DNA from: Bacillota bacterium
GTDB taxonomy: Bacteria > Bacillota > Sulfobacillia > JABLXB01
Assembly: GCA_013178305.1 (NCBI GenBank)
Contig: JABLXB010000001.1
Location: forward strand, 688,253 to 752,252
DNA: 64,000 nucleotides
Direction: 5' to 3'
The notes below the pieces were generated by a model. The model did not search any database. It was given only the letters and a program-made list of their open reading frames with translations, and was not told the DNA's origin. Shown piece by piece: positions 1 through 64,000 of the stretch. The position numbers and the translations under genes are program-made. The first letter of the stretch is position 1; each line of letters starts with the position of its first letter.

Positions 1-988
1 CCCCGTCCGCCAGAGATTTCCGCCTGTCCGGGATGACCAGGTCGGGGTCGATCTCCATGTTGTTACCCAGGCCGGTGCAGGACGGGCACGCGCCGTACGG
101 GGAGTTGAACGAGAACAGCCGCGGTGCGATCTCCTCGATGCTGATCCCGCAATCGGGGCATGCGAGGTTCTGGCTGAACAGCAATTCCTCGCCCGCCGTA
201 GAGCCCGCGGCGCCGGCCGCCGGTCCACCCGCCGGAGCGTCCGCCGCGGCCCCTGCGCCAGGCGCCCCGACGATTCCGACCACCGCCAGGCCGCCGCTCA
301 GGGCCACCGCCGGCTCCAGCGAGTCGGCCAGCCTGCGTGCGGCGCCGGGCTTGACTATCAGCCGGTCCACCACCGCCTCGATCGTGTGTTTCCTGTTCTT
401 CTCCAGCCTGACCTCGTCTCCGCCGGACAGGTCGACGACCTCGCCGTCGACCCTCGCGCGGAGGTAACCGGCCTTCCGGATATCCTCGAAAACCCTCGTA
501 TGCTCGCCTTTCCTGCCCCTGACCAGCGGCGCGAGTATCTGTATCCGCGTCCCCTCGGGAAGCCCCATGACGCGGTCTACCATCTGCTCGACCGCCTGCC
601 GCGATATCGGCCGGCCGCAGCTCGGGCAATGGGGCTGGCCGATCCGCGCGAACAGCAAACGGAGGTAGTCCCACACCTCGGTGACGGTCGCCACCGTCGA
701 GCGGGGGTTCCGGCTCCCACTTTTCTGATCGATGCTGATTGCGGGCGATAACCCCTCGATGTAGTCCACGTCCGGCTTATCCATCTGGCCGAGGAACTGC
801 CTCGCGTACGCCGAGAGCGACTCGACGTAACGGCGCTGTCCCTCGGCGTAGATGGTGTCCATGGCCAGACTCGACTTGCCGCTCCCCGACAGGCCGGTGA
901 TGACGACGAGCTTGTCCCGCGGGATCTCGACGTCTATGTTCTTCAGGTTGTGCTGTCTCGCACCCCTGACGAATATCCTGTCCCTCAT
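1..988 (-). CDS. uvrA: UvrA, excinuclease ABC subunit A (3' part outside window)
   Basis: N-terminal 329 codons of the DNA-damage-recognition ATPase of nucleotide excision repair, which loads UvrB on lesions. The product starts [18 protein letters not shown] and carries the Walker A motif GLSGSGKS near residue 32. It continues through the UvrB-binding region to the first zinc-finger cysteines (CPDCG, CPAC). The ATG overlaps the uvrB stop as ATGA, so the two genes are translationally coupled. An unusual Ala/Gly/Pro-rich stretch of about 25 residues (near residues 238-265) lies just before the zinc-finger segment. The reading frame is open to the window edge; the rest of the gene is not visible. 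Confidence 0.95.
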
Positions 989-2964
989 TGATGGATCCTG
1001 GCCTCCAGCTCGAAGATGATATCCCGGAACGACGCGGCGCGCTCGAACTCAAGCCGCTTCGACGCCTCCTTCATCTGGCGCCTGAGCTTCTCGACCATCT
1101 TCGGGATCTGCGCCCGCGGCAGCTTCGAGACGTCGTGGTCGGCCCAGTACTGCGCTGACGGGTCGGCGGCACGCGTCGCCTCGATCACCGCGCGGACCGA
1201 CTTGCGCACCGTTTCCGGGGTTATCCCGTGCTCGCGGTTAAACCTCGTCTGCAGCTCGCGGCGCCTCTCCGTCTCCGCGATGGCCTTCCTCATCGAGTCG
1301 GTGATCGCGTCCGCGTACATTATGACCTTGCCCTCAACGTTCCTCGCTGCGCGTCCTATCGTCTGTATCAAGGATGTCTCCGAACGGAGGAAACCTTCCT
1401 TGTCGGCGTCGAGTATCGCCACCAGCGACACCTCTGGGAGGTCGAGTCCCTCTCTCAGCAGGTTGATGCCGACAACAACGTCGAACACACCCGTACGCAG
1501 GTCGCGGATTATCTCCATGCGCTCGAGCGTCTCCACCTCGGAGTGGAGATACCTGACCTTCACGCCCATCTCGCGAAGGTAATCGGTGAGATCCTCAGCC
1601 ATCTTCTTTGTCAGCGTCGTGACCAGCACCCGCTGGTTCTTCTGCGTCCTCAGCCTGATCTCGGCGAGGAGGTCGTCGACCTGGCGCTTCGTCGGCCTGA
1701 CCTCCACCTCGGGGTCGACGAGACCTGTGGGCCGGACGACCTGCTCTACGACCCGCTTCGTCTTGCGGAGTTCATAGGGCCCAGGGGTCGCCGAAACGTA
1801 GACCACGTGGTTGATCCTTTCCTCGAACTCCCCGAACTTCAGCGGCCTGTTGTCGAACGCCGACGGGAGCCTGAACCCGAACTCCACCAGGGCCTCTTTC
1901 CTCGACCGGTCGCCGTTGTACATCGCCCCGATCTGCGGGACAGTCTGGTGGGATTCATCTATGATTACCAGGAAGTCTTCCGGGAAGAAGTCCAGCAGCG
2001 TGTACGGCGGCTCCCCCGGCTTGCGGCCCGTGAGGTGCCTCGAGTAGTTCTCGATGCCGGGACAGAACCCCGACTCGCGCAGCATCTCGAGGTCGTACCT
2101 CGTGCGCTGCTCGAGACGGTACGCCTCGAGCGCCTTCCCCTTATCGCGCAGTTCCTTGAGCCGCTCGTCAAGCTCCTCCTCGATCGTGACCAGCGCCCGC
2201 TTCACTTTCTCCTCGGTAGTGACGTAGTGGCTTGCCGGGCTTATCAAAACGTGCGAACGGTGGCCCAGGACTTCCCCGGTGAGCGCGTCGATTTCGCCCA
2301 GTCGCTCCACGAAGTCGCCGAACATCTCGATCCGTATCGCCTTCTCTGTAAACGATGACGGGTAGACCTCGATCGTATCGCCCCTCACGCGGAACGTCCC
2401 GCGTTCGAACGCGATGTTGTTGCGGGCGTACTGGATGTTGACGAGGCGCTTCAGGAGCTCGTCGCGACTGTGCTCTGCGCCCTCGCGCAGCGAGATCGAC
2501 AGCTTGCCGTAGTCCTCCGGCGAACCCAGGCCGTAGATGCACGACACGCTGGCGACGACGACAACGTCCCGCCGCTCGAAGAGCATGCAGGTCGCCGAGT
2601 GCCGGAGCTTGTCTATCTCGTCGTTCCGCAGCGAATCCTTCTCGATATACGTGTCAGTCTGCGGGATGTACGCCTCGGGCTGGTAGTAGTCGTAATAGCT
2701 CACGAAGTATTCGACGGCGTTGCCGGGAAAGAACTCCTTGAATTCCCCGCAGAGCTGTGCCGCGAGGGTCTTGTTGTGGGCGATCACCAGCGCCGGCTTC
2801 TGGACGTTAGCGATCACGTTCGCCATCGTGAAGGTCTTGCCGGAGCCCGTGACGCCGAGGAGCACCTGCTCTCTCTCGCCCCTGAGGATCCCTTCGGACA
2901 GCTGTTCTATGGCCCTTGGCTGGTCACCCTTCGGGGTGTACTCAGAAACCACCTTGAATTCCAT
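985..2964 (-). CDS. uvrB: UvrB, excinuclease ABC subunit B
   Basis: Damage-verifying helicase-like subunit of UvrABC, 659 aa, the usual family length. Visible motifs are Walker A GVTGSGKT at residues 37-44, the beta-hairpin [10 protein letters not shown] that probes the lesion, DESH as motif II, the SF2 motif QTIGRAARN, and a C-terminal UVR motif (about residues 622-657) that binds UvrC and UvrA. It precedes uvrA with a 4-base overlap. A LexA-type box and a -10 element lie just upstream, so SOS induction is expected. The ATG at 2964 matches the conserved N-terminus. Confidence 0.97.
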
Positions 2965-2993
2965 GGTGGGGTATCATCTCCGTGGAACATGCT

Positions 2994-3014
2994 ATCATAC
3001 CAAACATGTGTTTG
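2994..3014 (-). promoter_or_regulatory. LexA/DinR-type SOS box and -10 element of uvrBA
   Basis: On the top strand 3001-3014 reads CAAACATGTGTTTG. This matches the Gram-positive LexA/DinR box CGAAC-N4-GTTYG with one mismatch, and its spacer ATGT fits RNRY. Immediately downstream on the minus strand is a -10 hexamer TATGAT (2999-2994), 30 bases before the uvrB ATG. A repressor site abutting the -10 is the usual arrangement for SOS promoters. No convincing -35 was found. Confidence 0.7.
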
Positions 3015-3098
3015 CAATCGCCGGAGGAAAGCCGGAGGAAAGCCGTGTACCTCGATTGTGTGATCGGACTGTGATGTTGTCACCCTGTGATCGATTGC

Positions 3099-3878
3099 TT
3101 AGATTGAGACCGATGTCTCACCGCCTGCGGGGTTCCTGATTTCGACCCTGGCCACCAGGGGCGCTATGCGGTAGGCGAGGCGCTCGAGGCGGGAATACGG
3201 GCACGTAGGCAGCCTCATCCAATTGGGGTCGAGTGTTTTCGCGGGAGGCCGGTACGGCTGGAGAACGTACTTGCTTGCTCCCTGGAGCCACCTGGCAGCC
3301 GCCTCCACGTCTCCTGGGGACAGCAGCCCGGGCACGACCGTGGTTCTGAACTCGTAGTTCGTCGCACTGCGCTGTACGAGGCGGATGCTTTCCTCGATGG
3401 TGCGCGGGTCCACCCGGCTACGGGTCACCCTCCGATACTTGTCGGGAGGAGCCTTGACGTCCATCGCGATGTAGTCTACCAAGCCGCGCTCCAGCAGCCG
3501 CGCCAGTACATCGGGGCGGGTGCCATTGGTATCCAGCTTGGTTCTAAACCCCAGCGCTTTTACGTGGGCCAGAAATCCGGGGAGGCAGGGATCCAGGGTG
3601 GGTTCTCCGCCACTCACGCAAACCCCGTCTATGAATCCCCGGCGGCTTTCCAGGAAGTACAGGAGTTCTTCTTCCGGGATGCGGGGCAGATGGGGGGAAT
3701 CCAGGACCAGGTCGGGATTGTGGCAGTACGGGCACCTGAGGTTGCACCCGGCCAGGAACACGGTGGCGCACACCATACCAGGGTAGTCGATCAGGCTGAA
3801 CTTCTGCAATCCCCTCGCGTGCACGACAAATGGTCTGATCCCCCCGAGGTCCTGCGCCACGAGGAACTCCCCCGTCAT
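3099..3878 (-). CDS. nrdG: Anaerobic ribonucleotide reductase activating protein (radical SAM)
   Basis: Radical-SAM enzyme that generates the glycyl radical on NrdD, 259 aa from the ATG at 3878. This ATG overlaps the nrdD stop as ATGA. The 4Fe-4S motif CNLRCPYC (CxxxCxxC) is at residues 45-52, followed by the SAM-binding GGEPT motif. An in-frame extension upstream lies inside nrdD and has no family character. Length and sequence fit the NrdG branch common in anaerobic Firmicutes and Thermotogae rather than the shorter E. coli type. It is co-transcribed with nrdD under the cobalamin riboswitch. Confidence 0.92.
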   Translation of the reverse strand: MTGEFLVAQDLGGIRPFVVHARGLQKFSLIDYPGMVCATVFLAGCNLRCPYCHNPDLVLDSPHLPRIPEEELLYFLESRRGFIDGVCVSGGEPTLDPCLPGFLAHVKALGFRTKLDTNGTRPDVLARLLERGLVDYIAMDVKAPPDKYRRVTRSRVDPRTIEESIRLVQRSATNYEFRTTVVPGLLSPGDVEAAARWLQGASKYVLQPYRPPAKTLDPNWMRLPTCPYSRLERLAYRIAPLVARVEIRNPAGGETSVSI

Positions 3879-5980
3879 ACTGCAGTGGGCTCCGCCTGCT
3901 CCGGCGGGAGGAAAGCCTTTCTCGTGCGGAACTCCTCCTGTTTTCCGGGGTTCCAGCTCTGCACGGGCCGGTAGTATCCCACCACCCGGCTCCACACCTC
4001 GGTTGTACTCTGGCAGCGGGGGCACGAGGGCTGTTCTCCTTTCAAGTAACCGTGCCGGGGGCAGATGCTGAAGGTAGGAGTGACGGTCAGGTAGGGGATG
4101 CGGAAGCGGTTCAGTACCCTTTGCAGGAATGCCTTCAGGGTTTTGGTATCCTCAACGCTTTCCCCCAGAAAAGCATGGAAGACAGTTCCACCGGTATACC
4201 TGGTCTGCAGATGTTCTTGCAGGGTGAGAGATTCGAAAACGTCATCGGTGTAGCCGGCCGGAAGGTGGGTGGAGTTGGTGTAGTAGAGTTCCCGGTCGCC
4301 CGCGGTGACGATATCCGGATAGCGGGACCGGTCAATCCGCGCCAGCCGGTAGGAAGCGCCTTCCGCCGGGGTGGCCTCCAGGTTGAACATCTGACCTGTC
4401 TCTTCCTGGAACCCTACCAGCACTTGCCGCATGAATTCCAGCACTTCCAGGGCGAACTGCTGGCCGGCCGCGGTGCCGATGTCCTCGCCAAGGAAGTTGA
4501 GTAGCGCCTCGTTCATCCCCACCAGGCCGATGGTGTTGAAGTGGTTGCCCCAGTATTGTCCCAGGCACTCCTTCACCTGGCGAAGGTAGTGACGGGAATA
4601 CGGGTACAACCCGCCCTCTGTGAACCGTTCCAGCACCTGCCTCTTGACGAGAAGGCTGTCTCGGGCCAGTTGCATCAGTTCGCCCAGGCGTGCGAAGAAC
4701 TGCTGGGGCGTCGTGGCCAGATAGCCGATGCGGGGGAGGTTGATGGTCACCACCCCTATGGAGCCGGTGAGGGGATTGGCGCCGAACAGCCCTCCGCCGC
4801 GGCGGCGCAGATCCCGGTTGTCCAGCCGCAGGCGGCAGCACATGCTCCGTACGTCCTCCGGCCGCAGGTCGGAGTTTATGAAGTTGGCGAAGTACGGGAT
4901 GCCGTACCGGGCGGTCATGGCGGCGATGCGATCGGCGACTGGACTCTCCCAGTCGAAGCCGGAGGTAATATTATACGTGGGGATAGGAAAGGTGAATATG
5001 CGGCCGCAGGTATCCCCCTCCAGCATCACCTCGCAGAATGCCAGGTTCAGCATGTCCATCTCCCGCTGGAATTCCGCGTAAGGAAATTTATCCAGGCGCC
5101 CTCCCACTATGACCGGTTGCTCGGCCATGTACGAGGGCACCGTCACATCCATGGTCAGGTTGACGAAGGGAGTCTGGAACCCCACCCGGGTGGGCACGTT
5201 AAGGTTGAAGATCGCTTCCTGGAGGGCCTGTTTAACTTCGCGGTACTGGAGGCCGTCGTACCGGATGAAGGGAGCCAGGCAGGTGTCGAAGTTGGCTAGG
5301 GCCTGGGCTCCTGCCGCCTCCCCCTGGAGGGTGTAGCAGAAGTTGACGGCCTGTCCGAGTGCGGTGCGGAAGTGCCTGGGAGGGGCACTTTCCACTTTCT
5401 GCCCCACGCCGGCGAAGCCGTGAAGCAGGATGTCGGCCAGATCCCAACCACAGCAATAGGGGGCGAGGATCCCCAGGTCGTGGATATGGAAGTCACCGTC
5501 CTTGTGGGCTTCCCGCACGCGAGCAGGGTAGATCTTTTCCAGCCAGTAGCGGGCGGAAACGGCGGAGATGATGTGGTTGTTCAGTCCCTGCAGGGAATAG
5601 TTCATGTTGCTGTTCTCGCTCACGCGCCAGTCCAGCTGATTCAGGTAATCCTGCACCATTTTCTCGGCGTTCACCACCAGAGCACGAAAGTCTCGCATCT
5701 CCTGATGCTGCTGGCGGTAGAGGATGTAGGCCTTGGCGGTGCGGGCGTGGCCGTTCCGGATGAGGACTCGTTCGACGACGTCCTGTACGTCTTCCACGGT
5801 GGGGAACCTGTCGTCGAACTGGTGGCCGACGGTGGCCACCACTTCATCGGCCAGGCGTTCGGCCAGGTCCCGATCTTGTCCTCCCACGGCCCGGGCGGCT
5901 TTGAAGATGGCATTGGCGATCCTCCCCCGGTCAAAGTCGACGAGACGCCCGTCTCGTTTCACGATCTTCCGTGGCGTCAC
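3875..5980 (-). CDS. nrdD: Anaerobic ribonucleoside-triphosphate reductase (class III)
   Basis: Oxygen-sensitive glycyl-radical enzyme that reduces ribonucleotides for DNA synthesis, 701 aa. The N-terminal ATP-cone (about residues 1-95, KIVKRDGRLVDFDRGRI) gives allosteric control. The C-terminus has a metal site (CPRH ... CPRC, about residues 640-657) and the glycyl-radical loop RVVGYYRP with Gly near residue 668. The start is a GTG at 5980. A cobalamin riboswitch and a possible terminator lie upstream. By analogy with other B12-repressed reductase genes, a B12-dependent class II enzyme elsewhere in the genome would take over when B12 is plentiful; none is seen in this window. Confidence 0.95.
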   Translation of the reverse strand: MTPRKIVKRDGRLVDFDRGRIANAIFKAARAVGGQDRDLAERLADEVVATVGHQFDDRFPTVEDVQDVVERVLIRNGHARTAKAYILYRQQHQEMRDFRALVVNAEKMVQDYLNQLDWRVSENSNMNYSLQGLNNHIISAVSARYWLEKIYPARVREAHKDGDFHIHDLGILAPYCCGWDLADILLHGFAGVGQKVESAPPRHFRTALGQAVNFCYTLQGEAAGAQALANFDTCLAPFIRYDGLQYREVKQALQEAIFNLNVPTRVGFQTPFVNLTMDVTVPSYMAEQPVIVGGRLDKFPYAEFQREMDMLNLAFCEVMLEGDTCGRIFTFPIPTYNITSGFDWESPVADRIAAMTARYGIPYFANFINSDLRPEDVRSMCCRLRLDNRDLRRRGGGLFGANPLTGSIGVVTINLPRIGYLATTPQQFFARLGELMQLARDSLLVKRQVLERFTEGGLYPYSRHYLRQVKECLGQYWGNHFNTIGLVGMNEALLNFLGEDIGTAAGQQFALEVLEFMRQVLVGFQEETGQMFNLEATPAEGASYRLARIDRSRYPDIVTAGDRELYYTNSTHLPAGYTDDVFESLTLQEHLQTRYTGGTVFHAFLGESVEDTKTLKAFLQRVLNRFRIPYLTVTPTFSICPRHGYLKGEQPSCPRCQSTTEVWSRVVGYYRPVQSWNPGKQEEFRTRKAFLPPEQAEPTAV

Positions 5981-6040
5981 TTTGGCACCAGCCTTTCTTA
6001 TTCAGGCGTATGGAAAAAGGGGCGTGAGCCTCGGGGCAGT

Positions 6041-6074
6041 AAAGAAGGCCTCAACCCGGGGGCGGATCGAGGCC
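6041..6074 (-). terminator. Candidate riboswitch expression-platform terminator before nrdD
   Basis: Minus-strand stem GGCCTCGA/TTGAGGCC (8 bp, one G-T pair, 12-base loop, 6074-6047) followed by TTCTTT. It sits between the cobalamin aptamer and the nrdD GTG, where a premature terminator would act. The U-tract is short. Confidence 0.5.
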
Positions 6075-6140
6075 GGAAACTCTACAGAAATACATAAGGC
6101 GCCTCTCCTTTCTACCGAAGGCACAGGCATCCTGCACACG

Positions 6141-6310
6141 GGCAGGTTTCCTGACTCATGGGTCACTGCCTTCCCCGGCCTTCCCGGGCGACACGGCCCG
6201 GTGGCGTCTCCTTGGGTTGGCTACCCATTTACAGTGGCGGGACCGTCCAGGATTTGCACCTGGTTCCCTTTTGACCCCCTGTTGGGGGCACCCACGTGCA
6301 TCTGCTCTTG
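6141..6310 (-). ncRNA. Cobalamin riboswitch upstream of nrdDG
   Basis: Reading the minus strand, the aptamer shows the conserved blocks in order: AAAAGGGAACC, GGTGCAAATCC, GGTCCCGCCACTGTAAA, GGGAAGGC, and the B12 box AGTCAGGAAACCTGCC ending at 6141. These are diagnostic of the AdoCbl/B12 riboswitch family. A promoter lies just upstream and a possible terminator downstream. The only leftward genes behind it are nrdD and nrdG, so high cobalamin should switch off class III ribonucleotide reductase. Confidence 0.92.
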
Positions 6311-6318
6311 TCAATCGT

Positions 6319-6347
6319 ATTCTAACACGGCCGGCATGGAGCAACAA
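6319..6347 (-). promoter_or_regulatory. Sigma-A-like promoter of the nrdDG riboswitch
   Basis: Minus strand -35 TTGTTG (6347-6342), 17-base spacer, -10 TAGAAT (6324-6319), placing the start of transcription just before the riboswitch. Confidence 0.55.
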
Positions 6348-6422
6348 GCCTTGCGGGAGGTCATAGCCGGAGGAAGGCCGGCAGCGGGTGGACGGGGCGC
6401 GGCCGCCGTGGTTTGCCGGAGG

Positions 6423-7346
6423 CTACTTGAGGCGTGCATCTCCCATACCTGATGCCGGCACGCTGAGGGCGCGGACGACGTCCGATGCCCGCACCAGCGT
6501 GACGCCCATCTTCTGGATCTCGGGGATGACTTCCAGGATGCACCTGACCGTGAGGGGGTTGACGTGGCCGATCGCGATCACGGCGTCCTTCTTCCTGGCC
6601 AACGCTGCCGCTGCCAGCACCCGCGACCGGACGTACGCCTCGTCCCTGTCGTTGTCGAGGAACACCAGGTTCGCGCCGGAGGCCACCCCCTGGCGCCGCG
6701 CAACCGCCTGCAACAGCGAGTTGCCCACGGTCTTGCTGTCGATCACGAACACCCCGCGCTCGCGGGCGACCTCCACGACTGCCTCGACGACTTTCAGGTC
6801 GGCGGTCGCCCTGGATCCAGTGTGGTTGTTGAGTCCCGGGACGGGGCCGACCTCGTCGAGGTGTTTCCTGACGAGGCGCTTTATCTCGTCCGCCTCCATC
6901 GACGTGGTTATGGTCCCGGGCGCCATCGCTGTGCCGCGACCCGTGGGATGGAGCGGTTCCATCGGCAGGTGCAGTATAACCTCGTGGCCCGCCCGCCTGG
7001 CGCGGTCCGCCTCTTCGACCGAGTGTGGTCCCCCGGGCAGCACGGCCAGAGTCACCGGCGCCGGCAGCGCCATGGCGTCGGCTGTCCCCGGCACTCCCCA
7101 GCCGAGGTCATCCAGGACTATGGCCAGCATGGGACCGTCGGGCGCGCTAGCGGCGCCCGGTTGCACGCCCGTCTGAGGGGGCGGCCCGGGCGAGGACTCT
7201 GCGGGCCGCGGCTGCGGTTGTGTGCCGTTTCCCCCAGCGGAGCCACCCACAGCGCCGCCTGGCGGCGCCTGCGCCTCTCCTCTCGCCGGCCCGCCCGCCG
7301 GAGCCCGCGACGCGACTCTGGCCAGCACGAATATCGCCAGCAGCAC
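6423..7346 (-). CDS. Divergent polysaccharide deacetylase family protein (YibQ-like)
   Basis: Predicted membrane-anchored extracytoplasmic protein of the divergent polysaccharide deacetylase family (DUF610/YibQ), cell-wall associated. An N-terminal hydrophobic segment is followed by a Pro/Gly/Ala-rich linker to about residue 75, then the NodB-like barrel beginning AIVLDDLGWG, with HLPMEP, NNHTGS, IDSKTV and IAIGHVNP motifs. The first usual start is the GTG at 7346, which would fall inside the membrane segment. An in-frame extension to an ATA at 7418, preceded by a good GGAGGT, would restore a basic cytoplasmic N-terminus (see findings). It is the last gene of the ftsEX operon, 24 bases after the PDZ protein if the ATA is used. 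Substrate is unknown. Confidence 0.8.
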   Translation of the reverse strand: MLLAIFVLARVASRAPAGGPARGEAQAPPGGAVGGSAGGNGTQPQPRPAESSPGPPPQTGVQPGAASAPDGPMLAIVLDDLGWGVPGTADAMALPAPVTLAVLPGGPHSVEEADRARRAGHEVILHLPMEPLHPTGRGTAMAPGTITTSMEADEIKRLVRKHLDEVGPVPGLNNHTGSRATADLKVVEAVVEVARERGVFVIDSKTVGNSLLQAVARRQGVASGANLVFLDNDRDEAYVRSRVLAAAALARKKDAVIAIGHVNPLTVRCILEVIPEIQKMGVTLVRASDVVRALSVPASGMGDARLK

Positions 7347-7442
7347 TAAAACGGCCGCCCAGACCTCGGGCCGCCGCGGGTCGAACGCGCTCCTGGTATT
7401 TCCGGTGACCGGCTGTATGGCTGATTACCTCCAGCGGCGCGG

Positions 7443-8714
7443 TCAACGCCTTCCGAGCAAGCGCTCCACCGCCGTCCTCAACCTGCCTACAAATCTCTTT
7501 CCCGGGCTGAACCCCCCGAGCTCCACGTGAGGTGGGTCTCCCTCCTCGGGGACGGGGATTATGCCCAGGTCATCGATGACCCCTCTGAACCTTACGTCGC
7601 GCGGCTGTTCGTCTCCTCCCCGTCGTACGCTGAGTTCGAGGAATACGGGGGTCTGCCGTACCATCTCTCGCAGTTCATCCCTCGTGTTGACGGGAGTCCC
7701 CGTCACCTCGGTTACGATGTCTCCCGTCCTCAACCCCGCGGTCTGCGCGGGACTGCCGGGCAGGACGTCGAGCACCATGACGCCCCTCTCCGGCGGGACG
7801 AAGGCGGGGACCCCGGACAGCTCTCGCCTGCTGCCCATCGCAATCACCAGTTCGTGGCCGAGCGGGCCGAACAGGGCGGCAACCCACTGCAGGGGGCTGA
7901 CGAACGCGGATGCGATCGCGAGCCCAAGTAGCGAAACGCTGTACGCCCCCAGTATCAGGGACGTCCTCCTCGCTTTCTGGGCAGGTGGGCACGTGACTGC
8001 GACGTCGCTGTAACCGAGCGCCGCCACTATCGGCCACATCGCGAACAACGCATCCGGCATGTTCGCGGCCTCGGCCGGCCTCACGAGCGGCCACCAGTCC
8101 GGCATCTGGATCAGCCCCGTAACCTGCGATGGGTCGGGGAGCGCCAGCATGACCAGGGCGACCAGGGGCATTGGCCAGAACCGCTGCAGGCTGAATCCCC
8201 CGACGGTCCGCCCAGACCGGCTGCGGAGATAGACGGGAGTCGAGCACCCGCTGCCGCTCACCCTGATCAGGACGCTCTCGGTTATGTGAAGTACGCCTAC
8301 CAGCGCCATGATCCCGGGCACCGACACCCTGGGCCAGCCGAACAGGAGGTTCGACAGCGACACTATCCCGCCGGCGTACGAGAAACACATCAGCCTGGGG
8401 TTGATCATGTATAGTAGGAATGCGAGCGGCAGCAGGTAGGATATCCCCGAACCCGTAAGAGAGACGCCCACAAACACGAGCAAAAGACTGGCGACGATAC
8501 CGCCGACCAGCCCGTAGAGCAGCCCGGAAACGGACATCTCCATAAAGCTATTCTTGACCGCCCCGTAGATCCGTTCCTCGTTCGCGGCAAGCCGCTTGTA
8601 TTGCATGACGGTCAGCAGTACTATCAGCCAGAACACGCCGGCCACCGAGGGTTCGAGTATCACCAGGGGAAGCAGGCGCAGCACCGCCAGCATCAGCTCC
8701 CTTGCCGGGAACAT
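7443..8714 (-). CDS. MinJ-like polytopic membrane protein with C-terminal PDZ domain
   Basis: About 423 aa with several hydrophobic segments in the first 310 residues and a PDZ domain near residues 320-390 (GVMVLDVLPGSPAQTAGLRTGD), ending in a short basic tail. It lies directly after a ctpB-like protease gene and the ftsEX genes. In B. subtilis minJ, a polytopic PDZ protein linking DivIVA to MinD, follows ctpB in the same region. Orthology is inferred from architecture and context only. The ATG at 8714 and a TTG two codons upstream (8720) are both possible starts. Confidence 0.75.
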   Translation of the reverse strand: MFPARELMLAVLRLLPLVILEPSVAGVFWLIVLLTVMQYKRLAANEERIYGAVKNSFMEMSVSGLLYGLVGGIVASLLLVFVGVSLTGSGISYLLPLAFLLYMINPRLMCFSYAGGIVSLSNLLFGWPRVSVPGIMALVGVLHITESVLIRVSGSGCSTPVYLRSRSGRTVGGFSLQRFWPMPLVALVMLALPDPSQVTGLIQMPDWWPLVRPAEAANMPDALFAMWPIVAALGYSDVAVTCPPAQKARRTSLILGAYSVSLLGLAIASAFVSPLQWVAALFGPLGHELVIAMGSRRELSGVPAFVPPERGVMVLDVLPGSPAQTAGLRTGDIVTEVTGTPVNTRDELREMVRQTPVFLELSVRRGGDEQPRDVRFRGVIDDLGIIPVPEEGDPPHVELGGFSPGKRFVGRLRTAVERLLGRR

Positions 8715-8745
8715 CCCCAAACCGCCCCCCTTAATCGGTGTACGC

Positions 8746-10149
8746 CTACATCTTCGTGCGAATGACGTCGATGGCCATCTTCAGCTGCGGGTCGTCGTCG
8801 TGCGCGGCCTTCGATAACGCCTCGTTGACCTTCGCTATCGTCCGGGAGTCCGCGGTCCCCGTTGCCAGGAAGCCGTTTGCCCTCTGGAAGCTCACTACAG
8901 CTCCCGCGGTTGCCGGGCCGTAGATGCCGTCCTCCTCGAGTTTGTACCCGAGGTGATTGAGCCTCTGCTGGAGCGCAAGTACATCCAGCCCGATGCTCAT
9001 TCTGCCCAAATTCCTGGAAATCTTCAACGGCTCATACCCGCTCTGGTCCAGCGATTTCACGATGATGTCGGGCTCTATGCCGGTGCCATGGATGGACCTC
9101 CCCGACGGTGTATAATACCTAGCCGTCGTCAGCCTGAGGCCTGACCCTTCACGCAGGTTGAGCAGGGTCTGCACGAGTCCCTTTCCGAACGTCTTCGTTC
9201 CTATGATTGTCCCGACCTTGCGGTCCTGGACCGCCCCGGCGACTATCTCTGAGGCGCTCGCGCTACCGCCGTCCACCAGCACCACGAGCGGCAGCCCGAG
9301 GCCGGTAGAGGACGACGACTTGATGTCCTTTTTGCCATCCTTGTCCACCACCGAAACGATCGGTCCTTCGGGCACGAACAGTTCGGCTATCCTGACGCAT
9401 TCATCCAGCAGACCGCCGGGGTTCCCGCGGAGGTCGAGGATGAACGCCCTGGCGCCGTTCTCCTTGAGCGACTCGAGCGCCGCTTTCGTTTCTATGAATG
9501 CGTTGTCCCCAAACTGGCTCAATTCGATATACCCTACATTGTCGGCTACCATCCGGTGTTCGACGGATGTCATGATAATGTTCTCGCGAGTCAAAACGTG
9601 GTCAACCGGGTTTCCACCGGACGCGGGCAGGATCGTGAGTATGACCTGTGTTCCGGCAGCACCCCGGATCATCTCGGCCGCTTTGTCGGACGATACGTCG
9701 TACATCTCCTTGCCGTCTACCTTCAGGATCCTGTCGCCTGCCTTGATCCCCGCGCGTGCAGCGGGCGACCCCTTGACCGGGGCGATCACGATGATGTACT
9801 TGTCCTTGACCCCGATAGTCAGGCCAACCCCGGAGTAGTTGCCACGAGCCCTGATGATGAAGTCCTGCCATTCGCGCGGTGTGAAGTAGTCCGAATAGGG
9901 ATCTCCCAGGGAGCGGACCGCGCCTGCAACGGCGCCATCGATGACCTTGTCGATGTCCACGCGGTCGACATACCGCTTTTGTATGATGTCTATGACTTCC
10001 TGGAGCTTCTCCCAGCCGGTCGACTGCGACTGCTCGCCAAACAGCGTCTTGAGCGGGATGACCTCCGAGGCTGTGGTATACCCGGCGACGCCTACCAGAA
10101 GGAAGACGCCGAGCAACAGGGTCAAAAGATGCTTTCGATTGTTGAACAC
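8746..10149 (-). CDS. ctpA: Carboxy-terminal processing protease, S41 family (CtpA/CtpB)
   Basis: Secreted or membrane-tethered serine protease, 467 aa from the GTG at 10149. This start is preceded by GGGGGGTG eight bases away and gives a clean signal anchor (HLLTLLLGVFLLVGVAGYTTA). A PDZ domain spans about residues 100-185. The S41 core carries the Ser/Lys dyad in GGSASASEI (Ser about 298) and TFGKG (Lys about 323). A C-terminal peptidoglycan-binding domain (about residues 385-450, LQQRLNHLGY) suggests wall localisation. B. subtilis CtpB, in the same gene neighbourhood, cleaves SpoIVFA during sporulation signalling; whether this protein does so is unknown. Confidence 0.93.
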   Translation of the reverse strand: MFNNRKHLLTLLLGVFLLVGVAGYTTASEVIPLKTLFGEQSQSTGWEKLQEVIDIIQKRYVDRVDIDKVIDGAVAGAVRSLGDPYSDYFTPREWQDFIIRARGNYSGVGLTIGVKDKYIIVIAPVKGSPAARAGIKAGDRILKVDGKEMYDVSSDKAAEMIRGAAGTQVILTILPASGGNPVDHVLTRENIIMTSVEHRMVADNVGYIELSQFGDNAFIETKAALESLKENGARAFILDLRGNPGGLLDECVRIAELFVPEGPIVSVVDKDGKKDIKSSSSTGLGLPLVVLVDGGSASASEIVAGAVQDRKVGTIIGTKTFGKGLVQTLLNLREGSGLRLTTARYYTPSGRSIHGTGIEPDIIVKSLDQSGYEPLKISRNLGRMSIGLDVLALQQRLNHLGYKLEEDGIYGPATAGAVVSFQRANGFLATGTADSRTIAKVNEALSKAAHDDDPQLKMAIDVIRTKM

Positions 10150-10200
10150 TTGGGTGACACCCCCCGGGGGCTTCAATCCTGCTTCGTTTTGCGTGTAACC

Positions 10201-10228
10201 AAAAACCGCCCAGTGCACCTGGCGGTTT
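10201..10228 (-). terminator. Hairpin with short U-tract between M23 peptidase and protease genes
   Basis: Minus-strand stem AACCGCC/GGCGGTT with a partly paired loop, followed by a run of T residues. It may be a weak or partial terminator allowing read-through from the ftsEX-M23 genes into the protease gene. Confidence 0.45.
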
Positions 10229-10314
10229 GCTCTCCAGTCAAGAACAGTCTAGCATAATGCGCAGTTCACGTCACTTGGAGTCGCCGATAGTGCGGGGCCG
10301 CCGCCCCCCTTCCG

Positions 10315-11514
10315 CTACTTGAGCCACTTGAGTGGGTCGTTAGGCGCGCCGTTGACGCGGACCTCGAAATGGAGGTGGGGGCCCGTACTGAGGCCCGTGG
10401 AGCCCACCCGTCCTATGACGAATCCCCTGTCCACGACTTGACCCGAACTCACCAGCAAGGTATCGCAGTGGGCGTACAGGGTCGAAACCCCTCCGCCGTG
10501 GTCAATGATTATGGCCTTGCCGTATCCGCCGAGCAACCCGGCGTGTAATACCGCGCCCGCCTCCGCCGCCAGAACGCTGCTACCGCGGGACGCACCTATG
10601 TCGATACCCGAGTGCATGCGCATCGTGCGCAATATCGGGTGACGCCTCATGCCGAACCGCGAAGTCACGGCGCCCTTGGCCGGCCACAACATGTTGAGGG
10701 GCCCGATGCGCCGGAAGCCCTCCTTCGCCTGCAAGTCCTTGATTATCTCAACCAGTTGCTCGGAGAGTTCCTCGAGTTCGTCCAGCGCCTTCTCGTACTC
10801 GCTGCGCTCCTTCTTGACCTGTGCGAGGAACTGCTCCCTATCCGCCGCGCGGGAGGTTACCTGCTCCCTCTTGAGGGCCACCTGCCCTTTCAGCGACTCG
10901 AGTTCATCCCGCCGTTCTTCGAGCTCCTCCTTCTTATCCCTGTACTCCTGTTCCTGCTGCTTGATGTCGGTGGCCAGCGACACATCGTGTTTCACTATCG
11001 ACCTGACCATCTCGAACCGGCTCAGGAGGTCCTGCACATCGACGGCGCCGAGGATTACTTCGATATAACCGATCGGCCCTACCTTATACAACCATTTTAG
11101 GCGGTTCTTCAGCAGGTCGTTCCTCTTGCGGAGCTCCTCCTCGGTTTCCTTCAGTCCGTTTTCCGTCTCGCTTATCGCCCTCTGCGTGGACTGCAGTCGC
11201 GCCTCAATGTACTTCAGGTTGTTCTGGGCCTTCTCGAGCTCCTGCTCGAGCCTTTTCAGCTCGGTCAGCAGGCTCTTTTCCTGACCACGGGTACGCTGTA
11301 TCTGCTGCCTGTAACGCTCGATCTCGCGGTTCACGCGGTCGAGCTGCTCCCTCTTGTCCTCGAGTTCCCCCGCGCGCACGGGCCGAGCGTACCCCGGCAA
11401 TGCCGTCAGGACAAGGGACACGCAGATGACGAGGCACACAAACCTCGAGAAACGGCGTGGCGCCGGCTGAACCGAATGACTCGTATGGCTTGTCCGATCT
11501 AACCTCACGGTCAA
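10315..11514 (-). CDS. Murein hydrolase activator, coiled-coil plus M23 peptidase (EnvC-like)
   Basis: 399 aa: basic N-terminus with a signal anchor (about residues 20-45), two long coiled-coil stretches (about residues 50-265), then a LytM/M23 domain. The zinc motifs MHSGIDIG and HLHFEV are intact, so it may be an active DD-endopeptidase rather than a degenerate activator. It sits next to ftsEX, matching the known partnership in which FtsEX controls a coiled-coil hydrolase or activator at the septum. The TTG at 11514 is chosen because AGGAGG lies nine bases upstream. Confidence 0.9.
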   Translation of the reverse strand: MTVRLDRTSHTSHSVQPAPRRFSRFVCLVICVSLVLTALPGYARPVRAGELEDKREQLDRVNREIERYRQQIQRTRGQEKSLLTELKRLEQELEKAQNNLKYIEARLQSTQRAISETENGLKETEEELRKRNDLLKNRLKWLYKVGPIGYIEVILGAVDVQDLLSRFEMVRSIVKHDVSLATDIKQQEQEYRDKKEELEERRDELESLKGQVALKREQVTSRAADREQFLAQVKKERSEYEKALDELEELSEQLVEIIKDLQAKEGFRRIGPLNMLWPAKGAVTSRFGMRRHPILRTMRMHSGIDIGASRGSSVLAAEAGAVLHAGLLGGYGKAIIIDHGGGVSTLYAHCDTLLVSSGQVVDRGFVIGRVGSTGLSTGPHLHFEVRVNGAPNDPLKWLK

Positions 11515-11527
11515 CGCGTAGCGCCTC

Positions 11528-12415
11528 CTAGATCCGCATAAACCTCCTGATGGATATCCCGCTCCCCGCCGCCCCCATGACCGCCCCCGCGCCGACGAGG
11601 ATCATAGAAAGCGCGTCGACGAGCGGGCTCGGAGCGACAAGCGGTATGAAAGGCAGCACCTTGGGAACATTCACAAACAACCACAGGTAACCGATCCGGC
11701 TCAACAGCGCAGCGAACCCAGCGCCCGTTATTCCGAGCAGGAGCCCTTCGAACACGAAAGGCGCCCTGATGAACCCGTCCGTCGCGCCGACCAGCTTCAT
11801 TATCGCGATCTCTTTCCTGCGGGCGTAGAGCGTGAGTCTTATAGTATTCGACACGAGTGCCACCGTAGCGACCGCAAGCGCCACGACGAGCCCCGTGCCT
11901 ATCAGCCGCAGGGCTCGCGTCACGAGGAACAGCCGCTCCACCATCTCGCTCTTGTAGGACACGCTTTCGACGCCCTTCAGCCTGGACACGGCGTCCGCGA
12001 CGTCCTTCACCTTCTCGGGGGTCTTCAGCGTCATCTCGAACGACGCCGGTAACGGATTGGCGTCCTCGATCCCGGCGAGGAGATCCCTCTGGTCTGCGAA
12101 TTGCTGGCGCAGCCGGCGGAGCGCCTCGTCTTTGCTGACATACTTGACCGACAGCACCTCCGCATACCCGGCGATGGTCGTCTCGATCTCCTTGACCCGC
12201 TTCGAGTCGGTGCCCTCCGCTATGAATGCGCGTATCTCGACCTGCGATTCCAGTACCCGCGCCACGTTGCCCAGATTGACCGAGATGATGTAAACCGCAG
12301 CAAAGCACACCAGACACAAACCGACAGTACTGATCGACGCAAGACTCATTAGAGAGTTCCTCCGGATGCTCCGGAGGGCCTCACGTATGGCGTAGCCCCA
12401 GCTGTTGGGCGTCAT
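11528..12415 (-). CDS. ftsX: FtsX, cell-division ABC transporter-like permease
   Basis: 295 aa integral membrane partner of FtsE that passes the ATPase signal to an extracellular peptidoglycan hydrolase. A first membrane helix at about residues 22-45, a large extracytoplasmic loop (about residues 50-165) and three C-terminal helices in the FtsX domain match the family. The ATG at 12415 overlaps the end of ftsE by 35 bases. The next gene is a coiled-coil M23 hydrolase, the expected partner. Confidence 0.95.
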   Translation of the reverse strand: MTPNSWGYAIREALRSIRRNSLMSLASISTVGLCLVCFAAVYIISVNLGNVARVLESQVEIRAFIAEGTDSKRVKEIETTIAGYAEVLSVKYVSKDEALRRLRQQFADQRDLLAGIEDANPLPASFEMTLKTPEKVKDVADAVSRLKGVESVSYKSEMVERLFLVTRALRLIGTGLVVALAVATVALVSNTIRLTLYARRKEIAIMKLVGATDGFIRAPFVFEGLLLGITGAGFAALLSRIGYLWLFVNVPKVLPFIPLVAPSPLVDALSMILVGAGAVMGAAGSGISIRRFMRI

Positions 12416-13091
12416 TCACGTAGACTCCTCTTTCGTCGTCCCGCACGACCCTGCCGCGCGACATCGCGATCACGCGCTTCTGCATGCTGTTCACGATGCC
12501 CTGGGCGTGCGTGGCCATCACCACTGTGGTGCCCCACCTGTTTATCTCCTCGAGCAGGCGCACGATCCCCCACGACGTGGTGGGATCGAGATTGCCGGTG
12601 GGCTCGTCCGCGATGAGGACGGCGGGCTTGTTTATGATCGCGCGGGCGAGCGCGGTCCTCTGCTGCTCCCCGCCCGAGAGCTGACCGGGCATGGCGTTGG
12701 CTTTGTCCTTGAGGCCCACCGCATCGAGCGCCTGCGGGACGCGCCGTCTTATCTCGCGCCTGGACATGCCCGTTACCTCGAGGGCAAACGCAACGTTGTC
12801 GAACACGTTGCGGTCGGGGAGCAGTTTGAAGTCCTGGAAGACCACACCGATGTTTCGCCTGAGGAACGGGACGTCGCACGTGCGGAGTTTCGTGACGTCG
12901 TCGCCGTCGAAAATGACCGAGCCTGCGGTGGGAAGTTCCTCCCTGTAGATGAGCCTCGTCAGCGTGGTTTTCCCAGCGCCGCTCGGCCCCACGACAAACA
13001 CGAACTCGCCCTTCCGGATAACGAGGTTGACCTGGGACAGGGCGACGACGTTGTTTGGATATGCCTTTGTGACTTGCCTGAATTCGATCAA
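12381..13091 (-). CDS. ftsE: FtsE, cell-division ATP-binding protein
   Basis: 236 aa ABC ATPase with Walker A GPSGAGKTT, signature LSGGEQQRTALARA, Walker B VLIADEPTGNLD and the switch histidine in MATH, all typical of FtsE. The product begins IEFRQVTKAY after a TTG start at 13091. It heads the leftward operon ftsE-ftsX-M23-ctpA-minJ-like-deacetylase. Confidence 0.95.
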   Translation of the reverse strand: MIEFRQVTKAYPNNVVALSQVNLVIRKGEFVFVVGPSGAGKTTLTRLIYREELPTAGSVIFDGDDVTKLRTCDVPFLRRNIGVVFQDFKLLPDRNVFDNVAFALEVTGMSRREIRRRVPQALDAVGLKDKANAMPGQLSGGEQQRTALARAIINKPAVLIADEPTGNLDPTTSWGIVRLLEEINRWGTTVVMATHAQGIVNSMQKRVIAMSRGRVVRDDERGVYVNDAQQLGLRHT

Positions 13092-13335
13092 TCTCGATCC
13101 CCGCAGACTGGTTTCTCCCCAACCGGCCGGACAGCCTCGCCGGTGGGGTGCGTTTCCGCTGGTACAGGCCGTAACAAGTGCCTCTGTGCGGGAACGCTTT
13201 CGACACCTCTTTACGCGAATCCTCTTTGTGCAGGCAAATCAGTTGTGAACGTTCTTCGAAACTTATTCGACACGTACCGCGCGCAGTGACGTGTACCCCG
13301 GCAGGTTAGTCGGCCGCCCGGGTGCGTGCCCGTTA
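13092..13335. other. Intergenic region between divergent ftsE and the B12 operon
   Basis: About 240 bases with no convincing gene. It must hold the ftsE promoter, but no clear -10/-35 pair was found for that direction. Confidence 0.5.
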
Positions 13336-13364
13336 TTGTACGCTGCCCCTGCGCGGGGTATAAT
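13336..13364 (+). promoter_or_regulatory. Sigma-A-like promoter of the cbiB operon
   Basis: -35 TTGTAC (13336-13341), exactly 17 bases, then a perfect -10 TATAAT (13359-13364). It lies about 30 bases before the cobalamin riboswitch. Confidence 0.75.
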
Positions 13365-13394
13365 GGTCGTAGATGCCACGCCAACCAGATACCG

Positions 13395-13560
13395 CGCAAA
13401 CAGGTCCCCGGAAAAGGGGTAAAGAGGGAATCAGGTTCGAAGCCTGAGCGGTCCCGCCACTGTAAACGGGGAGTCACCGGCGCAAACCCACTGTCCAAGC
13501 CCTCACGGCAACAGGACCGCCGTAAGACGGCGCAGCACAAATCAACACCGCGGTGTGCGG
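13395..13560 (+). ncRNA. Cobalamin riboswitch upstream of cbiB-pduX-cobD (variant 3' half)
   Basis: The 5' half has the family blocks GGTCCCC...GGGGT, AAAGAGGGAATC, AGGTTCGAAGCCTGAG, GGTCCCGCCACTGTAAA and GGGGAGTC. The 3' half is short and lacks a textbook B12 box. Where AGCCAGGAGACCTGCC is expected, the sequence is AAGCCCTCACGGCAACAGG. It is followed by a UUCG-loop terminator, then cobamide genes, which fits feedback control. The exact 3' boundary is uncertain. Confidence 0.8.
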
Positions 13561-13612
13561 CCGTACTGCACCCTTCGGAGGAGAGGACGGTACGCCGGTT
13601 CAGTGAACAGCC

Positions 13613-13643
13613 GGCCCAGCCTTCGAGGCTGGGCCTCGTCTTT
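13613..13643 (+). terminator. Riboswitch-controlled intrinsic terminator before cbiB
   Basis: Near-perfect stem GGCCCAGCC/AGGCTGGGCC around a TTCG tetraloop, followed by TCGTCTTT. It lies between the cobalamin aptamer and the cbiB ATG. Confidence 0.7.
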
Positions 13644-13698
13644 GGGGTCATCCGATCCGGCCCGTGAAGGCGCCGGCAGTGCGCCTGGAGGAAGCGTC

Positions 13699-14658
13699 AT
13701 GCCCGTGTTGATCGCTTGTCTAATGGACCTGGCCCTGGGAGATCCGCCCTGGCTGCCCCATCCGGTGCGCCTGATCGGCCGCCTGACGGCGCGGCTCGAG
13801 GCCGTCCTCCGTCCGAGGAAACCTGTCCCGGTCTGGGATCTGCTGGGCGGTACGCTCTTGACGCTATTCGTCGTCGGACTCTCATACGCCGGAGCGGTGG
13901 GGATCACCGGAGTCGCGTCGGCCATCCATCCGTGGTTCGGTCGGCTGGTTTCCGCCTGCCTGATATTCACCACGATAGCCTTCCGAAGCCTGAAGGAATC
14001 CGCACACGGAGTGCACGAGTGCCTTGACGCGGGAAACCTTCCACTCGCACGCGCCAGGACTGCTATGATAGTAGGGAGAGACACCGCCGGCCTGGATGAG
14101 GCGGAGATCGCCAGGGCTGTCGTGGAAACCGTCGCCGAGAACACGGTTGACGCGGTGGTTTCACCTCTCTTCTATGCAGCCCTGGGCGGGGCGCCGGCAG
14201 CGGTAGCCTACCGCGCAGTGAACACGCTTGATTCCATGGTTGGTTACAAGAACACGCGGTACCTCTATTTCGGTCGAGCCTCGGCGCGACTTGACGACCT
14301 GGCAAACTTCGTGCCCGCCAGGATCGGCGCCATCCTGATCGTGATGGCAGCCATGCTTACCCGGCGAGACTGGAGGCGCGCGTGGAGAACATTGCTCCGG
14401 GATGGCAGAAATCACCCCAGTCCCAACAGCGGGCAGCCCGAAGCCGCGATGTCCGGCGCCATCGGGGTCCGGCTGGGTGGGCTGAACTACTACGGGGGGA
14501 AGCCATCATTTCGGCCCTACATCGGATGGGATGGCTCGCCTGCGCTGAAAGGACACATCCGTGAGGCCACCACGCTTCTGAGTGTCGCCTCACATGCGGC
14601 CGCTATACTCGCGGTAGCCGGGGAGGTGATTGGGGCTGGCCTGTACGGATGGCTTTGA
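13699..14658 (+). CDS. cbiB: Adenosylcobinamide-phosphate synthase CbiB
   Basis: 319 aa integral membrane enzyme that attaches aminopropanol phosphate to adenosylcobyric acid. Conserved features are the N-terminal LALGDPPWLPHPVRLIG, ENTVDAVVSPLFY, NTLDSMVGYKN and the C-terminal GGLNYYGG. The ATG at 13699 has GGAGG seven bases upstream. First gene of the riboswitch-controlled operon; CobQ (26.6 kb) makes its substrate and CobD makes its co-substrate. Confidence 0.95.
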   Translation: MPVLIACLMDLALGDPPWLPHPVRLIGRLTARLEAVLRPRKPVPVWDLLGGTLLTLFVVGLSYAGAVGITGVASAIHPWFGRLVSACLIFTTIAFRSLKESAHGVHECLDAGNLPLARARTAMIVGRDTAGLDEAEIARAVVETVAENTVDAVVSPLFYAALGGAPAAVAYRAVNTLDSMVGYKNTRYLYFGRASARLDDLANFVPARIGAILIVMAAMLTRRDWRRAWRTLLRDGRNHPSPNSGQPEAAMSGAIGVRLGGLNYYGGKPSFRPYIGWDGSPALKGHIREATTLLSVASHAAAILAVAGEVIGAGLYGWL

Positions 14659-15667
14659 GGCCGAACTTTCCGGCGGAGTTGCCTCGGCCACTGCGGTGGC
14701 CCCGGGGAGCTGTGGCGAACTTGTCCAGGGTAGCATCGCAGGCGTGGACTTGCTTGTCAGCTGCCCCATTGATGTTTACTCGCGAGTCCAGGTGACGGTG
14801 AGTCTACCGCCCGGGACCAATGCACGGCTAGCAACCCTCAGCGGTCAACCGGGCCAGCAAGACCACGGTACGCCCGGGTTGCCCAAGGCCCGCCGGGCGG
14901 TGTGGCTCTCGTTGGCCCGCCTGGGGATCACTGACGAAACAGTGAGTCTGAGCATCAACGTGTCCAGCCCGATTCCTCACGGTAAGGGTATGGGCAGCAG
15001 TACGGCCGATATAGCCGCGGCGGTCGCCGCCACTTTCGCCGCCTTCGGCAAGAGGGCCTCTCCTCACGACATTGCGGCCATCGCCTTGAGCATCGAGCCC
15101 ACGGATGGGACCATGTTCAGGGGAATCGCGCTTTTCGACCACAGGCAGGGGCGGGTAACGCGTCACCTCGGAAAGCCACCGGGCGTGGACCTGCTCATAG
15201 TGGATCCCGGTGGGGAAGTAGACACACTCGAGTTCAACAGGAATCCCCATCTTCCGGAACTGAACAGGAAAAAGGAACGGGAAGTGGCTGAGGCGCTTTG
15301 CCTGGTAGAACAGGGTGTGAGGAACAGAGATCCACGGGCTCTTGGTGAAGGCTCCACTCTAAGTGCGAAGGCGCACCAGGCCATACTGCCGAAGCCCGGG
15401 CTTGACCTCGTCCTGACCGCTGCGAAGGACACCGGCGGCGCCGGAATTAACGTCGCCCACAGTGGCACCGTTATGGGGATGCTGTTCGACTCACGTACCG
15501 TTGATCTGCCCGAGGTGGAAACGTATGTGCGACGCAAGCTCCCGTGGGCGGCCATTACAAGTGCGAGGCTGATCGGCGGGGGCGTAAAGGTGGTGAAAAC
15601 GGGTGAGGATCACCTCTCACGGCGGGAACACACTCGCTGCGGGGCGCCGGTACGGGCTCAGGCCTGA
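14630..15667 (+). CDS. pduX: L-threonine kinase, GHMP family (PduX-like)
   Basis: About 345 aa GHMP-fold kinase. The N-terminal APGSCGELVQG and the ATP-binding loop SSPIPHGKGMGSSTAD are typical of PduX, which phosphorylates L-threonine for aminopropanol synthesis. It overlaps cbiB by 29 bases and cobD by 65, so the three genes are tightly coupled. CobD next door uses the product, threonine phosphate. The TTG start at 14630 follows GGAGGTGA closely; a GTG near 14696, just before the conserved APG motif, is an alternative. Confidence 0.88.
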   Translation: MGLACTDGFEAELSGGVASATAVAPGSCGELVQGSIAGVDLLVSCPIDVYSRVQVTVSLPPGTNARLATLSGQPGQQDHGTPGLPKARRAVWLSLARLGITDETVSLSINVSSPIPHGKGMGSSTADIAAAVAATFAAFGKRASPHDIAAIALSIEPTDGTMFRGIALFDHRQGRVTRHLGKPPGVDLLIVDPGGEVDTLEFNRNPHLPELNRKKEREVAEALCLVEQGVRNRDPRALGEGSTLSAKAHQAILPKPGLDLVLTAAKDTGGAGINVAHSGTVMGMLFDSRTVDLPEVETYVRRKLPWAAITSARLIGGGVKVVKTGEDHLSRREHTRCGAPVRAQA

Positions 15668-16712
15668 GGACTTCATTGACTTCAGCGCGAGTATAAATCC
15701 AATCGGCCCTTCGGCCCGGGCGATCGAGAGGATCGCTGGGGAAATCCCTTCAATTGCCCGCTATCCCGACCCCGAGTGTTCGGAACTCGTCGAGGAGCTC
15801 TCCAGGCATCTCGCCGTCCACCGGTCGCACGTGCTGGTGGGGAACGGAGGCGCCGAGGTCATCTTCGCGACGATGCGCGCGCTCTCACCTGCTCGGACCA
15901 TAATAGTGGCACCCACTTTCTCGGAGTACGCGCACGCGGCAGAAGCCCTGGGAATACCCGTCGTCAGGGTTCTGCTGTCACCGGAGAACGGCTTCGGTCT
16001 CGACCCCGCGGTGATATCGGCTACAGTCTCTATGGGAGACGCCATCGTCGTCTGTAATCCCAATAACCCCACGGCAAACCTCACGAACGCGGAAACGCTC
16101 GGCGATCTCCTCCGGAGGACCGAAACCGCCGGAGCCTACCTGATCGTCGACGAGGCGTTCATGGAGTTCGTGGGCGACAGGGCAGTGTACTCAATGGTTC
16201 CGCTCACACGCTACTTGCGGGGTCTCATCGTAATCGGGTCGCTGACCAAGTTTTACGCCCTTCCGGGGTTGAGGATAGGGTATGCCGTGGGCTGCCCCGA
16301 ACTGGTGGATAAGATTACTCGCCAGATCCCCCCCTGGAGCGTTAATTCGCTGGCACAGGCGGCTGCTGTCGAGTCCCTGCGCGACAAGGACTATGCGGAG
16401 GCCACGCTTACGTTCATCTCGTCCGAAAGAGAGTGGTTCGCAGGCGAGCTGGCAGGCATTCCGGGGGTGATTGTCTGGCCTCCTTCCGCGAACTACATCC
16501 TGTTTGAGGTGCGGGGGTTGGGACTGAACGCGACTCAACTCGCCGACCACCTGGGTCGCAGGGGCATACTCGTGAGGGACTGTTCTGCGTTTGAGGGACT
16601 CAATGAGTATTACGTGCGGGTCGCCGTGCTGAAACGGGAGGCTAATCTCCGCCTGGTCGAGGAGATACGCCGGTTGTCCCGCCGGCATACGCCTGTTATC
16701 AAGGGCTGCTGA
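15603..16712 (+). CDS. cobD: Threonine-phosphate decarboxylase CobD (PLP-dependent)
   Basis: 369 aa class I aminotransferase-fold enzyme converting L-threonine O-3-phosphate to (R)-1-amino-2-propanol phosphate, the linker CbiB attaches. The PLP lysine lies in SLTKFYALPGLRIGY; NPNNPT and the substrate motif DFSASINPIGPS are conserved. GTG start at 15603 inside the end of pduX. Histidinol-phosphate aminotransferase is a close relative, but the neighbours decide for CobD. Confidence 0.92.
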   Translation: MRITSHGGNTLAAGRRYGLRPEDFIDFSASINPIGPSARAIERIAGEIPSIARYPDPECSELVEELSRHLAVHRSHVLVGNGGAEVIFATMRALSPARTIIVAPTFSEYAHAAEALGIPVVRVLLSPENGFGLDPAVISATVSMGDAIVVCNPNNPTANLTNAETLGDLLRRTETAGAYLIVDEAFMEFVGDRAVYSMVPLTRYLRGLIVIGSLTKFYALPGLRIGYAVGCPELVDKITRQIPPWSVNSLAQAAAVESLRDKDYAEATLTFISSEREWFAGELAGIPGVIVWPPSANYILFEVRGLGLNATQLADHLGRRGILVRDCSAFEGLNEYYVRVAVLKREANLRLVEEIRRLSRRHTPVIKGC

Positions 16713-16818
16713 GAGCCGGCCCTTCTTGCGCCTGTAGAAGCGAGAAGCGAAGCAATCTGAGCAAGTGCGATGCGAAGCAGGCTCAAACGCACCTCCCTCT
16801 GTCCGGATATCCTGCCGG

Positions 16819-18999
16819 TTATTGTCTCGCCAGCGCCGCAGCCAGCGAATATGCGCACTCCGCGCGCGTAGCGGCTGTCGAAGCGTTGAACCCCAGGTAC
16901 AGGAAGCCCATCTCAGCGCCAGCCGCCACGTACGGCTCGTACCAGGGCCGGCCCGGCCCGGCCGGCGCCGGTTCCACACCGGCGAGCCTGCATGCCACGG
17001 TAACGACCTGGGCGCCGGTCACCGCGTCACCGGGCGCGAACACCCCAGGCGATATCCCTTTCACGAGGTTGAGCCTGTGCGCGAGTGACACGGCCGCAAA
17101 CGCCCAGTGGGAACGCGGGACATCCCTGTATTCCGGCTCCGCCCCATGAGGGGTCCCCGCCGGACCGCCACCCTCCGTGCCCGCGGCCGGCCCGTCACCG
17201 TGTGCGACCCTCGCCGCCATACTGGCGAACTCGGCGCGGGTCACGCCTTTCTGCGGCTTGAAGGTCCCATCGGGATACCCGGTCAACGCACCGGTCCTGG
17301 CAAGCCGGTTCACGTGCGCCGCCGCCCAGTGGGATGCCGGCATGTCTGAGAACCCTGCCGCCACCGGGAACGCCAGGCCCGACAGGCCCAGGACCGCCTG
17401 GGCCGTCATCCACACCGTCATGGAGTCGGACCCGTCCATGTACGGGAATGAACCGTCGCCCCGCTGGAGATGGCAGATCCATTCCGCCACAGCGCGCCGC
17501 TCCGCCGCCGGAACCCCGCCTGGACGCGATCGCGCGGCGCTGAAACCCTGCAGCACCCACGAACCCGACGCGACGTTGGGTTTGTTGCCCTCCCACACCA
17601 CGCCCCCATCTGAACCGACGGCGCTCCGCAGGTAGCCAACGGCCCTTGCGAGCGACTCGCCAGTTTCGCCGAGCGCCACCATCGCCTGGATGGCGGCCGC
17701 CGTATCATCGGGGTCGCTCGGCAATCCCAGCGCAAAACCGAATCCGCCGTCGGCGTTCTGGTTCTTCTGCAGGAAGCGGAGCGCCCCGGCGCGGTCTCGT
17801 ATTCCCCCGGGGAACGGGGCAAGCGCCAGAACCGACCAGAAGTGCGCATTGAGGAGTTCCTCCTCGCCGTCGCCTGCAAACTGCCCTGAGGCCCTCTGCC
17901 TGGCGGCCAAAGATCGCGCCAACCGGTCCAGAACTCCGGCGCCGGTATCCGCGCCCATCCCTGCATCAGACACCAAGCCGGACGGCCCTCGCATGGCGTA
18001 GCCCGCCGCCAGCAGGGCCAGTATCCGCCTCGCAATGTCGGTCGAGGCGGCGCCGGAGTTGTTGAGGAACTCATCGGAAGCAACTAGAAGCCCCGCGGGA
18101 GATCGGTCGCCCTTCCTCCACTCCGGCGCCTCCGGGTCGAGTCCCACGGCGCGGATTGCCAGTATCACCCAGGATGTCACCATCTCGCTTGATTGACCCC
18201 CGGCCACTCCGGGGAACCCGCCGTCCGCGTTCTGGGTCGAGCGGAGGTACCGTATGCCCCTTTCGATGACCCCGTCTACGGCCGTCGAGACGGCCTCCGC
18301 CCGCGCCACGTAGCGGGGCCCAGGCAGCTGAGCCACCGCCGCAATCGCGACCGCGACGGCCAGCACGACTGCCGTCAAGTAGGTCAGCCTGCGCGCGAAC
18401 CTCCGCAGGATCCTGAGCATCTGGTCACCGAAGATCAATGAGAACGCGATATTGCCGGCGGAATGCAGGGTGTCAAACCACAGCCCCGCGGCCTCGACTA
18501 CGAGCAAGGTCCGGAGTGTGAGTGGAAAAGTAAACGAAAGCCAGTGCCACACGTTCATGATCAGGCCAAACAGGAACCCCCAAACACCGGTGAATACCGC
18601 GACGTGCCACCTGCCCGAACGCGGTCCCAGGACCCCGAATAACCCGGCGCTGGCGCCTACGGCGCCCCATGCCGCCGCCTGCCACACGGTCCACGGACCC
18701 TGGCCGAGGAACACGTTTGAGGCGATAGCGGAAAGCGCGCCCACCATGAAACCGTTTGCCGGGCCAAGAACCATCCCGGCGGTCGTCACTATGAAGGTGG
18801 TGGGCTGAACGTTCGGGATTGAGGCGAAGGCGACGCGCCCCGCCGACGCGAGCGCGGCCAGGCTCGCCACCACCGCGATCATCACAGGCGAGGCCGTCGA
18901 CCGCTCGTACATCACGAAACCCACGACGAGCAGTCCCACCGTAATGAGGCCGGGTAGCATCGCCGGTTGAAGAAAACCCGCCGTATTCAAGACCTCCAT
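16819..18999 (-). CDS. ECF transporter S-component fused to alpha/alpha-toroid repeats and SLH domains
   Basis: 726 aa fusion. Residues about 1-200 form a six-helix ECF substrate-binding component (RVAFASIPNVQPTTFIV, FLGQGPWTVWQ). A basic patch (RRFARR) and a seventh helix (about 208-230) then place the rest outside the cell. Residues about 245-560 are repeats of the prenyltransferase/squalene-cyclase type (QNADGGFP, QNADGGFGFA, GDGSFPYMD). Residues about 565-726 are two good SLH domains (each with a TRAE- or TGAQ-type motif) and a degenerate third. The ATG at 18999 overlaps the ATPase gene by 13 bases. As last gene of the cobalamin-riboswitch operon, its likely ligand is a corrinoid or precursor; this is inference. 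Confidence 0.85.
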   Translation of the reverse strand: MEVLNTAGFLQPAMLPGLITVGLLVVGFVMYERSTASPVMIAVVASLAALASAGRVAFASIPNVQPTTFIVTTAGMVLGPANGFMVGALSAIASNVFLGQGPWTVWQAAAWGAVGASAGLFGVLGPRSGRWHVAVFTGVWGFLFGLIMNVWHWLSFTFPLTLRTLLVVEAAGLWFDTLHSAGNIAFSLIFGDQMLRILRRFARRLTYLTAVVLAVAVAIAAVAQLPGPRYVARAEAVSTAVDGVIERGIRYLRSTQNADGGFPGVAGGQSSEMVTSWVILAIRAVGLDPEAPEWRKGDRSPAGLLVASDEFLNNSGAASTDIARRILALLAAGYAMRGPSGLVSDAGMGADTGAGVLDRLARSLAARQRASGQFAGDGEEELLNAHFWSVLALAPFPGGIRDRAGALRFLQKNQNADGGFGFALGLPSDPDDTAAAIQAMVALGETGESLARAVGYLRSAVGSDGGVVWEGNKPNVASGSWVLQGFSAARSRPGGVPAAERRAVAEWICHLQRGDGSFPYMDGSDSMTVWMTAQAVLGLSGLAFPVAAGFSDMPASHWAAAHVNRLARTGALTGYPDGTFKPQKGVTRAEFASMAARVAHGDGPAAGTEGGGPAGTPHGAEPEYRDVPRSHWAFAAVSLAHRLNLVKGISPGVFAPGDAVTGAQVVTVACRLAGVEPAPAGPGRPWYEPYVAAGAEMGFLYLGFNASTAATRAECAYSLAAALARQ

Positions 19000-20663
19000 C
19001 CCTCCCCCAACAGGGCCAGCGCCTCGCCGTACGAGATGACGCCGTCCACCCAGTGCCTGAACAGCCTGTTCACCTGGGGCGAGTAGAACAGGGCGCCGTC
19101 GAGGACCATCCGCGGCGGGCCATCTGCCACGATCCTCCCGCCGGACATCACGATCACGCGCGAGGCGCACTCCGCCGCCATGTCCACGTCGTGGGTAACC
19201 ATTACCGCCGACGCGCCCCCGGTAATCGCGTCCCTCAGAAGAGACAGCAGCGCCTGCCTCGCGCCGCGGTCCATTCCCCGCGTCGGCTCGTCGAGAAGCA
19301 AGAGTCGCGGGGACCGCGCGATCGTGGCTGCAATCGCGGCCCTCTCGCGCTCGCCCGAGCTCAGGTCCCTTGGATTGCAGTCAAGTAACCGCGTGAGTCC
19401 GAGTGTGTCCAGCACGCGCTCCACCCGCCCGCCGGGCCGGCTGCCGGGCACGTCAATACTGGCGGCGACCTCCTCGCGGACGGTGTCGGCCGTCAGGTGA
19501 TCGTTCGGGTTTTGCGACAGCCAGGCAACGCCCGAAAACCCGCGGCCGCCGTCGCCCTCAGCCACCCGGACACGGCCCTGCGACGGCTTGGTGAGGCCGG
19601 CCATCACCCTGAGCAGGGTGGACTTGCCCGCACCGTTCTCACCGAGTACCGCGACGAATTCCCCCTCGCGGACGGTCAGGTCGATGCCGGACAGGGCTGG
19701 CCTGATCCCACGCTCCCCGTCGAACAGGTGGGTCAACCCCGTGAGTTCGATGACCACCGCCGGGCGCGACGTCACAGGTGTCCCACGATCCGTACCCGCC
19801 GCGGCCTCAGCTGCCTGACCCGCGGATCCCGCCACAGGCAGCGTCCAGTTCCTCGCCAACAAGTCACGCCCTTCCCTCACCGTCAGGGGCAGTGGGCCGA
19901 CGCCCTCGCGCTCACCGAACAGCCGCGCCATGCTCGGGGAATCGACCCCCCGCTCGATCAGATTTCGTGCCGCTTCCGGCGGTTCGCCGAGGCCCATCAC
20001 CTCACCGGCATCGCACAGCCACACCGTGTCCACCGCATAAAAGCACCTGTCCAGGCGCTGCTCAGTCATAATGACGGTGGTCCCTGAATCCTTGTTAATG
20101 CGTTTGAGCAGGCCTACCAGGTCATCGGCAGCCACGGGATCGAGCTGCGACGTTGGCTCGTCGAGGAGGAGAATCCGTGGCTGCATCGCGACGACCGACG
20201 CGAGAGCCACCTTTTGCTTCTCGCCTCCCGAAAGTTCGGTGACGCGCGCGCCCCTGAGGTGTGTTATTCCGAGGTAGTTGAGCGCCTCGGCCACGCACCG
20301 CCCGATCGAATCCGTGGGCCAGCCGAGGTTCTGGAGACCGAACGCCACCTCGCGTTCGACGCTCGTCATGAATAGCTGAGACTCGGGGTCCTGGAACACC
20401 ATGCCCACGGCCTGAGCGAGGGAAAGCGGGTCGCTCCCGCTTACCGGCCGGCCGAACACCTCGACCAGCCCCGACACGCTGCCACCGTGAAACACCGGCA
20501 CGAGGCCGCGGATGGCCCTGAGCAGGGTTGACTTCCCGCTCCCCGAGCCCCCGACGATGAGCGTGAACTCACCCTCGTGGACCGCGAACGAATCCACGTC
20601 CAGCGCGGGGCGTTCGCCTCCGGGGTACGTATATCTGAAGTTTTCGATTCTCACCGCAAACAT
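18987..20663 (-). CDS. Fused double ATPase of an ECF transporter (EcfA1-EcfA2)
   Basis: 558 aa with two ABC ATPase domains in one chain. Domain 1 has GGSGSGKST, LSGGEKQKVALA and LLLDEPTSQLD. Domain 2 has GENGAGKST, LSSGERERAAIA and LLLDEPTRGMD. An Ala-rich linker near residues 275-300 joins them. ECF modules normally use two separate or fused ATPases to drive EcfT. The ATG at 20663 overlaps the EcfT gene end by 13 bases; sequence upstream lies inside ecfT and is not ABC-like. Confidence 0.92.
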   Translation of the reverse strand: MFAVRIENFRYTYPGGERPALDVDSFAVHEGEFTLIVGGSGSGKSTLLRAIRGLVPVFHGGSVSGLVEVFGRPVSGSDPLSLAQAVGMVFQDPESQLFMTSVEREVAFGLQNLGWPTDSIGRCVAEALNYLGITHLRGARVTELSGGEKQKVALASVVAMQPRILLLDEPTSQLDPVAADDLVGLLKRINKDSGTTVIMTEQRLDRCFYAVDTVWLCDAGEVMGLGEPPEAARNLIERGVDSPSMARLFGEREGVGPLPLTVREGRDLLARNWTLPVAGSAGQAAEAAAGTDRGTPVTSRPAVVIELTGLTHLFDGERGIRPALSGIDLTVREGEFVAVLGENGAGKSTLLRVMAGLTKPSQGRVRVAEGDGGRGFSGVAWLSQNPNDHLTADTVREEVAASIDVPGSRPGGRVERVLDTLGLTRLLDCNPRDLSSGERERAAIAATIARSPRLLLLDEPTRGMDRGARQALLSLLRDAITGGASAVMVTHDVDMAAECASRVIVMSGGRIVADGPPRMVLDGALFYSPQVNRLFRHWVDGVISYGEALALLGEGWRS

Positions 20664-21496
20664 CCGACCACCACCCGTGACACAGCGCACGCCGCTGGAG
20701 GAAGCGCCGCGGCCAGAACCGTTGCCGGCCCCGCACCCTTGCCGGCCACAGTGAATAGAGCAAGCGCCACCACCGACGCCGCACACACCGCAAGGTCGTT
20801 CAACCCCGGCCGGGGCGAGGGGTATCTTGACCTCGGCCCCGCCCCCCATCCCCGCGCGAACATCGCCTCCGCAAGATTGACCGAGAGCTCCAGAGACTCA
20901 TACACAGCTGCCTTCAATACAGGAGCGGCCGCCTTCAGTCGCCTTACCACCCCGTCGCCCGGCCGGATGGCCCCCCTGCCGGCCTGGGCATCGCGGACCG
21001 CCGTAACCCTGCGTGCGATGTAGGGGGCGAGGCGTAGCGTCAACGCTACTGCCAGCGACGACTTCGACAGGGGACTGGACAAGAGGAAAAGCAGTTCGTC
21101 CTCATCCGCCATCATCCAGAGCAGCGAGAAGGCACCGACTGCGGCGAGAAGGCGAAGGGCCATCGCGACCCCGTAGGTCACGGCCTCCGCCATAATCGTC
21201 AGGGTGAAGAACGGAAGCCTCCACACCACCATCTCCGAATAACCGGGGCCCAGCAGCGCGTTGATGACGAATACCGTAAGCACCACCGGAAGGACTGTGT
21301 GAAGGCTGTGAGCCCACCGGCCCAGCGACCGTGGGCCGTCGCCTGACACAAATGCCACGGCTGCTTCGGAAAACAGGATCAACCCTGAAGGCAGCGCGCC
21401 GGACACTGTGAACGCCGCCACCGCGTACGCGACGCCGAGAAACAGGGCCGCGGCTGTGTGAACCCGTATGTAATTCCATGTAACGGCGCGCTTCAT
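20651..21496 (-). CDS. ecfT: ECF transporter transmembrane coupling protein EcfT (CbiQ family)
   Basis: 281 aa membrane protein with several helices and the two short Ala-Arg-Gly-type coupling motifs of EcfT (DAQAGRG and AMFARGWG) that contact the ATPases. It lies between the DUF4430 lipoprotein gene (3-base gap) and the double ATPase. In group I ECF systems the T, A and S genes are linked, as here. Confidence 0.88.
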   Translation of the reverse strand: MKRAVTWNYIRVHTAAALFLGVAYAVAAFTVSGALPSGLILFSEAAVAFVSGDGPRSLGRWAHSLHTVLPVVLTVFVINALLGPGYSEMVVWRLPFFTLTIMAEAVTYGVAMALRLLAAVGAFSLLWMMADEDELLFLLSSPLSKSSLAVALTLRLAPYIARRVTAVRDAQAGRGAIRPGDGVVRRLKAAAPVLKAAVYESLELSVNLAEAMFARGWGAGPRSRYPSPRPGLNDLAVCAASVVALALFTVAGKGAGPATVLAAALPPAACAVSRVVVGCLR

Positions 21497-21499
21497 CCC

Positions 21500-22594
21500 T
21501 CAGTTCCTCCCCCGTCCGGCCCCGAGTGGAAGGCGTTCGACGTTCGTGGGGGTCACGGCAACCGCGAACGCATACCTGAGTGGCGAATCGCTGCGCAGGC
21601 CCCCCGCGAGCGCCTCCGCGGCCCTGTTGAGGCCTTGCTCATCCCAGCCGGCTACGATCCACAGCGGGTTTCCGTCACCCATGTACGACGCCGTCGCCAC
21701 GATCAATCCCGACCCCTCAGCCCACCTGGCGACTTCCTTCCCCGCAGCGTCCAGGCCCACGAGCCCCCCGTCGTGGCCGGGCGCGCGGATAGTCCCCGGC
21801 ATCCCCGCACGCCACGCATTGCGGAAGAGCCCCGCGACCCATTCGGACTCGAGCAGTTTACCGGCGACCCCGACGAGCATGGTGGGGGTCGACCTTTCCG
21901 CAAGTGGACCGCCGTCATACTCGGAGACGGTGGTAGCGAGATCAGTCGCCCGTCCCGGCGAAGGACCACCCGCGTCTTTGAGAGCCGAGGCTATCGTCTG
22001 CGCGGCCTTGGCTCCCCCCGCGGTGTGCAGGATCGTGCTTTTCCCGGTGAACGGCCTGGGCCACGCGCCTACCACTGCCAGGAACTGCCCGCCACCGTAC
22101 GACCACGCGTGATAATCCCACCACACAACCCCACCGGCGGGAGCCGACGTCTCCAGCGCTCCCCTGCCGGCGAGTACTCCATCAACGTAATAGAACCAGT
22201 CTCCCCCACCTGCCGCGCGCCCCCGGGTAGAGGCCAGCCCGTCCAGCGATCTCACGAAGCCCCCGCCGTAGGCGGTTTCAACCCGGCAGTGCCGCTTGAG
22301 CACTTCCATCACGGATTCCCCGTCGCTGAACGGCGCGGTAACGCGCTTGATTACGAAACTCCCGAAGTCCCGCGTTACCCACAATTCGCACTCTGCTTCG
22401 TCGGCCGGGGCGCGGGGTTGTTGGCTCGCGCCGGCGGACGCCGGGTTGTTGGCCTCCGCCACCGGGGATGGCGGCCCAGCCGGGGCCTGCCGTCGGGGGG
22501 TCCCGCAGGCCACCGGCATTGTCGCCATCACGGACAGCACCGTGATTATGATGTAGCGGCGGAGAACAGATCGCCGCGTGGAGATGTCCTTCAT
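21500..22594 (-). CDS. DUF4430 (transcobalamin C-terminal-like) lipoprotein
   Basis: 364 aa. A basic N-terminus and hydrophobic segment end in MPVACG, a plausible but imperfect lipobox, followed by a Pro/Ala-rich spacer. A DUF4430-like domain spans about residues 70-170 (GESVMEVLKRHC, GGGFVRSLDGLAS, DWFYYVDGVLAGRGA, GVVWWDYHAW). The remaining 190 residues are not recognised; they include GGAKAAQTIASAL and LWIVAGWDEQGLNRAAEAL. It lies between the surface SLH protein and EcfT, so it may pass ligand to the transporter. Confidence 0.75.
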   Translation of the reverse strand: MKDISTRRSVLRRYIIITVLSVMATMPVACGTPRRQAPAGPPSPVAEANNPASAGASQQPRAPADEAECELWVTRDFGSFVIKRVTAPFSDGESVMEVLKRHCRVETAYGGGFVRSLDGLASTRGRAAGGGDWFYYVDGVLAGRGALETSAPAGGVVWWDYHAWSYGGGQFLAVVGAWPRPFTGKSTILHTAGGAKAAQTIASALKDAGGPSPGRATDLATTVSEYDGGPLAERSTPTMLVGVAGKLLESEWVAGLFRNAWRAGMPGTIRAPGHDGGLVGLDAAGKEVARWAEGSGLIVATASYMGDGNPLWIVAGWDEQGLNRAAEALAGGLRSDSPLRYAFAVAVTPTNVERLPLGAGRGRN

Positions 22595-22595
22595 T

Positions 22596-25500
22596 TCAGC
22601 GTCTCCCGGGCACGAGAAGCAGCCTCGCCAGCATCACGGCGGCCTCAGCCCTGCTGGTGATAGCGCCAGGCACGAATGACCCGTCCGGCACACCCCTTAT
22701 TATCCCGAGGCCTGCCACAGTGGAAACGGCTTCCCTCGCCCATCCGGCCACCTGGTCGGAATCGCGGAACGCGACAGGCGCGCCCGGACCCGGTGCGGCT
22801 CCTCCCCCGCCGCTCGCCCCATCACCCGCCGTCAGGCATCTGGCCAGGAGCACGGCCACCTCCTGGCGGCTGACAGGGTCATCCGGCCTGAACAACCCAT
22901 CGGGCCCGCCCGTGACCAGGCCTTCGGCGGCCGCAGCGGACAGGTAGGCCGAGTGCCATTCGTTGCCTGACACGTCGACGAACGGCGCCGCCTTACCGCT
23001 CAGCGGCTCGAGTCCCATCGAAAGTACCAGCATCTTGACGAACTCGGCCCTCGTAACCACGCGCCCCGGCTCGAACGAACCCGGACCGACGCCGTTGACG
23101 CACCCGGAGGTCGCGAGCATTTCAACCGACTCCCTGGCCCAACCGTAGCGATCGGCCGTCACGTCGTCGAAGTGCACGACCGGAGCGGTCCGCGCGAACA
23201 CCGCGAACGCGCCGAGTTCCGCCGAATTCGTCGTCACCTGGCTGTTGAGCGGGTCGTACACGGAGGGAAGCGGTATCCAGCGACGCGTCGTCGCGTCGTA
23301 CCGGGCCATTACCAGGTCTTCTGGCTTCGTCCCATCGGGCGGGACAACCCTGATAGTAACCTCGATGGGCAGCGCCGGAGACGCCGGGCCGCCCTCCACC
23401 GTGTAGACAGGGCTGACCGGGGTGTGGCTCCGCGGTAATGTGAACCCCCCGCCCGCAGCCCCTCCTTCGACAACTGTGATCTTCTGCACCGCGGCCAGGG
23501 CGCCGGCGGGCACGTTCACAATGACTTCACCCGTGCTGTCGCCTATGATAGCCCCCGACGATGGGTCGACGTCACGGGACTCATCCACGATGTTCCGTTC
23601 CAGGGCGGCCTTCCAGTAGCCGGCTTCCGCGGACGACATCGTCTCGGCCCCTTCGCCGGGCCGAGCGATGAGGCAGCCAGTCGCCGTCTCCAGGTACAGT
23701 CCGGCGGACGGTGCTCCGCCCTGTCCTGTCCCGCGGAGCGCGCCAAGAGCCGCGTTCCTTGCCTCCTCGCGCTGCTTGATCTGTTCCGCTGAAAGCTCGG
23801 GCTTCGGCGGCACCGGCGGGAGCGCCTCTCCAGTGGTCGAGTCGCGGAAACCGCCGGTGTCAAGGTAGTTCTTCGCCCAGAACCACACAACCCCATCGCC
23901 GTCACGAAGCGTGTAGTCATCGCACGCAACCGCTGGAACAACGCCGTTGACGGCATACTTCCAACCCGAAGCGCCCGACTCCGTCACGCCGTCGATACCG
24001 GCAACGTAATTCCCATACCTGACGTTCACGCTGGCCCCGGTGGCGAGCAGGGCTGAGAGTGGTGTGGCGTCGGAGGAGTCCAGGGTCACCGTACTCTGCG
24101 GCCTGATCGCCCGGCCCCTTACCTCGACGCTCACGCGCAGGGTCGACGGCTGGTTGCCACCCGGTCCTCCCGGTCCACCAGGGCCGCCCGGGTCGCCCGA
24201 TCCCGCCACGGAGAAGCCCGCGCCTGAGAACGCACTGACCGCTCCGACGAAGTCAGCGGTTCCCTTGACGCTCTTCACCTGGCCCGTCAGCCGGCCGCTT
24301 GAATTCTGACACACGACCAGGTAAGACAGCATATTCTTGCCGCTCGAGCGGACCCAGGACCCGGAAAGGGGATTGATGCCGGCTTCGCAGAGCGCCTTTA
24401 CGACCTCGGCCGTGGAGTATACGTTGGAGTCCGCTGGGCTGCTCCAGCTGTCATCGAAGATGCCGCCGTCGTCCGCCTGCTTGGTCGCCATGAACTCAAC
24501 GGCGCCGGTGATGACCTGCGAGCTTGCCGGCTCACCAAGAGCGAGCAGGGCTCGCACAGCCTGTGCCGTCATATCGGGGCTGGGCGCGAAGGTGCTACCG
24601 CTCGCGAAGCTCCAGCCCGCGCCGGACTTGGCCGAAATCAGCCACTGTTTGGCCAGCGCGGCATCGGATATGGTTGTGTTGGCCTTCTTGAGCGCGAGCA
24701 CCGCCCACACGTGGGAGTTGACCCACGTGGCCTCACCAACCAGGCCGAAATGGCCGTCCGGTGTCTGGCGCGATTTGAGTTCCGCGACAAGGTTTCTTCC
24801 CGCTATGTTCGAGGGGTCCGCACCGCACGCCAGCACCTCGAGAATGGTCCGTGCGTAGTCGGTGGTACTCGATATGTAACCGGGGTCAGCAAGCCTGCCG
24901 GTCAGGTATTGAAGGTGTGTGTGGCCGTCCTTGACGATGCCGGCCAGGCTCTCACCGGAAGCCGCCAGCTCTATCGCAGGCCAGCTCCCCAGGTTGCCGT
25001 CGTCTTGCTGCAAGCCGATCAGGTACGACCTGGCGAGAGCCACCTTCTCGGCCAGCAACGTGTCCGACAACGCGACGTTGGGCAGGACAGATATGCTCCT
25101 GGTTGCCGGAGCGCTTCTCGTACCATCCGCTAGCCTCGCGAACACGCTGAGCGTGTAACTCCCACCCGGGATGGATGGAATCGCGAGGGTATACTGGCCG
25201 GAGGCGCCCTGGGCGGTGGCCTCTCCAACGACAGTGCCCCAGTCGAGGACCCTGCCCACAACCTCGGCGCCGGCGTAGACTGAACCAGTAACCGTGAGCG
25301 TACGGGTGGAGCTGTTGTAGGATGTAGTACCAATGGTAGGGGAATCGAGTCCCAGCAGGTAGTCGTCACCGTTCTCCACCCACAGCCTCAGCGGCTCCGG
25401 CCGCGCGATCAATGGGGCCCCCGAGGGATTACTGCCGCGGTCGGTCTTCTCGGCGGTTACGGTACACTCTCCCTCGGTGTAGGACCCCAGGTCCAGCACG

Positions 25501-26117
25501 GCCACACCGTCCCTGCCGGTGGTGTCCGAGTCGATGGTTTCCGATTGTGTTCGGAGGCGAACGGTCGCCCCTTCCACAACACCCCCTGTACTGAGGTCGA
25601 CGAGTCTCACCTTGACTCTACCCGACTCCTGCGAGTCCTCTCGCCTGAGCCCGGTCACAGGCGTGGGCCAGGCGACGCCGTAGTAGAACACAACATTGTC
25701 GCCTTCGGCGACCACGTAGTCGGCGGCCCCTCTCCTCGCCGCCTCGGGGTCGACGGCCCCATTCCGTATGACGGTGTACATCCAGCCGTCCCATCCGCCG
25801 AAAGCCCCCTCAACGTCGCCTTCCACCGCCGACAGGTACTTTCCCCAGCCCAGGTCACGCACCTCGCACGTCTTGCCAGCGTCGTACACCGCCTTGACTA
25901 CGGCGTCCAGAGCGTCATGGTCGCCAGGCTCGTCCGGGAGCTCCACCGTGCTGTTGGCATGGGTATTCGAGATCCCCTCAACCCTGACTTTGACGCGGAT
26001 ATTCGCGGCTGCGGCTGCGCTTGGAGTCGCCGCAAGGGGCGCGACCGCACTCAGCAACACTGCGCCGACCAGAACACGAAGCACGAACGCTCGCGCAATT
26101 CTCCTGAACCAGACCAT
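22596..26117 (-). CDS. SLH-anchored surface protein with two DUF4430 domains and an alpha/alpha-toroid (intrinsic-factor-like)
   Basis: 1173 aa exported protein. Signal peptide 1-38. DUF4430 domain 1 about 41-148 (GKYLSAVEG, GWMYTVIRNG, EGDNVVFYYG). Two beta-sandwich regions about 165-225 and 255-345. Toroid repeats about 355-635 (LQQDDGNLGSW, RQTPDGHFG, KQADDGGIFD). Gly/Pro linker 640-656. DUF4430 domain 2 about 659-750 (GNYVAGIDGV, GWKYAVNGV, DGDGVVWFWA). A ZU5-like beta region about 860-985, then three SLH domains to the C-terminus. DUF4430 is the transcobalamin-like C-terminal domain family, and toroid plus DUF4430 is the make-up of intrinsic factor. It heads the operon behind a cobalamin riboswitch. 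The start has GAGGAGG 11 bases upstream. Corrinoid binding is inferred, not shown. Confidence 0.85.
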   Translation of the reverse strand: MVWFRRIARAFVLRVLVGAVLLSAVAPLAATPSAAAAANIRVKVRVEGISNTHANSTVELPDEPGDHDALDAVVKAVYDAGKTCEVRDLGWGKYLSAVEGDVEGAFGGWDGWMYTVIRNGAVDPEAARRGAADYVVAEGDNVVFYYGVAWPTPVTGLRREDSQESGRVKVRLVDLSTGGVVEGATVRLRTQSETIDSDTTGRDGVAVLDLGSYTEGECTVTAEKTDRGSNPSGAPLIARPEPLRLWVENGDDYLLGLDSPTIGTTSYNSSTRTLTVTGSVYAGAEVVGRVLDWGTVVGEATAQGASGQYTLAIPSIPGGSYTLSVFARLADGTRSAPATRSISVLPNVALSDTLLAEKVALARSYLIGLQQDDGNLGSWPAIELAASGESLAGIVKDGHTHLQYLTGRLADPGYISSTTDYARTILEVLACGADPSNIAGRNLVAELKSRQTPDGHFGLVGEATWVNSHVWAVLALKKANTTISDAALAKQWLISAKSGAGWSFASGSTFAPSPDMTAQAVRALLALGEPASSQVITGAVEFMATKQADDGGIFDDSWSSPADSNVYSTAEVVKALCEAGINPLSGSWVRSSGKNMLSYLVVCQNSSGRLTGQVKSVKGTADFVGAVSAFSGAGFSVAGSGDPGGPGGPGGPGGNQPSTLRVSVEVRGRAIRPQSTVTLDSSDATPLSALLATGASVNVRYGNYVAGIDGVTESGASGWKYAVNGVVPAVACDDYTLRDGDGVVWFWAKNYLDTGGFRDSTTGEALPPVPPKPELSAEQIKQREEARNAALGALRGTGQGGAPSAGLYLETATGCLIARPGEGAETMSSAEAGYWKAALERNIVDESRDVDPSSGAIIGDSTGEVIVNVPAGALAAVQKITVVEGGAAGGGFTLPRSHTPVSPVYTVEGGPASPALPIEVTIRVVPPDGTKPEDLVMARYDATTRRWIPLPSVYDPLNSQVTTNSAELGAFAVFARTAPVVHFDDVTADRYGWARESVEMLATSGCVNGVGPGSFEPGRVVTRAEFVKMLVLSMGLEPLSGKAAPFVDVSGNEWHSAYLSAAAAEGLVTGGPDGLFRPDDPVSRQEVAVLLARCLTAGDGASGGGGAAPGPGAPVAFRDSDQVAGWAREAVSTVAGLGIIRGVPDGSFVPGAITSRAEAAVMLARLLLVPGRR

Positions 26118-26184
26118 TCCAGCCCGACCTCCTCATAAGTACTGTTCCAGGCGCCGCGTCACCGGCGCCGGCCGGGAATAGCAT

Positions 26185-26215
26185 CACGCCCCCCATCCAC
26201 CGGACGGGGGGCGTG
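26185..26215 (-). terminator. Strong GC hairpin between riboswitch and surface-protein gene
   Basis: Perfect 10-bp stem CACGCCCCCC/GGGGGGCGTG with an 11-base loop. It lies between the B12 box and the start codon, where an expression platform is expected. It lacks a U-tract, so it could act as a structural switch rather than a classic terminator. Confidence 0.45.
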
Positions 26216-26273
26216 TCTCTCAAATACAAAACACCTCCTTCATCCGCGTGAAGTAGACAGTGCAATTTCGCAG

Positions 26274-26445
26274 GCAGGTCTCCTGGCTCGCGGCTCGAAC
26301 GTCCCCGGTTGACCTTCCCAGCTATTACGCCAGTGGCTCATGCCCAAAGGCATCAACCTGAGACTCGCCGCTTACAGTGGCGGGACCGCGCCGGATTCTC
26401 ACCGGCTTCCCTTTTCAGCCCATCGCGGGCGCCAGCGAAGCGTAC
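26274..26445 (-). ncRNA. Cobalamin riboswitch upstream of the surface-protein/ECF operon
   Basis: Minus strand shows TGAAAAGGGAAGCC, GGTGAGAATCC, GGTCCCGCCACTGTAAG, GAGTC, GGGAAGGTC and the B12 box GAGCCAGGAGACCTGCC ending at 26274. All are canonical blocks. The downstream leftward operon encodes the DUF4430, toroid and ECF proteins, which is the main evidence that they handle corrinoids. Confidence 0.95.
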
Positions 26446-26514
26446 GTATTCAATTGTCCCCTTACAGTCGCCAGCCGCTGCTCCACCAAACGGGACTGCA
26501 GCAGCGTTGGCTAC

Positions 26515-26543
26515 ATTCTATCAGATGGTCCGCCTTCTGGAAA
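26515..26543 (-). promoter_or_regulatory. Sigma-A-like promoter of the surface-protein/ECF operon
   Basis: Minus strand -35 TTTCCA (26543-26538), 17-base spacer, -10 TAGAAT (26520-26515). It lies after the cobQ stop, so this operon has its own promoter. Confidence 0.55.
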
Positions 26544-26604
26544 GATCCCCTCACTTGCAGCTCGGGCAAATCTCGTGATTTGGATCGTACCAGAGCAACT
26601 TGAT

Positions 26605-28308
26605 TCAGCCCTCACGGTGCTCGAATACTATGCGGTAGATCCTTTCAACGTCGACGTGCTGCCTGAACAGCGAGGCAAGGCGATCGTACTGCTCGTTCCT
26701 GAAACCGGAATAGTCCCCGCGTGACGTCACGAGCGGCTCGAGGCCCTTTGCGCCGCGAAGCGAGTCGAGCATCCTGCGCACGAACTCCCCCGACTCGAAT
26801 ATCCCGTGCAGATACGTGCCCGCCACGCGGCCGTCGTCGCTTATCCACCCGTCGAGAGCCGCATCCCCACGCCCGCCCCCGTTCGCGCTGCCCGCCGCTA
26901 AATCCGCCGGCTCCCGTCGCCCATCGCCCCCGAGCTCCTCGGTTATGCGGCAGAAATGCCGGCCTCCGGCGAGCGCCTCGCCACAATCCCGCCCGCCGGA
27001 CTCCGTGGGATACTCCGTCGTCCCCATGTGAATCTCGTAGCCGCCGACATCCACTCCGGCGCATCCCGCCAGGAAAGCGGAATCGTTCGGCAGCACCCGC
27101 GCGCGGACGCGGGCAGTCCGCTTCTCAGTCCCGATCTCAGTGACCAGCGGGAGAAGGCCCAATCCCTGAGTGGCCCGGGTGTGTCCCTCCATACCGTGCG
27201 GGTCCCCGACCCCTCGCCCGAGCATCTGGAACCCCCCGCAGATCCCGAACACCACGCCGCCCTCTTCGTAGTAACGCCGGATCCGCGCCTCCATCCCCGT
27301 CTGCCGCAGGTAAAGCAGGTCGCCGATCGTATTCTTCGACCCGGGGATTATGAGAAGATCGGGGCGCCCGAACGCGGCCGGCGAGTCGATGTACTCGAGC
27401 GACACATCGGGTTCCCTTTGAAGCGGGGTGAAGTCCGTGAAATTCGACATGTGCGGGACGAGAACGACTCCCACGCGCAGCTCGCGCCCCGGCTCTTTCC
27501 TCGCGAACGCCTCGGTGACGCTGTCCTCATCATCTATTCGCAGGTCCGTGTACGGTATGACGCCGAGAACCGGGACCCCGGTCAGGTTCTCGAGCTTCTC
27601 GAGTCCCGGCCTGAGGATCTCGAAATCCCCGCGGAACTTGTTGATAATCACGCCCTTGATCCGCGCGCGGTCGGTCTCATCGAGGAGCATCATCGTCCCC
27701 ACGATAGAGGCGAACACCCCACCCTTGTCGATGTCGCCCACCAGGAGCACGGGGGCGCGCGCAATCCGCGCCATGCCCATGTTCACGAAGTCGAGGTGGT
27801 TCAGGTTGATCTCAGCGGGGCTTCCCGCCCCTTCTATGACCACGATGCCGGCGGCCGCCCGGACCTCCACATACGTTTCCTCGACCATCCGGTACAGGTG
27901 GGGCTTGAGGTCGTAGTACTCCCTTGCGGTGAAGTTGCCGAACACGCGACCCTTGACGATCACCTGTGAACTCGCGTCGGCGTGAGGCTTGATCAGGATG
28001 GGGTTCATGTTGACGTGTGGCTCCAGCCCGCACGCCTCAGCCTGTGCCACCTGCGCCCTGCCCATCTCGCCGCCCTCTCGAGTGACGTACGAGTTCAGGG
28101 CCATGTTCTGGGACTTGAACGGGTAAACGCGGTGGCCGTCCTGTTTGAACACGCGGCAGAGCGCGGTGCATATCACCGATTTCCCTACGGAGGATCCGGT
28201 CCCCTGGACCATTATCGCTCTCGCGCCCGCCCAATCCCCTGCCGGCGAGCCACCCGCGCGGTCGCCCCGGGGTGCAGCCGGTCCACACGTCACCGCCGCG
28301 CCTCTCAC
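26605..28308 (-). CDS. cobQ: Adenosylcobyric acid synthase CobQ/CbiP
   Basis: 567 aa glutamine-dependent enzyme amidating adenosylcobyrinic a,c-diamide at four side chains. The N-terminal ATP-binding domain has IMVQGTGSSVGKSV and FKSQNMALNSYVT. The C-terminal triad glutaminase has its nucleophile in GICGGFQMLG and a histidine in GTYLHGIF. It is longer than the usual 490-510 aa because of an extended N-terminus and a Gly/Ala-rich insert near residues 440-485. The GTG at 28308 overlaps the transketolase stop as GTGA. It is not behind its own riboswitch here. Confidence 0.95.
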   Translation of the reverse strand: MRGAAVTCGPAAPRGDRAGGSPAGDWAGARAIMVQGTGSSVGKSVICTALCRVFKQDGHRVYPFKSQNMALNSYVTREGGEMGRAQVAQAEACGLEPHVNMNPILIKPHADASSQVIVKGRVFGNFTAREYYDLKPHLYRMVEETYVEVRAAAGIVVIEGAGSPAEINLNHLDFVNMGMARIARAPVLLVGDIDKGGVFASIVGTMMLLDETDRARIKGVIINKFRGDFEILRPGLEKLENLTGVPVLGVIPYTDLRIDDEDSVTEAFARKEPGRELRVGVVLVPHMSNFTDFTPLQREPDVSLEYIDSPAAFGRPDLLIIPGSKNTIGDLLYLRQTGMEARIRRYYEEGGVVFGICGGFQMLGRGVGDPHGMEGHTRATQGLGLLPLVTEIGTEKRTARVRARVLPNDSAFLAGCAGVDVGGYEIHMGTTEYPTESGGRDCGEALAGGRHFCRITEELGGDGRREPADLAAGSANGGGRGDAALDGWISDDGRVAGTYLHGIFESGEFVRRMLDSLRGAKGLEPLVTSRGDYSGFRNEQYDRLASLFRQHVDVERIYRIVFEHREG

Positions 28309-29243
28309 AGCAGCGAATCCACCGCCCCGACGATGTCGGCGGCCGTCAGCCCGTAGTACTCGAGGAGCTCGTCGGGGGTCCCCGATTGGCCGAACACGTC
28401 CTTGACTCCCATCACCCTGACAGGCACCGGGAACTCCTGGGAGAGGAGTTCACACACCGCGCCGCCGAGCCCGCCTATCACGCTGTGCTCCTCAACGGTC
28501 ACCACGCGCCCGCAATCCCGGGCCGCGGCCACTATCGCCTCGCCATCCAGCGGCTTGATCGTTGAAACGTTCAATACGCGCACCGAGACCCCCCTCACCG
28601 CGAGCTCATCAGCCGCGGAAAGCGCGGCACTGACGCAGACGCCGCAGGCCAGTATCGCCACGTCGTTCCCTTCCCTGAGCACGGCGGCGCGGCCGATCTC
28701 GAACCCGTACCCCTCCGGGGAAACCCTCCGCACCGGATGACGCCCCAGCCTGACGTAGACCGGCCCGGGGTGGTCCGCGGCGGTCTCGATCACCTGCGCC
28801 GTTTCGAGGTCGTCTGCCGGCACGATGACGGTCATGTTCGGCAGGACGCGCATCAGCGCTATATCCTCGAGGGACTGGTGGGTGGCGCCATCGGGGCCTA
28901 CCGTCAGTCCAGCGTGCGTGGCGCATATCTTCACGCTTACCCCGGGATACGCGATCGATTGCCTGATCTGATCGTACGCCCGGCCGGTGGCGAACACCGC
29001 GAACGTGCTGGCGAACGGGACCAGCCCGCCGAGCGCGAGCCCCGCGGCCGTCCCCATCAGGTTCGCCTCGGCGATCCCGGCGTTCAGGAACCTGCCGGGA
29101 AATTCCCTGGCGAATTTGACCGTCATCGTCGACTTTGACAGGTCGGCGTCGAGAACGACGATGTCCTTCCTCTTCCTGCCGAGTTCCACGAGCGCGTTGC
29201 CGTATGCTTCCCTGGTTGCAGCCTTCGCAGCCTGTGACGTCAC
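28305..29243 (-). CDS. Transketolase, C-terminal subunit
   Basis: 312 aa: the pyrimidine-binding and C-terminal domains of a split transketolase of the pentose-phosphate pathway (AGIAEANLMGTAAGLALGG, THAGLTVGPDGATHQ, then a TPP-family C-terminal domain). The GTG at 29243 has GGGGGTG upstream and overlaps the N-subunit stop as GTGA. A longer in-frame extension lies inside the N-subunit gene and is not family-like. DXP synthase and pyruvate-dehydrogenase E1-beta are relatives, but the paired N-subunit favours transketolase. Confidence 0.9.
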   Translation of the reverse strand: MTSQAAKAATREAYGNALVELGRKRKDIVVLDADLSKSTMTVKFAREFPGRFLNAGIAEANLMGTAAGLALGGLVPFASTFAVFATGRAYDQIRQSIAYPGVSVKICATHAGLTVGPDGATHQSLEDIALMRVLPNMTVIVPADDLETAQVIETAADHPGPVYVRLGRHPVRRVSPEGYGFEIGRAAVLREGNDVAILACGVCVSAALSAADELAVRGVSVRVLNVSTIKPLDGEAIVAAARDCGRVVTVEEHSVIGGLGGAVCELLSQEFPVPVRVMGVKDVFGQSGTPDELLEYYGLTAADIVGAVDSLL

Positions 29244-30115
29244 GGCCTGGCACCCCCCTCGATTTCCCGTATTGCCTTCTCCGCGAGCTCCGCCGAAGGG
29301 GCCTTGCCGTGCCAGTCCACCTGGCCTTCCATGAACGAGACGCCCCGTCCCTTGACCGTCCTTGCGACCGCCACCGTCGGGACCCCCCTGGTCGCCGACG
29401 CGCTCAGGCAGGCGTCCACGATCTGCCCGAGGTCGTGCCCGTCTATCTCGAGGACGTTCCAGCCGAACGCCCTGAACTTCGCGGCGAGTGAGCCGAGCGA
29501 CATCACGTCGCCGGTCGGTCCGTCGATCTGCAGGCCGTTGTAGTCGACGAACGCCATCAGGTTGTCGAGCTTCCAGTGGGCCGCGGACATGGCCGCCTCC
29601 CACACCTGGCCCTCCTGGCATTCACCGTCCCCGAGTAGCACGTAAACCCTGTATGGCTTGCCGCGCAGCCGCGCCGCGAGCGCGAGGCCGTTGCCGACGG
29701 AAAGCCCCTGTCCGAGGGAACCGGTTGACTCCTCCACTCCGGGGACCTTCCTGCAGTCGGGGTGCCCCTGCAACGGACAGCCGAGCTTCCTCAGGTCCCG
29801 GAGTATCCCCGGGTCGAAGAACCCCCGCTCCGCCAGGGTGGCGTAGAGTACGGGGGCCGCATGCCCCTTCGATAGTATGAATCTGTCCCGCTCTTCCCAG
29901 GACGGGTTCTGCGGGTCGACTCTCATCACGTTAAAGTACAGCGCCGTCAATATGTCGGCGCACGAGAGCGAACCCCCGGGGTGGCCCGACCCCGCGGCGG
30001 CCGTCATCTCGATTATGTGCCGCCTTATCGCCCTGGCCTCGCTCTTCAAAAGGGAGATGGCGGCCGCGTCGAGCCCCGCCGCGCTCTTCGATTGACTACC
30101 GCCCGCGTGAATCAT
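29240..30115 (-). CDS. Transketolase, N-terminal subunit
   Basis: 291 aa thiamine-diphosphate-binding half of the split transketolase. The TPP motif is GDGECQEGQVWEAA ... DYNGLQIDG; GSGHPGGSLSCADILTALYF and LSKGHAAPVLYA are also conserved. The ATG at 30115 is preferred over a GTG two codons upstream, because GGAGGGG then lies about seven bases before it. It overlaps the end of the wecG-like gene by 20 bases. Split transketolases are common in Clostridia and archaea. Confidence 0.92.
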   Translation of the reverse strand: MIHAGGSQSKSAAGLDAAAISLLKSEARAIRRHIIEMTAAAGSGHPGGSLSCADILTALYFNVMRVDPQNPSWEERDRFILSKGHAAPVLYATLAERGFFDPGILRDLRKLGCPLQGHPDCRKVPGVEESTGSLGQGLSVGNGLALAARLRGKPYRVYVLLGDGECQEGQVWEAAMSAAHWKLDNLMAFVDYNGLQIDGPTGDVMSLGSLAAKFRAFGWNVLEIDGHDLGQIVDACLSASATRGVPTVAVARTVKGRGVSFMEGQVDWHGKAPSAELAEKAIREIEGGARP

Positions 30116-30962
30116 CAGCACCCCTCCAGAACTTCGTGACGAGGACCTCGACCGCGAAAGCGGGGAGCCTCATCATTCGTTTATAGCGCCACGGCTGGGT
30201 AACCAGCCGGTAAAACCACTCGAGTCCCGCCTTCCTGAAAACAGGCGGCGCCCGCTTGACCGCCCCCGCGAATACGTCCAGCGTCCCACCCACACCTATA
30301 CAGACGCCGGCTGAGATCCGCCCCCTGTTGCGCCAGATCCACTTCTCTTGCCTGGGGGCCCCCAGCCCTACGAGCACGATGTCCGCACCGGCGTCGTTCA
30401 CCGCGTAGATTACCCCTTCCTCGTCCGCGGGCCGGAAGTACCCGTGAGCGGTCCCCGCTACCACCACACCCGGGAATCGTCGCTCCACGCTGGCCTGCGC
30501 CGCTACGGCGACTCCAGGCTTCCCCCCCAGCAGGAAGAACCGCCATCCCCGCCGCGCGCCCTCAGCAAGAAGGGCTTCAGCCAGGTCGGCGCCCGCGACC
30601 CTGCCCGGCAGCGGCCGCCCGAGCATTCCAGCCGCCCATACCACGCCCACCCCGTCCGCCAGAACCATGTCCGCGCTGCTCAGCGCCTCCACGAGCTCGC
30701 CATCCGAGCGGGAGGCGTGCACGATCTCGGGGTTCGCCGTCACGACCATCCTGGCCGCTAATTCCGCCTCCGGGGCCTCACCGCTCCCCCCCGCGGCTGC
30801 TTCGCTCCCGCTCGCCGCCGCGTCACTCCGCCGGGCGGCCACGTCACGCCGCCGGCGCGACTCGTCGACGAACGACGCGATCCGCGCCACCGCTTGCTCC
30901 AGGGTAACTGCGTCAAACCCTACGCCGAGCACGTTGACGCTTGAACGACTCCAGGAAGCCAC
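30096..30962 (-). CDS. WecG/TagA/CpsF family glycosyltransferase
   Basis: 288 aa GT26 enzyme, predicted to add N-acetylmannosamine to undecaprenyl-PP-GlcNAc in wall-polymer synthesis. Conserved motifs are VVTANPEIVHASR, LADGVGVVWA, FFLLGG, GLGAPRQEKWI and GVGGTLDVFAG. A low-complexity Arg/Ala/Ser/Gly insert near residues 35-70 interrupts the usual N-terminal domain. GTG start at 30962. Divergent from the glycan cluster at 31.2 kb, with which it probably cooperates. Confidence 0.9.
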   Translation of the reverse strand: MASWSRSSVNVLGVGFDAVTLEQAVARIASFVDESRRRRDVAARRSDAAASGSEAAAGGSGEAPEAELAARMVVTANPEIVHASRSDGELVEALSSADMVLADGVGVVWAAGMLGRPLPGRVAGADLAEALLAEGARRGWRFFLLGGKPGVAVAAQASVERRFPGVVVAGTAHGYFRPADEEGVIYAVNDAGADIVLVGLGAPRQEKWIWRNRGRISAGVCIGVGGTLDVFAGAVKRAPPVFRKAGLEWFYRLVTQPWRYKRMMRLPAFAVEVLVTKFWRGADDSRGR

Positions 30963-31135
30963 TCCAACAATCGCTCCCTATCCCCAAAATGCGCCTTAGC
31001 CTGTTTCCACGGGTTCCAGAAAGGTTCCTGCAGCAAGTCGGCCGGTGGGTTCCTCACGATTCGCGATGTGGCCCCGCTCACAGTGACTCGGCGGATAATC
31101 GGGAGGAACCGCCGGCGAATAGCGTTCCCTGTACC
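30963..31135. other. Intergenic region between divergent wecG and glycan operons
   Basis: About 170 bases without a gene. The leftward promoter of the wecG-transketolase-cobQ operon should lie here, but no convincing -10/-35 pair was found. Confidence 0.4.
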
Positions 31136-31180
31136 ATGACAGAATCACAGAACGATTAGGCATGACAATATCACGGAACG
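31136..31180 (+). repeat. Two 19-base direct repeats upstream of the glycan operon promoter
   Basis: ATGACAGAATCACAGAACG (31136-31154) recurs as ATGACAATATCACGGAACG (31162-31180), 16 of 19 identical, 26 bases start to start. They end about 25 bases before the -35. Spacing and position suggest tandem regulator sites. Confidence 0.55.
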
Positions 31181-31204
31181 TCAACACGGCGGCGGCAGAC
31201 TCCT

Positions 31205-31233
31205 TTGCAGACCGAATTGCCTGATGGTATACT
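31205..31233 (+). promoter_or_regulatory. Sigma-A-like promoter of the glycan/csaB operon
   Basis: -35 TTGCAG (31205-31210), 17-base spacer, -10 TATACT (31228-31233). Transcription would begin near 31240, so the glycosyltransferase cannot start upstream of that. Confidence 0.6.
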
Positions 31234-31267
31234 GTGTAGGATAATCGTAGGATTACCAATCCCGAGG

Positions 31268-32461
31268 GTGAGCAAGGCCTTGCTGGAAAAGCGCGTCCTT
31301 CTCTCCGCCATGTCACTTGATCTTGGCGGCGCCGAAACCCACGTGATCACCCTCGCCAGGGAGCTGGCGAAACGCGGCTATCACGTGACGGTTGTCTCGC
31401 AGGGAGGACGCCTCGCTGCGGGGCTGGAGCCATTCGGAATTCCCCACTATTACGCCCGGCTTCACAGCAGGTCGCCGTTTGCCCTGCTCGGCGCGATCCA
31501 CACGATATCCGACATCATCCAGCGCGAACGCCCCGCCATCCTCCACGCCCACGCGCGGATACCTGCGTGGGTCTGCAGGATGGCATCCAGGCGCAGACAC
31601 CTGCCCCTCGTCACGACCTACCACGGTGTCTACGCCGCGGGATTCCCATGGAACCTCGTCACCGAACCCGGCGACCTCACGGTTGCGGTAAGCGAAGACG
31701 TGGCCGAGCATTTTGTGCGGCACTTCGGCTTCGACAGAAGGCGCGTGCGGGTGATTCTCAACGGGATCGACACGGCGCGGTTTACACCGGAGACCAGCGT
31801 CGAACACATGCGCTCGCGCTACGGCGTCACCGGATCCCCCAGGATCGTGCATGCGAGCCGGTTGTCGGACGAGTTTGCGGAAACCGCGCTCAGCCTGATC
31901 CCCGCCATTGCCATGCTCCGCGAGCACTATCCTCGAATCCAGGCGGTGATAGTGGGGGACGGCGACAGGCTGGACGAGGTCAGGAGGCGCGCGGTGGAGG
32001 TCAACGAGGCAGCCGCGGCGGGTTCCGGACGAGCCACAGGTCCGGACGGCGGTGATACGCCCAAACCCGTGATCGTCACCGGCGGGCAGGAGGAAATGTC
32101 CCCTATGTACGCACTCGCCGATATCGTCCTCGGCGTCGCCAGGGTCGCCCTGGAGGCCATGTCCTGCGGGAAACCAGTTATTCTCGCAGGTGAAGGAGGC
32201 TTTCGAGGGCTGCTTGACGAAAATATGATGGACGAGGCCATGGCTCGCAACTTCACGGCGCGCGGATCCGGCCGGAGGGTTTCGCCGGTCGAGGTCGTTT
32301 CCGAGCTGCGGCGCGCCCTTGTGGACCCCGGGTCCCTCGGGCGGTTGGGCTCGCTGGGGCGGGATATTGTCCTGAGGCATTATTCCATAGAGAAGATGGT
32401 CGACGGCATCGAAGCCGTCTATACCGAGGCGTTGGAGGGATTGGGTCGTGACGTTCATTGA
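31268..32461 (+). CDS. Glycosyltransferase family 4
   Basis: 397 aa retaining GT-B enzyme (DLGGAETHVITLARELAKRG near the N-terminus, VILNGIDTARF at the interdomain linker, VALEAMSCGKPVI in the donor site). It probably builds the secondary wall polymer or exopolysaccharide. GTG at 31268 is preferred because the promoter lies at 31205-31233. A Gly/Ala-rich insert (near residues 245-265) interrupts the C-terminal domain. First of five overlapping genes ending with csaB. Confidence 0.85.
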   Translation: MSKALLEKRVLLSAMSLDLGGAETHVITLARELAKRGYHVTVVSQGGRLAAGLEPFGIPHYYARLHSRSPFALLGAIHTISDIIQRERPAILHAHARIPAWVCRMASRRRHLPLVTTYHGVYAAGFPWNLVTEPGDLTVAVSEDVAEHFVRHFGFDRRRVRVILNGIDTARFTPETSVEHMRSRYGVTGSPRIVHASRLSDEFAETALSLIPAIAMLREHYPRIQAVIVGDGDRLDEVRRRAVEVNEAAAAGSGRATGPDGGDTPKPVIVTGGQEEMSPMYALADIVLGVARVALEAMSCGKPVILAGEGGFRGLLDENMMDEAMARNFTARGSGRRVSPVEVVSELRRALVDPGSLGRLGSLGRDIVLRHYSIEKMVDGIEAVYTEALEGLGRDVH

Positions 32462-32945
32462 CTCGAAGGGAAGGATATTCGGGAAGGTCAACATAATCGA
32501 CCTCCTCGTGGTCGTGCTGATCGTCACCGCCGCGTACGGGTTCTGGCACACGCACGTGGGCTCGAAGCAGCTCGCCGCGCTCAGGGGCAAGACCGGCCCC
32601 GTCGAGGTCACGTTCCTGGTGGCCAACGTCAGGCCCGCAACGGTCAACGCGATCAAGTCAGGCGACAGGGTGAACGACAGCAAGACCAACACGTACCTCG
32701 GTGAAGTCACCGCCGTGCGGGCAGAGCCCGCGGAGATCGCTGTGACTGGTCCCGACGGGCGCATATACGAATCCACTTCCCAGATTCGTAAGGACGTCTG
32801 GGTCACCATAGTGGGTCCCGGTCGTGTTTCGCCCAACGTAATCACGCTCGGCTCGACCGAGGTGCGGATAGGCGCCCAGATCGCGCTCAAATCCAACATA
32901 TTTGCGGTCCAGTCCACCGTCATGGCAATCAAGCTACCGGAATGA
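32448..32945 (+). CDS. DUF4330 family membrane-anchored protein
   Basis: 165 aa: one N-terminal membrane helix (NIIDLLVVVLIVTAAYGFW) and an extracytoplasmic beta-rich domain (VEVTFLVANVRPATVNAIKSGD). DUF4330 proteins are typically found in Firmicute glycan clusters with GT4 and Wzy genes; no function is established. Start GTG at 32448 inside the glycosyltransferase end. Confidence 0.8.
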   Translation: MTFIDSKGRIFGKVNIIDLLVVVLIVTAAYGFWHTHVGSKQLAALRGKTGPVEVTFLVANVRPATVNAIKSGDRVNDSKTNTYLGEVTAVRAEPAEIAVTGPDGRIYESTSQIRKDVWVTIVGPGRVSPNVITLGSTEVRIGAQIALKSNIFAVQSTVMAIKLPE

Positions 32946-34573
32946 ACTGCGCGAGCATGCCGTACAATCAGCCGGGCAGGTTCGACCCGTTGGATGGCAG
33001 CATCGCCATCCGCGCGCTGCGGACGCTTGCCTGCTGGGTTCGCAGCAGCGCGACTGCCCGGGCTACGGCCCGGTCGGTCCGCGCTATCGTGGGCCTCGGG
33101 GGACCCGGCGCTGAGTCTCACCAACCCAGCCGGAGGGACTCGGCCGGCGGGAGCCTCGTTGTGGGCCTGGCCGTGCGCGCCCTGCGCCCTGCGATTGAGG
33201 TGGCGAGCCGGTGTCTCTCAGTCACTCTCTCCGTTGCGGATGAGAGCGTCACGGGCGCCACCGTCCGCTCGCTCGCCCGCTCTTTCGAGCGGTTGAGGAG
33301 GACTGGCCCCGGCGGCTCGAGCCTCGCGGTCAACGCGGCCGCGATGATCCTCGACTTCGTCCTGAACGAACCCCTCGCCTCGGGCGTGGCCTTTGCGTTG
33401 TGCGTCCTCCCGTTCGCCCCGACCACGGGGCTCGTGGCCCTCTGCGTGTTCCTGGGTGGATTTCAGGCGCTGCGGCTGATCCACGCGCCAAGGTCCCATG
33501 CTGGAGAAGCCCGCAGCCCGCGAGGTGGGGTTTCGGATCTCCCCACCGCCCTGTTCGCGCTCGCGGTGTTGCTGTCGGCCGCGGCGTCGGTATCGCGCAG
33601 GGCCAGCATGCCCGCACTCGTGCTGTGGGCTGCTTACGCCGCTCTCTACACAGCCACGGTCACGCTGCGCCCATCAAAGCGCGCCGTCAAGGCGATGGCG
33701 GCGGCGCTACTGATCAGCGCGTTTATCGTCTCCGGCCTCGGCATCGTGCAGTTCATCCGCGGCGGCGAGACTTCCGCCTCATGGATCGACACGAAGGTAT
33801 TCGAGGACGTCAAGACGAGGGTGTACTCGGTTTTCGACAACCCCAACATGCTTGCCGAATTCCTCGCGTTCGCGCTACCCCTCGGGGTAGCGCTGATCCT
33901 TGGGAACCCGCGAAGCGCGGCAATGCTGTTCTACGTCCCCGCGGTCGTGGCGGCAGCGGCCTGCCTGGCGCTCACGTACTCGAGGGGCGGGTGGGTCGCC
34001 GCGTTCATAGGCGTCGTGGCCGTCATCCTCACGAAAAGCCGGAAACTCGCGGTGGCGTTCCTCGTCCTGATGCTGGTGGCCGCCCCCATGTTGCCCCAGT
34101 CGATCCAGACCCGCGCCATCACCGCCCTCACCATGGAGGACAGCTCCAGCAGGTACAGGCTGACTATATGGAAGTCGGCAGCGCGGATGGCTCGCGACTA
34201 CTGGCCCATCGGCGTCGGACTCGGATCCGGCGCGTTTGCATACGTCTACCCCGCGTACGAGATCGCCGGCACGCCCGCCGCTCACACCCATAACCTCTAC
34301 CTCCAGTTGCTGGTCGAGACAGGCATTCCCGGACTCTTGCTGTTCCTATGGCTTCTCCTCTGCTTCGTAAGGGAGGTGGCCGGCGCGGGGCGCACCCGGG
34401 ACCCGCTCATCTTCGCGGGCCTCGCCGGAGGCGTCGTGGGCCAGGTCGTCCACGGAGTGTTCGACAACATCTGGTACAGCCCGAAGAACGTGTTCATGTT
34501 CTGGGCGGTGCTGGGCCTCACCCTGGCGATGGCCAGGGCGGGCCGGGCCGACCGTGAGGGCCGCAAGCCATGA
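32942..34573 (+). CDS. O-antigen ligase/polymerase family membrane protein (Wzy_C)
   Basis: 543 aa with about ten hydrophobic segments after a roughly 130-residue N-terminus of low complexity. The Wzy_C signature is visible as TYSRGGWVAAFIGV, SRYRLTIWKSAARM and HTHNLYLQLLVETGIPGLLLF. It is predicted to polymerise or ligate lipid-linked glycan units outside the membrane. Overlaps both neighbours by four bases (ATGA-type junctions). The long N-terminal extension is unusual for the family, so a start further downstream is possible. Confidence 0.85.
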   Translation: MNCASMPYNQPGRFDPLDGSIAIRALRTLACWVRSSATARATARSVRAIVGLGGPGAESHQPSRRDSAGGSLVVGLAVRALRPAIEVASRCLSVTLSVADESVTGATVRSLARSFERLRRTGPGGSSLAVNAAAMILDFVLNEPLASGVAFALCVLPFAPTTGLVALCVFLGGFQALRLIHAPRSHAGEARSPRGGVSDLPTALFALAVLLSAAASVSRRASMPALVLWAAYAALYTATVTLRPSKRAVKAMAAALLISAFIVSGLGIVQFIRGGETSASWIDTKVFEDVKTRVYSVFDNPNMLAEFLAFALPLGVALILGNPRSAAMLFYVPAVVAAAACLALTYSRGGWVAAFIGVVAVILTKSRKLAVAFLVLMLVAAPMLPQSIQTRAITALTMEDSSSRYRLTIWKSAARMARDYWPIGVGLGSGAFAYVYPAYEIAGTPAAHTHNLYLQLLVETGIPGLLLFLWLLLCFVREVAGAGRTRDPLIFAGLAGGVVGQVVHGVFDNIWYSPKNVFMFWAVLGLTLAMARAGRADREGRKP

Positions 34574-35751
34574 GAGTACTGCACGTCTCCAGCGACTACA
34601 CCCTGGGCGGGGCGAGCAGGTACCTGCTCACGTTGTTCAAGCAGCCCGCCTTCTCGAGCATCGATGCCACGGTCGCTTGCCCCGAAGGCGGCCCGTTGTG
34701 GGACGAACTCCGGGGGCTCGGCGTGAAAGTAGACGGGTTCCCCCAGAGGGACAGGTCACTCGACCCGGCTCTCACGTTCCGCCTCCTCGGCCTCATCAGG
34801 AAGAACCGGTTCGACATCGTCCACACTCACGCCAGCCTGTCGGCGAGGGTCGCCTCCAGGCTGGCCCGCGGACCGAACATCGTCGTGACCCGCCATACCT
34901 TGCTGCCGCCCGCAATTCCGCCGCGGTCGCCGCTCGGCCACGTGAGAAGGGCGGTAAAATGCGCAATCGTGGGCACGACCCAGGCGCTCCTGGCTGACCG
35001 GTTCATCGCCGTGTCGGAGGCGGTCCGGCATGCCCTACTCGCTGAAGGTATCCCCGAAGACATGATAGAAACGATACATAACGGGGTCGACGTGGCTGAG
35101 CTCGAGCGCGAGGCAGGACGCGGTGGCGGGCTATCCACCATCGCCGGCATGGCGGGTCCAGCGTGGGCGCCGGGTTCACCCGTCGTGGGCACGGTGGGAC
35201 GGCTCTCGCACGAGAAAGGCCACGAGATCTTCGTTCGCGCCGCGCCGCACGTCCTTTCCGCGGTCCCGTCCGCCCTGTTCGTAATCGTCGGGCACGGCGG
35301 TGAGCGGGAGAGACTCGAGGTCTTGGCCCGCGGGCTCGGCGTCGCCGGGCGCTTTGTCTTCGCCGGATACCAGGATAACGCCACCAGCTGGATGAGCGCG
35401 TTCGACGTGTTCGTGATGCCCTCGCTCGGCGAGGGACTCGGGATCGCGTTGCTCGAAGCGATGGCCCTGCGCAAACCCGTCGTGGCGTCGAACACGGGAG
35501 GCATACCGGAGGTGGTGCAGGACGGCGCGAACGGCCTCCTCGTGTCACCCGGCGACCCGCTCCACCTCGCGGTGGCCGTCACCAGGCTCCTGAGAGACGG
35601 GCCCCTCGCCACGCGAATCGCCGCCGCGGGGCGCGAGAGCGTGTTGGAGAGGTTCAGCGCCGCGGCGATGGCGGAGAGGACGGCCGCCGTCTATACGCGG
35701 CTATCTGGCATGCGAGGCGCGGCCCCACGCCGCGCCCCACAAGGCAGGTGA
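34570..35751 (+). CDS. Glycosyltransferase family 4
   Basis: 393 aa GT-B enzyme (MRVLHVSSDYTLGGASRYLL; TIHNGVDVAELE; VGRLSHEKGHEIFVRAA; MPSLGEGLGIALLEAMALRKPVVASNTGGIPEVV split over the donor site). Typical of enzymes extending wall or exopolysaccharide chains. The ATG at 34570 overlaps the Wzy-like gene, and its end overlaps csaB. Confidence 0.9.
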   Translation: MRVLHVSSDYTLGGASRYLLTLFKQPAFSSIDATVACPEGGPLWDELRGLGVKVDGFPQRDRSLDPALTFRLLGLIRKNRFDIVHTHASLSARVASRLARGPNIVVTRHTLLPPAIPPRSPLGHVRRAVKCAIVGTTQALLADRFIAVSEAVRHALLAEGIPEDMIETIHNGVDVAELEREAGRGGGLSTIAGMAGPAWAPGSPVVGTVGRLSHEKGHEIFVRAAPHVLSAVPSALFVIVGHGGERERLEVLARGLGVAGRFVFAGYQDNATSWMSAFDVFVMPSLGEGLGIALLEAMALRKPVVASNTGGIPEVVQDGANGLLVSPGDPLHLAVAVTRLLRDGPLATRIAAAGRESVLERFSAAAMAERTAAVYTRLSGMRGAAPRRAPQGR

Positions 35752-36857
35752 ACGATTTGCCGAGGCTGGCGATAGCCGGCTATTACGGTTTCGGCAACAC
35801 CGGAGATGAAGCCATCCTTGAATCGACGATACTCGCGCTAAGGTCCCAGATCCCGGGGGCTGAATTCTCGGTGCTGACGAATGACCCCGAGGGTACGCGC
35901 GCGGCGCACGGTGTGAACGTGGTCCCGCGCCTCTCGCCTCTTGCGGTCGCGCGCGCCCTGCGCGAGTCCGACCTCCTCGTGTTCGGGGGCGGCAGCCTCC
36001 TGCAGGACGCCACCAGCCTCAGGTCACTCCTGTATTACCTGTCCGTCCTGCTGTCCGCGCAGGCGCTCGGGAAACCCACCATGGTGTACGCCAACGGTAT
36101 CGGCCCTGTGAACTCCAGGGCCGGCAGGATGGCAACTCGACTGGTCCTCAACCGCGTTTCGGCGATGACACTCAGGGACGACGACTCGGCGCGACAGGTC
36201 CGCATGCTGGGTATCACCCGCCCCAGGGTCAAGGTCACCGCCGACCCGGCGTTCGCGTTGCAGCCCGCCGGCGCCTCGGCTGCACGGTCGATACTCGAGA
36301 CCGAAGGAATCACACCCGGGACGTGCCGGCTTGTAGGAGTATCGCTGAGACCCTGGAAATCCTCACCCCACCTCCCGGAGGTCATGGCGGCCGCGTGCGA
36401 CGCGATCCATGAATCGCTGGGCGCAACCGTCGTACTCATACCGATGCAGCACACCCACGACGCTCCACTCGCGGGATCGGTGCAGGCCCTCGCGCGGCGT
36501 CCTGTTGCAGTGCTGAGGCGCAGGTGCACGCCGCGGGAGCTCATGGCATGCGTGGGGCTTATGGATGCCGTCGTGGGGATGAGACTCCACTCGCTGATAT
36601 TCGCGGTGGCCATGGCCGTGCCGGCTGCGGGGATCTCGTACGACCCGAAAGTCGAAGCGTTCCTTAACGCGGTGGGCTGTCCCAGCCTGGGGGGGCCAAA
36701 CGAGGTTACGGCCGCATCGATGTGCGAGTTGGTAAAATACCTGCTAGATAACTCGGCAGCCATAAAGTACAGGCTGTCCGCAAGCCGCCAGCAACTCCGC
36801 GAGCTCGCACTGGAAAACGCGCGGATAGCACGCTCGCTGCTCCACAAAATCGGATAG
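35748..36857 (+). CDS. csaB: Polysaccharide pyruvyl transferase CsaB
   Basis: 369 aa enzyme that adds ketal pyruvate to the secondary cell wall polymer, the ligand of SLH domains. Motifs include GYYGFGNTGDEAILES, VFGGGSLLQDATS, YANGIGP and GMRLHSLIFA. Two SLH-bearing proteins are encoded 10-20 kb away, so the cell very probably uses SLH-pyruvyl anchoring. Starts at 35748 overlapping the preceding gene by four bases. Last gene of the cluster. Confidence 0.93.
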   Translation: MNDLPRLAIAGYYGFGNTGDEAILESTILALRSQIPGAEFSVLTNDPEGTRAAHGVNVVPRLSPLAVARALRESDLLVFGGGSLLQDATSLRSLLYYLSVLLSAQALGKPTMVYANGIGPVNSRAGRMATRLVLNRVSAMTLRDDDSARQVRMLGITRPRVKVTADPAFALQPAGASAARSILETEGITPGTCRLVGVSLRPWKSSPHLPEVMAAACDAIHESLGATVVLIPMQHTHDAPLAGSVQALARRPVAVLRRRCTPRELMACVGLMDAVVGMRLHSLIFAVAMAVPAAGISYDPKVEAFLNAVGCPSLGGPNEVTAASMCELVKYLLDNSAAIKYRLSASRQQLRELALENARIARSLLHKIG

Positions 36858-36929
36858 GAGGCAGGTTCGCAGGTGGTTTTTTGGTCAGGCGGGTTACCGC
36901 GACCGCCATTGTGCTCTCTTATGAGGGCG

Positions 36930-37526
36930 TCACTCTACGTCGCCCCTCCCCCGTCCCTCTTCATCAAACATGCTCAGGAAATAGCGGTGGAGCCGCAGGT
37001 CGTCGGTAAGCTCAGGGTGGAACGCCGACGCCAGGAACCGGCCCTCCCGGACAAGCACAATCCTCCCATTGTACCTGCATAGGACCTCGCAGGCGGGCCC
37101 GGCTTCAGGCACGTATGGGGCCCGTATGAAAACCCCGGGGAAAGGTTCTTCTCCCATGACAGGTATACTGAGAGGCGATTCGAAACTCTCCCTCTGTCTT
37201 CCGAAAGCATTGCGACAAACGGACATGTCCATGAGCCCCAGCCGCGGCTGAGAGCTACCCTGGATTTCTCGGGCCAGCAGGACGAGGCCGGCGCATGTCC
37301 CATATATGCTCATCCCGAGAGCCGCGCGTTCCCGGATGGCATCCATTAACCCGTAATCGACCATCAGTTTCCCAATGGTAGTACTCTCGCCGCCCGGTAT
37401 AACGAGCCCACGGAGGCCATCGAGATCATCGGCTCTTTTGACGGTACGCACGCTGCAGCCGCACGCCCGAAGGGCGGAGACATGTTCCCTTACCGCCCCT
37501 TGTAGATCCAGTACACCGATACCCAT
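36930..37526 (-). CDS. pdxT: PdxT, glutaminase subunit of pyridoxal 5'-phosphate synthase
   Basis: 198 aa class I glutaminase supplying ammonia to PdxS. Motifs GVLDLQGAVREH, PGGESTTIGKL, the nucleophile Cys in GTCAGLVLLA and the His/Glu pair in FHPELT are intact. ATG at 37526 with AGGGGG eight bases upstream. It follows pdxS with a 12-base gap. Confidence 0.97.
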   Translation of the reverse strand: MGIGVLDLQGAVREHVSALRACGCSVRTVKRADDLDGLRGLVIPGGESTTIGKLMVDYGLMDAIRERAALGMSIYGTCAGLVLLAREIQGSSQPRLGLMDMSVCRNAFGRQRESFESPLSIPVMGEEPFPGVFIRAPYVPEAGPACEVLCRYNGRIVLVREGRFLASAFHPELTDDLRLHRYFLSMFDEEGRGRGDVE

Positions 37527-37538
37527 GATTTCAGCCCC

Positions 37539-38420
37539 CTATATTCCCCGTTCCTGCATCCTATCTTCCTTACGGACGGCTGACATGTCGAGCCCAGGCA
37601 TGGGGTCTCCGAGACTCCTGGAGGCCTCGGCCAGCACTTCCGGCGACCTGAAGTGGGTGGTAGCTCTTACTATGGCCCTGGCTCTGGCTGCAGGGTTCCC
37701 TGACTTGAAGATACCGGAACCCACGAATATGCCGTCGCAGCCTAGCTGCATCATGAGAGAAGCGTCCGCGGGCGTGGCTATCCCCCCGGCTGCGAAGTTT
37801 ACAACGGGTAACCTGCCGAGGCGTTTGACGTCGAGGAGTAGATTATATGGGGCTCCCATCTCCTTGGCCAGGCTCATAAGTTCCTCGTCCGGCGTGGAGC
37901 AGACTTTGCGTATTTCGGCGTTTACGAGCCGCATATGGCGGACGGCTTCAACTACATTGCCCGTCCCGGGCTCACCCTTGGTTCTGATCATGGCCGCACC
38001 CTCACCTATCCGGCGCAGAGCCTCCCCCAGGTTCCTCGCCCCACAGACAAAGGGCACACGGAAGGCATGCTTATCGATGTGGAATGTCTCGTCAGCAGGG
38101 GTAAGTACCTCACTTTCATCGATGTAGTCGACGCCGAGCGCCTCAAGTATCTGGGCTTCGGCAAAGTGCCCGATTCTCACCTTGGCCATCACAGGAATAG
38201 TCACTGAGTCCATGATCTTCAGGATGGTCTCAGGGTCCGCCATCCTGGCTACGCCTCCGGCTGCACGGATGTCCGCGGGCACCCTCTCCAGCGCCATGAC
38301 CGCTACGGCCCCCGCGTCCTCAGCGATCCTGGCCTGCTCAGGTAGCGTTACGTCCATAATGACTCCGCCTTTGAGCATCTCCGCGAGTCCCTTTTTCACT
38401 GTCCAGGTACCCGTTTCCAC
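37539..38420 (-). CDS. pdxS: PdxS, pyridoxal 5'-phosphate synthase lyase subunit
   Basis: 293 aa TIM-barrel enzyme making PLP from ribose 5-phosphate, glyceraldehyde 3-phosphate and ammonia. Catalytic lysines lie in GGVIMDV...-type and [18 protein letters not shown] segments. The GTG at 38420 is preferred over an ATG at 38447: GGGAGGGAG lies about nine bases upstream of the GTG, and B. subtilis PdxS has 294 residues. An intrinsic terminator and an FMN riboswitch lie immediately upstream. Confidence 0.96.
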
Positions 38421-38451
38421 AGATACTCCCTCCCAATGAAATGCCATTTTG

Positions 38452-38481
38452 AAAAACTGAAGCCCCGGATAGCTCCGGGGC
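38452..38481 (-). terminator. Intrinsic terminator in the pdxST leader
   Basis: Perfect 8-bp stem GCCCCGGA/TCCGGGGC with a 4-base loop, then TTCAGTTTTTC on the minus strand. It ends about 30 bases before the pdxS GTG and after the FMN aptamer, the position of a riboswitch expression platform. Confidence 0.8.
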
Positions 38482-38589
38482 CAGACACTTCCTGGGAGAA
38501 ACCTCTCAAGGCGAAGTCATAAGCCTTCGAATTCCACACAATGGCCTATAATTGTGCCATCGCAGAAACAGGCTTTTGCCTTGGCCTTG

Positions 38590-38730
38590 CCTTCTCCCAT
38601 TCAGACTGTACTGTCGGCTCCGGATTCTCACCGGCTCAATCGCTGAGGCTGACGGGCTCGTCTTCCAATGGAAGCATCACCGCCGGTCAGGATTTGAAGG
38701 TTACCCCCTCTCACCCTGCCCCGAAGGCTA
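38590..38730 (-). ncRNA. FMN riboswitch (RFN element) upstream of pdxST
   Basis: Minus strand shows the RFN blocks in order: GGGGCAGGGTGAGA, CCTGACCGGCGGTGAT, GACGAGCCCG, GAGCCGGTGAGAATCCGG, AGCCGACAGTACAGTCTG and ATGGGAGAAGG ending near 38590. The next gene in that direction is pdxS; no riboflavin gene intervenes. It is followed by an intrinsic terminator and preceded by a good promoter. Confidence 0.93.
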
Positions 38731-38738
38731 CCAACTAC

Positions 38739-38767
38739 ATTCTGCTTCAAACTGACCGAAGTGTCAA
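38739..38767 (-). promoter_or_regulatory. Sigma-A promoter of the FMN riboswitch-pdxST unit
   Basis: Minus strand perfect -35 TTGACA (38767-38762), 17-base spacer, -10 CAGAAT (38744-38739). Transcription would start a few bases before the aptamer. Confidence 0.75.
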
Positions 38768-38856
38768 TTCATCCGCCGCTGCGGACACCTTGTCCTCGGG
38801 TACTGCCACCTCCGCAGGATTTCCACTTCATGGAACCGCCCATGCGCGGGCGTACA

Positions 38857-38887
38857 AAGCAACCGGTCGTCCGTGGAACAGCCGGTT
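38857..38887 (-). terminator. Possible terminator after the secA-prfB transcription unit
   Basis: Minus-strand stem AACCGG/CCGGTT with further inner pairing (TCC/GGA), followed by GCTTTGT. It lies 36 bases past the stop of the small membrane protein gene. Confidence 0.45.
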
Positions 38888-38922
38888 ACGCCCTCCGGGT
38901 TTCGCGTCCCTGCGCCGGGGCA

Positions 38923-39360
38923 TCAGGGCGTCGTCGTGTACGGTCCCCTCACCATCAGCACACAATCGGTGGTTGCCTGCAGGCCGCGCCCGTCGCTCCT
39001 CGGGATGATCAACAGGTGGTTGAGACTCACGGGTTGACCCGTCTGGATGTCTTTCCCCGCGGTTACGTCCGAAAGCCCGCCCTGCGGGCTGCCCACCGCC
39101 GTTGCCTTACCCGCCCGCAGCACCACCTCGGCACCCGCCTCGCAGGTGATCTTGCCGCCCGCCGGCAGGTTCACGACGGTCAGCATAACATGCCTGTCGA
39201 AGTAGCCCTTGCTTATCAGGGGGTCATCAGGCGACCCCGGTTCGGCCGCCGCCCCGGCACCCGCGAAGCCGGAACCCCACCCGAGCGTGGCCGCAACCGC
39301 CGCCAGTGCAAGCACGACCGCGAACGCCGCAAGAGCGCCTGCAGCTACTCGCTTGCTCAA
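38923..39360 (-). CDS. Uncharacterised exported or membrane-anchored small protein
   Basis: 145 aa from a TTG at 39360 that overlaps the prfB stop (TTGA). One N-terminal membrane helix (about residues 5-28) is followed by an extracytoplasmic domain rich in beta-prone segments (VMLTVVNLPAGGKITCEAGAEVVLR, GGLSDVTAGKDI in two blocks, SLNHLLIIPRSDGRG). I do not recognise a characterised family. An in-frame upstream extension lies inside prfB and is not credible. Confidence 0.65.
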   Translation of the reverse strand: MSKRVAAGALAAFAVVLALAAVAATLGWGSGFAGAGAAAEPGSPDDPLISKGYFDRHVMLTVVNLPAGGKITCEAGAEVVLRAGKATAVGSPQGGLSDVTAGKDIQTGQPVSLNHLLIIPRSDGRGLQATTDCVLMVRGPYTTTP

Positions 39361-40503
39361 TCCTCTTCGCCCCTCCCGCCGCCACTTTTGTAAGTCCCCA
39401 GCGTGCCCCTGGCTTTCTGCTTCAAGTACTCGTGTATGAACCCATCGAGATCTCCATCCATGACCGCCTGAACGTTGCCTGTCTCGTATCCCGTCCGCAG
39501 GTCCTTGACGAGGGTATAGGGCTGGAACACGTAGGAGCGTATCTGACTGCCCCACGCGATCGCCTGCTGCTTGCCCCTGAGCGCGGCAAGCTCCTTCTCG
39601 CGTTCCTCTTCCTTGAGCTCGAGCAGCCTCGCCTTGAGGATCCTCATCGCGCGCAGCCTGTTCGCGTGCTGCGACCTTTCGGTCTGGCAAGCCACGATAA
39701 TACCAGTCGGAACGTGTGTGATCCTGACCGCCGTCTCAACCTTGTTGACGTTCTGCCCGCCGGCGCCCTGCGATCTGTAAGTGTCCACCTTTAGCTCGTC
39801 GGCTTTGATCTCGATCTCTTCCTCGTCCTCGATCTCCGGCATCACGTCAAGAGACGCGAACGAGGTGTGGCGCCTGCCCGCCGCGTCAAACGGCGATATC
39901 CGGACCAGCCGGTGTACACCCTTCTCGGGGTGCGAGTAACCGTAAGCGTACTCGCCCGCGACCGAGAACGTCACGCTCTTGATCCCGGCCTCTTCGCCCG
40001 GCAGCAGGTCCAGCACGTCAACCTTCCATCCCCTGCGCTCGGCCCATCTCGTATACATCCTCAGGAGCATGCTCACCCAGTCCTGCGATTCTGTACCGCC
40101 CGCTCCCGCGTGGAGGGTCAATATGGCGTTCCTTCCGTCGTACTTCCCGCCGAGTAGTACCTTGAGCTCCATGGACTGGAGCACTTCCTCGACCGAAGCC
40201 GCCTCGCGCGTCGCCTCGCCTGCGAGCGACTCGTCCTGCTCCTCGTCACCGAGTTCCACGAGAACTTTCAGGTCCTCGAACTGCTTCAGCAGCCGGTCGA
40301 ACGACTCCACCGGCCCCTTCAGCGACGATATCTCCCTGACTACCTTCTGCGCGCTCTCCTGGTCGTCCCAGAACCCGGGGCTCGCCATAACCCGCTCGAG
40401 GTCGGCGATCCTGGCCGCCTTCGCGGGTAAGTCAAAGAGACCTCCTTAGGTCCTGTATTCGCACTTCCAGCCTCGCCAGGCTGGCCTTCAGTTCATCATA
40501 CAT
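39357..40503 (-). CDS. prfB: Peptide chain release factor 2 with programmed +1 frameshift
   Basis: RF2 recognises UGA and UAA. The gene starts at the ATG at 40503 and runs 23 codons to an in-frame TGA (40434-40432). A +1 shift at CTT-TGA-C joins it to the long frame that ends at 39357. A Shine-Dalgarno-like AGGAGG sits three bases before the CTT, exactly the classic RF2 autoregulatory site. The main frame contains the hydrolysis motif GAGGQNVNKVETAVR. The anticodon-like motif is in the expected place (RRHTSFASLDV region follows SPFDAAG). It follows secA as in B. subtilis. Confidence 0.95.
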
Positions 40504-40587
40504 ATCGGCACCGCCTCCCGTCATTCAGGTCCTCGCACGATCCACGCGAGATCCTCACGTAGCCACCCGCAGCCAACGTGGCGGTCG

Positions 40588-43329
40588 TCAAGCAGTCTTC
40601 CCGCAGCACTTCTTGTATTTCTTTCCGCTGCCGCACGGGCATGGGTCGTTCCTGCCTACCTTCTTGCCGGACCTCACCTGCGTTAGTGGCCTGTCACCCG
40701 ACCACGACGAGGAGAGCGTCCCTGCGGGACCACCAGCCGGACCGCCTGCCGCCGGCGGGGCCACCCTCCGGGGCCTCTCGGCCCCCGGCTCCTTCACCAC
40801 GGTGAACTTGAACATCTGTCGCACGACATCTTCCTGGATGCCCTGGACCATCTCCTGGAACATGTTGTACGCGTCGTGCTGGTACTCGAGCAGCGGGTCT
40901 TTCTGGCCGTACGCGCGAAGCCCGATCCCCTCGCGCAGGTCGTCCATGGCGTCCAGGTGGTCCATCCACTTCTGGTCCACCGTGCGAAGCACCACGTAAC
41001 GCTCGATCTGGCGCATGGTGTCCTCGCCGATCACCTGCTCCCTCGCCCTGTACGCCGCGAGCGCCTCCTGATGGAGTCTGTCGCGGATGTCGTCGGGGTT
41101 CATCTTCCGCACCTGCTCCGCGGTCCACACTCCCCTGCGCAGGAACAAGCCTTCGGCGCGCGCCACGAGCCCTTCGGCGTCCCAGTCGTCAGGGTGGACC
41201 TTCTTCGAGCAGTGGTCTTCCACCCAGCCCGAGACCATCTTCTCGATCATCTCCATTATCGTGCCGGAGACGTTCTCCCCCGCCAGCACCTTGCGGCGGT
41301 TGGCGTAGATGATCTCGCGCTGTTTGTTCATTATGTTGTCGTATTCGAGGACGTTGCGCCGGATCTCGAAGTTCCGCGCCTCGACACGCTTCTGCGCCCT
41401 CTCGATCGCACCCGTCACCATGCGGTGCTCGATCGGCTCGTCCTCGGTGAGCCCCAGCCTGTCCATGAGGCCGGCTATCATGTCAGAGCCGAAGAGCCTC
41501 ATGAGGTCGTCCTCGAGCGACAGGTAGAACCTCGTGGAACCCGGGTCGCCCTGGCGCGCGCAACGCCCGCGGAGCTGGTTGTCGATGCGCCGCGCCTCGT
41601 GACGCTCGGTCCCGATGATGTGTAGCCCGCCAAGTTCGACTACCCGCTCGTGCTCGGGCTCGGTCTCGCGCCTGGCCTCGGCGAGGTATCCGAGGTACTC
41701 CTCACGTGCCTTCGACGCCACGGGGTCGTCCGGCGGGAACGCCTCGGTCGCCGCGAGCACGACCCAGTCCTCGTACTTCCTCTTCCCCCTGTCGTCCTGC
41801 TGTCCCCTCAGCCTCTGCCTTGCGAGGAATTCGGGGTTGCCGCCGAGGAGGATGTCGGTCCCGCGGCCCGCCATGTTGGTCGCGATAGTGACCGAACCGA
41901 ACCGGCCCGCCTGCGCCACTATCTCGGCTTCCCGCTCGTGGTGCTTCGCGTTCAGCACCTGGTGCGACACCCCGCGCTTCGACAGCATCGAGCTGAGTAC
42001 CTCGGACTTCTCTATGGAAATGGTACCGACCAGCACCGGCCGGCCCTTTTCGTGCCACTCGACGATCTCATCGACAACCGCCCTGAACTTCGCCCGCTCG
42101 TTCTTGTAGATGACGTCAGGGAAGTCCTCGCGGATCATGGGCTTGTTCGTGGGTATCACGACCACGTCGAGGCCGTATATCTTCCTGAACTCCTCCGCCT
42201 CGGTCGCCGCAGTGCCGGTCATGCCGGCGAGCTTCTTGTACATCCTGAAGTAGTTCTGGAAGGTGATCGTGGCGAGCGTCTGCGATTCCCGCTCGATCTT
42301 GACGCCTTCCTTCGCCTCGATCGCCTGGTGCAGCCCATCGCTGTACCTGCGCCCGAACATCAGCCGGCCGGTGAACTCGTCCACGATTATCACCTGGCCG
42401 TCCTTGATGATGTAGTCGACGTCCCGCTTCATGAGGGTGTGCGCTTTGAGCGCCTGGATCAGGTAGTGCGACAGGTCCTGGTTCTGGTGGTCGTACAGGT
42501 TGTCGATCCCCAGCATTCGCTCGACCTTCGCCACACCGTCCTCGGTGGGCTCGGCGGTGTGCGCCTTCTCGTCGAACGTATAGTCCACGTCGGGCTTGAG
42601 GCTCCTGACCACTCTCGCGAACTGGTAGTACAGCTCCGTCGGCTTGTCGGCCGCCCCCGAGATGATGAGCGGGGTCCTCGCCTCGTCGACCAGGATGCTG
42701 TCCACCTCGTCCACGATCGCATAGTTCAACGGGCGCTGCACCATTTCATCGGCGTGCATCACCATGTTGTCGCGCAGGTAGTCGAACCCGAACTCGTTGT
42801 TCGTGCCGTACGTAACGTCGGCGGAATATGCGTCCTTCCGCTGCTGGGTGTCCAAGCCGTGGACGATTACCCCGACCCGCAGCCCGAGGAACTTGTAGAT
42901 CTGGCCCATCCACTCGGCGTCGCGCCTCGCGAGGTAGTCGTTGACCGTCACGACGTGGACCCCGTTCCCTGACAGCGCGTTCAGATAGACCGGCATGGTG
43001 GCGACGAGGGTCTTGCCCTCGCCCGTCCTCATCTCGGCGATGTTGCCCTCGTGCAGGACGATTCCGCCCATGACCTGCACGTCGAAGTGCCGCATGCCGA
43101 GGGTGCGCCGCGATGCCTCTCTTACCACGGCGAACGCCTCGGAAAGCAGGCTGTCCGTACTCTCTCCGCGGCCAAGACGCTCCCTGAACTCGACCGTCTT
43201 CGCGGCCAAGCCGGTGTCCGTCAACGCGGCTACCTCCGGTTCCAAGCCTTTGACCCGCTCGGCCAGCGCGGCAAGCCTTTTCACTTCACGCTCATCGTTA
43301 TTGACCAGATTCTGCAGGAATTTGAGCAC
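40588..43329 (-). CDS. secA: SecA, preprotein translocase ATPase
   Basis: 913 aa motor of the Sec export pathway. Motifs are MRTGEGKTL (Walker A), [20 protein letters not shown] (Walker B), [10 protein letters not shown], and the C-terminal zinc-binding tail [14 protein letters not shown] that binds SecB or membranes. An Ala/Gly/Pro-rich linker precedes the tail. The GTG at 43329 ([14 protein letters not shown]) is chosen because GGGGGA lies five bases upstream; sequence further upstream belongs to a mobile-element remnant. Confidence 0.97.
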
Positions 43330-43359
43330 TGTTTTCCCCCATCCCAAAAGTGACGTCCT

Positions 43360-43379
43360 CCCCCGAATAGACTTGGGGG
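43360..43379. repeat. CCCCC/GGGGG hairpin at the presumed right end of an IS200/IS605 remnant
   Basis: A short inverted repeat with a 10-base loop, directly after the tnpB stop and about 30 bases before the secA GTG. IS200/IS605 ends are subterminal hairpins, so this may be the element's right end. Confidence 0.4.
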
Positions 43380-43384
43380 CATCC

Positions 43385-43750
43385 TCAGGCGGATGCGCGC
43401 AGGCGGTGCTTGCGCTTCGGTTCGTGGACCATATGCCATCCCGGCTGGAATGACAAGACCACGGGCCGCGCCACGCGGCCACTACTCCCCTTGACGGGAG
43501 ATACCTGGAATGCGCGCTCGTAGATGTTCAGCGCGCCGTTCACGTCTGCCTGGGCGGTCCACCCACACCTGCATCGGTACAAGCCCCGGTCAACCCGGTT
43601 AGCATCCCGCACTTTGCCACAGGTGTGGCAGGTACGCGAGGTGCCTCGTTCGTCCAAATTATCTCGGACCGTGATCCCAGCAAGCTTAGCCTTGTACCGG
43701 AGCATGTAGACGACCTTTCGATACGGCCAAGCGTGCAGACGTTGGTTCAT
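43385..43750 (-). pseudogene. TnpB C-terminal remnant of an IS200/IS605-family element
   Basis: About 122 codons matching the end of TnpB (OrfB): MNQRLHAWPYRKVVYMLRYKA, the zinc finger TCHTCGK ... YRCRCGW and the RuvC-III aspartate in ADVNGALNI. TnpB-like sequence can be read a little further upstream (LREKIDYGPRM, to about 43795). The RuvC-I and RuvC-II catalytic parts are missing, so it cannot be a working nuclease. It points leftward into secA, and no TnpA is present. Confidence 0.85.
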
Positions 43751-43795
43751 CCGGGGACCGTAGTCGATCTTCTCGCGGAGGTGTATCCCTTCAAT

Positions 43796-43863
43796 AGAAT
43801 TGAGGGGGATTACCGCCCCCTCGCGCTCCCCCGCTCGTCCCAGAGGAACCCCACAAGTTCCTC
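43796..43863. repeat. Hairpin-rich segment upstream of the tnpB remnant
   Basis: Two perfect inverted repeats occur close together: GAGGGGG/CCCCCTC (43802-43822) and AGAGGAAC/GTTCCTCT (about 43841-43863). No gene is visible from 43796 to 43966. They may mark the degraded left part of the element or act as terminators of the DUF5317 gene. Confidence 0.35.
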
Positions 43864-43966
43864 TCTATCTACCCTGATCCATCTGTAATTTTAGCATTGC
43901 TGCAATGGGGAGGCAACCTGCGCCCCCGCAAGTCGTATCCGGCCGCCGGCGCCGACGAAACGCTCC

Positions 43967-44536
43967 CTAGGCAGCGCTCCGCGCCGGCCTCCGCGGTATC
44001 ATCACGAACTGCACCAGGATAAACGCCCCCAGCATCACGAGGATGTCTCCCACGCTGAACACCGTGGGTGGCCACAGCGGCTTCGGTATGTACAGCACGT
44101 CCCCCAGGAACGCCAGCCGGGTCGCTCCGGTGACCAGCTCGTGGGTGTAACTCACTCCCTGCCTGATCGCCTCGAACGACGGCAGGACGTCGAGCCCCGC
44201 CCTCTTGAGCCCCTCCGGACCGATCGGCATCCGCCCGCTGTTTGCCGCAATGACGACCAGGTTGAGCGCGGTCCCCAGGCCTATCAGCCACATGCCCTTG
44301 AGACGGGTGTTCCTGGCGACGGCGTAGACAATCATGACGTACGCCGACATGTGCAGCGCCGCCGCCACCGCCGCAGGGATCGCCAGGCGGCCGGTCGCCC
44401 ACGACAGGCCGAACCTGACCGCGAAACTCAGCAGGATCCAGCCAACTTTCTTGAACTCCACCTCGGCGAACCCCGCAATCCTGCCGCCGCGGAGCCTACC
44501 GATCAATATCGAAAACATAATTGAACTCAAAAACAT
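43967..44536 (-). CDS. DUF5317 family membrane protein
   Basis: 189 aa with about five hydrophobic helices. The sequence FSILIGRLRGGRIAGFAEVEFKKVGWILLSFAVRFG, read in parts, has the N-terminal pattern of DUF5317, with the conserved NSGRMPIGPEGL loop. Function unknown. It overlaps the HD-GYP gene end; ATGs at 44536 and 44518 are both possible. Confidence 0.75.
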   Translation of the reverse strand: MFLSSIMFSILIGRLRGGRIAGFAEVEFKKVGWILLSFAVRFGLSWATGRLAIPAAVAAALHMSAYVMIVYAVARNTRLKGMWLIGLGTALNLVVIAANSGRMPIGPEGLKRAGLDVLPSFEAIRQGVSYTHELVTGATRLAFLGDVLYIPKPLWPPTVFSVGDILVMLGAFILVQFVMIPRRPARSAA

Positions 44537-45788
44537 GTTCGCCCCACCTCAGTTGTTCCTGAACGGCCTGTTCCACGTACGGTATTATCGCGGGATCGAA
44601 CTGCTTGCTGGCCTGCGCTCTCATTTCGGCGAGAGCCGCCACCGGTTCCATGGCCGGCGAGAACGGCCGTGAGTGCGTCATCGCGTCGTACGCCTCGGCG
44701 ATGGCCACTATCCTGGCGCCCAGCGGGATATCTTCGCCCGCAAGCTTATGGGGGTGTCCCGTCCCGTCGAACCGTTCGTGGTGGTGAAGCACTATCTCCG
44801 CGCACCCGGTGAGGAACGCGCTCTTCGACACGATTTTCGCGCCCTCGATCGTATGCGTCAGGAGGTCGAGGTATTCGCTCATCGACAGCGCCGCCTTCTT
44901 CAAGAGTATCCGCTCGTCGATAGCGGCTATCCCGACGTCGTGGAGCATCGCCCCAAAGAACAGATTCCGGATTTCCGGTTTCGGCAACGCCATCTTCCTG
45001 GCCACGGCCACCGCCAGGTTCGATACCCTCCTCGAGTGCCCAACGCCGTTCGGGAACTTGGCCTCTATCACCGGCACGAGCGTCTCAACCGTGCTCCGGT
45101 AGACCTCCGACATGCGCACGAACATCCGGGTCGAATAGACTATCATCGCGAGGAATAGCGTGAATACGATAAGACCCGACATTCCTACCCTGGTCCTGGG
45201 GTACAGCCACGCGAGGAGAAGCGCGGCCGCAAAGTTCAGCGGAAAGCCGACCGGGATTTCGGCCCACTCCCCCCACCAAAGCGACGCGAATCTCGATCCA
45301 AACCTCGCATGCAGGCCCGGCAGGGTCAGCAACACTATGACCAGGAAGTACAGCGCCGCCGAAAGGAATCGGCTGGCAAGCCACAGGTCCCCGGGCGCGC
45401 CGTTGAACGGCCCCTGATCCGGAACGCCCATGCCGTGAACCCATCCCAGGAAGCGGTAGAGGTGGCCCGCCGCGACCGTGGCTATTCCGGCGACGGCGAT
45501 CGACGGCGCCTCGCCCCACAGGCCCATCCAACCTCTCCTGGACAGGGGCCTCATCAGCATCGCGCTGAACACCCGCCCCGCGATCGCCACGATGCAGGCC
45601 GCCGCGGGGCCGAACAACCAGGAGCCGGCCATCTCGACAGCCGGTCCCAGGGTCACAGTGAACGAGTACCACTTGATAGGCAGCACGTGAGTCATAGGAC
45701 TGATAAGGCAGAACAACAGTACCGGCGCCGCCGGAATACCGGGCGAGAACAGCCCATATCCGGCCGCCGCGACTCCCACCGCTATCAT
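44496..45788 (-). CDS. Membrane sensor protein with variant HD-GYP domain
   Basis: 430 aa: six or seven membrane helices in residues 1-225, then an HD-GYP phosphodiesterase domain (about 235-410). The HD motif is LHDVGIAAIDE and the second motif HHHERFDGTGHP, so the canonical GYP is GHP. HD-GYP enzymes hydrolyse cyclic di-GMP; the change may alter activity. The first ATG is at 45788. The frame is open upstream to just after the neighbouring stop at 45831, with a basic pre-helix sequence but no usual start codon. Its membrane part resembles those of the next protein and the GGDEF protein at 60.5 kb. Confidence 0.85.
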   Translation of the reverse strand: MIAVGVAAAGYGLFSPGIPAAPVLLFCLISPMTHVLPIKWYSFTVTLGPAVEMAGSWLFGPAAACIVAIAGRVFSAMLMRPLSRRGWMGLWGEAPSIAVAGIATVAAGHLYRFLGWVHGMGVPDQGPFNGAPGDLWLASRFLSAALYFLVIVLLTLPGLHARFGSRFASLWWGEWAEIPVGFPLNFAAALLLAWLYPRTRVGMSGLIVFTLFLAMIVYSTRMFVRMSEVYRSTVETLVPVIEAKFPNGVGHSRRVSNLAVAVARKMALPKPEIRNLFFGAMLHDVGIAAIDERILLKKAALSMSEYLDLLTHTIEGAKIVSKSAFLTGCAEIVLHHHERFDGTGHPHKLAGEDIPLGARIVAIAEAYDAMTHSRPFSPAMEPVAALAEMRAQASKQFDPAIIPYVEQAVQEQLRWGEHVFEFNYVFDIDR

Positions 45789-45830
45789 CGACCACGAATA
45801 CAGCTTCCAGATTCCAGGCTTCGTCTTTAC

Positions 45831-47156
45831 CTACCCCCGGCTCGTTTCATCTTTTCTCTGCCCCTCGTCCTCACCGCCGCCGTCCTCGTGGACCCTCCCC
45901 GCACCACTCCCGCCGTTCTGTCTTGCCTCGCCGACGGCTTTCAACAGCGCTGTCACGACCTTCGGGTCGAACTGCGTCCCCGAATGCATCAGCATCTCTC
46001 TCTTCGCTTCGTCGAGGGTATAAGCCCTCTTGTAGGGCCTCTCGGACGTCATTGCGTCGAAGGCGTCGGCCGCCGCGATGATCCTCGCCCCCATCGGTAT
46101 GTCGTCCCCCTGCAACTGGCCGGGGAAGCCCCGGCCGTCGAACCTCTCGTGGTGGTGCCTTACCCACCGCGCCCCACGGCCGAGCATCTTGACGTGGCTG
46201 ATTATATCCGCGCCGATCTGCGCGTGCTTCTTCATCTCGTGGTACTCTTCCCGGGTGAACTTCCCCGGTTTCTTCAGCACCGAGTCGGGTATCCCGATCT
46301 TACCGACGTCGTGGAGGATCCCGACGTACCGGAGGAGCTGGATTTCCTCCTCATTCATCCCGAGGACCTTGCCGGTTTCGACGGCGATTTCCGCCACGCG
46401 CTCCGAGTGGCCCCTCGTACCGGAGTCCTTCGCGTCCAGGGTAGCCATGAGCGCCCTCATGGTCTCCAGGTAGGTGTCCCTGAGGTCAATATACCGCTTG
46501 AATGAATACCTTGCGAGGAGGAGGGGCACCAGGAGGACCGAGGCGCCCGCGATCCCCGCGCTCTGGTAAGCCTCGGCGAGGACGGCGGCTACGGGGACCA
46601 GGGCGAGCATGTTGGGCATGGCCCACCGGAAATTCACTGCCCAGAGACCCCGGGGATCGACGCCCTCGTCCAGAGACGCGGCCACTACTATCAATGACGT
46701 GTTCACGACCGTGTACGCGAGCGCGCTCCCGACCAGGGGCACCAGAACCCCGGGGGAATTGACGGTGCCCGGTCTGCCTCCGAGAAACACGTAGGTCTGG
46801 CCGGCAGCAAGGGCGGCCATCGACAGCATGGCGCGGTTGAACAGGACCGCGTAAAGCGGAGTCTTGCCCATTAGGTCCTTGACGCGGATCGTGCCGATCG
46901 CCGCGATCCACTGCGCCGCGCTCGGACCGAAGAGCAGCACGGCGGCGTTTATCACCGCGAAGCTGACCGACACCGTGCCATTGTCCCTGGGGAGGGTCAC
47001 CGGAAACGCTTCCGCAATAAACGCGAGGACGGTAAACAGGGATACGGAGATCAAACGGTCGGGGGTTTCGCCGGGGCGAAACCAGATCAATAATCCAAGC
47101 CCGACTGCGATGACTGTGTAGACGTAGGATCTTGCCGCTCTCTCGGGAGCGCGCAT
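45831..47156 (-). CDS. Membrane sensor protein with HD-GYP domain
   Basis: 441 aa: membrane helices in about residues 1-215 and an HD-GYP domain (about 225-400) with LHDVGKIGIPDSVLKKPG and HHHERFDGRGFP (GFP in place of GYP). Most metal-binding residues are present, so c-di-GMP phosphodiesterase activity is likely. A charged Gly/Glu/Asp-rich tail ends the protein. ATG at 47156 with GGAGG about ten bases upstream. Tandem paralogue of the gene at 44496. Confidence 0.88.
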   Translation of the reverse strand: MRAPERAARSYVYTVIAVGLGLLIWFRPGETPDRLISVSLFTVLAFIAEAFPVTLPRDNGTVSVSFAVINAAVLLFGPSAAQWIAAIGTIRVKDLMGKTPLYAVLFNRAMLSMAALAAGQTYVFLGGRPGTVNSPGVLVPLVGSALAYTVVNTSLIVVAASLDEGVDPRGLWAVNFRWAMPNMLALVPVAAVLAEAYQSAGIAGASVLLVPLLLARYSFKRYIDLRDTYLETMRALMATLDAKDSGTRGHSERVAEIAVETGKVLGMNEEEIQLLRYVGILHDVGKIGIPDSVLKKPGKFTREEYHEMKKHAQIGADIISHVKMLGRGARWVRHHHERFDGRGFPGQLQGDDIPMGARIIAAADAFDAMTSERPYKRAYTLDEAKREMLMHSGTQFDPKVVTALLKAVGEARQNGGSGAGRVHEDGGGEDEGQRKDETSRG

Positions 47157-47217
47157 CCAGGTGGTTCCTCCATTGCGGCGAACGAGAATTGGACCGGCGA
47201 CTGGTCGATTTGCTATC

Positions 47218-47295
47218 TCACTTCCACTGGAAGCTGGCGCCACCAGCAAGAACAAGCGCCAACACGGCGAGCACTGCCCTGAGAATCCTGCTCAC
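47218..47295 (-). CDS. Possible 25-residue single-helix membrane peptide
   Basis: GTG at 47295 with GGGGG 11 bases upstream, encoding MSRILRAVLAVLALVLAGGA and a short polar end, stop at 47218. A basic start plus one hydrophobic helix fits a small membrane protein. It lies alone in a 240-base gap upstream of the HD-GYP gene. Only composition and the ribosome site support it. Confidence 0.35.
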   Translation of the reverse strand: MSRILRAVLAVLALVLAGGASFQWK

Positions 47296-47399
47296 TTTGT
47301 CAAACCCCCAGATGTTGGAACCGCTCACGAATTCGCTCTATATGAACGGTTTCCTCCGCTCGGGTTTGGCTAGCCGAGTCGCCGGTCCAAGATTTACCG

Positions 47400-48050
47400 C
47401 TACTGGCCCTTTACTCCTTTCATGTGAAAAGGAATCCTGCGGTTCAGGGAATCCAGCGTGGCCCTGGCAGTTGCCTCGAGTTCATCGCGGCCCACTATGC
47501 ACGCGCCGGTAAGCACCTCGTCTTTCTGGCCCGAAGAGATGCTCACCGTGGCGACCACCACCGGCCTCCCCGACAGTGAAATGAGGGTGGTGTCTTCCAG
47601 GGCGCAAAGGATTAAGTCGTCCATGTAGGAGTTCACCGCTGCCAGGGTGGCCTCGGCCACGAGCCGTAAACGATTGCTCTTCGAACAGGCACCCCTCGCC
47701 CTGCCCGTAACCACTCTTCCCTCGAACTCCAGGTTAATCTCGGCCCGCCCCTCGCTACCCTCAACTCCGTAGAACACCGACTGGAGTCTCGGCCTGAGCG
47801 GGGGTATCGCGGTCTCGAGTTCACCCGCTATCTGGGCAACGGATATCCTCGGCAGGTCGATCTCCATCCCGAACTGAGCCTTGACCACCGACTGGACGTC
47901 CCGGCATATCCTGGCGGCACTCCGTGTCGATCTCGCGAGAACGTGGAGGGATTCAATCTGTCCTTCCTGATTAAGCGTGGCCCGCGCGTAAAGTACGTCC
48001 TTAACCCGCAGCAGGGCCAGTTCGATCGGTTTGGTCCTATCCTCTGCCAT
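47400..48050 (-). CDS. Conserved-looking protein of unknown function
   Basis: 216 aa, soluble, no signal peptide. Two similar-looking halves: residues about 8-95 (LLRVKDVLYARATLNQEGQIESLHVLAR, FGMEIDLPRISVAQI in parts) and about 100-210 (VTGRARGACSKSNRLRLVAEATLAAVN). The second half reads like an alpha/beta regulatory domain. I do not recognise a named family. It follows the gene at 48063 with a 12-base gap, so both are probably co-transcribed. Confidence 0.6.
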   Translation of the reverse strand: MAEDRTKPIELALLRVKDVLYARATLNQEGQIESLHVLARSTRSAARICRDVQSVVKAQFGMEIDLPRISVAQIAGELETAIPPLRPRLQSVFYGVEGSEGRAEINLEFEGRVVTGRARGACSKSNRLRLVAEATLAAVNSYMDDLILCALEDTTLISLSGRPVVVATVSISSGQKDEVLTGACIVGRDELEATARATLDSLNRRIPFHMKGVKGQ

Positions 48051-48062
48051 GGATTTCTTCTC

Positions 48063-49217
48063 CTAGAACTCTAAGGAAGTTATTCGACTCCGAGCGGCTA
48101 GTTCCTGCACAATCGTGTCGGCCAACGCCCAGACGCCTCCGTTGACCAGTGAGTGCCCTCCGAGTATCACTGGAACACGCGAACCTGCGGCGGCCCGGGT
48201 AAATGCGCGAACCCGGCTGTCGAAGATATCACCCGGACGCTTCAGGTCCGAGTTGTACCGGTCCGAAACGGACGGGGTCAGGCCCCAGTGTGAAAACAGA
48301 ACACGAGTGTCGATGAAAGCTACGTCGCTGATCTCGCCAATGTACTCAAGGAAACGTTCATCCCCGAGGCAATCTACAAGCGACCCTGTGATGGACCGTA
48401 CTTCATCCGACGCCTCCTTCCTAAACGCTTTCATGCCGCGTTCCTCGGACACCACCCTGAGCCTCCACTTGAGGGCGCCCCGAATGAAAGCCATGACTCC
48501 GGGCGAAACCCGGCCGGCCAGGAAAGCGCGAGGGTGTGGTTGTCGCAACTTGTCCATCACCCCGGCAAGAAGGCCCTCGCCCCAACCCGCTTTTTCGACG
48601 GCGCCGGCGCACCTGCCTCCTGCCCTGGGATGCAACGCCAACACGGCCAGGTCGGCGGGGGTATCGACGTCAAAGTCGTAGACGGGGCCCTCGGGGAGTA
48701 TCACTGCTTTCAGCCCCGCTTCCTGCAGCAGGTACGCCAGGAAATTGTCATCATCCGGGAGGTGTATGCGGCGGAGCGCGCCAGCGGGTCTGAACCCGAC
48801 GATGTCGGCGGAGTACAGGTTGTTGGCGACAACGACTCCCTCACTTCCCTCACCGGCCGCGAGCGCAGCGGCGATGGTCTCGAAGTCGCCGGAGGTGGCC
48901 AGCGGCGCCGAAGCGCCCCCCAGGCACACGACCGACTCGAGATCCCAACCCTCGACAAACCCGAGGAGCCACGGACCCATCCTGAACCCGTCCCGGGCGG
49001 TACGTTCGACACGGGCACCCAAATCGGCAGCACGGTGCGCGAGTTCATCATCGGAGGTCACCAGTACCACGGCGTCAAAGGAGGGCGCAGCCAGCAGCCG
49101 TTCAATGGTGTCGAGGCAGATTTCGCGGCGAATCGACGTCATGACACCTTCGACACCTTCGCCGCCTTCGAGGGCCTGTCCACCCTCGAAGACCAGGGCA
49201 ACGACCCCTTGACGCAT
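48063..49217 (-). CDS. Uncharacterised protein with N-terminal nucleotidyltransferase-like fold
   Basis: 384 aa from the ATG at 49217 (GGGAGGG upstream). Residues about 1-185 look like a GT-A/MobA-CofC-type nucleotidyltransferase: IERLLAAPSFDAVVLVTSDDELAHRA, VVCLGGASAPLA, YDFDVDTPADLAVLALHP in parts. The C-terminal half (about 210-384) is unfamiliar: FIDTRVLFSHWGLTPSVSDRYNSDL and VPVILGGHSLVNGGVWALA. The DVDTPADL motif favours a CofC/MobA relative, but substrate is unknown. Confidence 0.6.
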   Translation of the reverse strand: MRQGVVALVFEGGQALEGGEGVEGVMTSIRREICLDTIERLLAAPSFDAVVLVTSDDELAHRAADLGARVERTARDGFRMGPWLLGFVEGWDLESVVCLGGASAPLATSGDFETIAAALAAGEGSEGVVVANNLYSADIVGFRPAGALRRIHLPDDDNFLAYLLQEAGLKAVILPEGPVYDFDVDTPADLAVLALHPRAGGRCAGAVEKAGWGEGLLAGVMDKLRQPHPRAFLAGRVSPGVMAFIRGALKWRLRVVSEERGMKAFRKEASDEVRSITGSLVDCLGDERFLEYIGEISDVAFIDTRVLFSHWGLTPSVSDRYNSDLKRPGDIFDSRVRAFTRAAAGSRVPVILGGHSLVNGGVWALADTIVQELAARSRITSLEF

Positions 49218-49252
49218 CCCACCAACCCTCCCCCAGCCCACGGTCAAACCGA

Positions 49253-49272
49253 AGGGGGCCTTACGGCCCCCT
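49253..49272 (-). terminator. Possible terminator after hpf
   Basis: Perfect 8-bp stem AGGGGGCC/GGCCCCCT with a TTAC loop, 19 bases past the hpf stop. The downstream minus strand reads TCGGTTTGACC, only weakly U-rich. Confidence 0.45.
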
Positions 49273-49291
49273 CACTCTGGAACGAGAATCT

Positions 49292-49807
49292 CTACTCGGG
49301 CTCTATCAGCCCGTAGTTACCGTCCTTCCTGCGGTACACCACCTCGATCCCTTCGCTCTCGGCGTTCCGGAACACGAAGAAGTCGTGGCCAAGCAGGTTC
49401 ATCTGGAGCACTGCTTCCTCCACCGTCATCGGCTTCAGGGCGAACCGTTTCACCTTGACTACCGCCGCTTCGTCTCCTACGTCTATGTACCCGGTTTTCC
49501 CGGCGCGGTCGCCCCCCCTCGGCCGGCGAAGCACCCTGGTCTTGTACTTGTTGATTTGCTTTTCGAGCTTCTCGAGAACGAGGTCGACCGAGGAATACAT
49601 GTCTCCGGTCTCCTCCTCACCCCTGAGAAGCATGCCGTTCAGCGGCACCGTGACCTCTACTATGTGCCTGCCGCGCTCGACACTCAAGGTAACCTGGGCG
49701 AAAACGGAATAGTCAAAGTACTTCTCGATCTTCTTGAGGCGTTTCTCCACGTACTCCTTCAGCGGCGGGGTTACGTCCATGTTCTTGCCCCGGACGGTGA
49801 TCCGCAC
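49292..49807 (-). CDS. hpf: Long-form ribosome hibernation promoting factor (HPF)
   Basis: 171 aa. The N-terminal HPF/YfiA domain (ITVRGKNMDVTPPLKEYVEKRL, residues 1-100) binds the decoding centre. The C-terminal domain (about 115-171, FALKPMTVEEAVLQMNLLGHDFFVF in parts) mediates 100S ribosome dimers. GTG at 49807 is chosen because AAAGGAG lies nine bases upstream and the product then matches the family N-terminus. B. subtilis also has it (yvyD) between the fli genes and secA. Confidence 0.95.
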   Translation of the reverse strand: MRITVRGKNMDVTPPLKEYVEKRLKKIEKYFDYSVFAQVTLSVERGRHIVEVTVPLNGMLLRGEEETGDMYSSVDLVLEKLEKQINKYKTRVLRRPRGGDRAGKTGYIDVGDEAAVVKVKRFALKPMTVEEAVLQMNLLGHDFFVFRNAESEGIEVVYRRKDGNYGLIEPE

Positions 49808-49873
49808 GAGAGCCAACTCCTTTCCCCTCGGCTTTTATATAATATTCCCCCACTGGCAGGCGAATCCTCCACG

Positions 49874-49896
49874 AAAAAACCCCGGCCAGGCCGGGG
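49874..49896 (-). terminator. Intrinsic terminator of cspA
   Basis: Minus-strand perfect stem CCCCGGCC/GGCCGGGG with a one-base loop overlap, followed by TTTTTT. It separates cspA from hpf. Confidence 0.85.
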
Positions 49897-49923
49897 AAGA
49901 AGACTTCTTTAGCAAGTTTATCT

Positions 49924-50124
49924 TTAGCCGAGCCGGCTCACGTTCGCCGCCTGGAGTCCTCGAGGGCCCTCGACGACCTCGAACTCGACCGTGTCGCCCT
50001 CGTTCAGCGTTTTGAAGCCTTCCTGCTGAATCGAAGAGTAGTGCACAAACACATCGGGGCCGTCATCGCGTTGAATGAAGCCGTAACCCTTTTCCGGATT
50101 GAACCACTTCACCTTGCCTTGCAT
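49924..50124 (-). CDS. cspA: Cold-shock family RNA/DNA chaperone
   Basis: 66 aa single cold-shock domain with RNP1 KGYGFIQ and RNP2 VFVHYSSI. It binds single-stranded nucleic acid and melts mRNA structure. ATG at 50124, GGGAGGAA upstream, own promoter and strong terminator, so a monocistronic unit. Confidence 0.97.
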
Positions 50125-50179
50125 TGATCAGCATTCCTCCCACGACGAGTTTGCCACTTTATCCAGCGGTTTCAGCAAG

Positions 50180-50209
50180 AATATAGCATGGAGAGCCCCA
50201 AAAAGTCAA
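50180..50209 (-). promoter_or_regulatory. Sigma-A promoter of cspA
   Basis: Minus strand -35 TTGACT (50209-50204), 18-base spacer, -10 TATATT (50185-50180). The implied leader is about 50 bases. Confidence 0.7.
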
Positions 50210-50458
50210 ATGAGCGGCCGCGTGTCGTCTTACGGCCGAACGGGGTCTCTGGAGTCGGTAATGCGCCGGTGAAGCTCCGCGTTGTGGGGAATAGCGCCGC
50301 GATGGGAGTAATTGCCTGTGGATACTGTGACTAACTCTGTTGATAACGAGGAAGAACCGCGTTTTCGCCGTGGGGACACATTGTGAATTGCGGACCGGGG
50401 GGACCGGGGTCTGGCGATGCGAGGCCCGACGGCGGGACCGGCATGGCCCACCGCTCGA
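50210..50458. other. Intergenic region between fliT-like gene and cspA promoter
   Basis: About 250 bases with no convincing gene, RNA or clear terminator. Two short DnaA-box-like words occur here but do not form an origin. Confidence 0.5.
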
Positions 50459-50872
50459 TCATTTGACGCGGTCGATGAACCCCGCGGTATCTGTGAGGTT
50501 ACTTAACATGCCCCTGTAAGTGTCCATGTACTGTTTCAGGAGGTCGACCTGCTCCAGGTCCCTCGACACCCGTACCTTCGCTTGCTCGATCAGACTCACC
50601 GTTTCGGAGTCTATCTCGAGAATCTGGCGCGCGATATCGCGGCATTTGCCCAGAACGCTCTCCGATCTCACTCCCGAGTGCAGCACCTCGGGGAAGGCCC
50701 TCTCGATTTCGGCAGCAGTCTGGTCCCGCCTGTCAGCCTCCCGCTCCAAGGCCTTCACCTGATCTATCGTGTCAGACCTGGCGGCGAGTTCCCTCTGCCG
50801 CATGGCGGAGGCCAGCATCGCCGAGTACAGCGACACCAGCCTCTCGCCGTACTGTGTGTCAGATCCGTTCAA
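50459..50872 (-). CDS. FliT-like flagellar chaperone
   Basis: 137 aa, almost entirely helical (SLYSAMLASAMRQRELAARSD at the N-terminus, long amphipathic helices to the end). Position after fliD-fliS and size match FliT, the chaperone for the filament cap FliD; sequence alone is not decisive. TTG at 50872 overlaps the fliS stop as TTGA. Confidence 0.65.
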   Translation of the reverse strand: MNGSDTQYGERLVSLYSAMLASAMRQRELAARSDTIDQVKALEREADRRDQTAAEIERAFPEVLHSGVRSESVLGKCRDIARQILEIDSETVSLIEQAKVRVSRDLEQVDLLKQYMDTYRGMLSNLTDTAGFIDRVK

Positions 50873-51285
50873 CCCACTACCACCTGGAAGCCGTCCTGCG
50901 GTGCAGGAATCCGCCTCGCGCCCTTCGCCTTGCTGCACTCCAACCACGCCTCCCTGAGCGTCGTCAGGATGTCACGAACCGCGTCGAGCATTCCCGGATC
51001 TCGCTTGAATGTCGCCTCGACAAGCCTGCTCCCGCAGAACTCGTAGAGCCTGTAGAGCTTGGCTGCCATCTCCCCGCACTCGAAGTTCAGGGATCCGCTG
51101 AGCTCTGTCAGGATGCCATGCACCTTCCCGAGGGAGTTCGCGCAGTCACTCGTCCTACCCTCTGCCATGGCTTCCTTTGCCTGGCTCAGGTGCCTCAGCG
51201 CATGATCGTACGCCATCAATATCAGATAGGTGCCCGGTGCTGTCTGAATCTGGACTGCCTTATACTGCGCAACCGCGTCTGGCAT
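50869..51285 (-). CDS. fliS: FliS, flagellin export chaperone
   Basis: 138 aa helical protein with the family start YKAVQIQTAPGTYLILMAYD. It binds the flagellin C-terminus and prevents early polymerisation. In B. subtilis FliS also helps FliW bind flagellin. It lies after fliD with a 23-base gap. Confidence 0.93.
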   Translation of the reverse strand: MPDAVAQYKAVQIQTAPGTYLILMAYDHALRHLSQAKEAMAEGRTSDCANSLGKVHGILTELSGSLNFECGEMAAKLYRLYEFCGSRLVEATFKRDPGMLDAVRDILTTLREAWLECSKAKGARRIPAPQDGFQVVVG

Positions 51286-51308
51286 CTTTTCCGCCCCTCA
51301 CATGAGAC

Positions 51309-52691
51309 TTAGTACTGTCCCGACATCGAGCTTATCTGGCTGTCAAGCCAGGAGCCCTGGCTCTTCAGGCGAGCGATCGTAATCTCCATATTGATGAACT
51401 GCCGCCTCAGGTTCTGCTCCCTTTGATCCAGCCGCTGATTCATGCTGTCGATGCGCTCCTGCAGCCGCCTCTGTTGTTCCGAAAGCGCCTTTTGCCTCTC
51501 GGGCACGAGCCCGCCGGTTTGCGTGTAGGTCTTTACCTGGCTGTAGAGCCGCGCGCCGATCCCTTTCGTGTCTGCCAGGTCGTACGCCCCAAAGAGGCGG
51601 GCCACGTCGTCGAGGTTAGACTCGAGTTTTTGCGTGAACTTGCTTTCGTCGAGCTGCAGGTGATTGATGTCGCCGGAATCCCAGGTCCCCGTGCTCAATC
51701 CCATGTCCGAGCCCCTCGTGATGCTGCCGGTCAACCCCTCAACCGGGTCAAGCACCAGCCGGCGGATCGTCCCAAGTATCTGCGTCAGCGTGGTCTCGCC
51801 CATGAACAGGCCTGCGGTCTTGGTCTCCTTGTCGTAGGACATTTTGCTTGAGATGTAATCGTACACTGCGTTGTACTCGCTGACAAGCGCCTTGACCGCG
51901 TCGACGGCCTTCTGGGAGTCGTTGGTCACGGTGATGGTAGCCGTCTTACCCTCGGCCTTGATCTGGAGGTTCAGGCCACCCACCGCGTCGGCGATCGTGT
52001 TCGTGGATCTCGAGATCGTGAGCGAATTCACCTTGACTTCGGCGTCGACCGCTTCCTGGGTGGTATTGGATTTGATTGTCCCGCCGTCATCCCAGAGGAG
52101 ACCGAGGCCGAGCAGCGCGTTATTATCGTCGGTGAACGAAATCGCGTTCGAGGTTCCCGTCTCCTTCGCAACCAGGACCAGCCTGTGCTGGCCTGGTGAT
52201 ACCTGCACCACCGACGCCGTCACCCCGATGTCGGCCGTGTTGTTTATCTTGTCCCTGATCGAGTTGAGACTGTCCGAGGCCTCAATGGCGATGGTCTTCC
52301 CGTTAATGACAGGGTTTCCGGTGATCCCGCGCGCCTCCGCAGGGTCGGCAAACGTGCCGGACACCACGGTGTGCGCCCTCGCAAGTTTGATGACCTCCAC
52401 CGTGTAGGTCCCCGGGGCCACGCTTGAGGACGCCGTAGCGGTTGCCACCGTTGAATCACTGGACTCGGCCTTCCTGGAGTAGAAGGTGTCGCGAGACTTC
52501 AGCGCCTGTGCCTTGCTCTGCAGGCTATACAGCTTGGAGTTGATATCCTTCCAGGCGGTCGACTTATTCTCGAGGGTCTTCTTCTTGCTCTCAAGCTGGG
52601 TAATCGGCTTGCGCTCCACTGCAATCAGCTGGGACACAAGGGACTCCCAGTCAAGGCCCGACACCGCACCACTCAACCGGATGTCGCTCAT
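51309..52691 (-). CDS. fliD: FliD, flagellar filament cap protein
   Basis: 460 aa. The N-terminal FliD domain (IRLSGAVSGLDWESLVSQLI) and C-terminal coiled-coil region with LKSQGSWLDSQISSM are typical. It caps the growing filament and directs flagellin folding. It follows flaG with a 31-base gap. Confidence 0.95.
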   Translation of the reverse strand: MSDIRLSGAVSGLDWESLVSQLIAVERKPITQLESKKKTLENKSTAWKDINSKLYSLQSKAQALKSRDTFYSRKAESSDSTVATATASSSVAPGTYTVEVIKLARAHTVVSGTFADPAEARGITGNPVINGKTIAIEASDSLNSIRDKINNTADIGVTASVVQVSPGQHRLVLVAKETGTSNAISFTDDNNALLGLGLLWDDGGTIKSNTTQEAVDAEVKVNSLTISRSTNTIADAVGGLNLQIKAEGKTATITVTNDSQKAVDAVKALVSEYNAVYDYISSKMSYDKETKTAGLFMGETTLTQILGTIRRLVLDPVEGLTGSITRGSDMGLSTGTWDSGDINHLQLDESKFTQKLESNLDDVARLFGAYDLADTKGIGARLYSQVKTYTQTGGLVPERQKALSEQQRRLQERIDSMNQRLDQREQNLRRQFINMEITIARLKSQGSWLDSQISSMSGQY

Positions 52692-52722
52692 AACGTTCCC
52701 TCCCCGATCCTGACCCCGCGAT

Positions 52723-53100
52723 TCAAACCTTCTCGTCCACTATGAGCCCGACTGCCTCGCGCACCCGCGCGATCAGGTCGAGCATCTGCTCGGGTGGTAC
52801 CTGCCGCAGTACTTCACCGCTCTCCCTGCTTATGACCTGCACGTACACACGCCCGGACTCCTGATGGTAGCAGAAGCTCAGTCGGGCGTTCAAGAGATCA
52901 GATACACGGTTTGCAGCCCAAATGGCAGCCTCGACCTTCTCGCTTACGAGCCCGCCGTCCTGTTGTGCCATAGTCTGTGCTTCCTCATCCGCCGGGCCGC
53001 GGGCGGGTTCTGCGGGTCTCTGGAGCGATAGCTGTCTTGCACCTTTATCGGTACTCACCACTGGAGTACTAAAACCGGAGACTCCCTGTACCAGGCTCAT
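52723..53100 (-). CDS. flaG: FlaG-like flagellar protein
   Basis: 125 aa. Disordered N-terminus, then the FlaG domain (LSFCYHQESGRVYVQVISRESGEVLRQ in parts, ending PPEQMLDLIARVREAVGLIVDEKV). Implicated in filament length control in other bacteria. Located between flagellin and fliD as in B. subtilis (yvyC). Confidence 0.92.
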   Translation of the reverse strand: MSLVQGVSGFSTPVVSTDKGARQLSLQRPAEPARGPADEEAQTMAQQDGGLVSEKVEAAIWAANRVSDLLNARLSFCYHQESGRVYVQVISRESGEVLRQVPPEQMLDLIARVREAVGLIVDEKV

Positions 53101-53150
53101 AGCCTATACCTCCCGGCTCAAGTCCCCCCCCCTGGACTGGTGAGCAATTC

Positions 53151-53176
53151 GGGCCGGCCGGATAACCGGCCGGCCC
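53151..53176 (-). terminator. Long GC-rich hairpin after flagellin 1
   Basis: Stem of 11 bp (GGGCCGGCCGG/CCGGCCGGCCC, ATAA/TTAT loop) between flagellin 1 and flaG. No U-tract follows, so it may stabilise the flagellin mRNA or reduce read-through into flaG-fliD-fliS. Confidence 0.5.
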
Positions 53177-53241
53177 CAACCACTCACCTACGCGTTACCC
53201 GTCTGCATTCTCGCAATCATGTAGCCCCTCACTGCCCCGGC

Positions 53242-54072
53242 TTACGAGCTCAGGAGCTGCAGCATCGACTGCGGCTTCATGTTCGCCTGCGCGAGCATCG
53301 CAGTGCCCGACTGGAGCAGGATCTGGTGCCTGGTGAAGGCCGCCATCTCGAGAGCCATGTCGGTGTCGCGGATGCGCGACTCGGCTGCGCTGATGTTCTC
53401 GTACGCGGCGCCGAGGTTGGCCCAGGTGAACTCGAGCCTGTTCTGCGCGGCGCCGAGACCGGCTCGTATGGTCGATATGTCGTTGATGGCGTCGTCGAGG
53501 ATACCTATCGCCGTGTTGGCGCCAGCCTGGGTCGAGATGACCACATCACTAACCATGGCGCCGACCCCGGTGCCGATCGCAGTCGCCTGGCAGTCGCCTA
53601 TGGACAGCACAAGGGTCTGCCCGGCGTTGGCGCCGATGTGGAACGTGCCAGTGAAAGCACCGTCTAGCAGGTCCTGGGTGTTGAACTGGGTGGTGGTCGC
53701 GATCCTGTCGATCTCAGCGATTAGCTGGGTTACCTCACTGTTTAGATGCGCGCGGTCGGGGTCGGTGACGCTGTCGCTCGCCGCCTGGACCGCGAGTTCC
53801 CTCATCCTCTGCAGGGCGTTGTGGGTTTCTGTCAACGCGCCCTCAGCCGTCTGGATAAGCGATATCGCGTCGAGGGCGTTCTTCTGCGCCATCGCAAGGC
53901 CGCGAGCCTGGCCCCTCATCTTCTCCGAAATCGCGAGGCCGGCCGCGTCGTCGGCTGCCCTGTTGATCCGGAAACCCGACGACAGCTTCTCAAGAGACTT
54001 ACCCATGTTGAGATCGGTGATCGTCAGGTTCTTCCACGCGTTGATCGAGCTGATGTTGTGGTTGATTCTCAT
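53242..54072 (-). CDS. Flagellin 1
   Basis: 276 aa flagellin with conserved D0/D1 ends (MRINHNISSINAWKNLT; NMKPQSMLQLLSS) and a short variable middle (about residues 140-205), lacking large outer domains. The ATG at 54072 is preferred because AAGGAGG lies nine bases upstream; an ATG three codons earlier is too close. The leader carries a hairpin with GGA in its loop, like the one before flagellin 2. Confidence 0.96.
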   Translation of the reverse strand: MRINHNISSINAWKNLTITDLNMGKSLEKLSSGFRINRAADDAAGLAISEKMRGQARGLAMAQKNALDAISLIQTAEGALTETHNALQRMRELAVQAASDSVTDPDRAHLNSEVTQLIAEIDRIATTTQFNTQDLLDGAFTGTFHIGANAGQTLVLSIGDCQATAIGTGVGAMVSDVVISTQAGANTAIGILDDAINDISTIRAGLGAAQNRLEFTWANLGAAYENISAAESRIRDTDMALEMAAFTRHQILLQSGTAMLAQANMKPQSMLQLLSS

Positions 54073-54153
54073 CTTCCTCATCCTCCTTGATGATTTCGCC
54101 CCGCGCCCACCAGAGCGTAAGCTATCTGTCCTCTCTTATGGGCTCCGAGCACA

Positions 54154-54170
54154 GGCAACTTCCGGTTGCC
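54154..54170 (-). promoter_or_regulatory. GGA-loop hairpin in the flagellin 1 leader (possible CsrA site)
   Basis: Minus strand GGCAAC-CGGAA-GTTGCC, a 6-bp stem with GGA in the loop, 82 bases before the start codon. A second GGA is in the Shine-Dalgarno AAGGAGGATGA. The same 17 bases occur upstream of flagellin 2. Confidence 0.6.
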
Positions 54171-54198
54171 CTTTCCATCACCTAAGCCGCCCGCGACC

Positions 54199-55017
54199 TT
54201 AGCCTTGCAGGAGCTGCAGCATCGACTGCGGCTTCATGTTCGCCTGCGCGAGCATCGCGGTGCCCGACTGGAGCAGGATCTGGTGCTTCGTGAACGACGC
54301 CATCTCGAGGGCCATGTCGGTGTCGCGGATGCGCGACTCGGCTGCGCTGATGTTCTCGTACGCGGCGCCGAGGTTGGCCCAGGTGAACTCGAGCCTGTTC
54401 TGCGCGGCGCCGAGACCGGCGCGCCTGGTCGACACTGTGTTGATCGCGGTGTCAAGAGCCGTGATTGCGCCGTCTGCACCGGCCTGGGTGCTGATGTCGA
54501 CAGTATCAATGTTCAGGCCGGCTACCGCCGTACCGCAGTTGCCGATGGCCAGTGCGAGGGTTTGGCCGGCGTTGGCGCCGATGTGGAATATCCCGTTGAA
54601 TGTGCCGTCGAGCAACTTCCGGGTGTTGAACTCGGTGGTGGTCGCAATCCTGTCGATCTCAAGGAGCAACTGATCGACCTCACTGTTTAGATGCGCGCGG
54701 TCCTCGTTGGTGACGCTGTCGCTCGCCGCCTGGACCGCAAGCTCCCTCATCCTCTGCAGGGCGTTGTGGGTCTCTGTCAACGCGCCCTCAGCCGTCTGGA
54801 TAAGAGATATCGCGTCGAGGGCGTTCTTCTGCGCCATCGCAAGGCCGCGAGCCTGGCCCCTCATCTTCTCCGAAATCGCGAGGCCGGCCGCGTCGTCGGC
54901 CGCCCTGTTGATCCGGAAACCTGACGACAGTTTCTCAAGAGACTTGCCCATGTTCAGGTCGGTAATCGTCAGGTTCTTCCACGCGTTGATCGAGCTGATG
55001 TTGTGGTTGATTCTCAT
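54199..55017 (-). CDS. hag: Flagellin 2
   Basis: 272 aa, nearly identical to flagellin 1 over the first 110 and last 80 residues and different in the middle (about residues 140-195). It follows a sigma-28-type promoter and the GGA-loop hairpin. The ATG at 55017 has AAGGAGG nine bases upstream. Probably the more strongly expressed of the pair, since it is nearest the promoter. Confidence 0.96.
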   Translation of the reverse strand: MRINHNISSINAWKNLTITDLNMGKSLEKLSSGFRINRAADDAAGLAISEKMRGQARGLAMAQKNALDAISLIQTAEGALTETHNALQRMRELAVQAASDSVTNEDRAHLNSEVDQLLLEIDRIATTTEFNTRKLLDGTFNGIFHIGANAGQTLALAIGNCGTAVAGLNIDTVDISTQAGADGAITALDTAINTVSTRRAGLGAAQNRLEFTWANLGAAYENISAAESRIRDTDMALEMASFTKHQILLQSGTAMLAQANMKPQSMLQLLQG

Positions 55018-55100
55018 TTTGTTCATCCTCCTTGATGATTTCGCCCTCCGCCTGATCCGGAGTCAGGCGCCTAACCCCGGGGTCATGGCTTCGTGGCATG

Positions 55101-55117
55101 GGCAACTTCCGGTTGCC
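55101..55117 (-). promoter_or_regulatory. GGA-loop hairpin in the flagellin 2 leader (possible CsrA site)
   Basis: Minus strand GGCAAC-CGGAA-GTTGCC, 84 bases before the flagellin 2 ATG and close to the predicted 5' end of the mRNA. It is identical to the hairpin at 54154. Confidence 0.62.
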
Positions 55118-55130
55118 CTTCCAACACAAT

Positions 55131-55157
55131 ATATCGTGGGAATTTGATCGCAGTTTA
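55131..55157 (-). promoter_or_regulatory. Sigma-28 (SigD/FliA) promoter of flagellin 2
   Basis: Minus strand TAAA (55157-55154), 15 bases, then CACGATAT (55138-55131). This closely matches the flagellar consensus TAAA-N15-GCCGATAA and lies just after the csrA terminator. Confidence 0.75.
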
Positions 55158-55188
55158 GAGCGTGGCAGCCCAGGTCCCCCAAGAATCG

Positions 55189-55217
55189 AAAAGACGGGGG
55201 GCTCGATTGCCTCCCCG
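55189..55217 (-). terminator. Intrinsic terminator of the flgM-csrA unit
   Basis: Minus-strand stem CGGGGAGGC/GCCCCCCG (one mismatch) followed by TCTTTT, 22 bases past the csrA stop. It isolates the flagellin promoter from upstream transcription. Confidence 0.65.
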
Positions 55218-55238
55218 CCTCAAAGCCGACGTTGCAGG

Positions 55239-55484
55239 CTATCCTGATACCTCACGGAGGATATCCAATTCCTTGAGCGACGTGTTACCCCCCTGCGAGG
55301 CAAGCACGTTCTCCGCCGCTATCTCATCGAACAGTTCGCGCCTGAACACCCGCACGCCCGAGGGCGCTCTCACGCCAATGCGGACGACGGCCTGATCGCC
55401 CGAGCCCCTTACCTGTACCACGAATACCTCCACGCCTTCGCCGATTACCAGGCTCTGGCCCCTCTTCCGGGAGAGGACTAACAT
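55239..55484 (-). CDS. csrA: CsrA, translational regulator
   Basis: 81 aa beta-rich dimer (MLVLSRKRGQSLVIG; VRIGVRAPSGVRVFRREL) that blocks translation by binding GGA in leader hairpins, notably flagellin mRNA. ATG at 55484 overlaps the fliW end by seven bases. The tail is slightly longer than the E. coli protein, as usual in Firmicutes. The GGA-loop hairpins before both flagellins are likely targets. Confidence 0.96.
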   Translation of the reverse strand: MLVLSRKRGQSLVIGEGVEVFVVQVRGSGDQAVVRIGVRAPSGVRVFRRELFDEIAAENVLASQGGNTSLKELDILREVSG

Positions 55485-55954
55485 GACGTTCCCTCCCCGC
55501 TGTCTGGACAGGCGCTGTCGCCGCGCGCCCCGCCCCTGTCAAAAACCCGGAACTTCAGTGGGTTATCCGGGTTCAAGGTCACGACCTGTACTGCAACGCG
55601 GTTACCGTGATTTACGGCAATCGGGGCACGGAGGTTAATCGTCGTACGCGATGGGTCGGCCGGCACGACGGCGATGCTGAGGTACTTCAAGTCGGATGGG
55701 GACTCAACACCCAGCGTCCGGAGCGAGTCACGGTCTATCTCCGGTTTGTAACCCGGGACGAATGCCGACGGGTCGGTGACCACGAAGGCCAGCGCCGGGT
55801 CATCCAGCGACTGGAGCCACATGAACAGGGAGTCACCCCTCGATATCAGGGCGAACCGCGTGCAGCTCTCGAATCCGATGAGCCCCTCGGGAAAACGCAG
55901 CATCTTGTCGTCGGACACCTCGATCTCGGCGAACCGCGTCGTCTTCACGCGCAC
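55478..55954 (-). CDS. fliW: FliW, flagellar assembly factor and CsrA antagonist
   Basis: 158 aa beta-barrel protein (TTRFAEIEVSDDKMLRFPEGLIGFE in parts; LNLRAPI-like TINLRAPIAVN). FliW binds flagellin or CsrA, coupling flagellin secretion to its translation. GTG at 55954 has GGGGGG nine or so bases upstream. A GTG two codons later is also possible. Overlaps csrA. Confidence 0.94.
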   Translation of the reverse strand: MRVKTTRFAEIEVSDDKMLRFPEGLIGFESCTRFALISRGDSLFMWLQSLDDPALAFVVTDPSAFVPGYKPEIDRDSLRTLGVESPSDLKYLSIAVVPADPSRTTINLRAPIAVNHGNRVAVQVVTLNPDNPLKFRVFDRGGARGDSACPDSGEGTSC

Positions 55955-56026
55955 CTGACCCAACCCCCCGTTTCCAAATGATCGGCGGGCGGCGCCACTG
56001 GCGCCGTCCACCGGAAGTGGGCCCTG

Positions 56027-56902
56027 CTATCTCAGGAAATCAGCGAGGGTGGGCTGGATGAGCCTTGCCCCTACGGTAAGCGCAGCCCTGTACGCGGCTT
56101 CCTCTTGACCGAGCCGCACGGTGAGTTCTGCGATATCCGCATCCTCCGTCTCCGATAGAAGGCGCGTCACGCTTGTCTGAAGCTCGAGTGAACGCTCGGC
56201 TGACATCTCCAGGCGGTTGATCTTGGCTCCGACCGCGCTTTCCATGGCGAGGATCTCATCTTCGTTCGCCTGGAGACTGCCTATCAAGTTGGATACCCCA
56301 GTGTAATTCCCTGCTCGCAGCTCGTTGGCCAGATTCTGCACGTTCTTGAGTATCGAGCCAGGGTTGGCCAGGAACTGTGGGGTGGTATTAATCTGCATTA
56401 CCTGGCCGCGGGCGATCTCGCGCAGGATAGCCCCATTGTCGAGAGCGCCGGCCGGTCCACCCAGCGTAAATGGGGCGGTCAACGTGTTCTGCCCGGCAAA
56501 CAAGTACCGCCCACCGTGATCGGAGTTGGCCAGGTCCACCAGATACTCGTGCATCTGGTCCACCTCGTTGGCCATGGCGTCCAGGGCGGGTTGCGGCACG
56601 GTGCTGCTTGCTCCCGCCACGGCGAGCTCGTGCAGCCTGTGAATCACCTCGCCCATTTTGTTCAGGGACTCGCTCGTAGCCGTCAGCCAATCCTTCGACT
56701 CCTCCATGTTTTGCTTGTACCTGTCCATCTCCACGAGCGTGCTTCTCAGGCGGAGCGACGCGGTCAGGCCGATTGGGTCATCGGACGGTTTCGTAATCCT
56801 CTTCGCAGCCGAGAGCTGGTCTTGATACTTCTGCACCCTCGTCGAGTTATTATTCAGGCGCCGCACCAGGTTGCCGGCCATCATGTTGCTGGTGATCCTC
56901 AA
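56027..56902 (-). CDS. flgL: FlgL, hook-filament junction protein 3
   Basis: 291 aa flagellin-like protein joining hook cap and filament (MRITSNMMAGNLVRRLNNN; ITKPSDDPIGLTASLRLRS; C-terminal EEAAYRAALTVGARLIQPTLADFL in parts). 14 bases after flgK. Length is normal. Confidence 0.95.
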   Translation of the reverse strand: MRITSNMMAGNLVRRLNNNSTRVQKYQDQLSAAKRITKPSDDPIGLTASLRLRSTLVEMDRYKQNMEESKDWLTATSESLNKMGEVIHRLHELAVAGASSTVPQPALDAMANEVDQMHEYLVDLANSDHGGRYLFAGQNTLTAPFTLGGPAGALDNGAILREIARGQVMQINTTPQFLANPGSILKNVQNLANELRAGNYTGVSNLIGSLQANEDEILAMESAVGAKINRLEMSAERSLELQTSVTRLLSETEDADIAELTVRLGQEEAAYRAALTVGARLIQPTLADFLR

Positions 56903-56916
56903 CGCGCTTCACCTGC

Positions 56917-58311
56917 CTATCGGCCTACTAGTCCTGTCCTGTTAACCAGTACGTCGAGCATCTCGTCGGCCGTGGTAATCACTCTCGCGGCCGCCTCGTA
57001 CGCGTGCTGGAACTTGATCATGTTCGTCATCTCCTCATCCAGGGAGACCCCACATACGGACTGTCTGCGGTTCTCAATACCCTGCACGAGGAGGCTCGTG
57101 TTTTCCTGCATCCTGTTGACCTCTTCGGCATCCACGCCGATGCGCCCGACAACACCCCGGACGAAATCGTCCCATGTCGCATTGACGGGTCCCGCCGGGT
57201 CGGTTTTCATCGTGAGTTTGTGCCGCAGCTGCGCGATCGTGAGGGCGTTGGAGCCATCGCCGACCAGGCTGCTCGACGAAGCGGCGATGAGCGCGACGTT
57301 GCCCGCTACGGCGTCGCCAACGTCAATGGTGACCGCGTCGGTCCCCTTGAAGAACGTCCCGCCGGGGTCGCCGTTGTAGTCAAACCCCAGTGAGTGCTGA
57401 GTGTTGACCTCGTCTATGATGCTGGCTGCTAGCTCGTTCATGTCGGTCTTTAGCTCGGGGATGACCACGTCCCTCATCCTGCGGTACCCCTCCAGCTCAC
57501 CGGAGGTGATGCTAATGTCCAGTCCGGTGCTGGGCCATATGACCCGGGCGAACCCCTGGGGGGTATTCTGGACATCAAGTTCAAATGCCCTGTCGGATTC
57601 GACCAGAGCGACTCCGCCGACGGTGACCCTGCACCAGCCGGCGGGATCCTCGGTGACCCTTATGTCAAGGACCTTGGCGAGGTTGTCCAGTATCAGGTCG
57701 CGCTGATCCATAAGGTCGTTGGGTCGCTGCCCGGACGCCTTCGCACGCGTGATCTCCACGTTGAGCTCGGCGATCTGCCGCGCGAATGTATTCACCTGAC
57801 TGACCTTGGTCCTTATTGACGTGTCCACGTTCTTCTGCATCTGGTCGAGCTGGCGGTACGTGTGCTTGATCGCCTCCGCCACGGACACCGCCCGCTCCCT
57901 CACGGTCGACCGGACCGCCTGGCTCTCGGGGTTGTTCGACAGGTCCTGGAGAGAGGTCCAGAACAGGTCGAGCACCGACCGGATACCCGAATCGGACGGC
58001 TCATTGAAGATGGTCTCGATCTCTTCCATGGCGGTGGACATCGTCTCGTATTTGCCCAACGCTTTGAGTTCCGCCCGCACCTGAGCGTCAATGAACGCGT
58101 CGCGAATCCGGCGAATGTCCGTCACGGTAACCCCGGTGCCGATCGCGCCGAGGCCACCGGCGGCCATGTACGGAGGTGTCTGCGCAAGCATGGCCTCCTG
58201 GCGGGAAAAGCCAGGGGTGTTGACGTTTGCTATGTTATGCCCGATCACATCCAGCGCAGTCTGCTGGGCGATCAGAGCCCTCTTGCCGATTTCGAGACTA
58301 ACGAATCCCAA
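56917..58311 (-). CDS. flgK: FlgK, hook-filament junction protein 1
   Basis: 464 aa. N-terminal rod/hook motif LIAQQTALDVIGHNIANVNTPGFSRQEA (in parts) and C-terminal YEAAARVITTADEMLDVLVN are diagnostic of FlgK. Forms the first ring between hook and filament. Follows flgN with a 15-base gap. Confidence 0.96.
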   Translation of the reverse strand: MGFVSLEIGKRALIAQQTALDVIGHNIANVNTPGFSRQEAMLAQTPPYMAAGGLGAIGTGVTVTDIRRIRDAFIDAQVRAELKALGKYETMSTAMEEIETIFNEPSDSGIRSVLDLFWTSLQDLSNNPESQAVRSTVRERAVSVAEAIKHTYRQLDQMQKNVDTSIRTKVSQVNTFARQIAELNVEITRAKASGQRPNDLMDQRDLILDNLAKVLDIRVTEDPAGWCRVTVGGVALVESDRAFELDVQNTPQGFARVIWPSTGLDISITSGELEGYRRMRDVVIPELKTDMNELAASIIDEVNTQHSLGFDYNGDPGGTFFKGTDAVTIDVGDAVAGNVALIAASSSSLVGDGSNALTIAQLRHKLTMKTDPAGPVNATWDDFVRGVVGRIGVDAEEVNRMQENTSLLVQGIENRRQSVCGVSLDEEMTNMIKFQHAYEAAARVITTADEMLDVLVNRTGLVGR

Positions 58312-58326
58312 ACCGAGCCCCTCCCT

Positions 58327-58818
58327 CTACGCCTTTCTGTCGACGATGCCGGCTGGTTTCTGAGCCATCTCGCCGGAGGTGTCGTATGTGGCGCTCACTC
58401 GCGTCGAGAGTACCGACAGCATGAAGTTGACGTACGCCAGGGATTGCTGGATCAGCTCGGAGTTCATTTCGTTTAACTCCGTTATCTGCCTGATGCTGCT
58501 CTGAATCGCTTCGCGGTTCTTCTCGAGCGACTCGCGATACGGCTCCTCCGCCATGGGAATGATGTCGGCGAACCTTACCTCGGCAACGGGTTTGGAAACA
58601 AACGACGCGACCTCTTCCTGCAGCTTCCATCTCTTCTCCTCTATCTTGCCGGCCCGCGCGATGATGACCTGTTCGGCGCGGGTCACTTTCTCGAGGTCCG
58701 AGAGGCTCCCTTTGACGAGAGCCTCCTGCTTCTTCTTCCCGAGGACGGCAAGGTCGGCGTAAGCCTCCGCCTCCTGGGCCAGGAACTCGGCCATCCTTTG
58801 CCATAGACCCTCTATCAT
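58327..58818 (-). CDS. flgN: FlgN, export chaperone for FlgK and FlgL
   Basis: 163 aa helical protein. The ATG at 58818 has AGGAGG seven bases upstream. Long helices, length and position between flgM and flgK fit FlgN. The C-terminus (YVNFMLSVLSTRVSATYDTSG) resembles the substrate-binding tail of the family. Confidence 0.88.
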   Translation of the reverse strand: MIEGLWQRMAEFLAQEAEAYADLAVLGKKKQEALVKGSLSDLEKVTRAEQVIIARAGKIEEKRWKLQEEVASFVSKPVAEVRFADIIPMAEEPYRESLEKNREAIQSSIRQITELNEMNSELIQQSLAYVNFMLSVLSTRVSATYDTSGEMAQKPAGIVDRKA

Positions 58819-58915
58819 TGCAGATCCTCCTAAAGACCAGTAGTGACGGTTGTCCAAGGTCGCCTGTTATTACCGGGCCGAGTCCGTTAACGCACGCGAT
58901 AGCCTCTAGCAAGTA

Positions 58916-58945
58916 GCCGCCCGTTGGATGTCCAAGCCGGGCGGC
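58916..58945 (-). repeat. Hairpin between flgM and flgN
   Basis: Stem GCCGCCCG/CGGGCGGC with an inner TTGG/CCAA pair and ACAT loop, 20 bases past the flgM stop. No U-tract. Possible mRNA processing or attenuation element. Confidence 0.4.
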
Positions 58946-58964
58946 GGGTACGACAGATCTGCGA

Positions 58965-59264
58965 TTAGCTCAGCCGGTCGGCGATGATGCGGCGGAGCAT
59001 CATCTCGGCTACGTCCGTGGCGTCCACATCGTACTTTCCGTCCGCCACCAGCTTCGCAATTGCCTCGACCTTATCGGCTCTTTCGTCCGGCATGGCTTTG
59101 ATCGCTTCTTTTATCCTGGCGATTTCCCCGGCCTTTGGCGATATCTGAATCTGATCGCCTCCGGCGGGCTTAGATCCCAACTTGCCCTTGTTTACGTCGC
59201 TCTGGGACTGAATTCTTTTCGACTGGATCCCCAGGGTAGAATCTATCTGGCTTCTTGAAATCAT
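58965..59264 (-). CDS. flgM: FlgM, anti-sigma-28 factor
   Basis: 99 aa. N-terminal MISRSQIDSTLGIQSKRI and C-terminal helices (ARIKEAIKAMPDERADKVEAIA; GKYDVDATDVAEMMLRRI in parts) match FlgM, which holds SigD until the hook is complete. ATG at 59264 or a TTG one codon earlier; GGGAGG lies upstream. A candidate sigma-28 promoter lies about 60 bases upstream. Confidence 0.9.
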   Translation of the reverse strand: MISRSQIDSTLGIQSKRIQSQSDVNKGKLGSKPAGGDQIQISPKAGEIARIKEAIKAMPDERADKVEAIAKLVADGKYDVDATDVAEMMLRRIIADRLS

Positions 59265-59325
59265 CAACGCCACATTCCTCCCCCGATCTCGAGCGTCCAG
59301 CGAACGCAAACATACCTAATTCAAA

Positions 59326-59353
59326 GTATCGAACAGATCCGCCGGTTAGTTTA
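59326..59353 (-). promoter_or_regulatory. Candidate sigma-28 promoter upstream of flgM
   Basis: Minus strand TAAA (59353-59350), 16 bases, TTCGATAC (59333-59326). One base longer than the ideal spacer. B. subtilis flgM also has a SigD promoter here. Confidence 0.5.
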
Positions 59354-59356
59354 GAT

Positions 59357-59764
59357 CTATTTTTGTCCCTTCTTGATGCTGTCGTACGTGTGCATGCGCT
59401 CAAACCCGCGCTTCTCCGGCTCGAGGGGCTTACGCGTGAGGTCCTGGGCGACCCTGTCGAAGCCCTCCTTGCACTTCCTGCAGACGCGGCCCGTCTCGAT
59501 CACGCTTCCGCAGACGTCGCACCTCAGTTCGAAGCCACTCACCGACCCCTGTACGAGGCGGCCAAGCCTTAGGAATCTCACAATGCGTTCCTTCGGGACT
59601 TTAGTCTCCTCGCTAACCTCGTCCACCGAGGCGTTCGCGTGGGCTTCGACGTACCTCCGCACGACCTCGAACTGCCGGTCTTCTTCCTCGACACACCGCG
59701 GGCAGAGTTCATTCCCCCTGTCGACGAATACCCTGCCGCATTCGGAACAATTCCTGATGTCCAC
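59357..59764 (-). CDS. yvyF: YvyF-like flagellar operon zinc-ribbon protein
   Basis: 135 aa of the TIGR03826/YvyF family. An N-terminal zinc ribbon (CSECGRVFVDRGNELCPRC), a central helix-turn-helix-like segment (SVDEVSEETKVPKERIVRFLR) and a C-terminal ribbon (CDVCGSVIETGRVCRKC). Function unclear; a transcriptional role is often proposed. GTG at 59764, three bases after comFC. Confidence 0.88.
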   Translation of the reverse strand: MDIRNCSECGRVFVDRGNELCPRCVEEEDRQFEVVRRYVEAHANASVDEVSEETKVPKERIVRFLRLGRLVQGSVSGFELRCDVCGSVIETGRVCRKCKEGFDRVAQDLTRKPLEPEKRGFERMHTYDSIKKGQK

Positions 59765-59767
59765 GTT

Positions 59768-60508
59768 CTAACCTCCCGTAATGGCGCAAACCAAAACGTC
59801 GACGGATGCCGCCCCGTCACACAGCAACACCGCGCAGCATTCGAAAACGGTGGCACCAGTGGTAAATACGTCGTCGACAATCAGGACTCTCTTTCCGCCA
59901 AACCAGCCCCGCTTCAGCACGGTGAACGCCCCCGATATGTTCCGGCGACGTTCATGCTGGTCCAGCGTACTCTGCGGGAGCGTTTCTCTGGTTCTCCTGA
60001 GTTCTCCTGCTTCTACCGGCACTCCCAGCCGGCCGCCAGCAACCTTCGACAGCAGAAGGGACTGGTTGAAGCCCCTCGTGACCTCCCTGGCAGGGTGAAG
60101 CGGAACGGGAACCAACACGTCGAACGCCACCGCGCCACCGCGGACCGCCGCCAGGCCGGCTTCCGCCATCAGGCTTCCGAGCGGTTCGCACAGGTCCTGC
60201 CGGCCTCCGTATTTCAGCCGCCATATTGCCTCCTTGAGCCTGCCCTCATACGGTCCGGCCGCCATTACGGTGCTGTAGTCGCGGTGGCAAGCCCGCGGAA
60301 GTTGGAGCGGGTGGGCAATATGTTTGATGATTGGCGGGTTGGACGCCAGGCAGGACCGGCATATGGACGTCGCGGGGGCGGGCGTGAGCAAAACGCCGGT
60401 CTCGTGCGCCCGCCGGAGTGGGCCGCCACACAGGGGACACCTGTCGGAAGGGGGAAGTACGAGCTCAAGAAAACCCCTCGCGATCCCGCGGAGAAGAGCT
60501 TGGGTCAC
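59768..60508 (-). CDS. comFC: ComFC, competence-associated phosphoribosyltransferase-like protein
   Basis: 246 aa. N-terminal zinc cysteines CPLCGG and CRSC, then a PRTase fold with LVPVPLHPARE, RGFNQSLLLS and the PRPP loop VLIVDDVFTTGAT. Involved in DNA uptake in competent Firmicutes; comFA is not visible here. Overlaps the GGDEF gene by four bases. Confidence 0.92.
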   Translation of the reverse strand: MTQALLRGIARGFLELVLPPSDRCPLCGGPLRRAHETGVLLTPAPATSICRSCLASNPPIIKHIAHPLQLPRACHRDYSTVMAAGPYEGRLKEAIWRLKYGGRQDLCEPLGSLMAEAGLAAVRGGAVAFDVLVPVPLHPAREVTRGFNQSLLLSKVAGGRLGVPVEAGELRRTRETLPQSTLDQHERRRNISGAFTVLKRGWFGGKRVLIVDDVFTTGATVFECCAVLLCDGAASVDVLVCAITGG

Positions 60509-62142
60509 TGGACGAGGTTGGCCCCTGCTGAGGTCTTCGTCTGGTACATCGCTTCGTCGGCGGCCTTTATCAGGGCTCGCAGGTCCTCGCCGTCATCGGG
60601 GTAGCAGGCGATACCGGTGCTGACGCCGATGGAGACGCCATCGGGGCGCTCCTCGCACGGGAACCTCGTGCCGCAGACCGAGAAACGGATGCGTTGCGCA
60701 ACCTGTTGCGCCTCCGACCTTGTCGATCCCGGGAGAAGCACCACGAATTCATCTCCGCCGAGACGCGCCGCGATGTCGTTTTCTCTTACGCTCCTCTTGA
60801 GCACCCCGCCGAATTCCTTCAGCACGCGGTCTCCGGCCAGGTGCCCGAGGGCGTCGTTCACCCACTTGAAGTTGTCCAGGTCGAGGTAGATGAGAGACAG
60901 CGGTTTCGCGTGCCTCTTCGAAGCCGCCAGTTCCTTCTCGAACCTGCGGGAGAAACTCCTCGAGTTGTGCAACCCGGTCAGGGGTTCGGTATCGGCAAGC
61001 GTCGCCGTCTGGCGGTACTGCAGCGCATGCTCTATCGACACGGCGGCATGACCGCCCAGAATGCTCAGTATCTTGAGGTCGTCGGGCGTGAATTCCACGC
61101 CGCTCTGCCTGCCGACGATTATCCCCCCGACGAGCCTGTCCTCGTGTATCATCGGGACGCTCAACAGGTGGCGCGTCTTCCCCCGCACGTCTTTCGTGAG
61201 TATCTCGCCGTTGCAGGATGAGAGCCTCGACGCAGCCCAGCTGCCCAGTTCCAGCGCGAGTTCGGGGTCGCAGCCCTGCTGAAAGTGCTGTCTCACGGGC
61301 TCCATCTGGTGCTCGCGCTCCCTGACCGCGTACAGGAGGCAGCTGTCCACCCCGACCGAGTCCTTCACGCAATCCACAATCAGGTCGAAAACGCGGTCCA
61401 GGTCGAGAGCCAGGCCGAGCCTGCGGCTGGCCTCGTAGAGCGCCGACATCTCCCTGTTGGCCTTCGAGAGCGAGGCCTGCAGGCTGAACACGCGGGCCAC
61501 GGCGACTATGGGGACCACCATTGTCAGCAGGGTCCAGGGGCCGAAGCTCCGGTAGAGGGCGACCTGGATGAAAGAGAAAGGTATGGTTATCGCCGCTATG
61601 AGCCCGTCGATCACGGCTGCGTCCACGAAGTCGCGGAACGTCACCCTTCCGACGTAGACTATCGGGAGGTTCGTCAGCGCCTGGTTGACGAGGAAGTACC
61701 CTGCAAAGAAAAGCCCCGACTTCACCAGCGAACCGGGGTCAACCAGCGCGAGCCCATCAGCGAGTGGCGGCCCCAGACGACTGAGGGCAGCCCCGGCGAT
61801 AATCGACAACGCGTACTGGCCCCCGTTGAATAACGCCACCTCAACTGGCCGCTTCAGCGCGAACCTCGACACGACCAGGGAAACGGCCAGTCCAGCGGTT
61901 GTCGCGATGGCCGTATCGAATAGCAGGAACATCGCGAACAAGATGCTGAAACTGGCCGTGGTGTTGAGGCCGCTGGGGAGGTGGATGTATATTCCCTCCG
62001 AACAAAACAGAAGGGCTATGAAGACCACGATGCCGAGACCCTCCGCTACGCCAGGGCGACGAAAAGTCGACAGTGCAGCCGCGGTCCCGATCAAGCCGAT
62101 CGCTACGTGATACCCGAATAGCCGCCTGTAGTGCTCGGGCAA
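60505..62142 (-). CDS. Membrane diguanylate cyclase (MASE-type, GAF, GGDEF)
   Basis: 545 aa. Six or more membrane helices (about 1-220), a GAF-like domain (about 240-380) and a GGDEF domain (about 385-545). The active site is LGGDEFVVLLPG, preceded by an inhibitory-site motif RxxD (REND) five residues earlier. It therefore should make c-di-GMP and be feedback-inhibited. The membrane part resembles those of the two HD-GYP proteins at 44-47 kb. TTG at 62142 with GGGAGG nine bases upstream. Confidence 0.93.
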   Translation of the reverse strand: MPEHYRRLFGYHVAIGLIGTAAALSTFRRPGVAEGLGIVVFIALLFCSEGIYIHLPSGLNTTASFSILFAMFLLFDTAIATTAGLAVSLVVSRFALKRPVEVALFNGGQYALSIIAGAALSRLGPPLADGLALVDPGSLVKSGLFFAGYFLVNQALTNLPIVYVGRVTFRDFVDAAVIDGLIAAITIPFSFIQVALYRSFGPWTLLTMVVPIVAVARVFSLQASLSKANREMSALYEASRRLGLALDLDRVFDLIVDCVKDSVGVDSCLLYAVREREHQMEPVRQHFQQGCDPELALELGSWAASRLSSCNGEILTKDVRGKTRHLLSVPMIHEDRLVGGIIVGRQSGVEFTPDDLKILSILGGHAAVSIEHALQYRQTATLADTEPLTGLHNSRSFSRRFEKELAASKRHAKPLSLIYLDLDNFKWVNDALGHLAGDRVLKEFGGVLKRSVRENDIAARLGGDEFVVLLPGSTRSEAQQVAQRIRFSVCGTRFPCEERPDGVSIGVSTGIACYPDDGEDLRALIKAADEAMYQTKTSAGANLVQ

Positions 62143-62299
62143 GAACCAATACCTCCCGGTCCCAGTAATCTATGAATTTCGACAATAGCTTCCAGATTCC
62201 TTTTGACGTTGCGGGCGCTTGCCTGGCGAACCGGTGCGGCGGCGTATGAGCCGCCGGGTGGCCGGGGCGCTGGGTGGCCGCGCTGGGAAGTCGGGCGGG
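62143..62299. other. Intergenic region before the GGDEF gene
   Basis: 157 bases containing a GC-rich inverted repeat (GGCGGC/GCCGCC around 62245-62265) that could end transcription from metK and the GT2-like gene. No U-tract and no further gene. Confidence 0.4.
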
Positions 62300-62794
62300 T
62301 TACCTTACCCGGAGGGATGTGGACCGGTCGTGGCCGGGCTTCCTGAGCATGTGCCGCACGACGGACAGGAGCGCCACCTCGTCGACCCCGTCCTGGAAGC
62401 GACACACGAGCGCAATATCGCCGGCACACATGAACAGTCCTATGGTCTCGGCGCGCTCGCCGGGAACCGGCACGTCGGCCATGCGGACCGCCTTTATCGC
62501 GGGGCACGATGCCGCGAGCCTCTGGACTACGCGCCACGTGTTATCGGAGGAATAGTCGTCCACGGCGACGATTTCGTAGGGCACGGACGAACCCGAAACG
62601 CCGATACCGGCCGCCGACCTGAGGAACATCTCGATGGAGTCTTCCCTGTCTTTCACGATCACGAGTACGCTCACGAGCGGCGGACCACCCGTCTGCGGGC
62701 CCCTCGAGAACAGGCGCTCCACTACGTCGAGGGCGGCCGCAACGAGCCCGTACAAGGCCAGCATCACGACGGCGACCCACCAGTACGGGCTCAT
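62300..62794 (-). CDS. Small membrane-anchored GT2-fold protein
   Basis: 164 aa: one N-terminal membrane helix, then a glycosyltransferase-2-like core (PLVSVLVIVKDREDSIEMFLRS; YEIVAVDDYSSDNTWRVVQRL). The domain is shorter than a full GT2 catalytic domain, and the usual DxD and acceptor motifs are not obvious. Similar short proteins occur next to metK in many Firmicutes; function unknown. Confidence 0.7.
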   Translation of the reverse strand: MSPYWWVAVVMLALYGLVAAALDVVERLFSRGPQTGGPPLVSVLVIVKDREDSIEMFLRSAAGIGVSGSSVPYEIVAVDDYSSDNTWRVVQRLAASCPAIKAVRMADVPVPGERAETIGLFMCAGDIALVCRFQDGVDEVALLSVVRHMLRKPGHDRSTSLRVR

Positions 62795-62860
62795 CAGTAC
62801 CCCTCCACAAGCGGTGTCACAAACCAGCCTATTCCGCCCGTGGAGGAGAGGTGAAACCGC

Positions 62861-64000
62861 TTAGCCCAGCGTGTTGTGGAGTTCCGCAGCCATGTCTGTT
62901 TTCTCCCACGGCAGGTCGAGGTCATCGCGCCCGAAGTGGCCGTAAGCCGCGATTTGCCTGAAGATGGGTTTGCGGAGCCCAAATCTCTCGATAATGGCGC
63001 CGGGCCTGAAGTCGAACAACCTCGTCACGGTCTCCGATATGCTGTCCTCCGGCACCGTGCTTGTGCCGAACGTCTCGAGCATCAGCGACACCGGGCGGGC
63101 GACACCGATCACGTAAGCGACCTGGACCTCGCATTTCCTCGCCAGCCCCGCCTCTACGATGTTCTTCGCCACGTACCTTGCCGCGTAAGAGCCGGTCCTG
63201 TCCACCTTGGTTGGATCCTTGCCGGAGAACGAGCCGCCGCCGTGCCTCGCATATCCCCCGTAAGTATCGACGATAATCTTACGGCCGCTGAGGCCGGAAT
63301 CACCCTGTGGGCCGCCGATGACGAATCGCCCCGTCGGGTTCACGAAGAACCTCGTCCGGTCGTCGAGGTATTCGGCTGGGATGACGTGCCTGATTACCTC
63401 CCGGATAATATCCTCCCTGATCTGGTCGAGCGGGACGTCCGGCCCGTGCTGAGCCGACACGACCACGGCGTCGACGCGAACTGGCTTGTCATCCACATAT
63501 TCGATCGTGACCTGCGTCTTGCCGTCCGGCCTGAGGTACGGGAGCATTCCCGTCTTGCGAGCCTCGGCCAGGCGCCTGGCCAGCCTGTGCGCGAAGTAAA
63601 TGGGCATCGGCATCAACACGGGGGTTTCGTCGCAAGCGAACCCGAACATCATTCCCTGGTCGCCCGCGCCGATTGCGGCGTTCTTGTCCTTCTCGCCCCC
63701 GTTCTTCGCCTCGACGGAAACGTCCACTCCAAGCGCGATGTCCGGCGACTGCTCCTCGATGGCGGTGAGCACCGAGCACGTGTCGCCGTCAAATCCGAAC
63801 TTGGCGCGCGTGTACCCTATACCCTTGATCGTGTCGCGGACTATCCGGGGCATGTCGACGTAGCAGTTGGTGCTGATCTCACCGGTCACAAGACAGAGTC
63901 CCGTCTTGACCGTGCACTCACATGCGACGCGGGCGGGGGGGTCCTTCTCGATGATCGCGTCGAGTATGGCGTCGCAAATCTGGTCGGCCATCTTATCGGG
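62861..64000 (-). CDS. metK: S-adenosylmethionine synthetase (5' end outside window)
   Basis: At least 380 codons of MetK, which makes SAM from methionine and ATP. Motifs are [36 protein letters not shown] (in parts), and [16 protein letters not shown]. The reading frame is open through the window edge with [12 protein letters not shown], so about 15-20 N-terminal residues are missing. No SAM riboswitch is visible because its upstream region lies outside. Confidence 0.97.

Follow-up and report, generated by a model that had tools for sequence, protein, structure and literature searches.

Little is known, to our knowledge, about how Gram-positive bacteria capture extracellular B12, and it has not been settled where intrinsic factor and transcobalamin came from. 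Bacterial proteins combining a toroid and an SLBB domain were described in CbiO/CbiQ operons by Burroughs et al. (2007; PMC1796856), who predicted that they scavenge B12 in Gram-positives and saw in them the source of the animal carriers; riboswitch, CbrT, S-layer, and SLH are not mentioned in that paper. Cobamide acquisition in Firmicutes has been noted to be less well known (PMC8941943). In Lactobacillus delbrueckii, the S-component CbrT has been shown to transport cobalamin and cobinamide. Its gene sits in nrdJ-cbrS-cbrT-pduO, and it uses a shared general ECF module (PMC5997447). Here we analyze an operon which we read, with a probability of about 0.86, as an ECF-CbrT-type corrinoid-salvage importer under the control of a cobalamin riboswitch, with surface capture and a lipoprotein relay.

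Organization of the Operon

In the window (the whole stretch of DNA analyzed, 64 kb), five tightly packed genes on the minus strand lie behind a canonical cobalamin riboswitch. From the riboswitch, they encode a DUF4430-toroid-DUF4430-SLH protein, a DUF4430 lipoprotein, EcfT, a fused EcfA pair, and an S-component-toroid-SLH protein. This is the layout proposed by the sequence-only reading, and all five ORFs and the riboswitch were found where it had placed them. The features are as follows:

26515..26543, minus strand: sigma-70-like promoter match upstream of the riboswitch (consensus match 9/12, 0.2 expected)
26256..26451, minus strand: cobalamin riboswitch aptamer (Rfam RF00174, 115.3 bits, E = 3.5e-28)
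26183..26217 (approximate), minus strand: strong GC-rich hairpin downstream of the aptamer and before the first gene (MFE structure, 14-bp stem)
22596..26117, minus strand: secreted surface protein of 1173 aa, DUF4430 - Ig-like - alpha/alpha toroid - DUF4430 - three SLH (Pfam, structure model)
21500..22594, minus strand: DUF4430 lipoprotein, transcobalamin-like beta domain and BcsB/GH115-N-like alpha/beta domain (Pfam, AF2 model)
20651..21496, minus strand: EcfT (CbiQ family) transmembrane coupling subunit (Pfam CbiQ, E = 7.9e-9)
18987..20849, likely start ATG 20663, minus strand: fused EcfA-EcfA' ATPases (two ABC_tran domains, E = 5e-57)
16819..18999, minus strand: CbrT-like S-component, toroid, and SLH repeats, 726 aa (Pfam, homology to CbrT)

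The riboswitch scores well over the RF00174 gathering score of 31.5 bits. The leader has a z-score of −3.1, and the GC-rich hairpin, which has no U-tract, is a possible expression platform. The promoter match is not by itself evidence of function. For the S-component gene, ATG 18999 is the likely start; we preferred it because GTG 19170 would create an overlap of about 180 nt with the ATPase gene, whose own start is probably ATG 20663. Both starts were chosen by reading the sequence.

A CbrT-Like ECF Transporter in a Corrinoid-Salvaging Host

The assignment of EcfT and of a fused EcfA pair, already made by the sequence-only reading, is borne out by the CbiQ and the two ABC ATPase domains; the ATPase gene also matches NCBIfam ECF_ATPase_1 (TIGR04520) with 326 bits for a cut-off of 315. 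In the ORF 16819-19170, Pfam recognized two SLH repeats (E = 2.3e-25), a toroid, and, weakly, an ECF S-component. An S-component joined to a toroid and SLH repeats had been proposed, and its identity can be refined from the following part:

18364..18960, minus strand: CbrT-like S-component part (phmmer 6fnp_A, E = 3.2e-13; profile, E = 1.7e-20)

A profile of this part matches 6fnp_A, the CbrT of L. delbrueckii, with an E value of 1.7e-20, the next S-component following at 0.1, and a single-sequence phmmer search is sufficient to retrieve 6fnp_A. On this sequence evidence the S-component is a CbrT homologue, a homology that fixes the substrate class.

Neither CbiC nor CbiD was found in the host assembly, which is 97.7% complete, although both were found in control genomes. 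CbiB, CobD, CobQ, and CobS are present, as are 11 B12-binding domains over the cut-off. Judged by this gene content, the host is a corrinoid salvager unable to build B12 de novo.

Cobalamin riboswitches stand before cobalt transporters in many genomes. Since they also control such transporters and EcfT belongs to the CbiQ family, uptake of cobalt by a CbiMNQO-like system might be proposed in place of corrinoid uptake. We hold this to be very improbable. Cobalt transport was rejected because none of the five operon proteins matches CbiM/NikM or CbiN (Pfam, NCBIfam) and the S-component is CbrT-like; the extracellular domains, moreover, resemble B12 carriers. As the host is without CbiC and CbiD, free cobalt would yield no B12.

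Recurrence and Riboswitch Linkage

The operon arrangement recurs in several hundred related genomes. We compared 80 named CbrT loci, across which the operon is conserved; 57 are adequately long and 49 have a visible operon start. DUF4430, EcfT, and EcfA ATPase domains are each encoded in 57/57 of the adequately long loci and a toroid in 55/57, the two without being L072 and L128. A riboswitch precedes 39 of the 49 loci with a visible start, and 10 show none. The riboswitches were located with the covariance model; a strict regular expression caught only 24 of the 80 loci.

Linkage was also counted in a sample that did not start from CbrT, 81 Bacillota genomes containing 32 DUF4430 loci. A same-strand cobalamin riboswitch lies at most 10 kb upstream of 25 of these loci, where 0.7% would be expected, and DUF4430 is found in 26/26 genomes with CbrT versus 1/55 without; relatedness among the sampled genomes makes the linkage p-values overstate independence. 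The family-wide association suggested as a check by the sequence-only reading is thus with cobalamin riboswitches.

These data bear on the import of some other compound, be it a tetrapyrrole such as haem or a vitamin such as folate or riboflavin. The S-component weakly matches those for riboflavin (E = 1e-3) and for folate (E = 5e-3; Pfam, NCBIfam), and an ECF system for haem exists in Staphylococcus lugdunensis (PMC7299338). However, the CbrT match is far stronger, cobalamin riboswitches are linked family-wide, and haemin is not accepted by CbrT (PMC5997447). Such a substrate appears extremely improbable, and a corrinoid is strongly supported by the S-component homology, the structure models, and the riboswitch linkage.

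Predicted Transcobalamin-Like Folds in the Extracellular Proteins

Pfam identified in the product of 22596-26117 two DUF4430 domains (E = 2.4e-18), three SLH repeats (E = 2.2e-34), and a squalene-cyclase-type toroid, the composition that had been read from the sequence. Its domains are distributed as follows:

25647..26024, minus strand: first DUF4430, transcobalamin-type beta-grasp (Pfam, iterated HMM)
24198..25085, minus strand: alpha/alpha toroid (AF2 model residues 1-295, VIA)
23841..24164, minus strand: second DUF4430 (Pfam; within the model matching transcobalamin across both domains)
22629..23180, minus strand: three SLH repeats, S-layer/secondary cell wall polymer anchor (Pfam, PDB match)

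The SLH repeats match the Sap SLH domain in the PDB (E = 7.6e-14). An AF2 model of toroid-DUF4430, built ligand-free from only 26 sequences, reached a pLDDT of 86.6. In a Foldseek search of the PDB, transcobalamin, haptocorrin, and intrinsic factor account for every one of its 15 best matches, with E values from 5e-11 to 9e-8 and both domains covered over 435–461 alignment columns. The placement of the toroid relative to DUF4430 in this ligand-free model is unlike that of transcobalamin (rmsd of about 12 Å over both domains).

The second gene encodes a DUF4430 lipoprotein, as anticipated, and Pfam agrees (E = 1.9e-9), although MPVAC is an imperfect lipobox; in many orthologues the lipobox is good. 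In the AF2 model (pLDDT 84.6), the domain at the N-terminus resembles the beta domain of transcobalamin, apo and B12-bound (Foldseek 5no0, E = 1.3e-4), and VIA gave Z scores of 13–14.4, the highest to haptocorrin over residues 64-165. The structural comparison called for by the sequence-only reading hence yields matches to both halves of transcobalamin, one model covering toroid and DUF4430 and the other the beta domain.

In sequence-only searches, no significant transcobalamin match came from a profile of the toroid-DUF4430 chain, the lipoprotein, or DUF4430 by itself; the DUF4430 profile meets Transcobalamin-1 (4kki) across the whole domain, yet only with an E value of 0.81. The Pfam family PF14478 is matched. 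The case for a transcobalamin fold therefore rests on structure. By sequence and by VIA, the best matches of the toroid are squalene-hopene cyclases (Z 25.5, versus 20.3 for intrinsic factor), and the matches listed by VIA for the toroid model are taken up by toroid enzymes, so that the absence of other families there is uninformative. The toroids weakly match the SCO2321 family, for which a literature search returned nothing relevant.

As the nearest single-domain structural match is a cyclase and the S-component-linked toroids retain D-P-D-D-T-A, resembling the cyclase DXDD, the toroids might be enzymes of terpene-cyclase type that act outside the cell and have nothing to do with binding B12. 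We regard this as highly improbable: the surface-protein toroid does not have that motif (SPDMTA), its fourth position varies in relatives (D, S, T), and the fusion to DUF4430, the SLH anchoring, the riboswitch linkage, and the two-domain match to B12 carriers all argue against it.

More serious, though in our view still unlikely, is the possibility that the operon imports corrinoids with the beta domains alone binding the ligand, the toroids being an S-layer scaffold or spacer and forming no transcobalamin-like clamp. The model does not give the transcobalamin domain arrangement, and in the lipoprotein a beta domain occurs with no toroid. Among the extracellular parts, DUF4430 is the most constant (57/57), L072 and L128 doing without a toroid, and the isolated transcobalamin beta domain has a B12-bound structure (5np4). 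Conversely, toroid and DUF4430 are on one chain in most loci, like in the animal carriers, and toroids occur in 55 of the 57 loci.

The S-Component-Toroid-SLH Fusion

In the last gene of the operon, the S-component is followed by two further features:

18331..18387, minus strand: hydrophobic segment linking S-component to toroid (hydropathy 2.46, residues 205-223)
17410..18324, minus strand: toroid fused to the S-component (Pfam SQHop/Prenyltrans)

The hydrophobic segment sits after RRFARR and before ARA|E, and may be either a seventh TM helix or an internal signal peptide; the fusion is possibly a cleavable polyprotein. The same fusion is found at locus L149 and, in total, in five genomes of three families.

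The SLH repeats of the operon proteins coexist in the host genome with a gene for CsaB:

35748..36857, plus strand: CsaB pyruvyl transferase (TIGR03609, 284 bits, cut-off 213)

CsaB modifies the polymer bound by SLH domains, and its presence fits SLH anchoring.

Proposed Mechanism

We propose that the operon is expressed at low intracellular cobalamin, a direction taken from the riboswitch family. The SLH repeats would hold the transcobalamin-like toroid and beta-grasp domains in the cell envelope, where cobalamin or cobinamide would bind to them and become locally enriched. The lipoprotein, with its single beta domain, would then pass the corrinoid on to the membrane S-component CbrT, presumably in this order, and CbrT would release it inside, with EcfT and the fused EcfA pair supplying the power. 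The SLH-anchored toroid of the S-component may tether a receptor over the transporter or, if cut at an internal signal peptide, constitute a second surface protein. Incomplete corrinoids might be finished by enzymes whose genes lie close by or at other places in the genome, namely CobQ, CbiB, CobD, CobS, and a PduX-like kinase. For the surface proteins, we infer the clamp geometry, the ligand binding, and the hand-over.

A bolder proposal, which we advance tentatively and consider doubtful, combines an S-component carrying its own extracellular SLH-anchored corrinoid receptor on one chain (tethered, or as a polyprotein split at an internal signal peptide), a bacterial toroid/beta clamp that functions like the one in transcobalamin, and a lineage ancestral to the animal carriers. 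A proven B12 S-component family, a riboswitch, and transcobalamin-fold proteins in one operon make an old bioinformatic proposal easily testable, with cultured hosts at hand in Moorella, Thermosediminibacter, and Caloramator.

Comparison with Known Systems

Like the BtuG/BtuH lipoproteins of Bacteroides (PMC6143338; PMC8941943), the surface proteins would catch B12 ahead of a transporter. However, this is only an analogy, as BtuG/BtuH belong to other families and serve the TonB-dependent BtuB in a Gram-negative outer membrane.

With ECF-CbrT of L. delbrueckii (6fnp; PMC5997447), the operon shares a homologous S-component, EcfT, and two EcfA ATPase domains. It differs by its dedicated ECF module in a single riboswitch-led operon, the fused EcfA pair, the S-component-toroid-SLH fusion, and the extracellular DUF4430 proteins.

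As in transcobalamin, haptocorrin, and intrinsic factor (2bb5, 4kki, 2pmv), an alpha/alpha toroid precedes a beta-grasp (SLBB/DUF4430) domain on one secreted chain, a likeness that is structural, the profile sequence similarity not being significant. Unlike the animal carriers, which are endocytosed, the surface protein is SLH-anchored, has an extra N-terminal DUF4430 and an Ig-like domain, and is partnered with an ECF transporter.

The closest relationship is with the class predicted by Burroughs et al. (2007; PMC1796856), of which this operon is a member: both have a toroid+SLBB fusion, a second SLBB paralogue, an ABC ATPase, and a CbiQ-like protein in one operon, in a host without B12 synthesis genes. 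The corrinoid capture and import advanced by the sequence-only reading is strengthened by CbrT homology, structures, and linkage; the scavenging idea itself is not new, being theirs. Beyond this earlier work, new here are the identification of the S-component, assigned to CbrT by homology, the counted riboswitch linkage, the S-component-toroid-SLH fusion, and the anatomy of the lipoprotein.

A riboswitch-led operon, probably for corrinoid import

Five almost gapless genes on the minus strand lie behind a cobalamin riboswitch. This organization, described by the sequence-only reading, was confirmed by the riboswitch score and by Pfam and NCBIfam domains:

26256-26451 (-), cobalamin riboswitch, 115 bits (threshold 31.5)
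16819-26117 (-), five genes, in order:
Gene 1, secreted protein of 1173 aa: DUF4430, Ig-like domain, alpha/alpha toroid, second DUF4430, three SLH repeats
Gene 2, 364 aa: lipoprotein-type leader and one DUF4430
Gene 3, EcfT/CbiQ
Gene 4, two fused ECF ATPases; likely start, from sequence reading, ATG 20663
Gene 5, S-component, toroid and SLH repeats; likely start, likewise, ATG 18999

Gene 5, searched against PDB sequences, retrieved 6fnp chain A (E 5e-13 to 3e-13), which is CbrT, the S-component of the Lactobacillus delbrueckii cobalamin transporter. The S-component profile A1, built from 23 relatives, matched this chain with an E value of 1.7e-20, the next S-component reaching only 0.1. Motifs common to both proteins include IPNVQP, SN.FLG.G.WT..Q, and FD..H..GN. 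By these sequence comparisons, the S-component is CbrT-like. CbrT, a prediction of Rodionov et al. (2009), was proven in 2018 (PMC5997447). It binds and transports cobalamin and cobinamide, and haemin does not compete (PMC5997447). Because the S-component resembles a transporter of these compounds, the substrate class is fixed independently of the riboswitch. Taken as a whole, the analysis supports corrinoid import by the operon with high confidence.

Conservation of the operon

By scanning GTDB genomes with the S-component profile, we identified 577 relatives and retained 80 named loci, from Thermosediminibacter, Moorella, Pelotomaculum, Desulfotomaculum, Caloramator, Clostridium, Actinomycetota, and a few archaeal MAGs. 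The arrangement seen most frequently is riboswitch, toroid-DUF4430-SLH protein, DUF4430 lipoprotein, EcfT, fused EcfA pair, and CbrT, and in many loci a toroid-SLH gene adjoins CbrT. Clostridium and Caloramator show the order riboswitch, EcfT, EcfAA, CbrT, DUF4430-toroid, and DUF4430. All 57 loci with sufficient upstream DNA carry DUF4430 and EcfT, and 55 carry a toroid. A same-strand cobalamin riboswitch lies upstream in 39 of the 49 loci with a visible operon start, as counted with a model derived from 19 riboswitches, taken from these loci and from the window. In some relatives (L110:5530-7218 and L074:11522-14785), Cu_amine_oxidN1 domains replace SLH on the toroid proteins, which suggests a different wall anchor.

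A test independent of CbrT used Rfam's own cobalamin riboswitch model and a tool-drawn sample of 81 Bacillota genomes, 27 of which contain DUF4430, at 32 loci. At 25 of these loci, a same-strand riboswitch lies no more than 10 kb upstream, versus 0.7% expected. The family-wide linkage is thus to cobalamin riboswitches, as the sequence-only reading requires. DUF4430 occurs in 26/26 genomes with a CbrT match versus 1/55 others (Fisher p 2e-20); the p-values of this test are too small, as the sampled genomes are related. We found no CbrT match in any of the 15 sampled genomes of the same class or in one of two sister genera, and distant Clostridia have one. The operon may therefore have been acquired by horizontal transfer or lost repeatedly.

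Predicted folds of the extracellular proteins

The toroid and second DUF4430 of gene 1 were modelled from 26 sequences (mean pLDDT 86.6). In a Foldseek search of the PDB, transcobalamin, haptocorrin, and intrinsic factor make up the best fifteen matches (E 5e-11 to 9e-8), whose alignments span both domains. The rmsd across both domains is about 12 A, so that the halves match singly and their relative placement differs from that in the carriers; for a ligand-free model on a shallow alignment, this mismatch is compatible with the presence as well as the absence of a clamp. The closest structure to the toroid alone is squalene-hopene cyclase (Z 25.5), intrinsic factor scoring Z 20.3. In the lipoprotein model (pLDDT 84.6), a beta-grasp domain (residues 64-165) precedes an alpha/beta domain resembling BcsB and the N-terminal part of GH115. 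The beta-grasp domain aligns best with 5no0, a transcobalamin beta domain (E 1.3e-4), and with haptocorrin (Z 14.4, 1.7 A over 95 residues). Sequence profiles of the extracellular proteins alone gave no significant match to the animal carriers. Both folds expected from the proposed likeness to intrinsic factor and transcobalamin were retrieved by the predicted models, and we propose with moderate confidence a transcobalamin-like capture by the surface proteins.

The CbrT-linked toroids (window 17410-18324 (-) and relatives) keep a D-P-D-D-T-A or D-V-D-S-T-G motif, which recalls the DXDD of class II terpene cyclases.

Fusion of the S-component to a toroid-SLH protein

Most relatives (e.g., loci L081, L093, L112, and L130) carry CbrT and the adjacent toroid-SLH protein as two genes; in the window, both form a single reading frame. 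Another genus of the host family has the same fusion (L149, 58% identity), and match coordinates and open frames indicate further ones in genomes G067, G170, and G118, giving five genomes from three families. A 19-residue hydrophobic stretch (hydropathy 2.46) joins the halves, preceded by RRFARR and followed by ARA|E. It can be read either as a seventh helix that positions the toroid on the outside or as a signal peptide retained from the separate gene, possibly still cleaved.

Corrinoid economy of the host

CbiC and CbiD were not found in the assembly (97.7% complete), which encodes CobS, CbiB, CobD, CobQ, and 11 B12-binding domains above the cut-off. The host requires corrinoids, appears unable to build their ring, and therefore likely salvages those of the cobinamide type. 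Other features observed are:

3099-5980 (-), nrdD-nrdG, the B12-independent class III ribonucleotide reductase
6124-6310 (-), strongest cobalamin riboswitch (127.8 bits), ahead of nrdD-nrdG
13384-16712 (+), third, weaker cobalamin riboswitch (41.9 bits), ahead of cbiB, a GHMP kinase gene and cobD, a cobinamide-to-cobalamin segment; the kinase may be PduX
26605-28308 (-), cobQ (cobyric acid synthase), retained without CbiC and CbiD; it may repair or remodel imported corrinoids
35748-36857, CsaB, modifying the wall polymer that SLH domains attach to
36930-38447 (-), pdxS-pdxT, PLP synthase
38585-38732 (-), FMN riboswitch (80.7 bits), directly upstream of pdxS-pdxT, not of riboflavin genes
L148:7659-7853 (-), equal to G000:C2:417658-417852 in the same genome, fourth cobalamin riboswitch, preceding a NikA-like substrate-binding protein that may belong to a cobalt/nickel uptake system

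The FMN riboswitch is unlikely to be a chance match, since a second genome of the class also has it ahead of pdxS-pdxT (L181, pdxS 82% identical).

Proposed mechanism and comparison with known systems

Judging from the protein and RNA families, the operon would be expressed at low cobalamin, SLH domains would anchor the surface proteins, and CbrT-EcfT-EcfAA would drive import with ATP. More speculatively, B12 could be sandwiched between toroid and beta domain and relayed from the surface protein to the lipoprotein and CbrT, and the fusion might tether the toroid-SLH part to CbrT.

Titles and abstracts naming DUF4430, in a search mostly outside subscription journals and preprints, report no bacterial function for it. 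Bacterial fusions of a toroid with an SLBB domain, located in operons with CbiO-like and CbiQ-like genes and frequently accompanied by another SLBB protein, were described by Burroughs, Balaji, Iyer, and Aravind (2007; PMC1796856). Their hosts usually lack B12 synthesis, and B12 scavenging and transfer to animals were proposed for these proteins (PMC1796856). The window operon is a member of this widespread class predicted in 2007. A riboswitch, CbrT, the S-layer, and SLH go unmentioned in that paper, and the S-component-toroid-SLH fusion is a new feature within the class.
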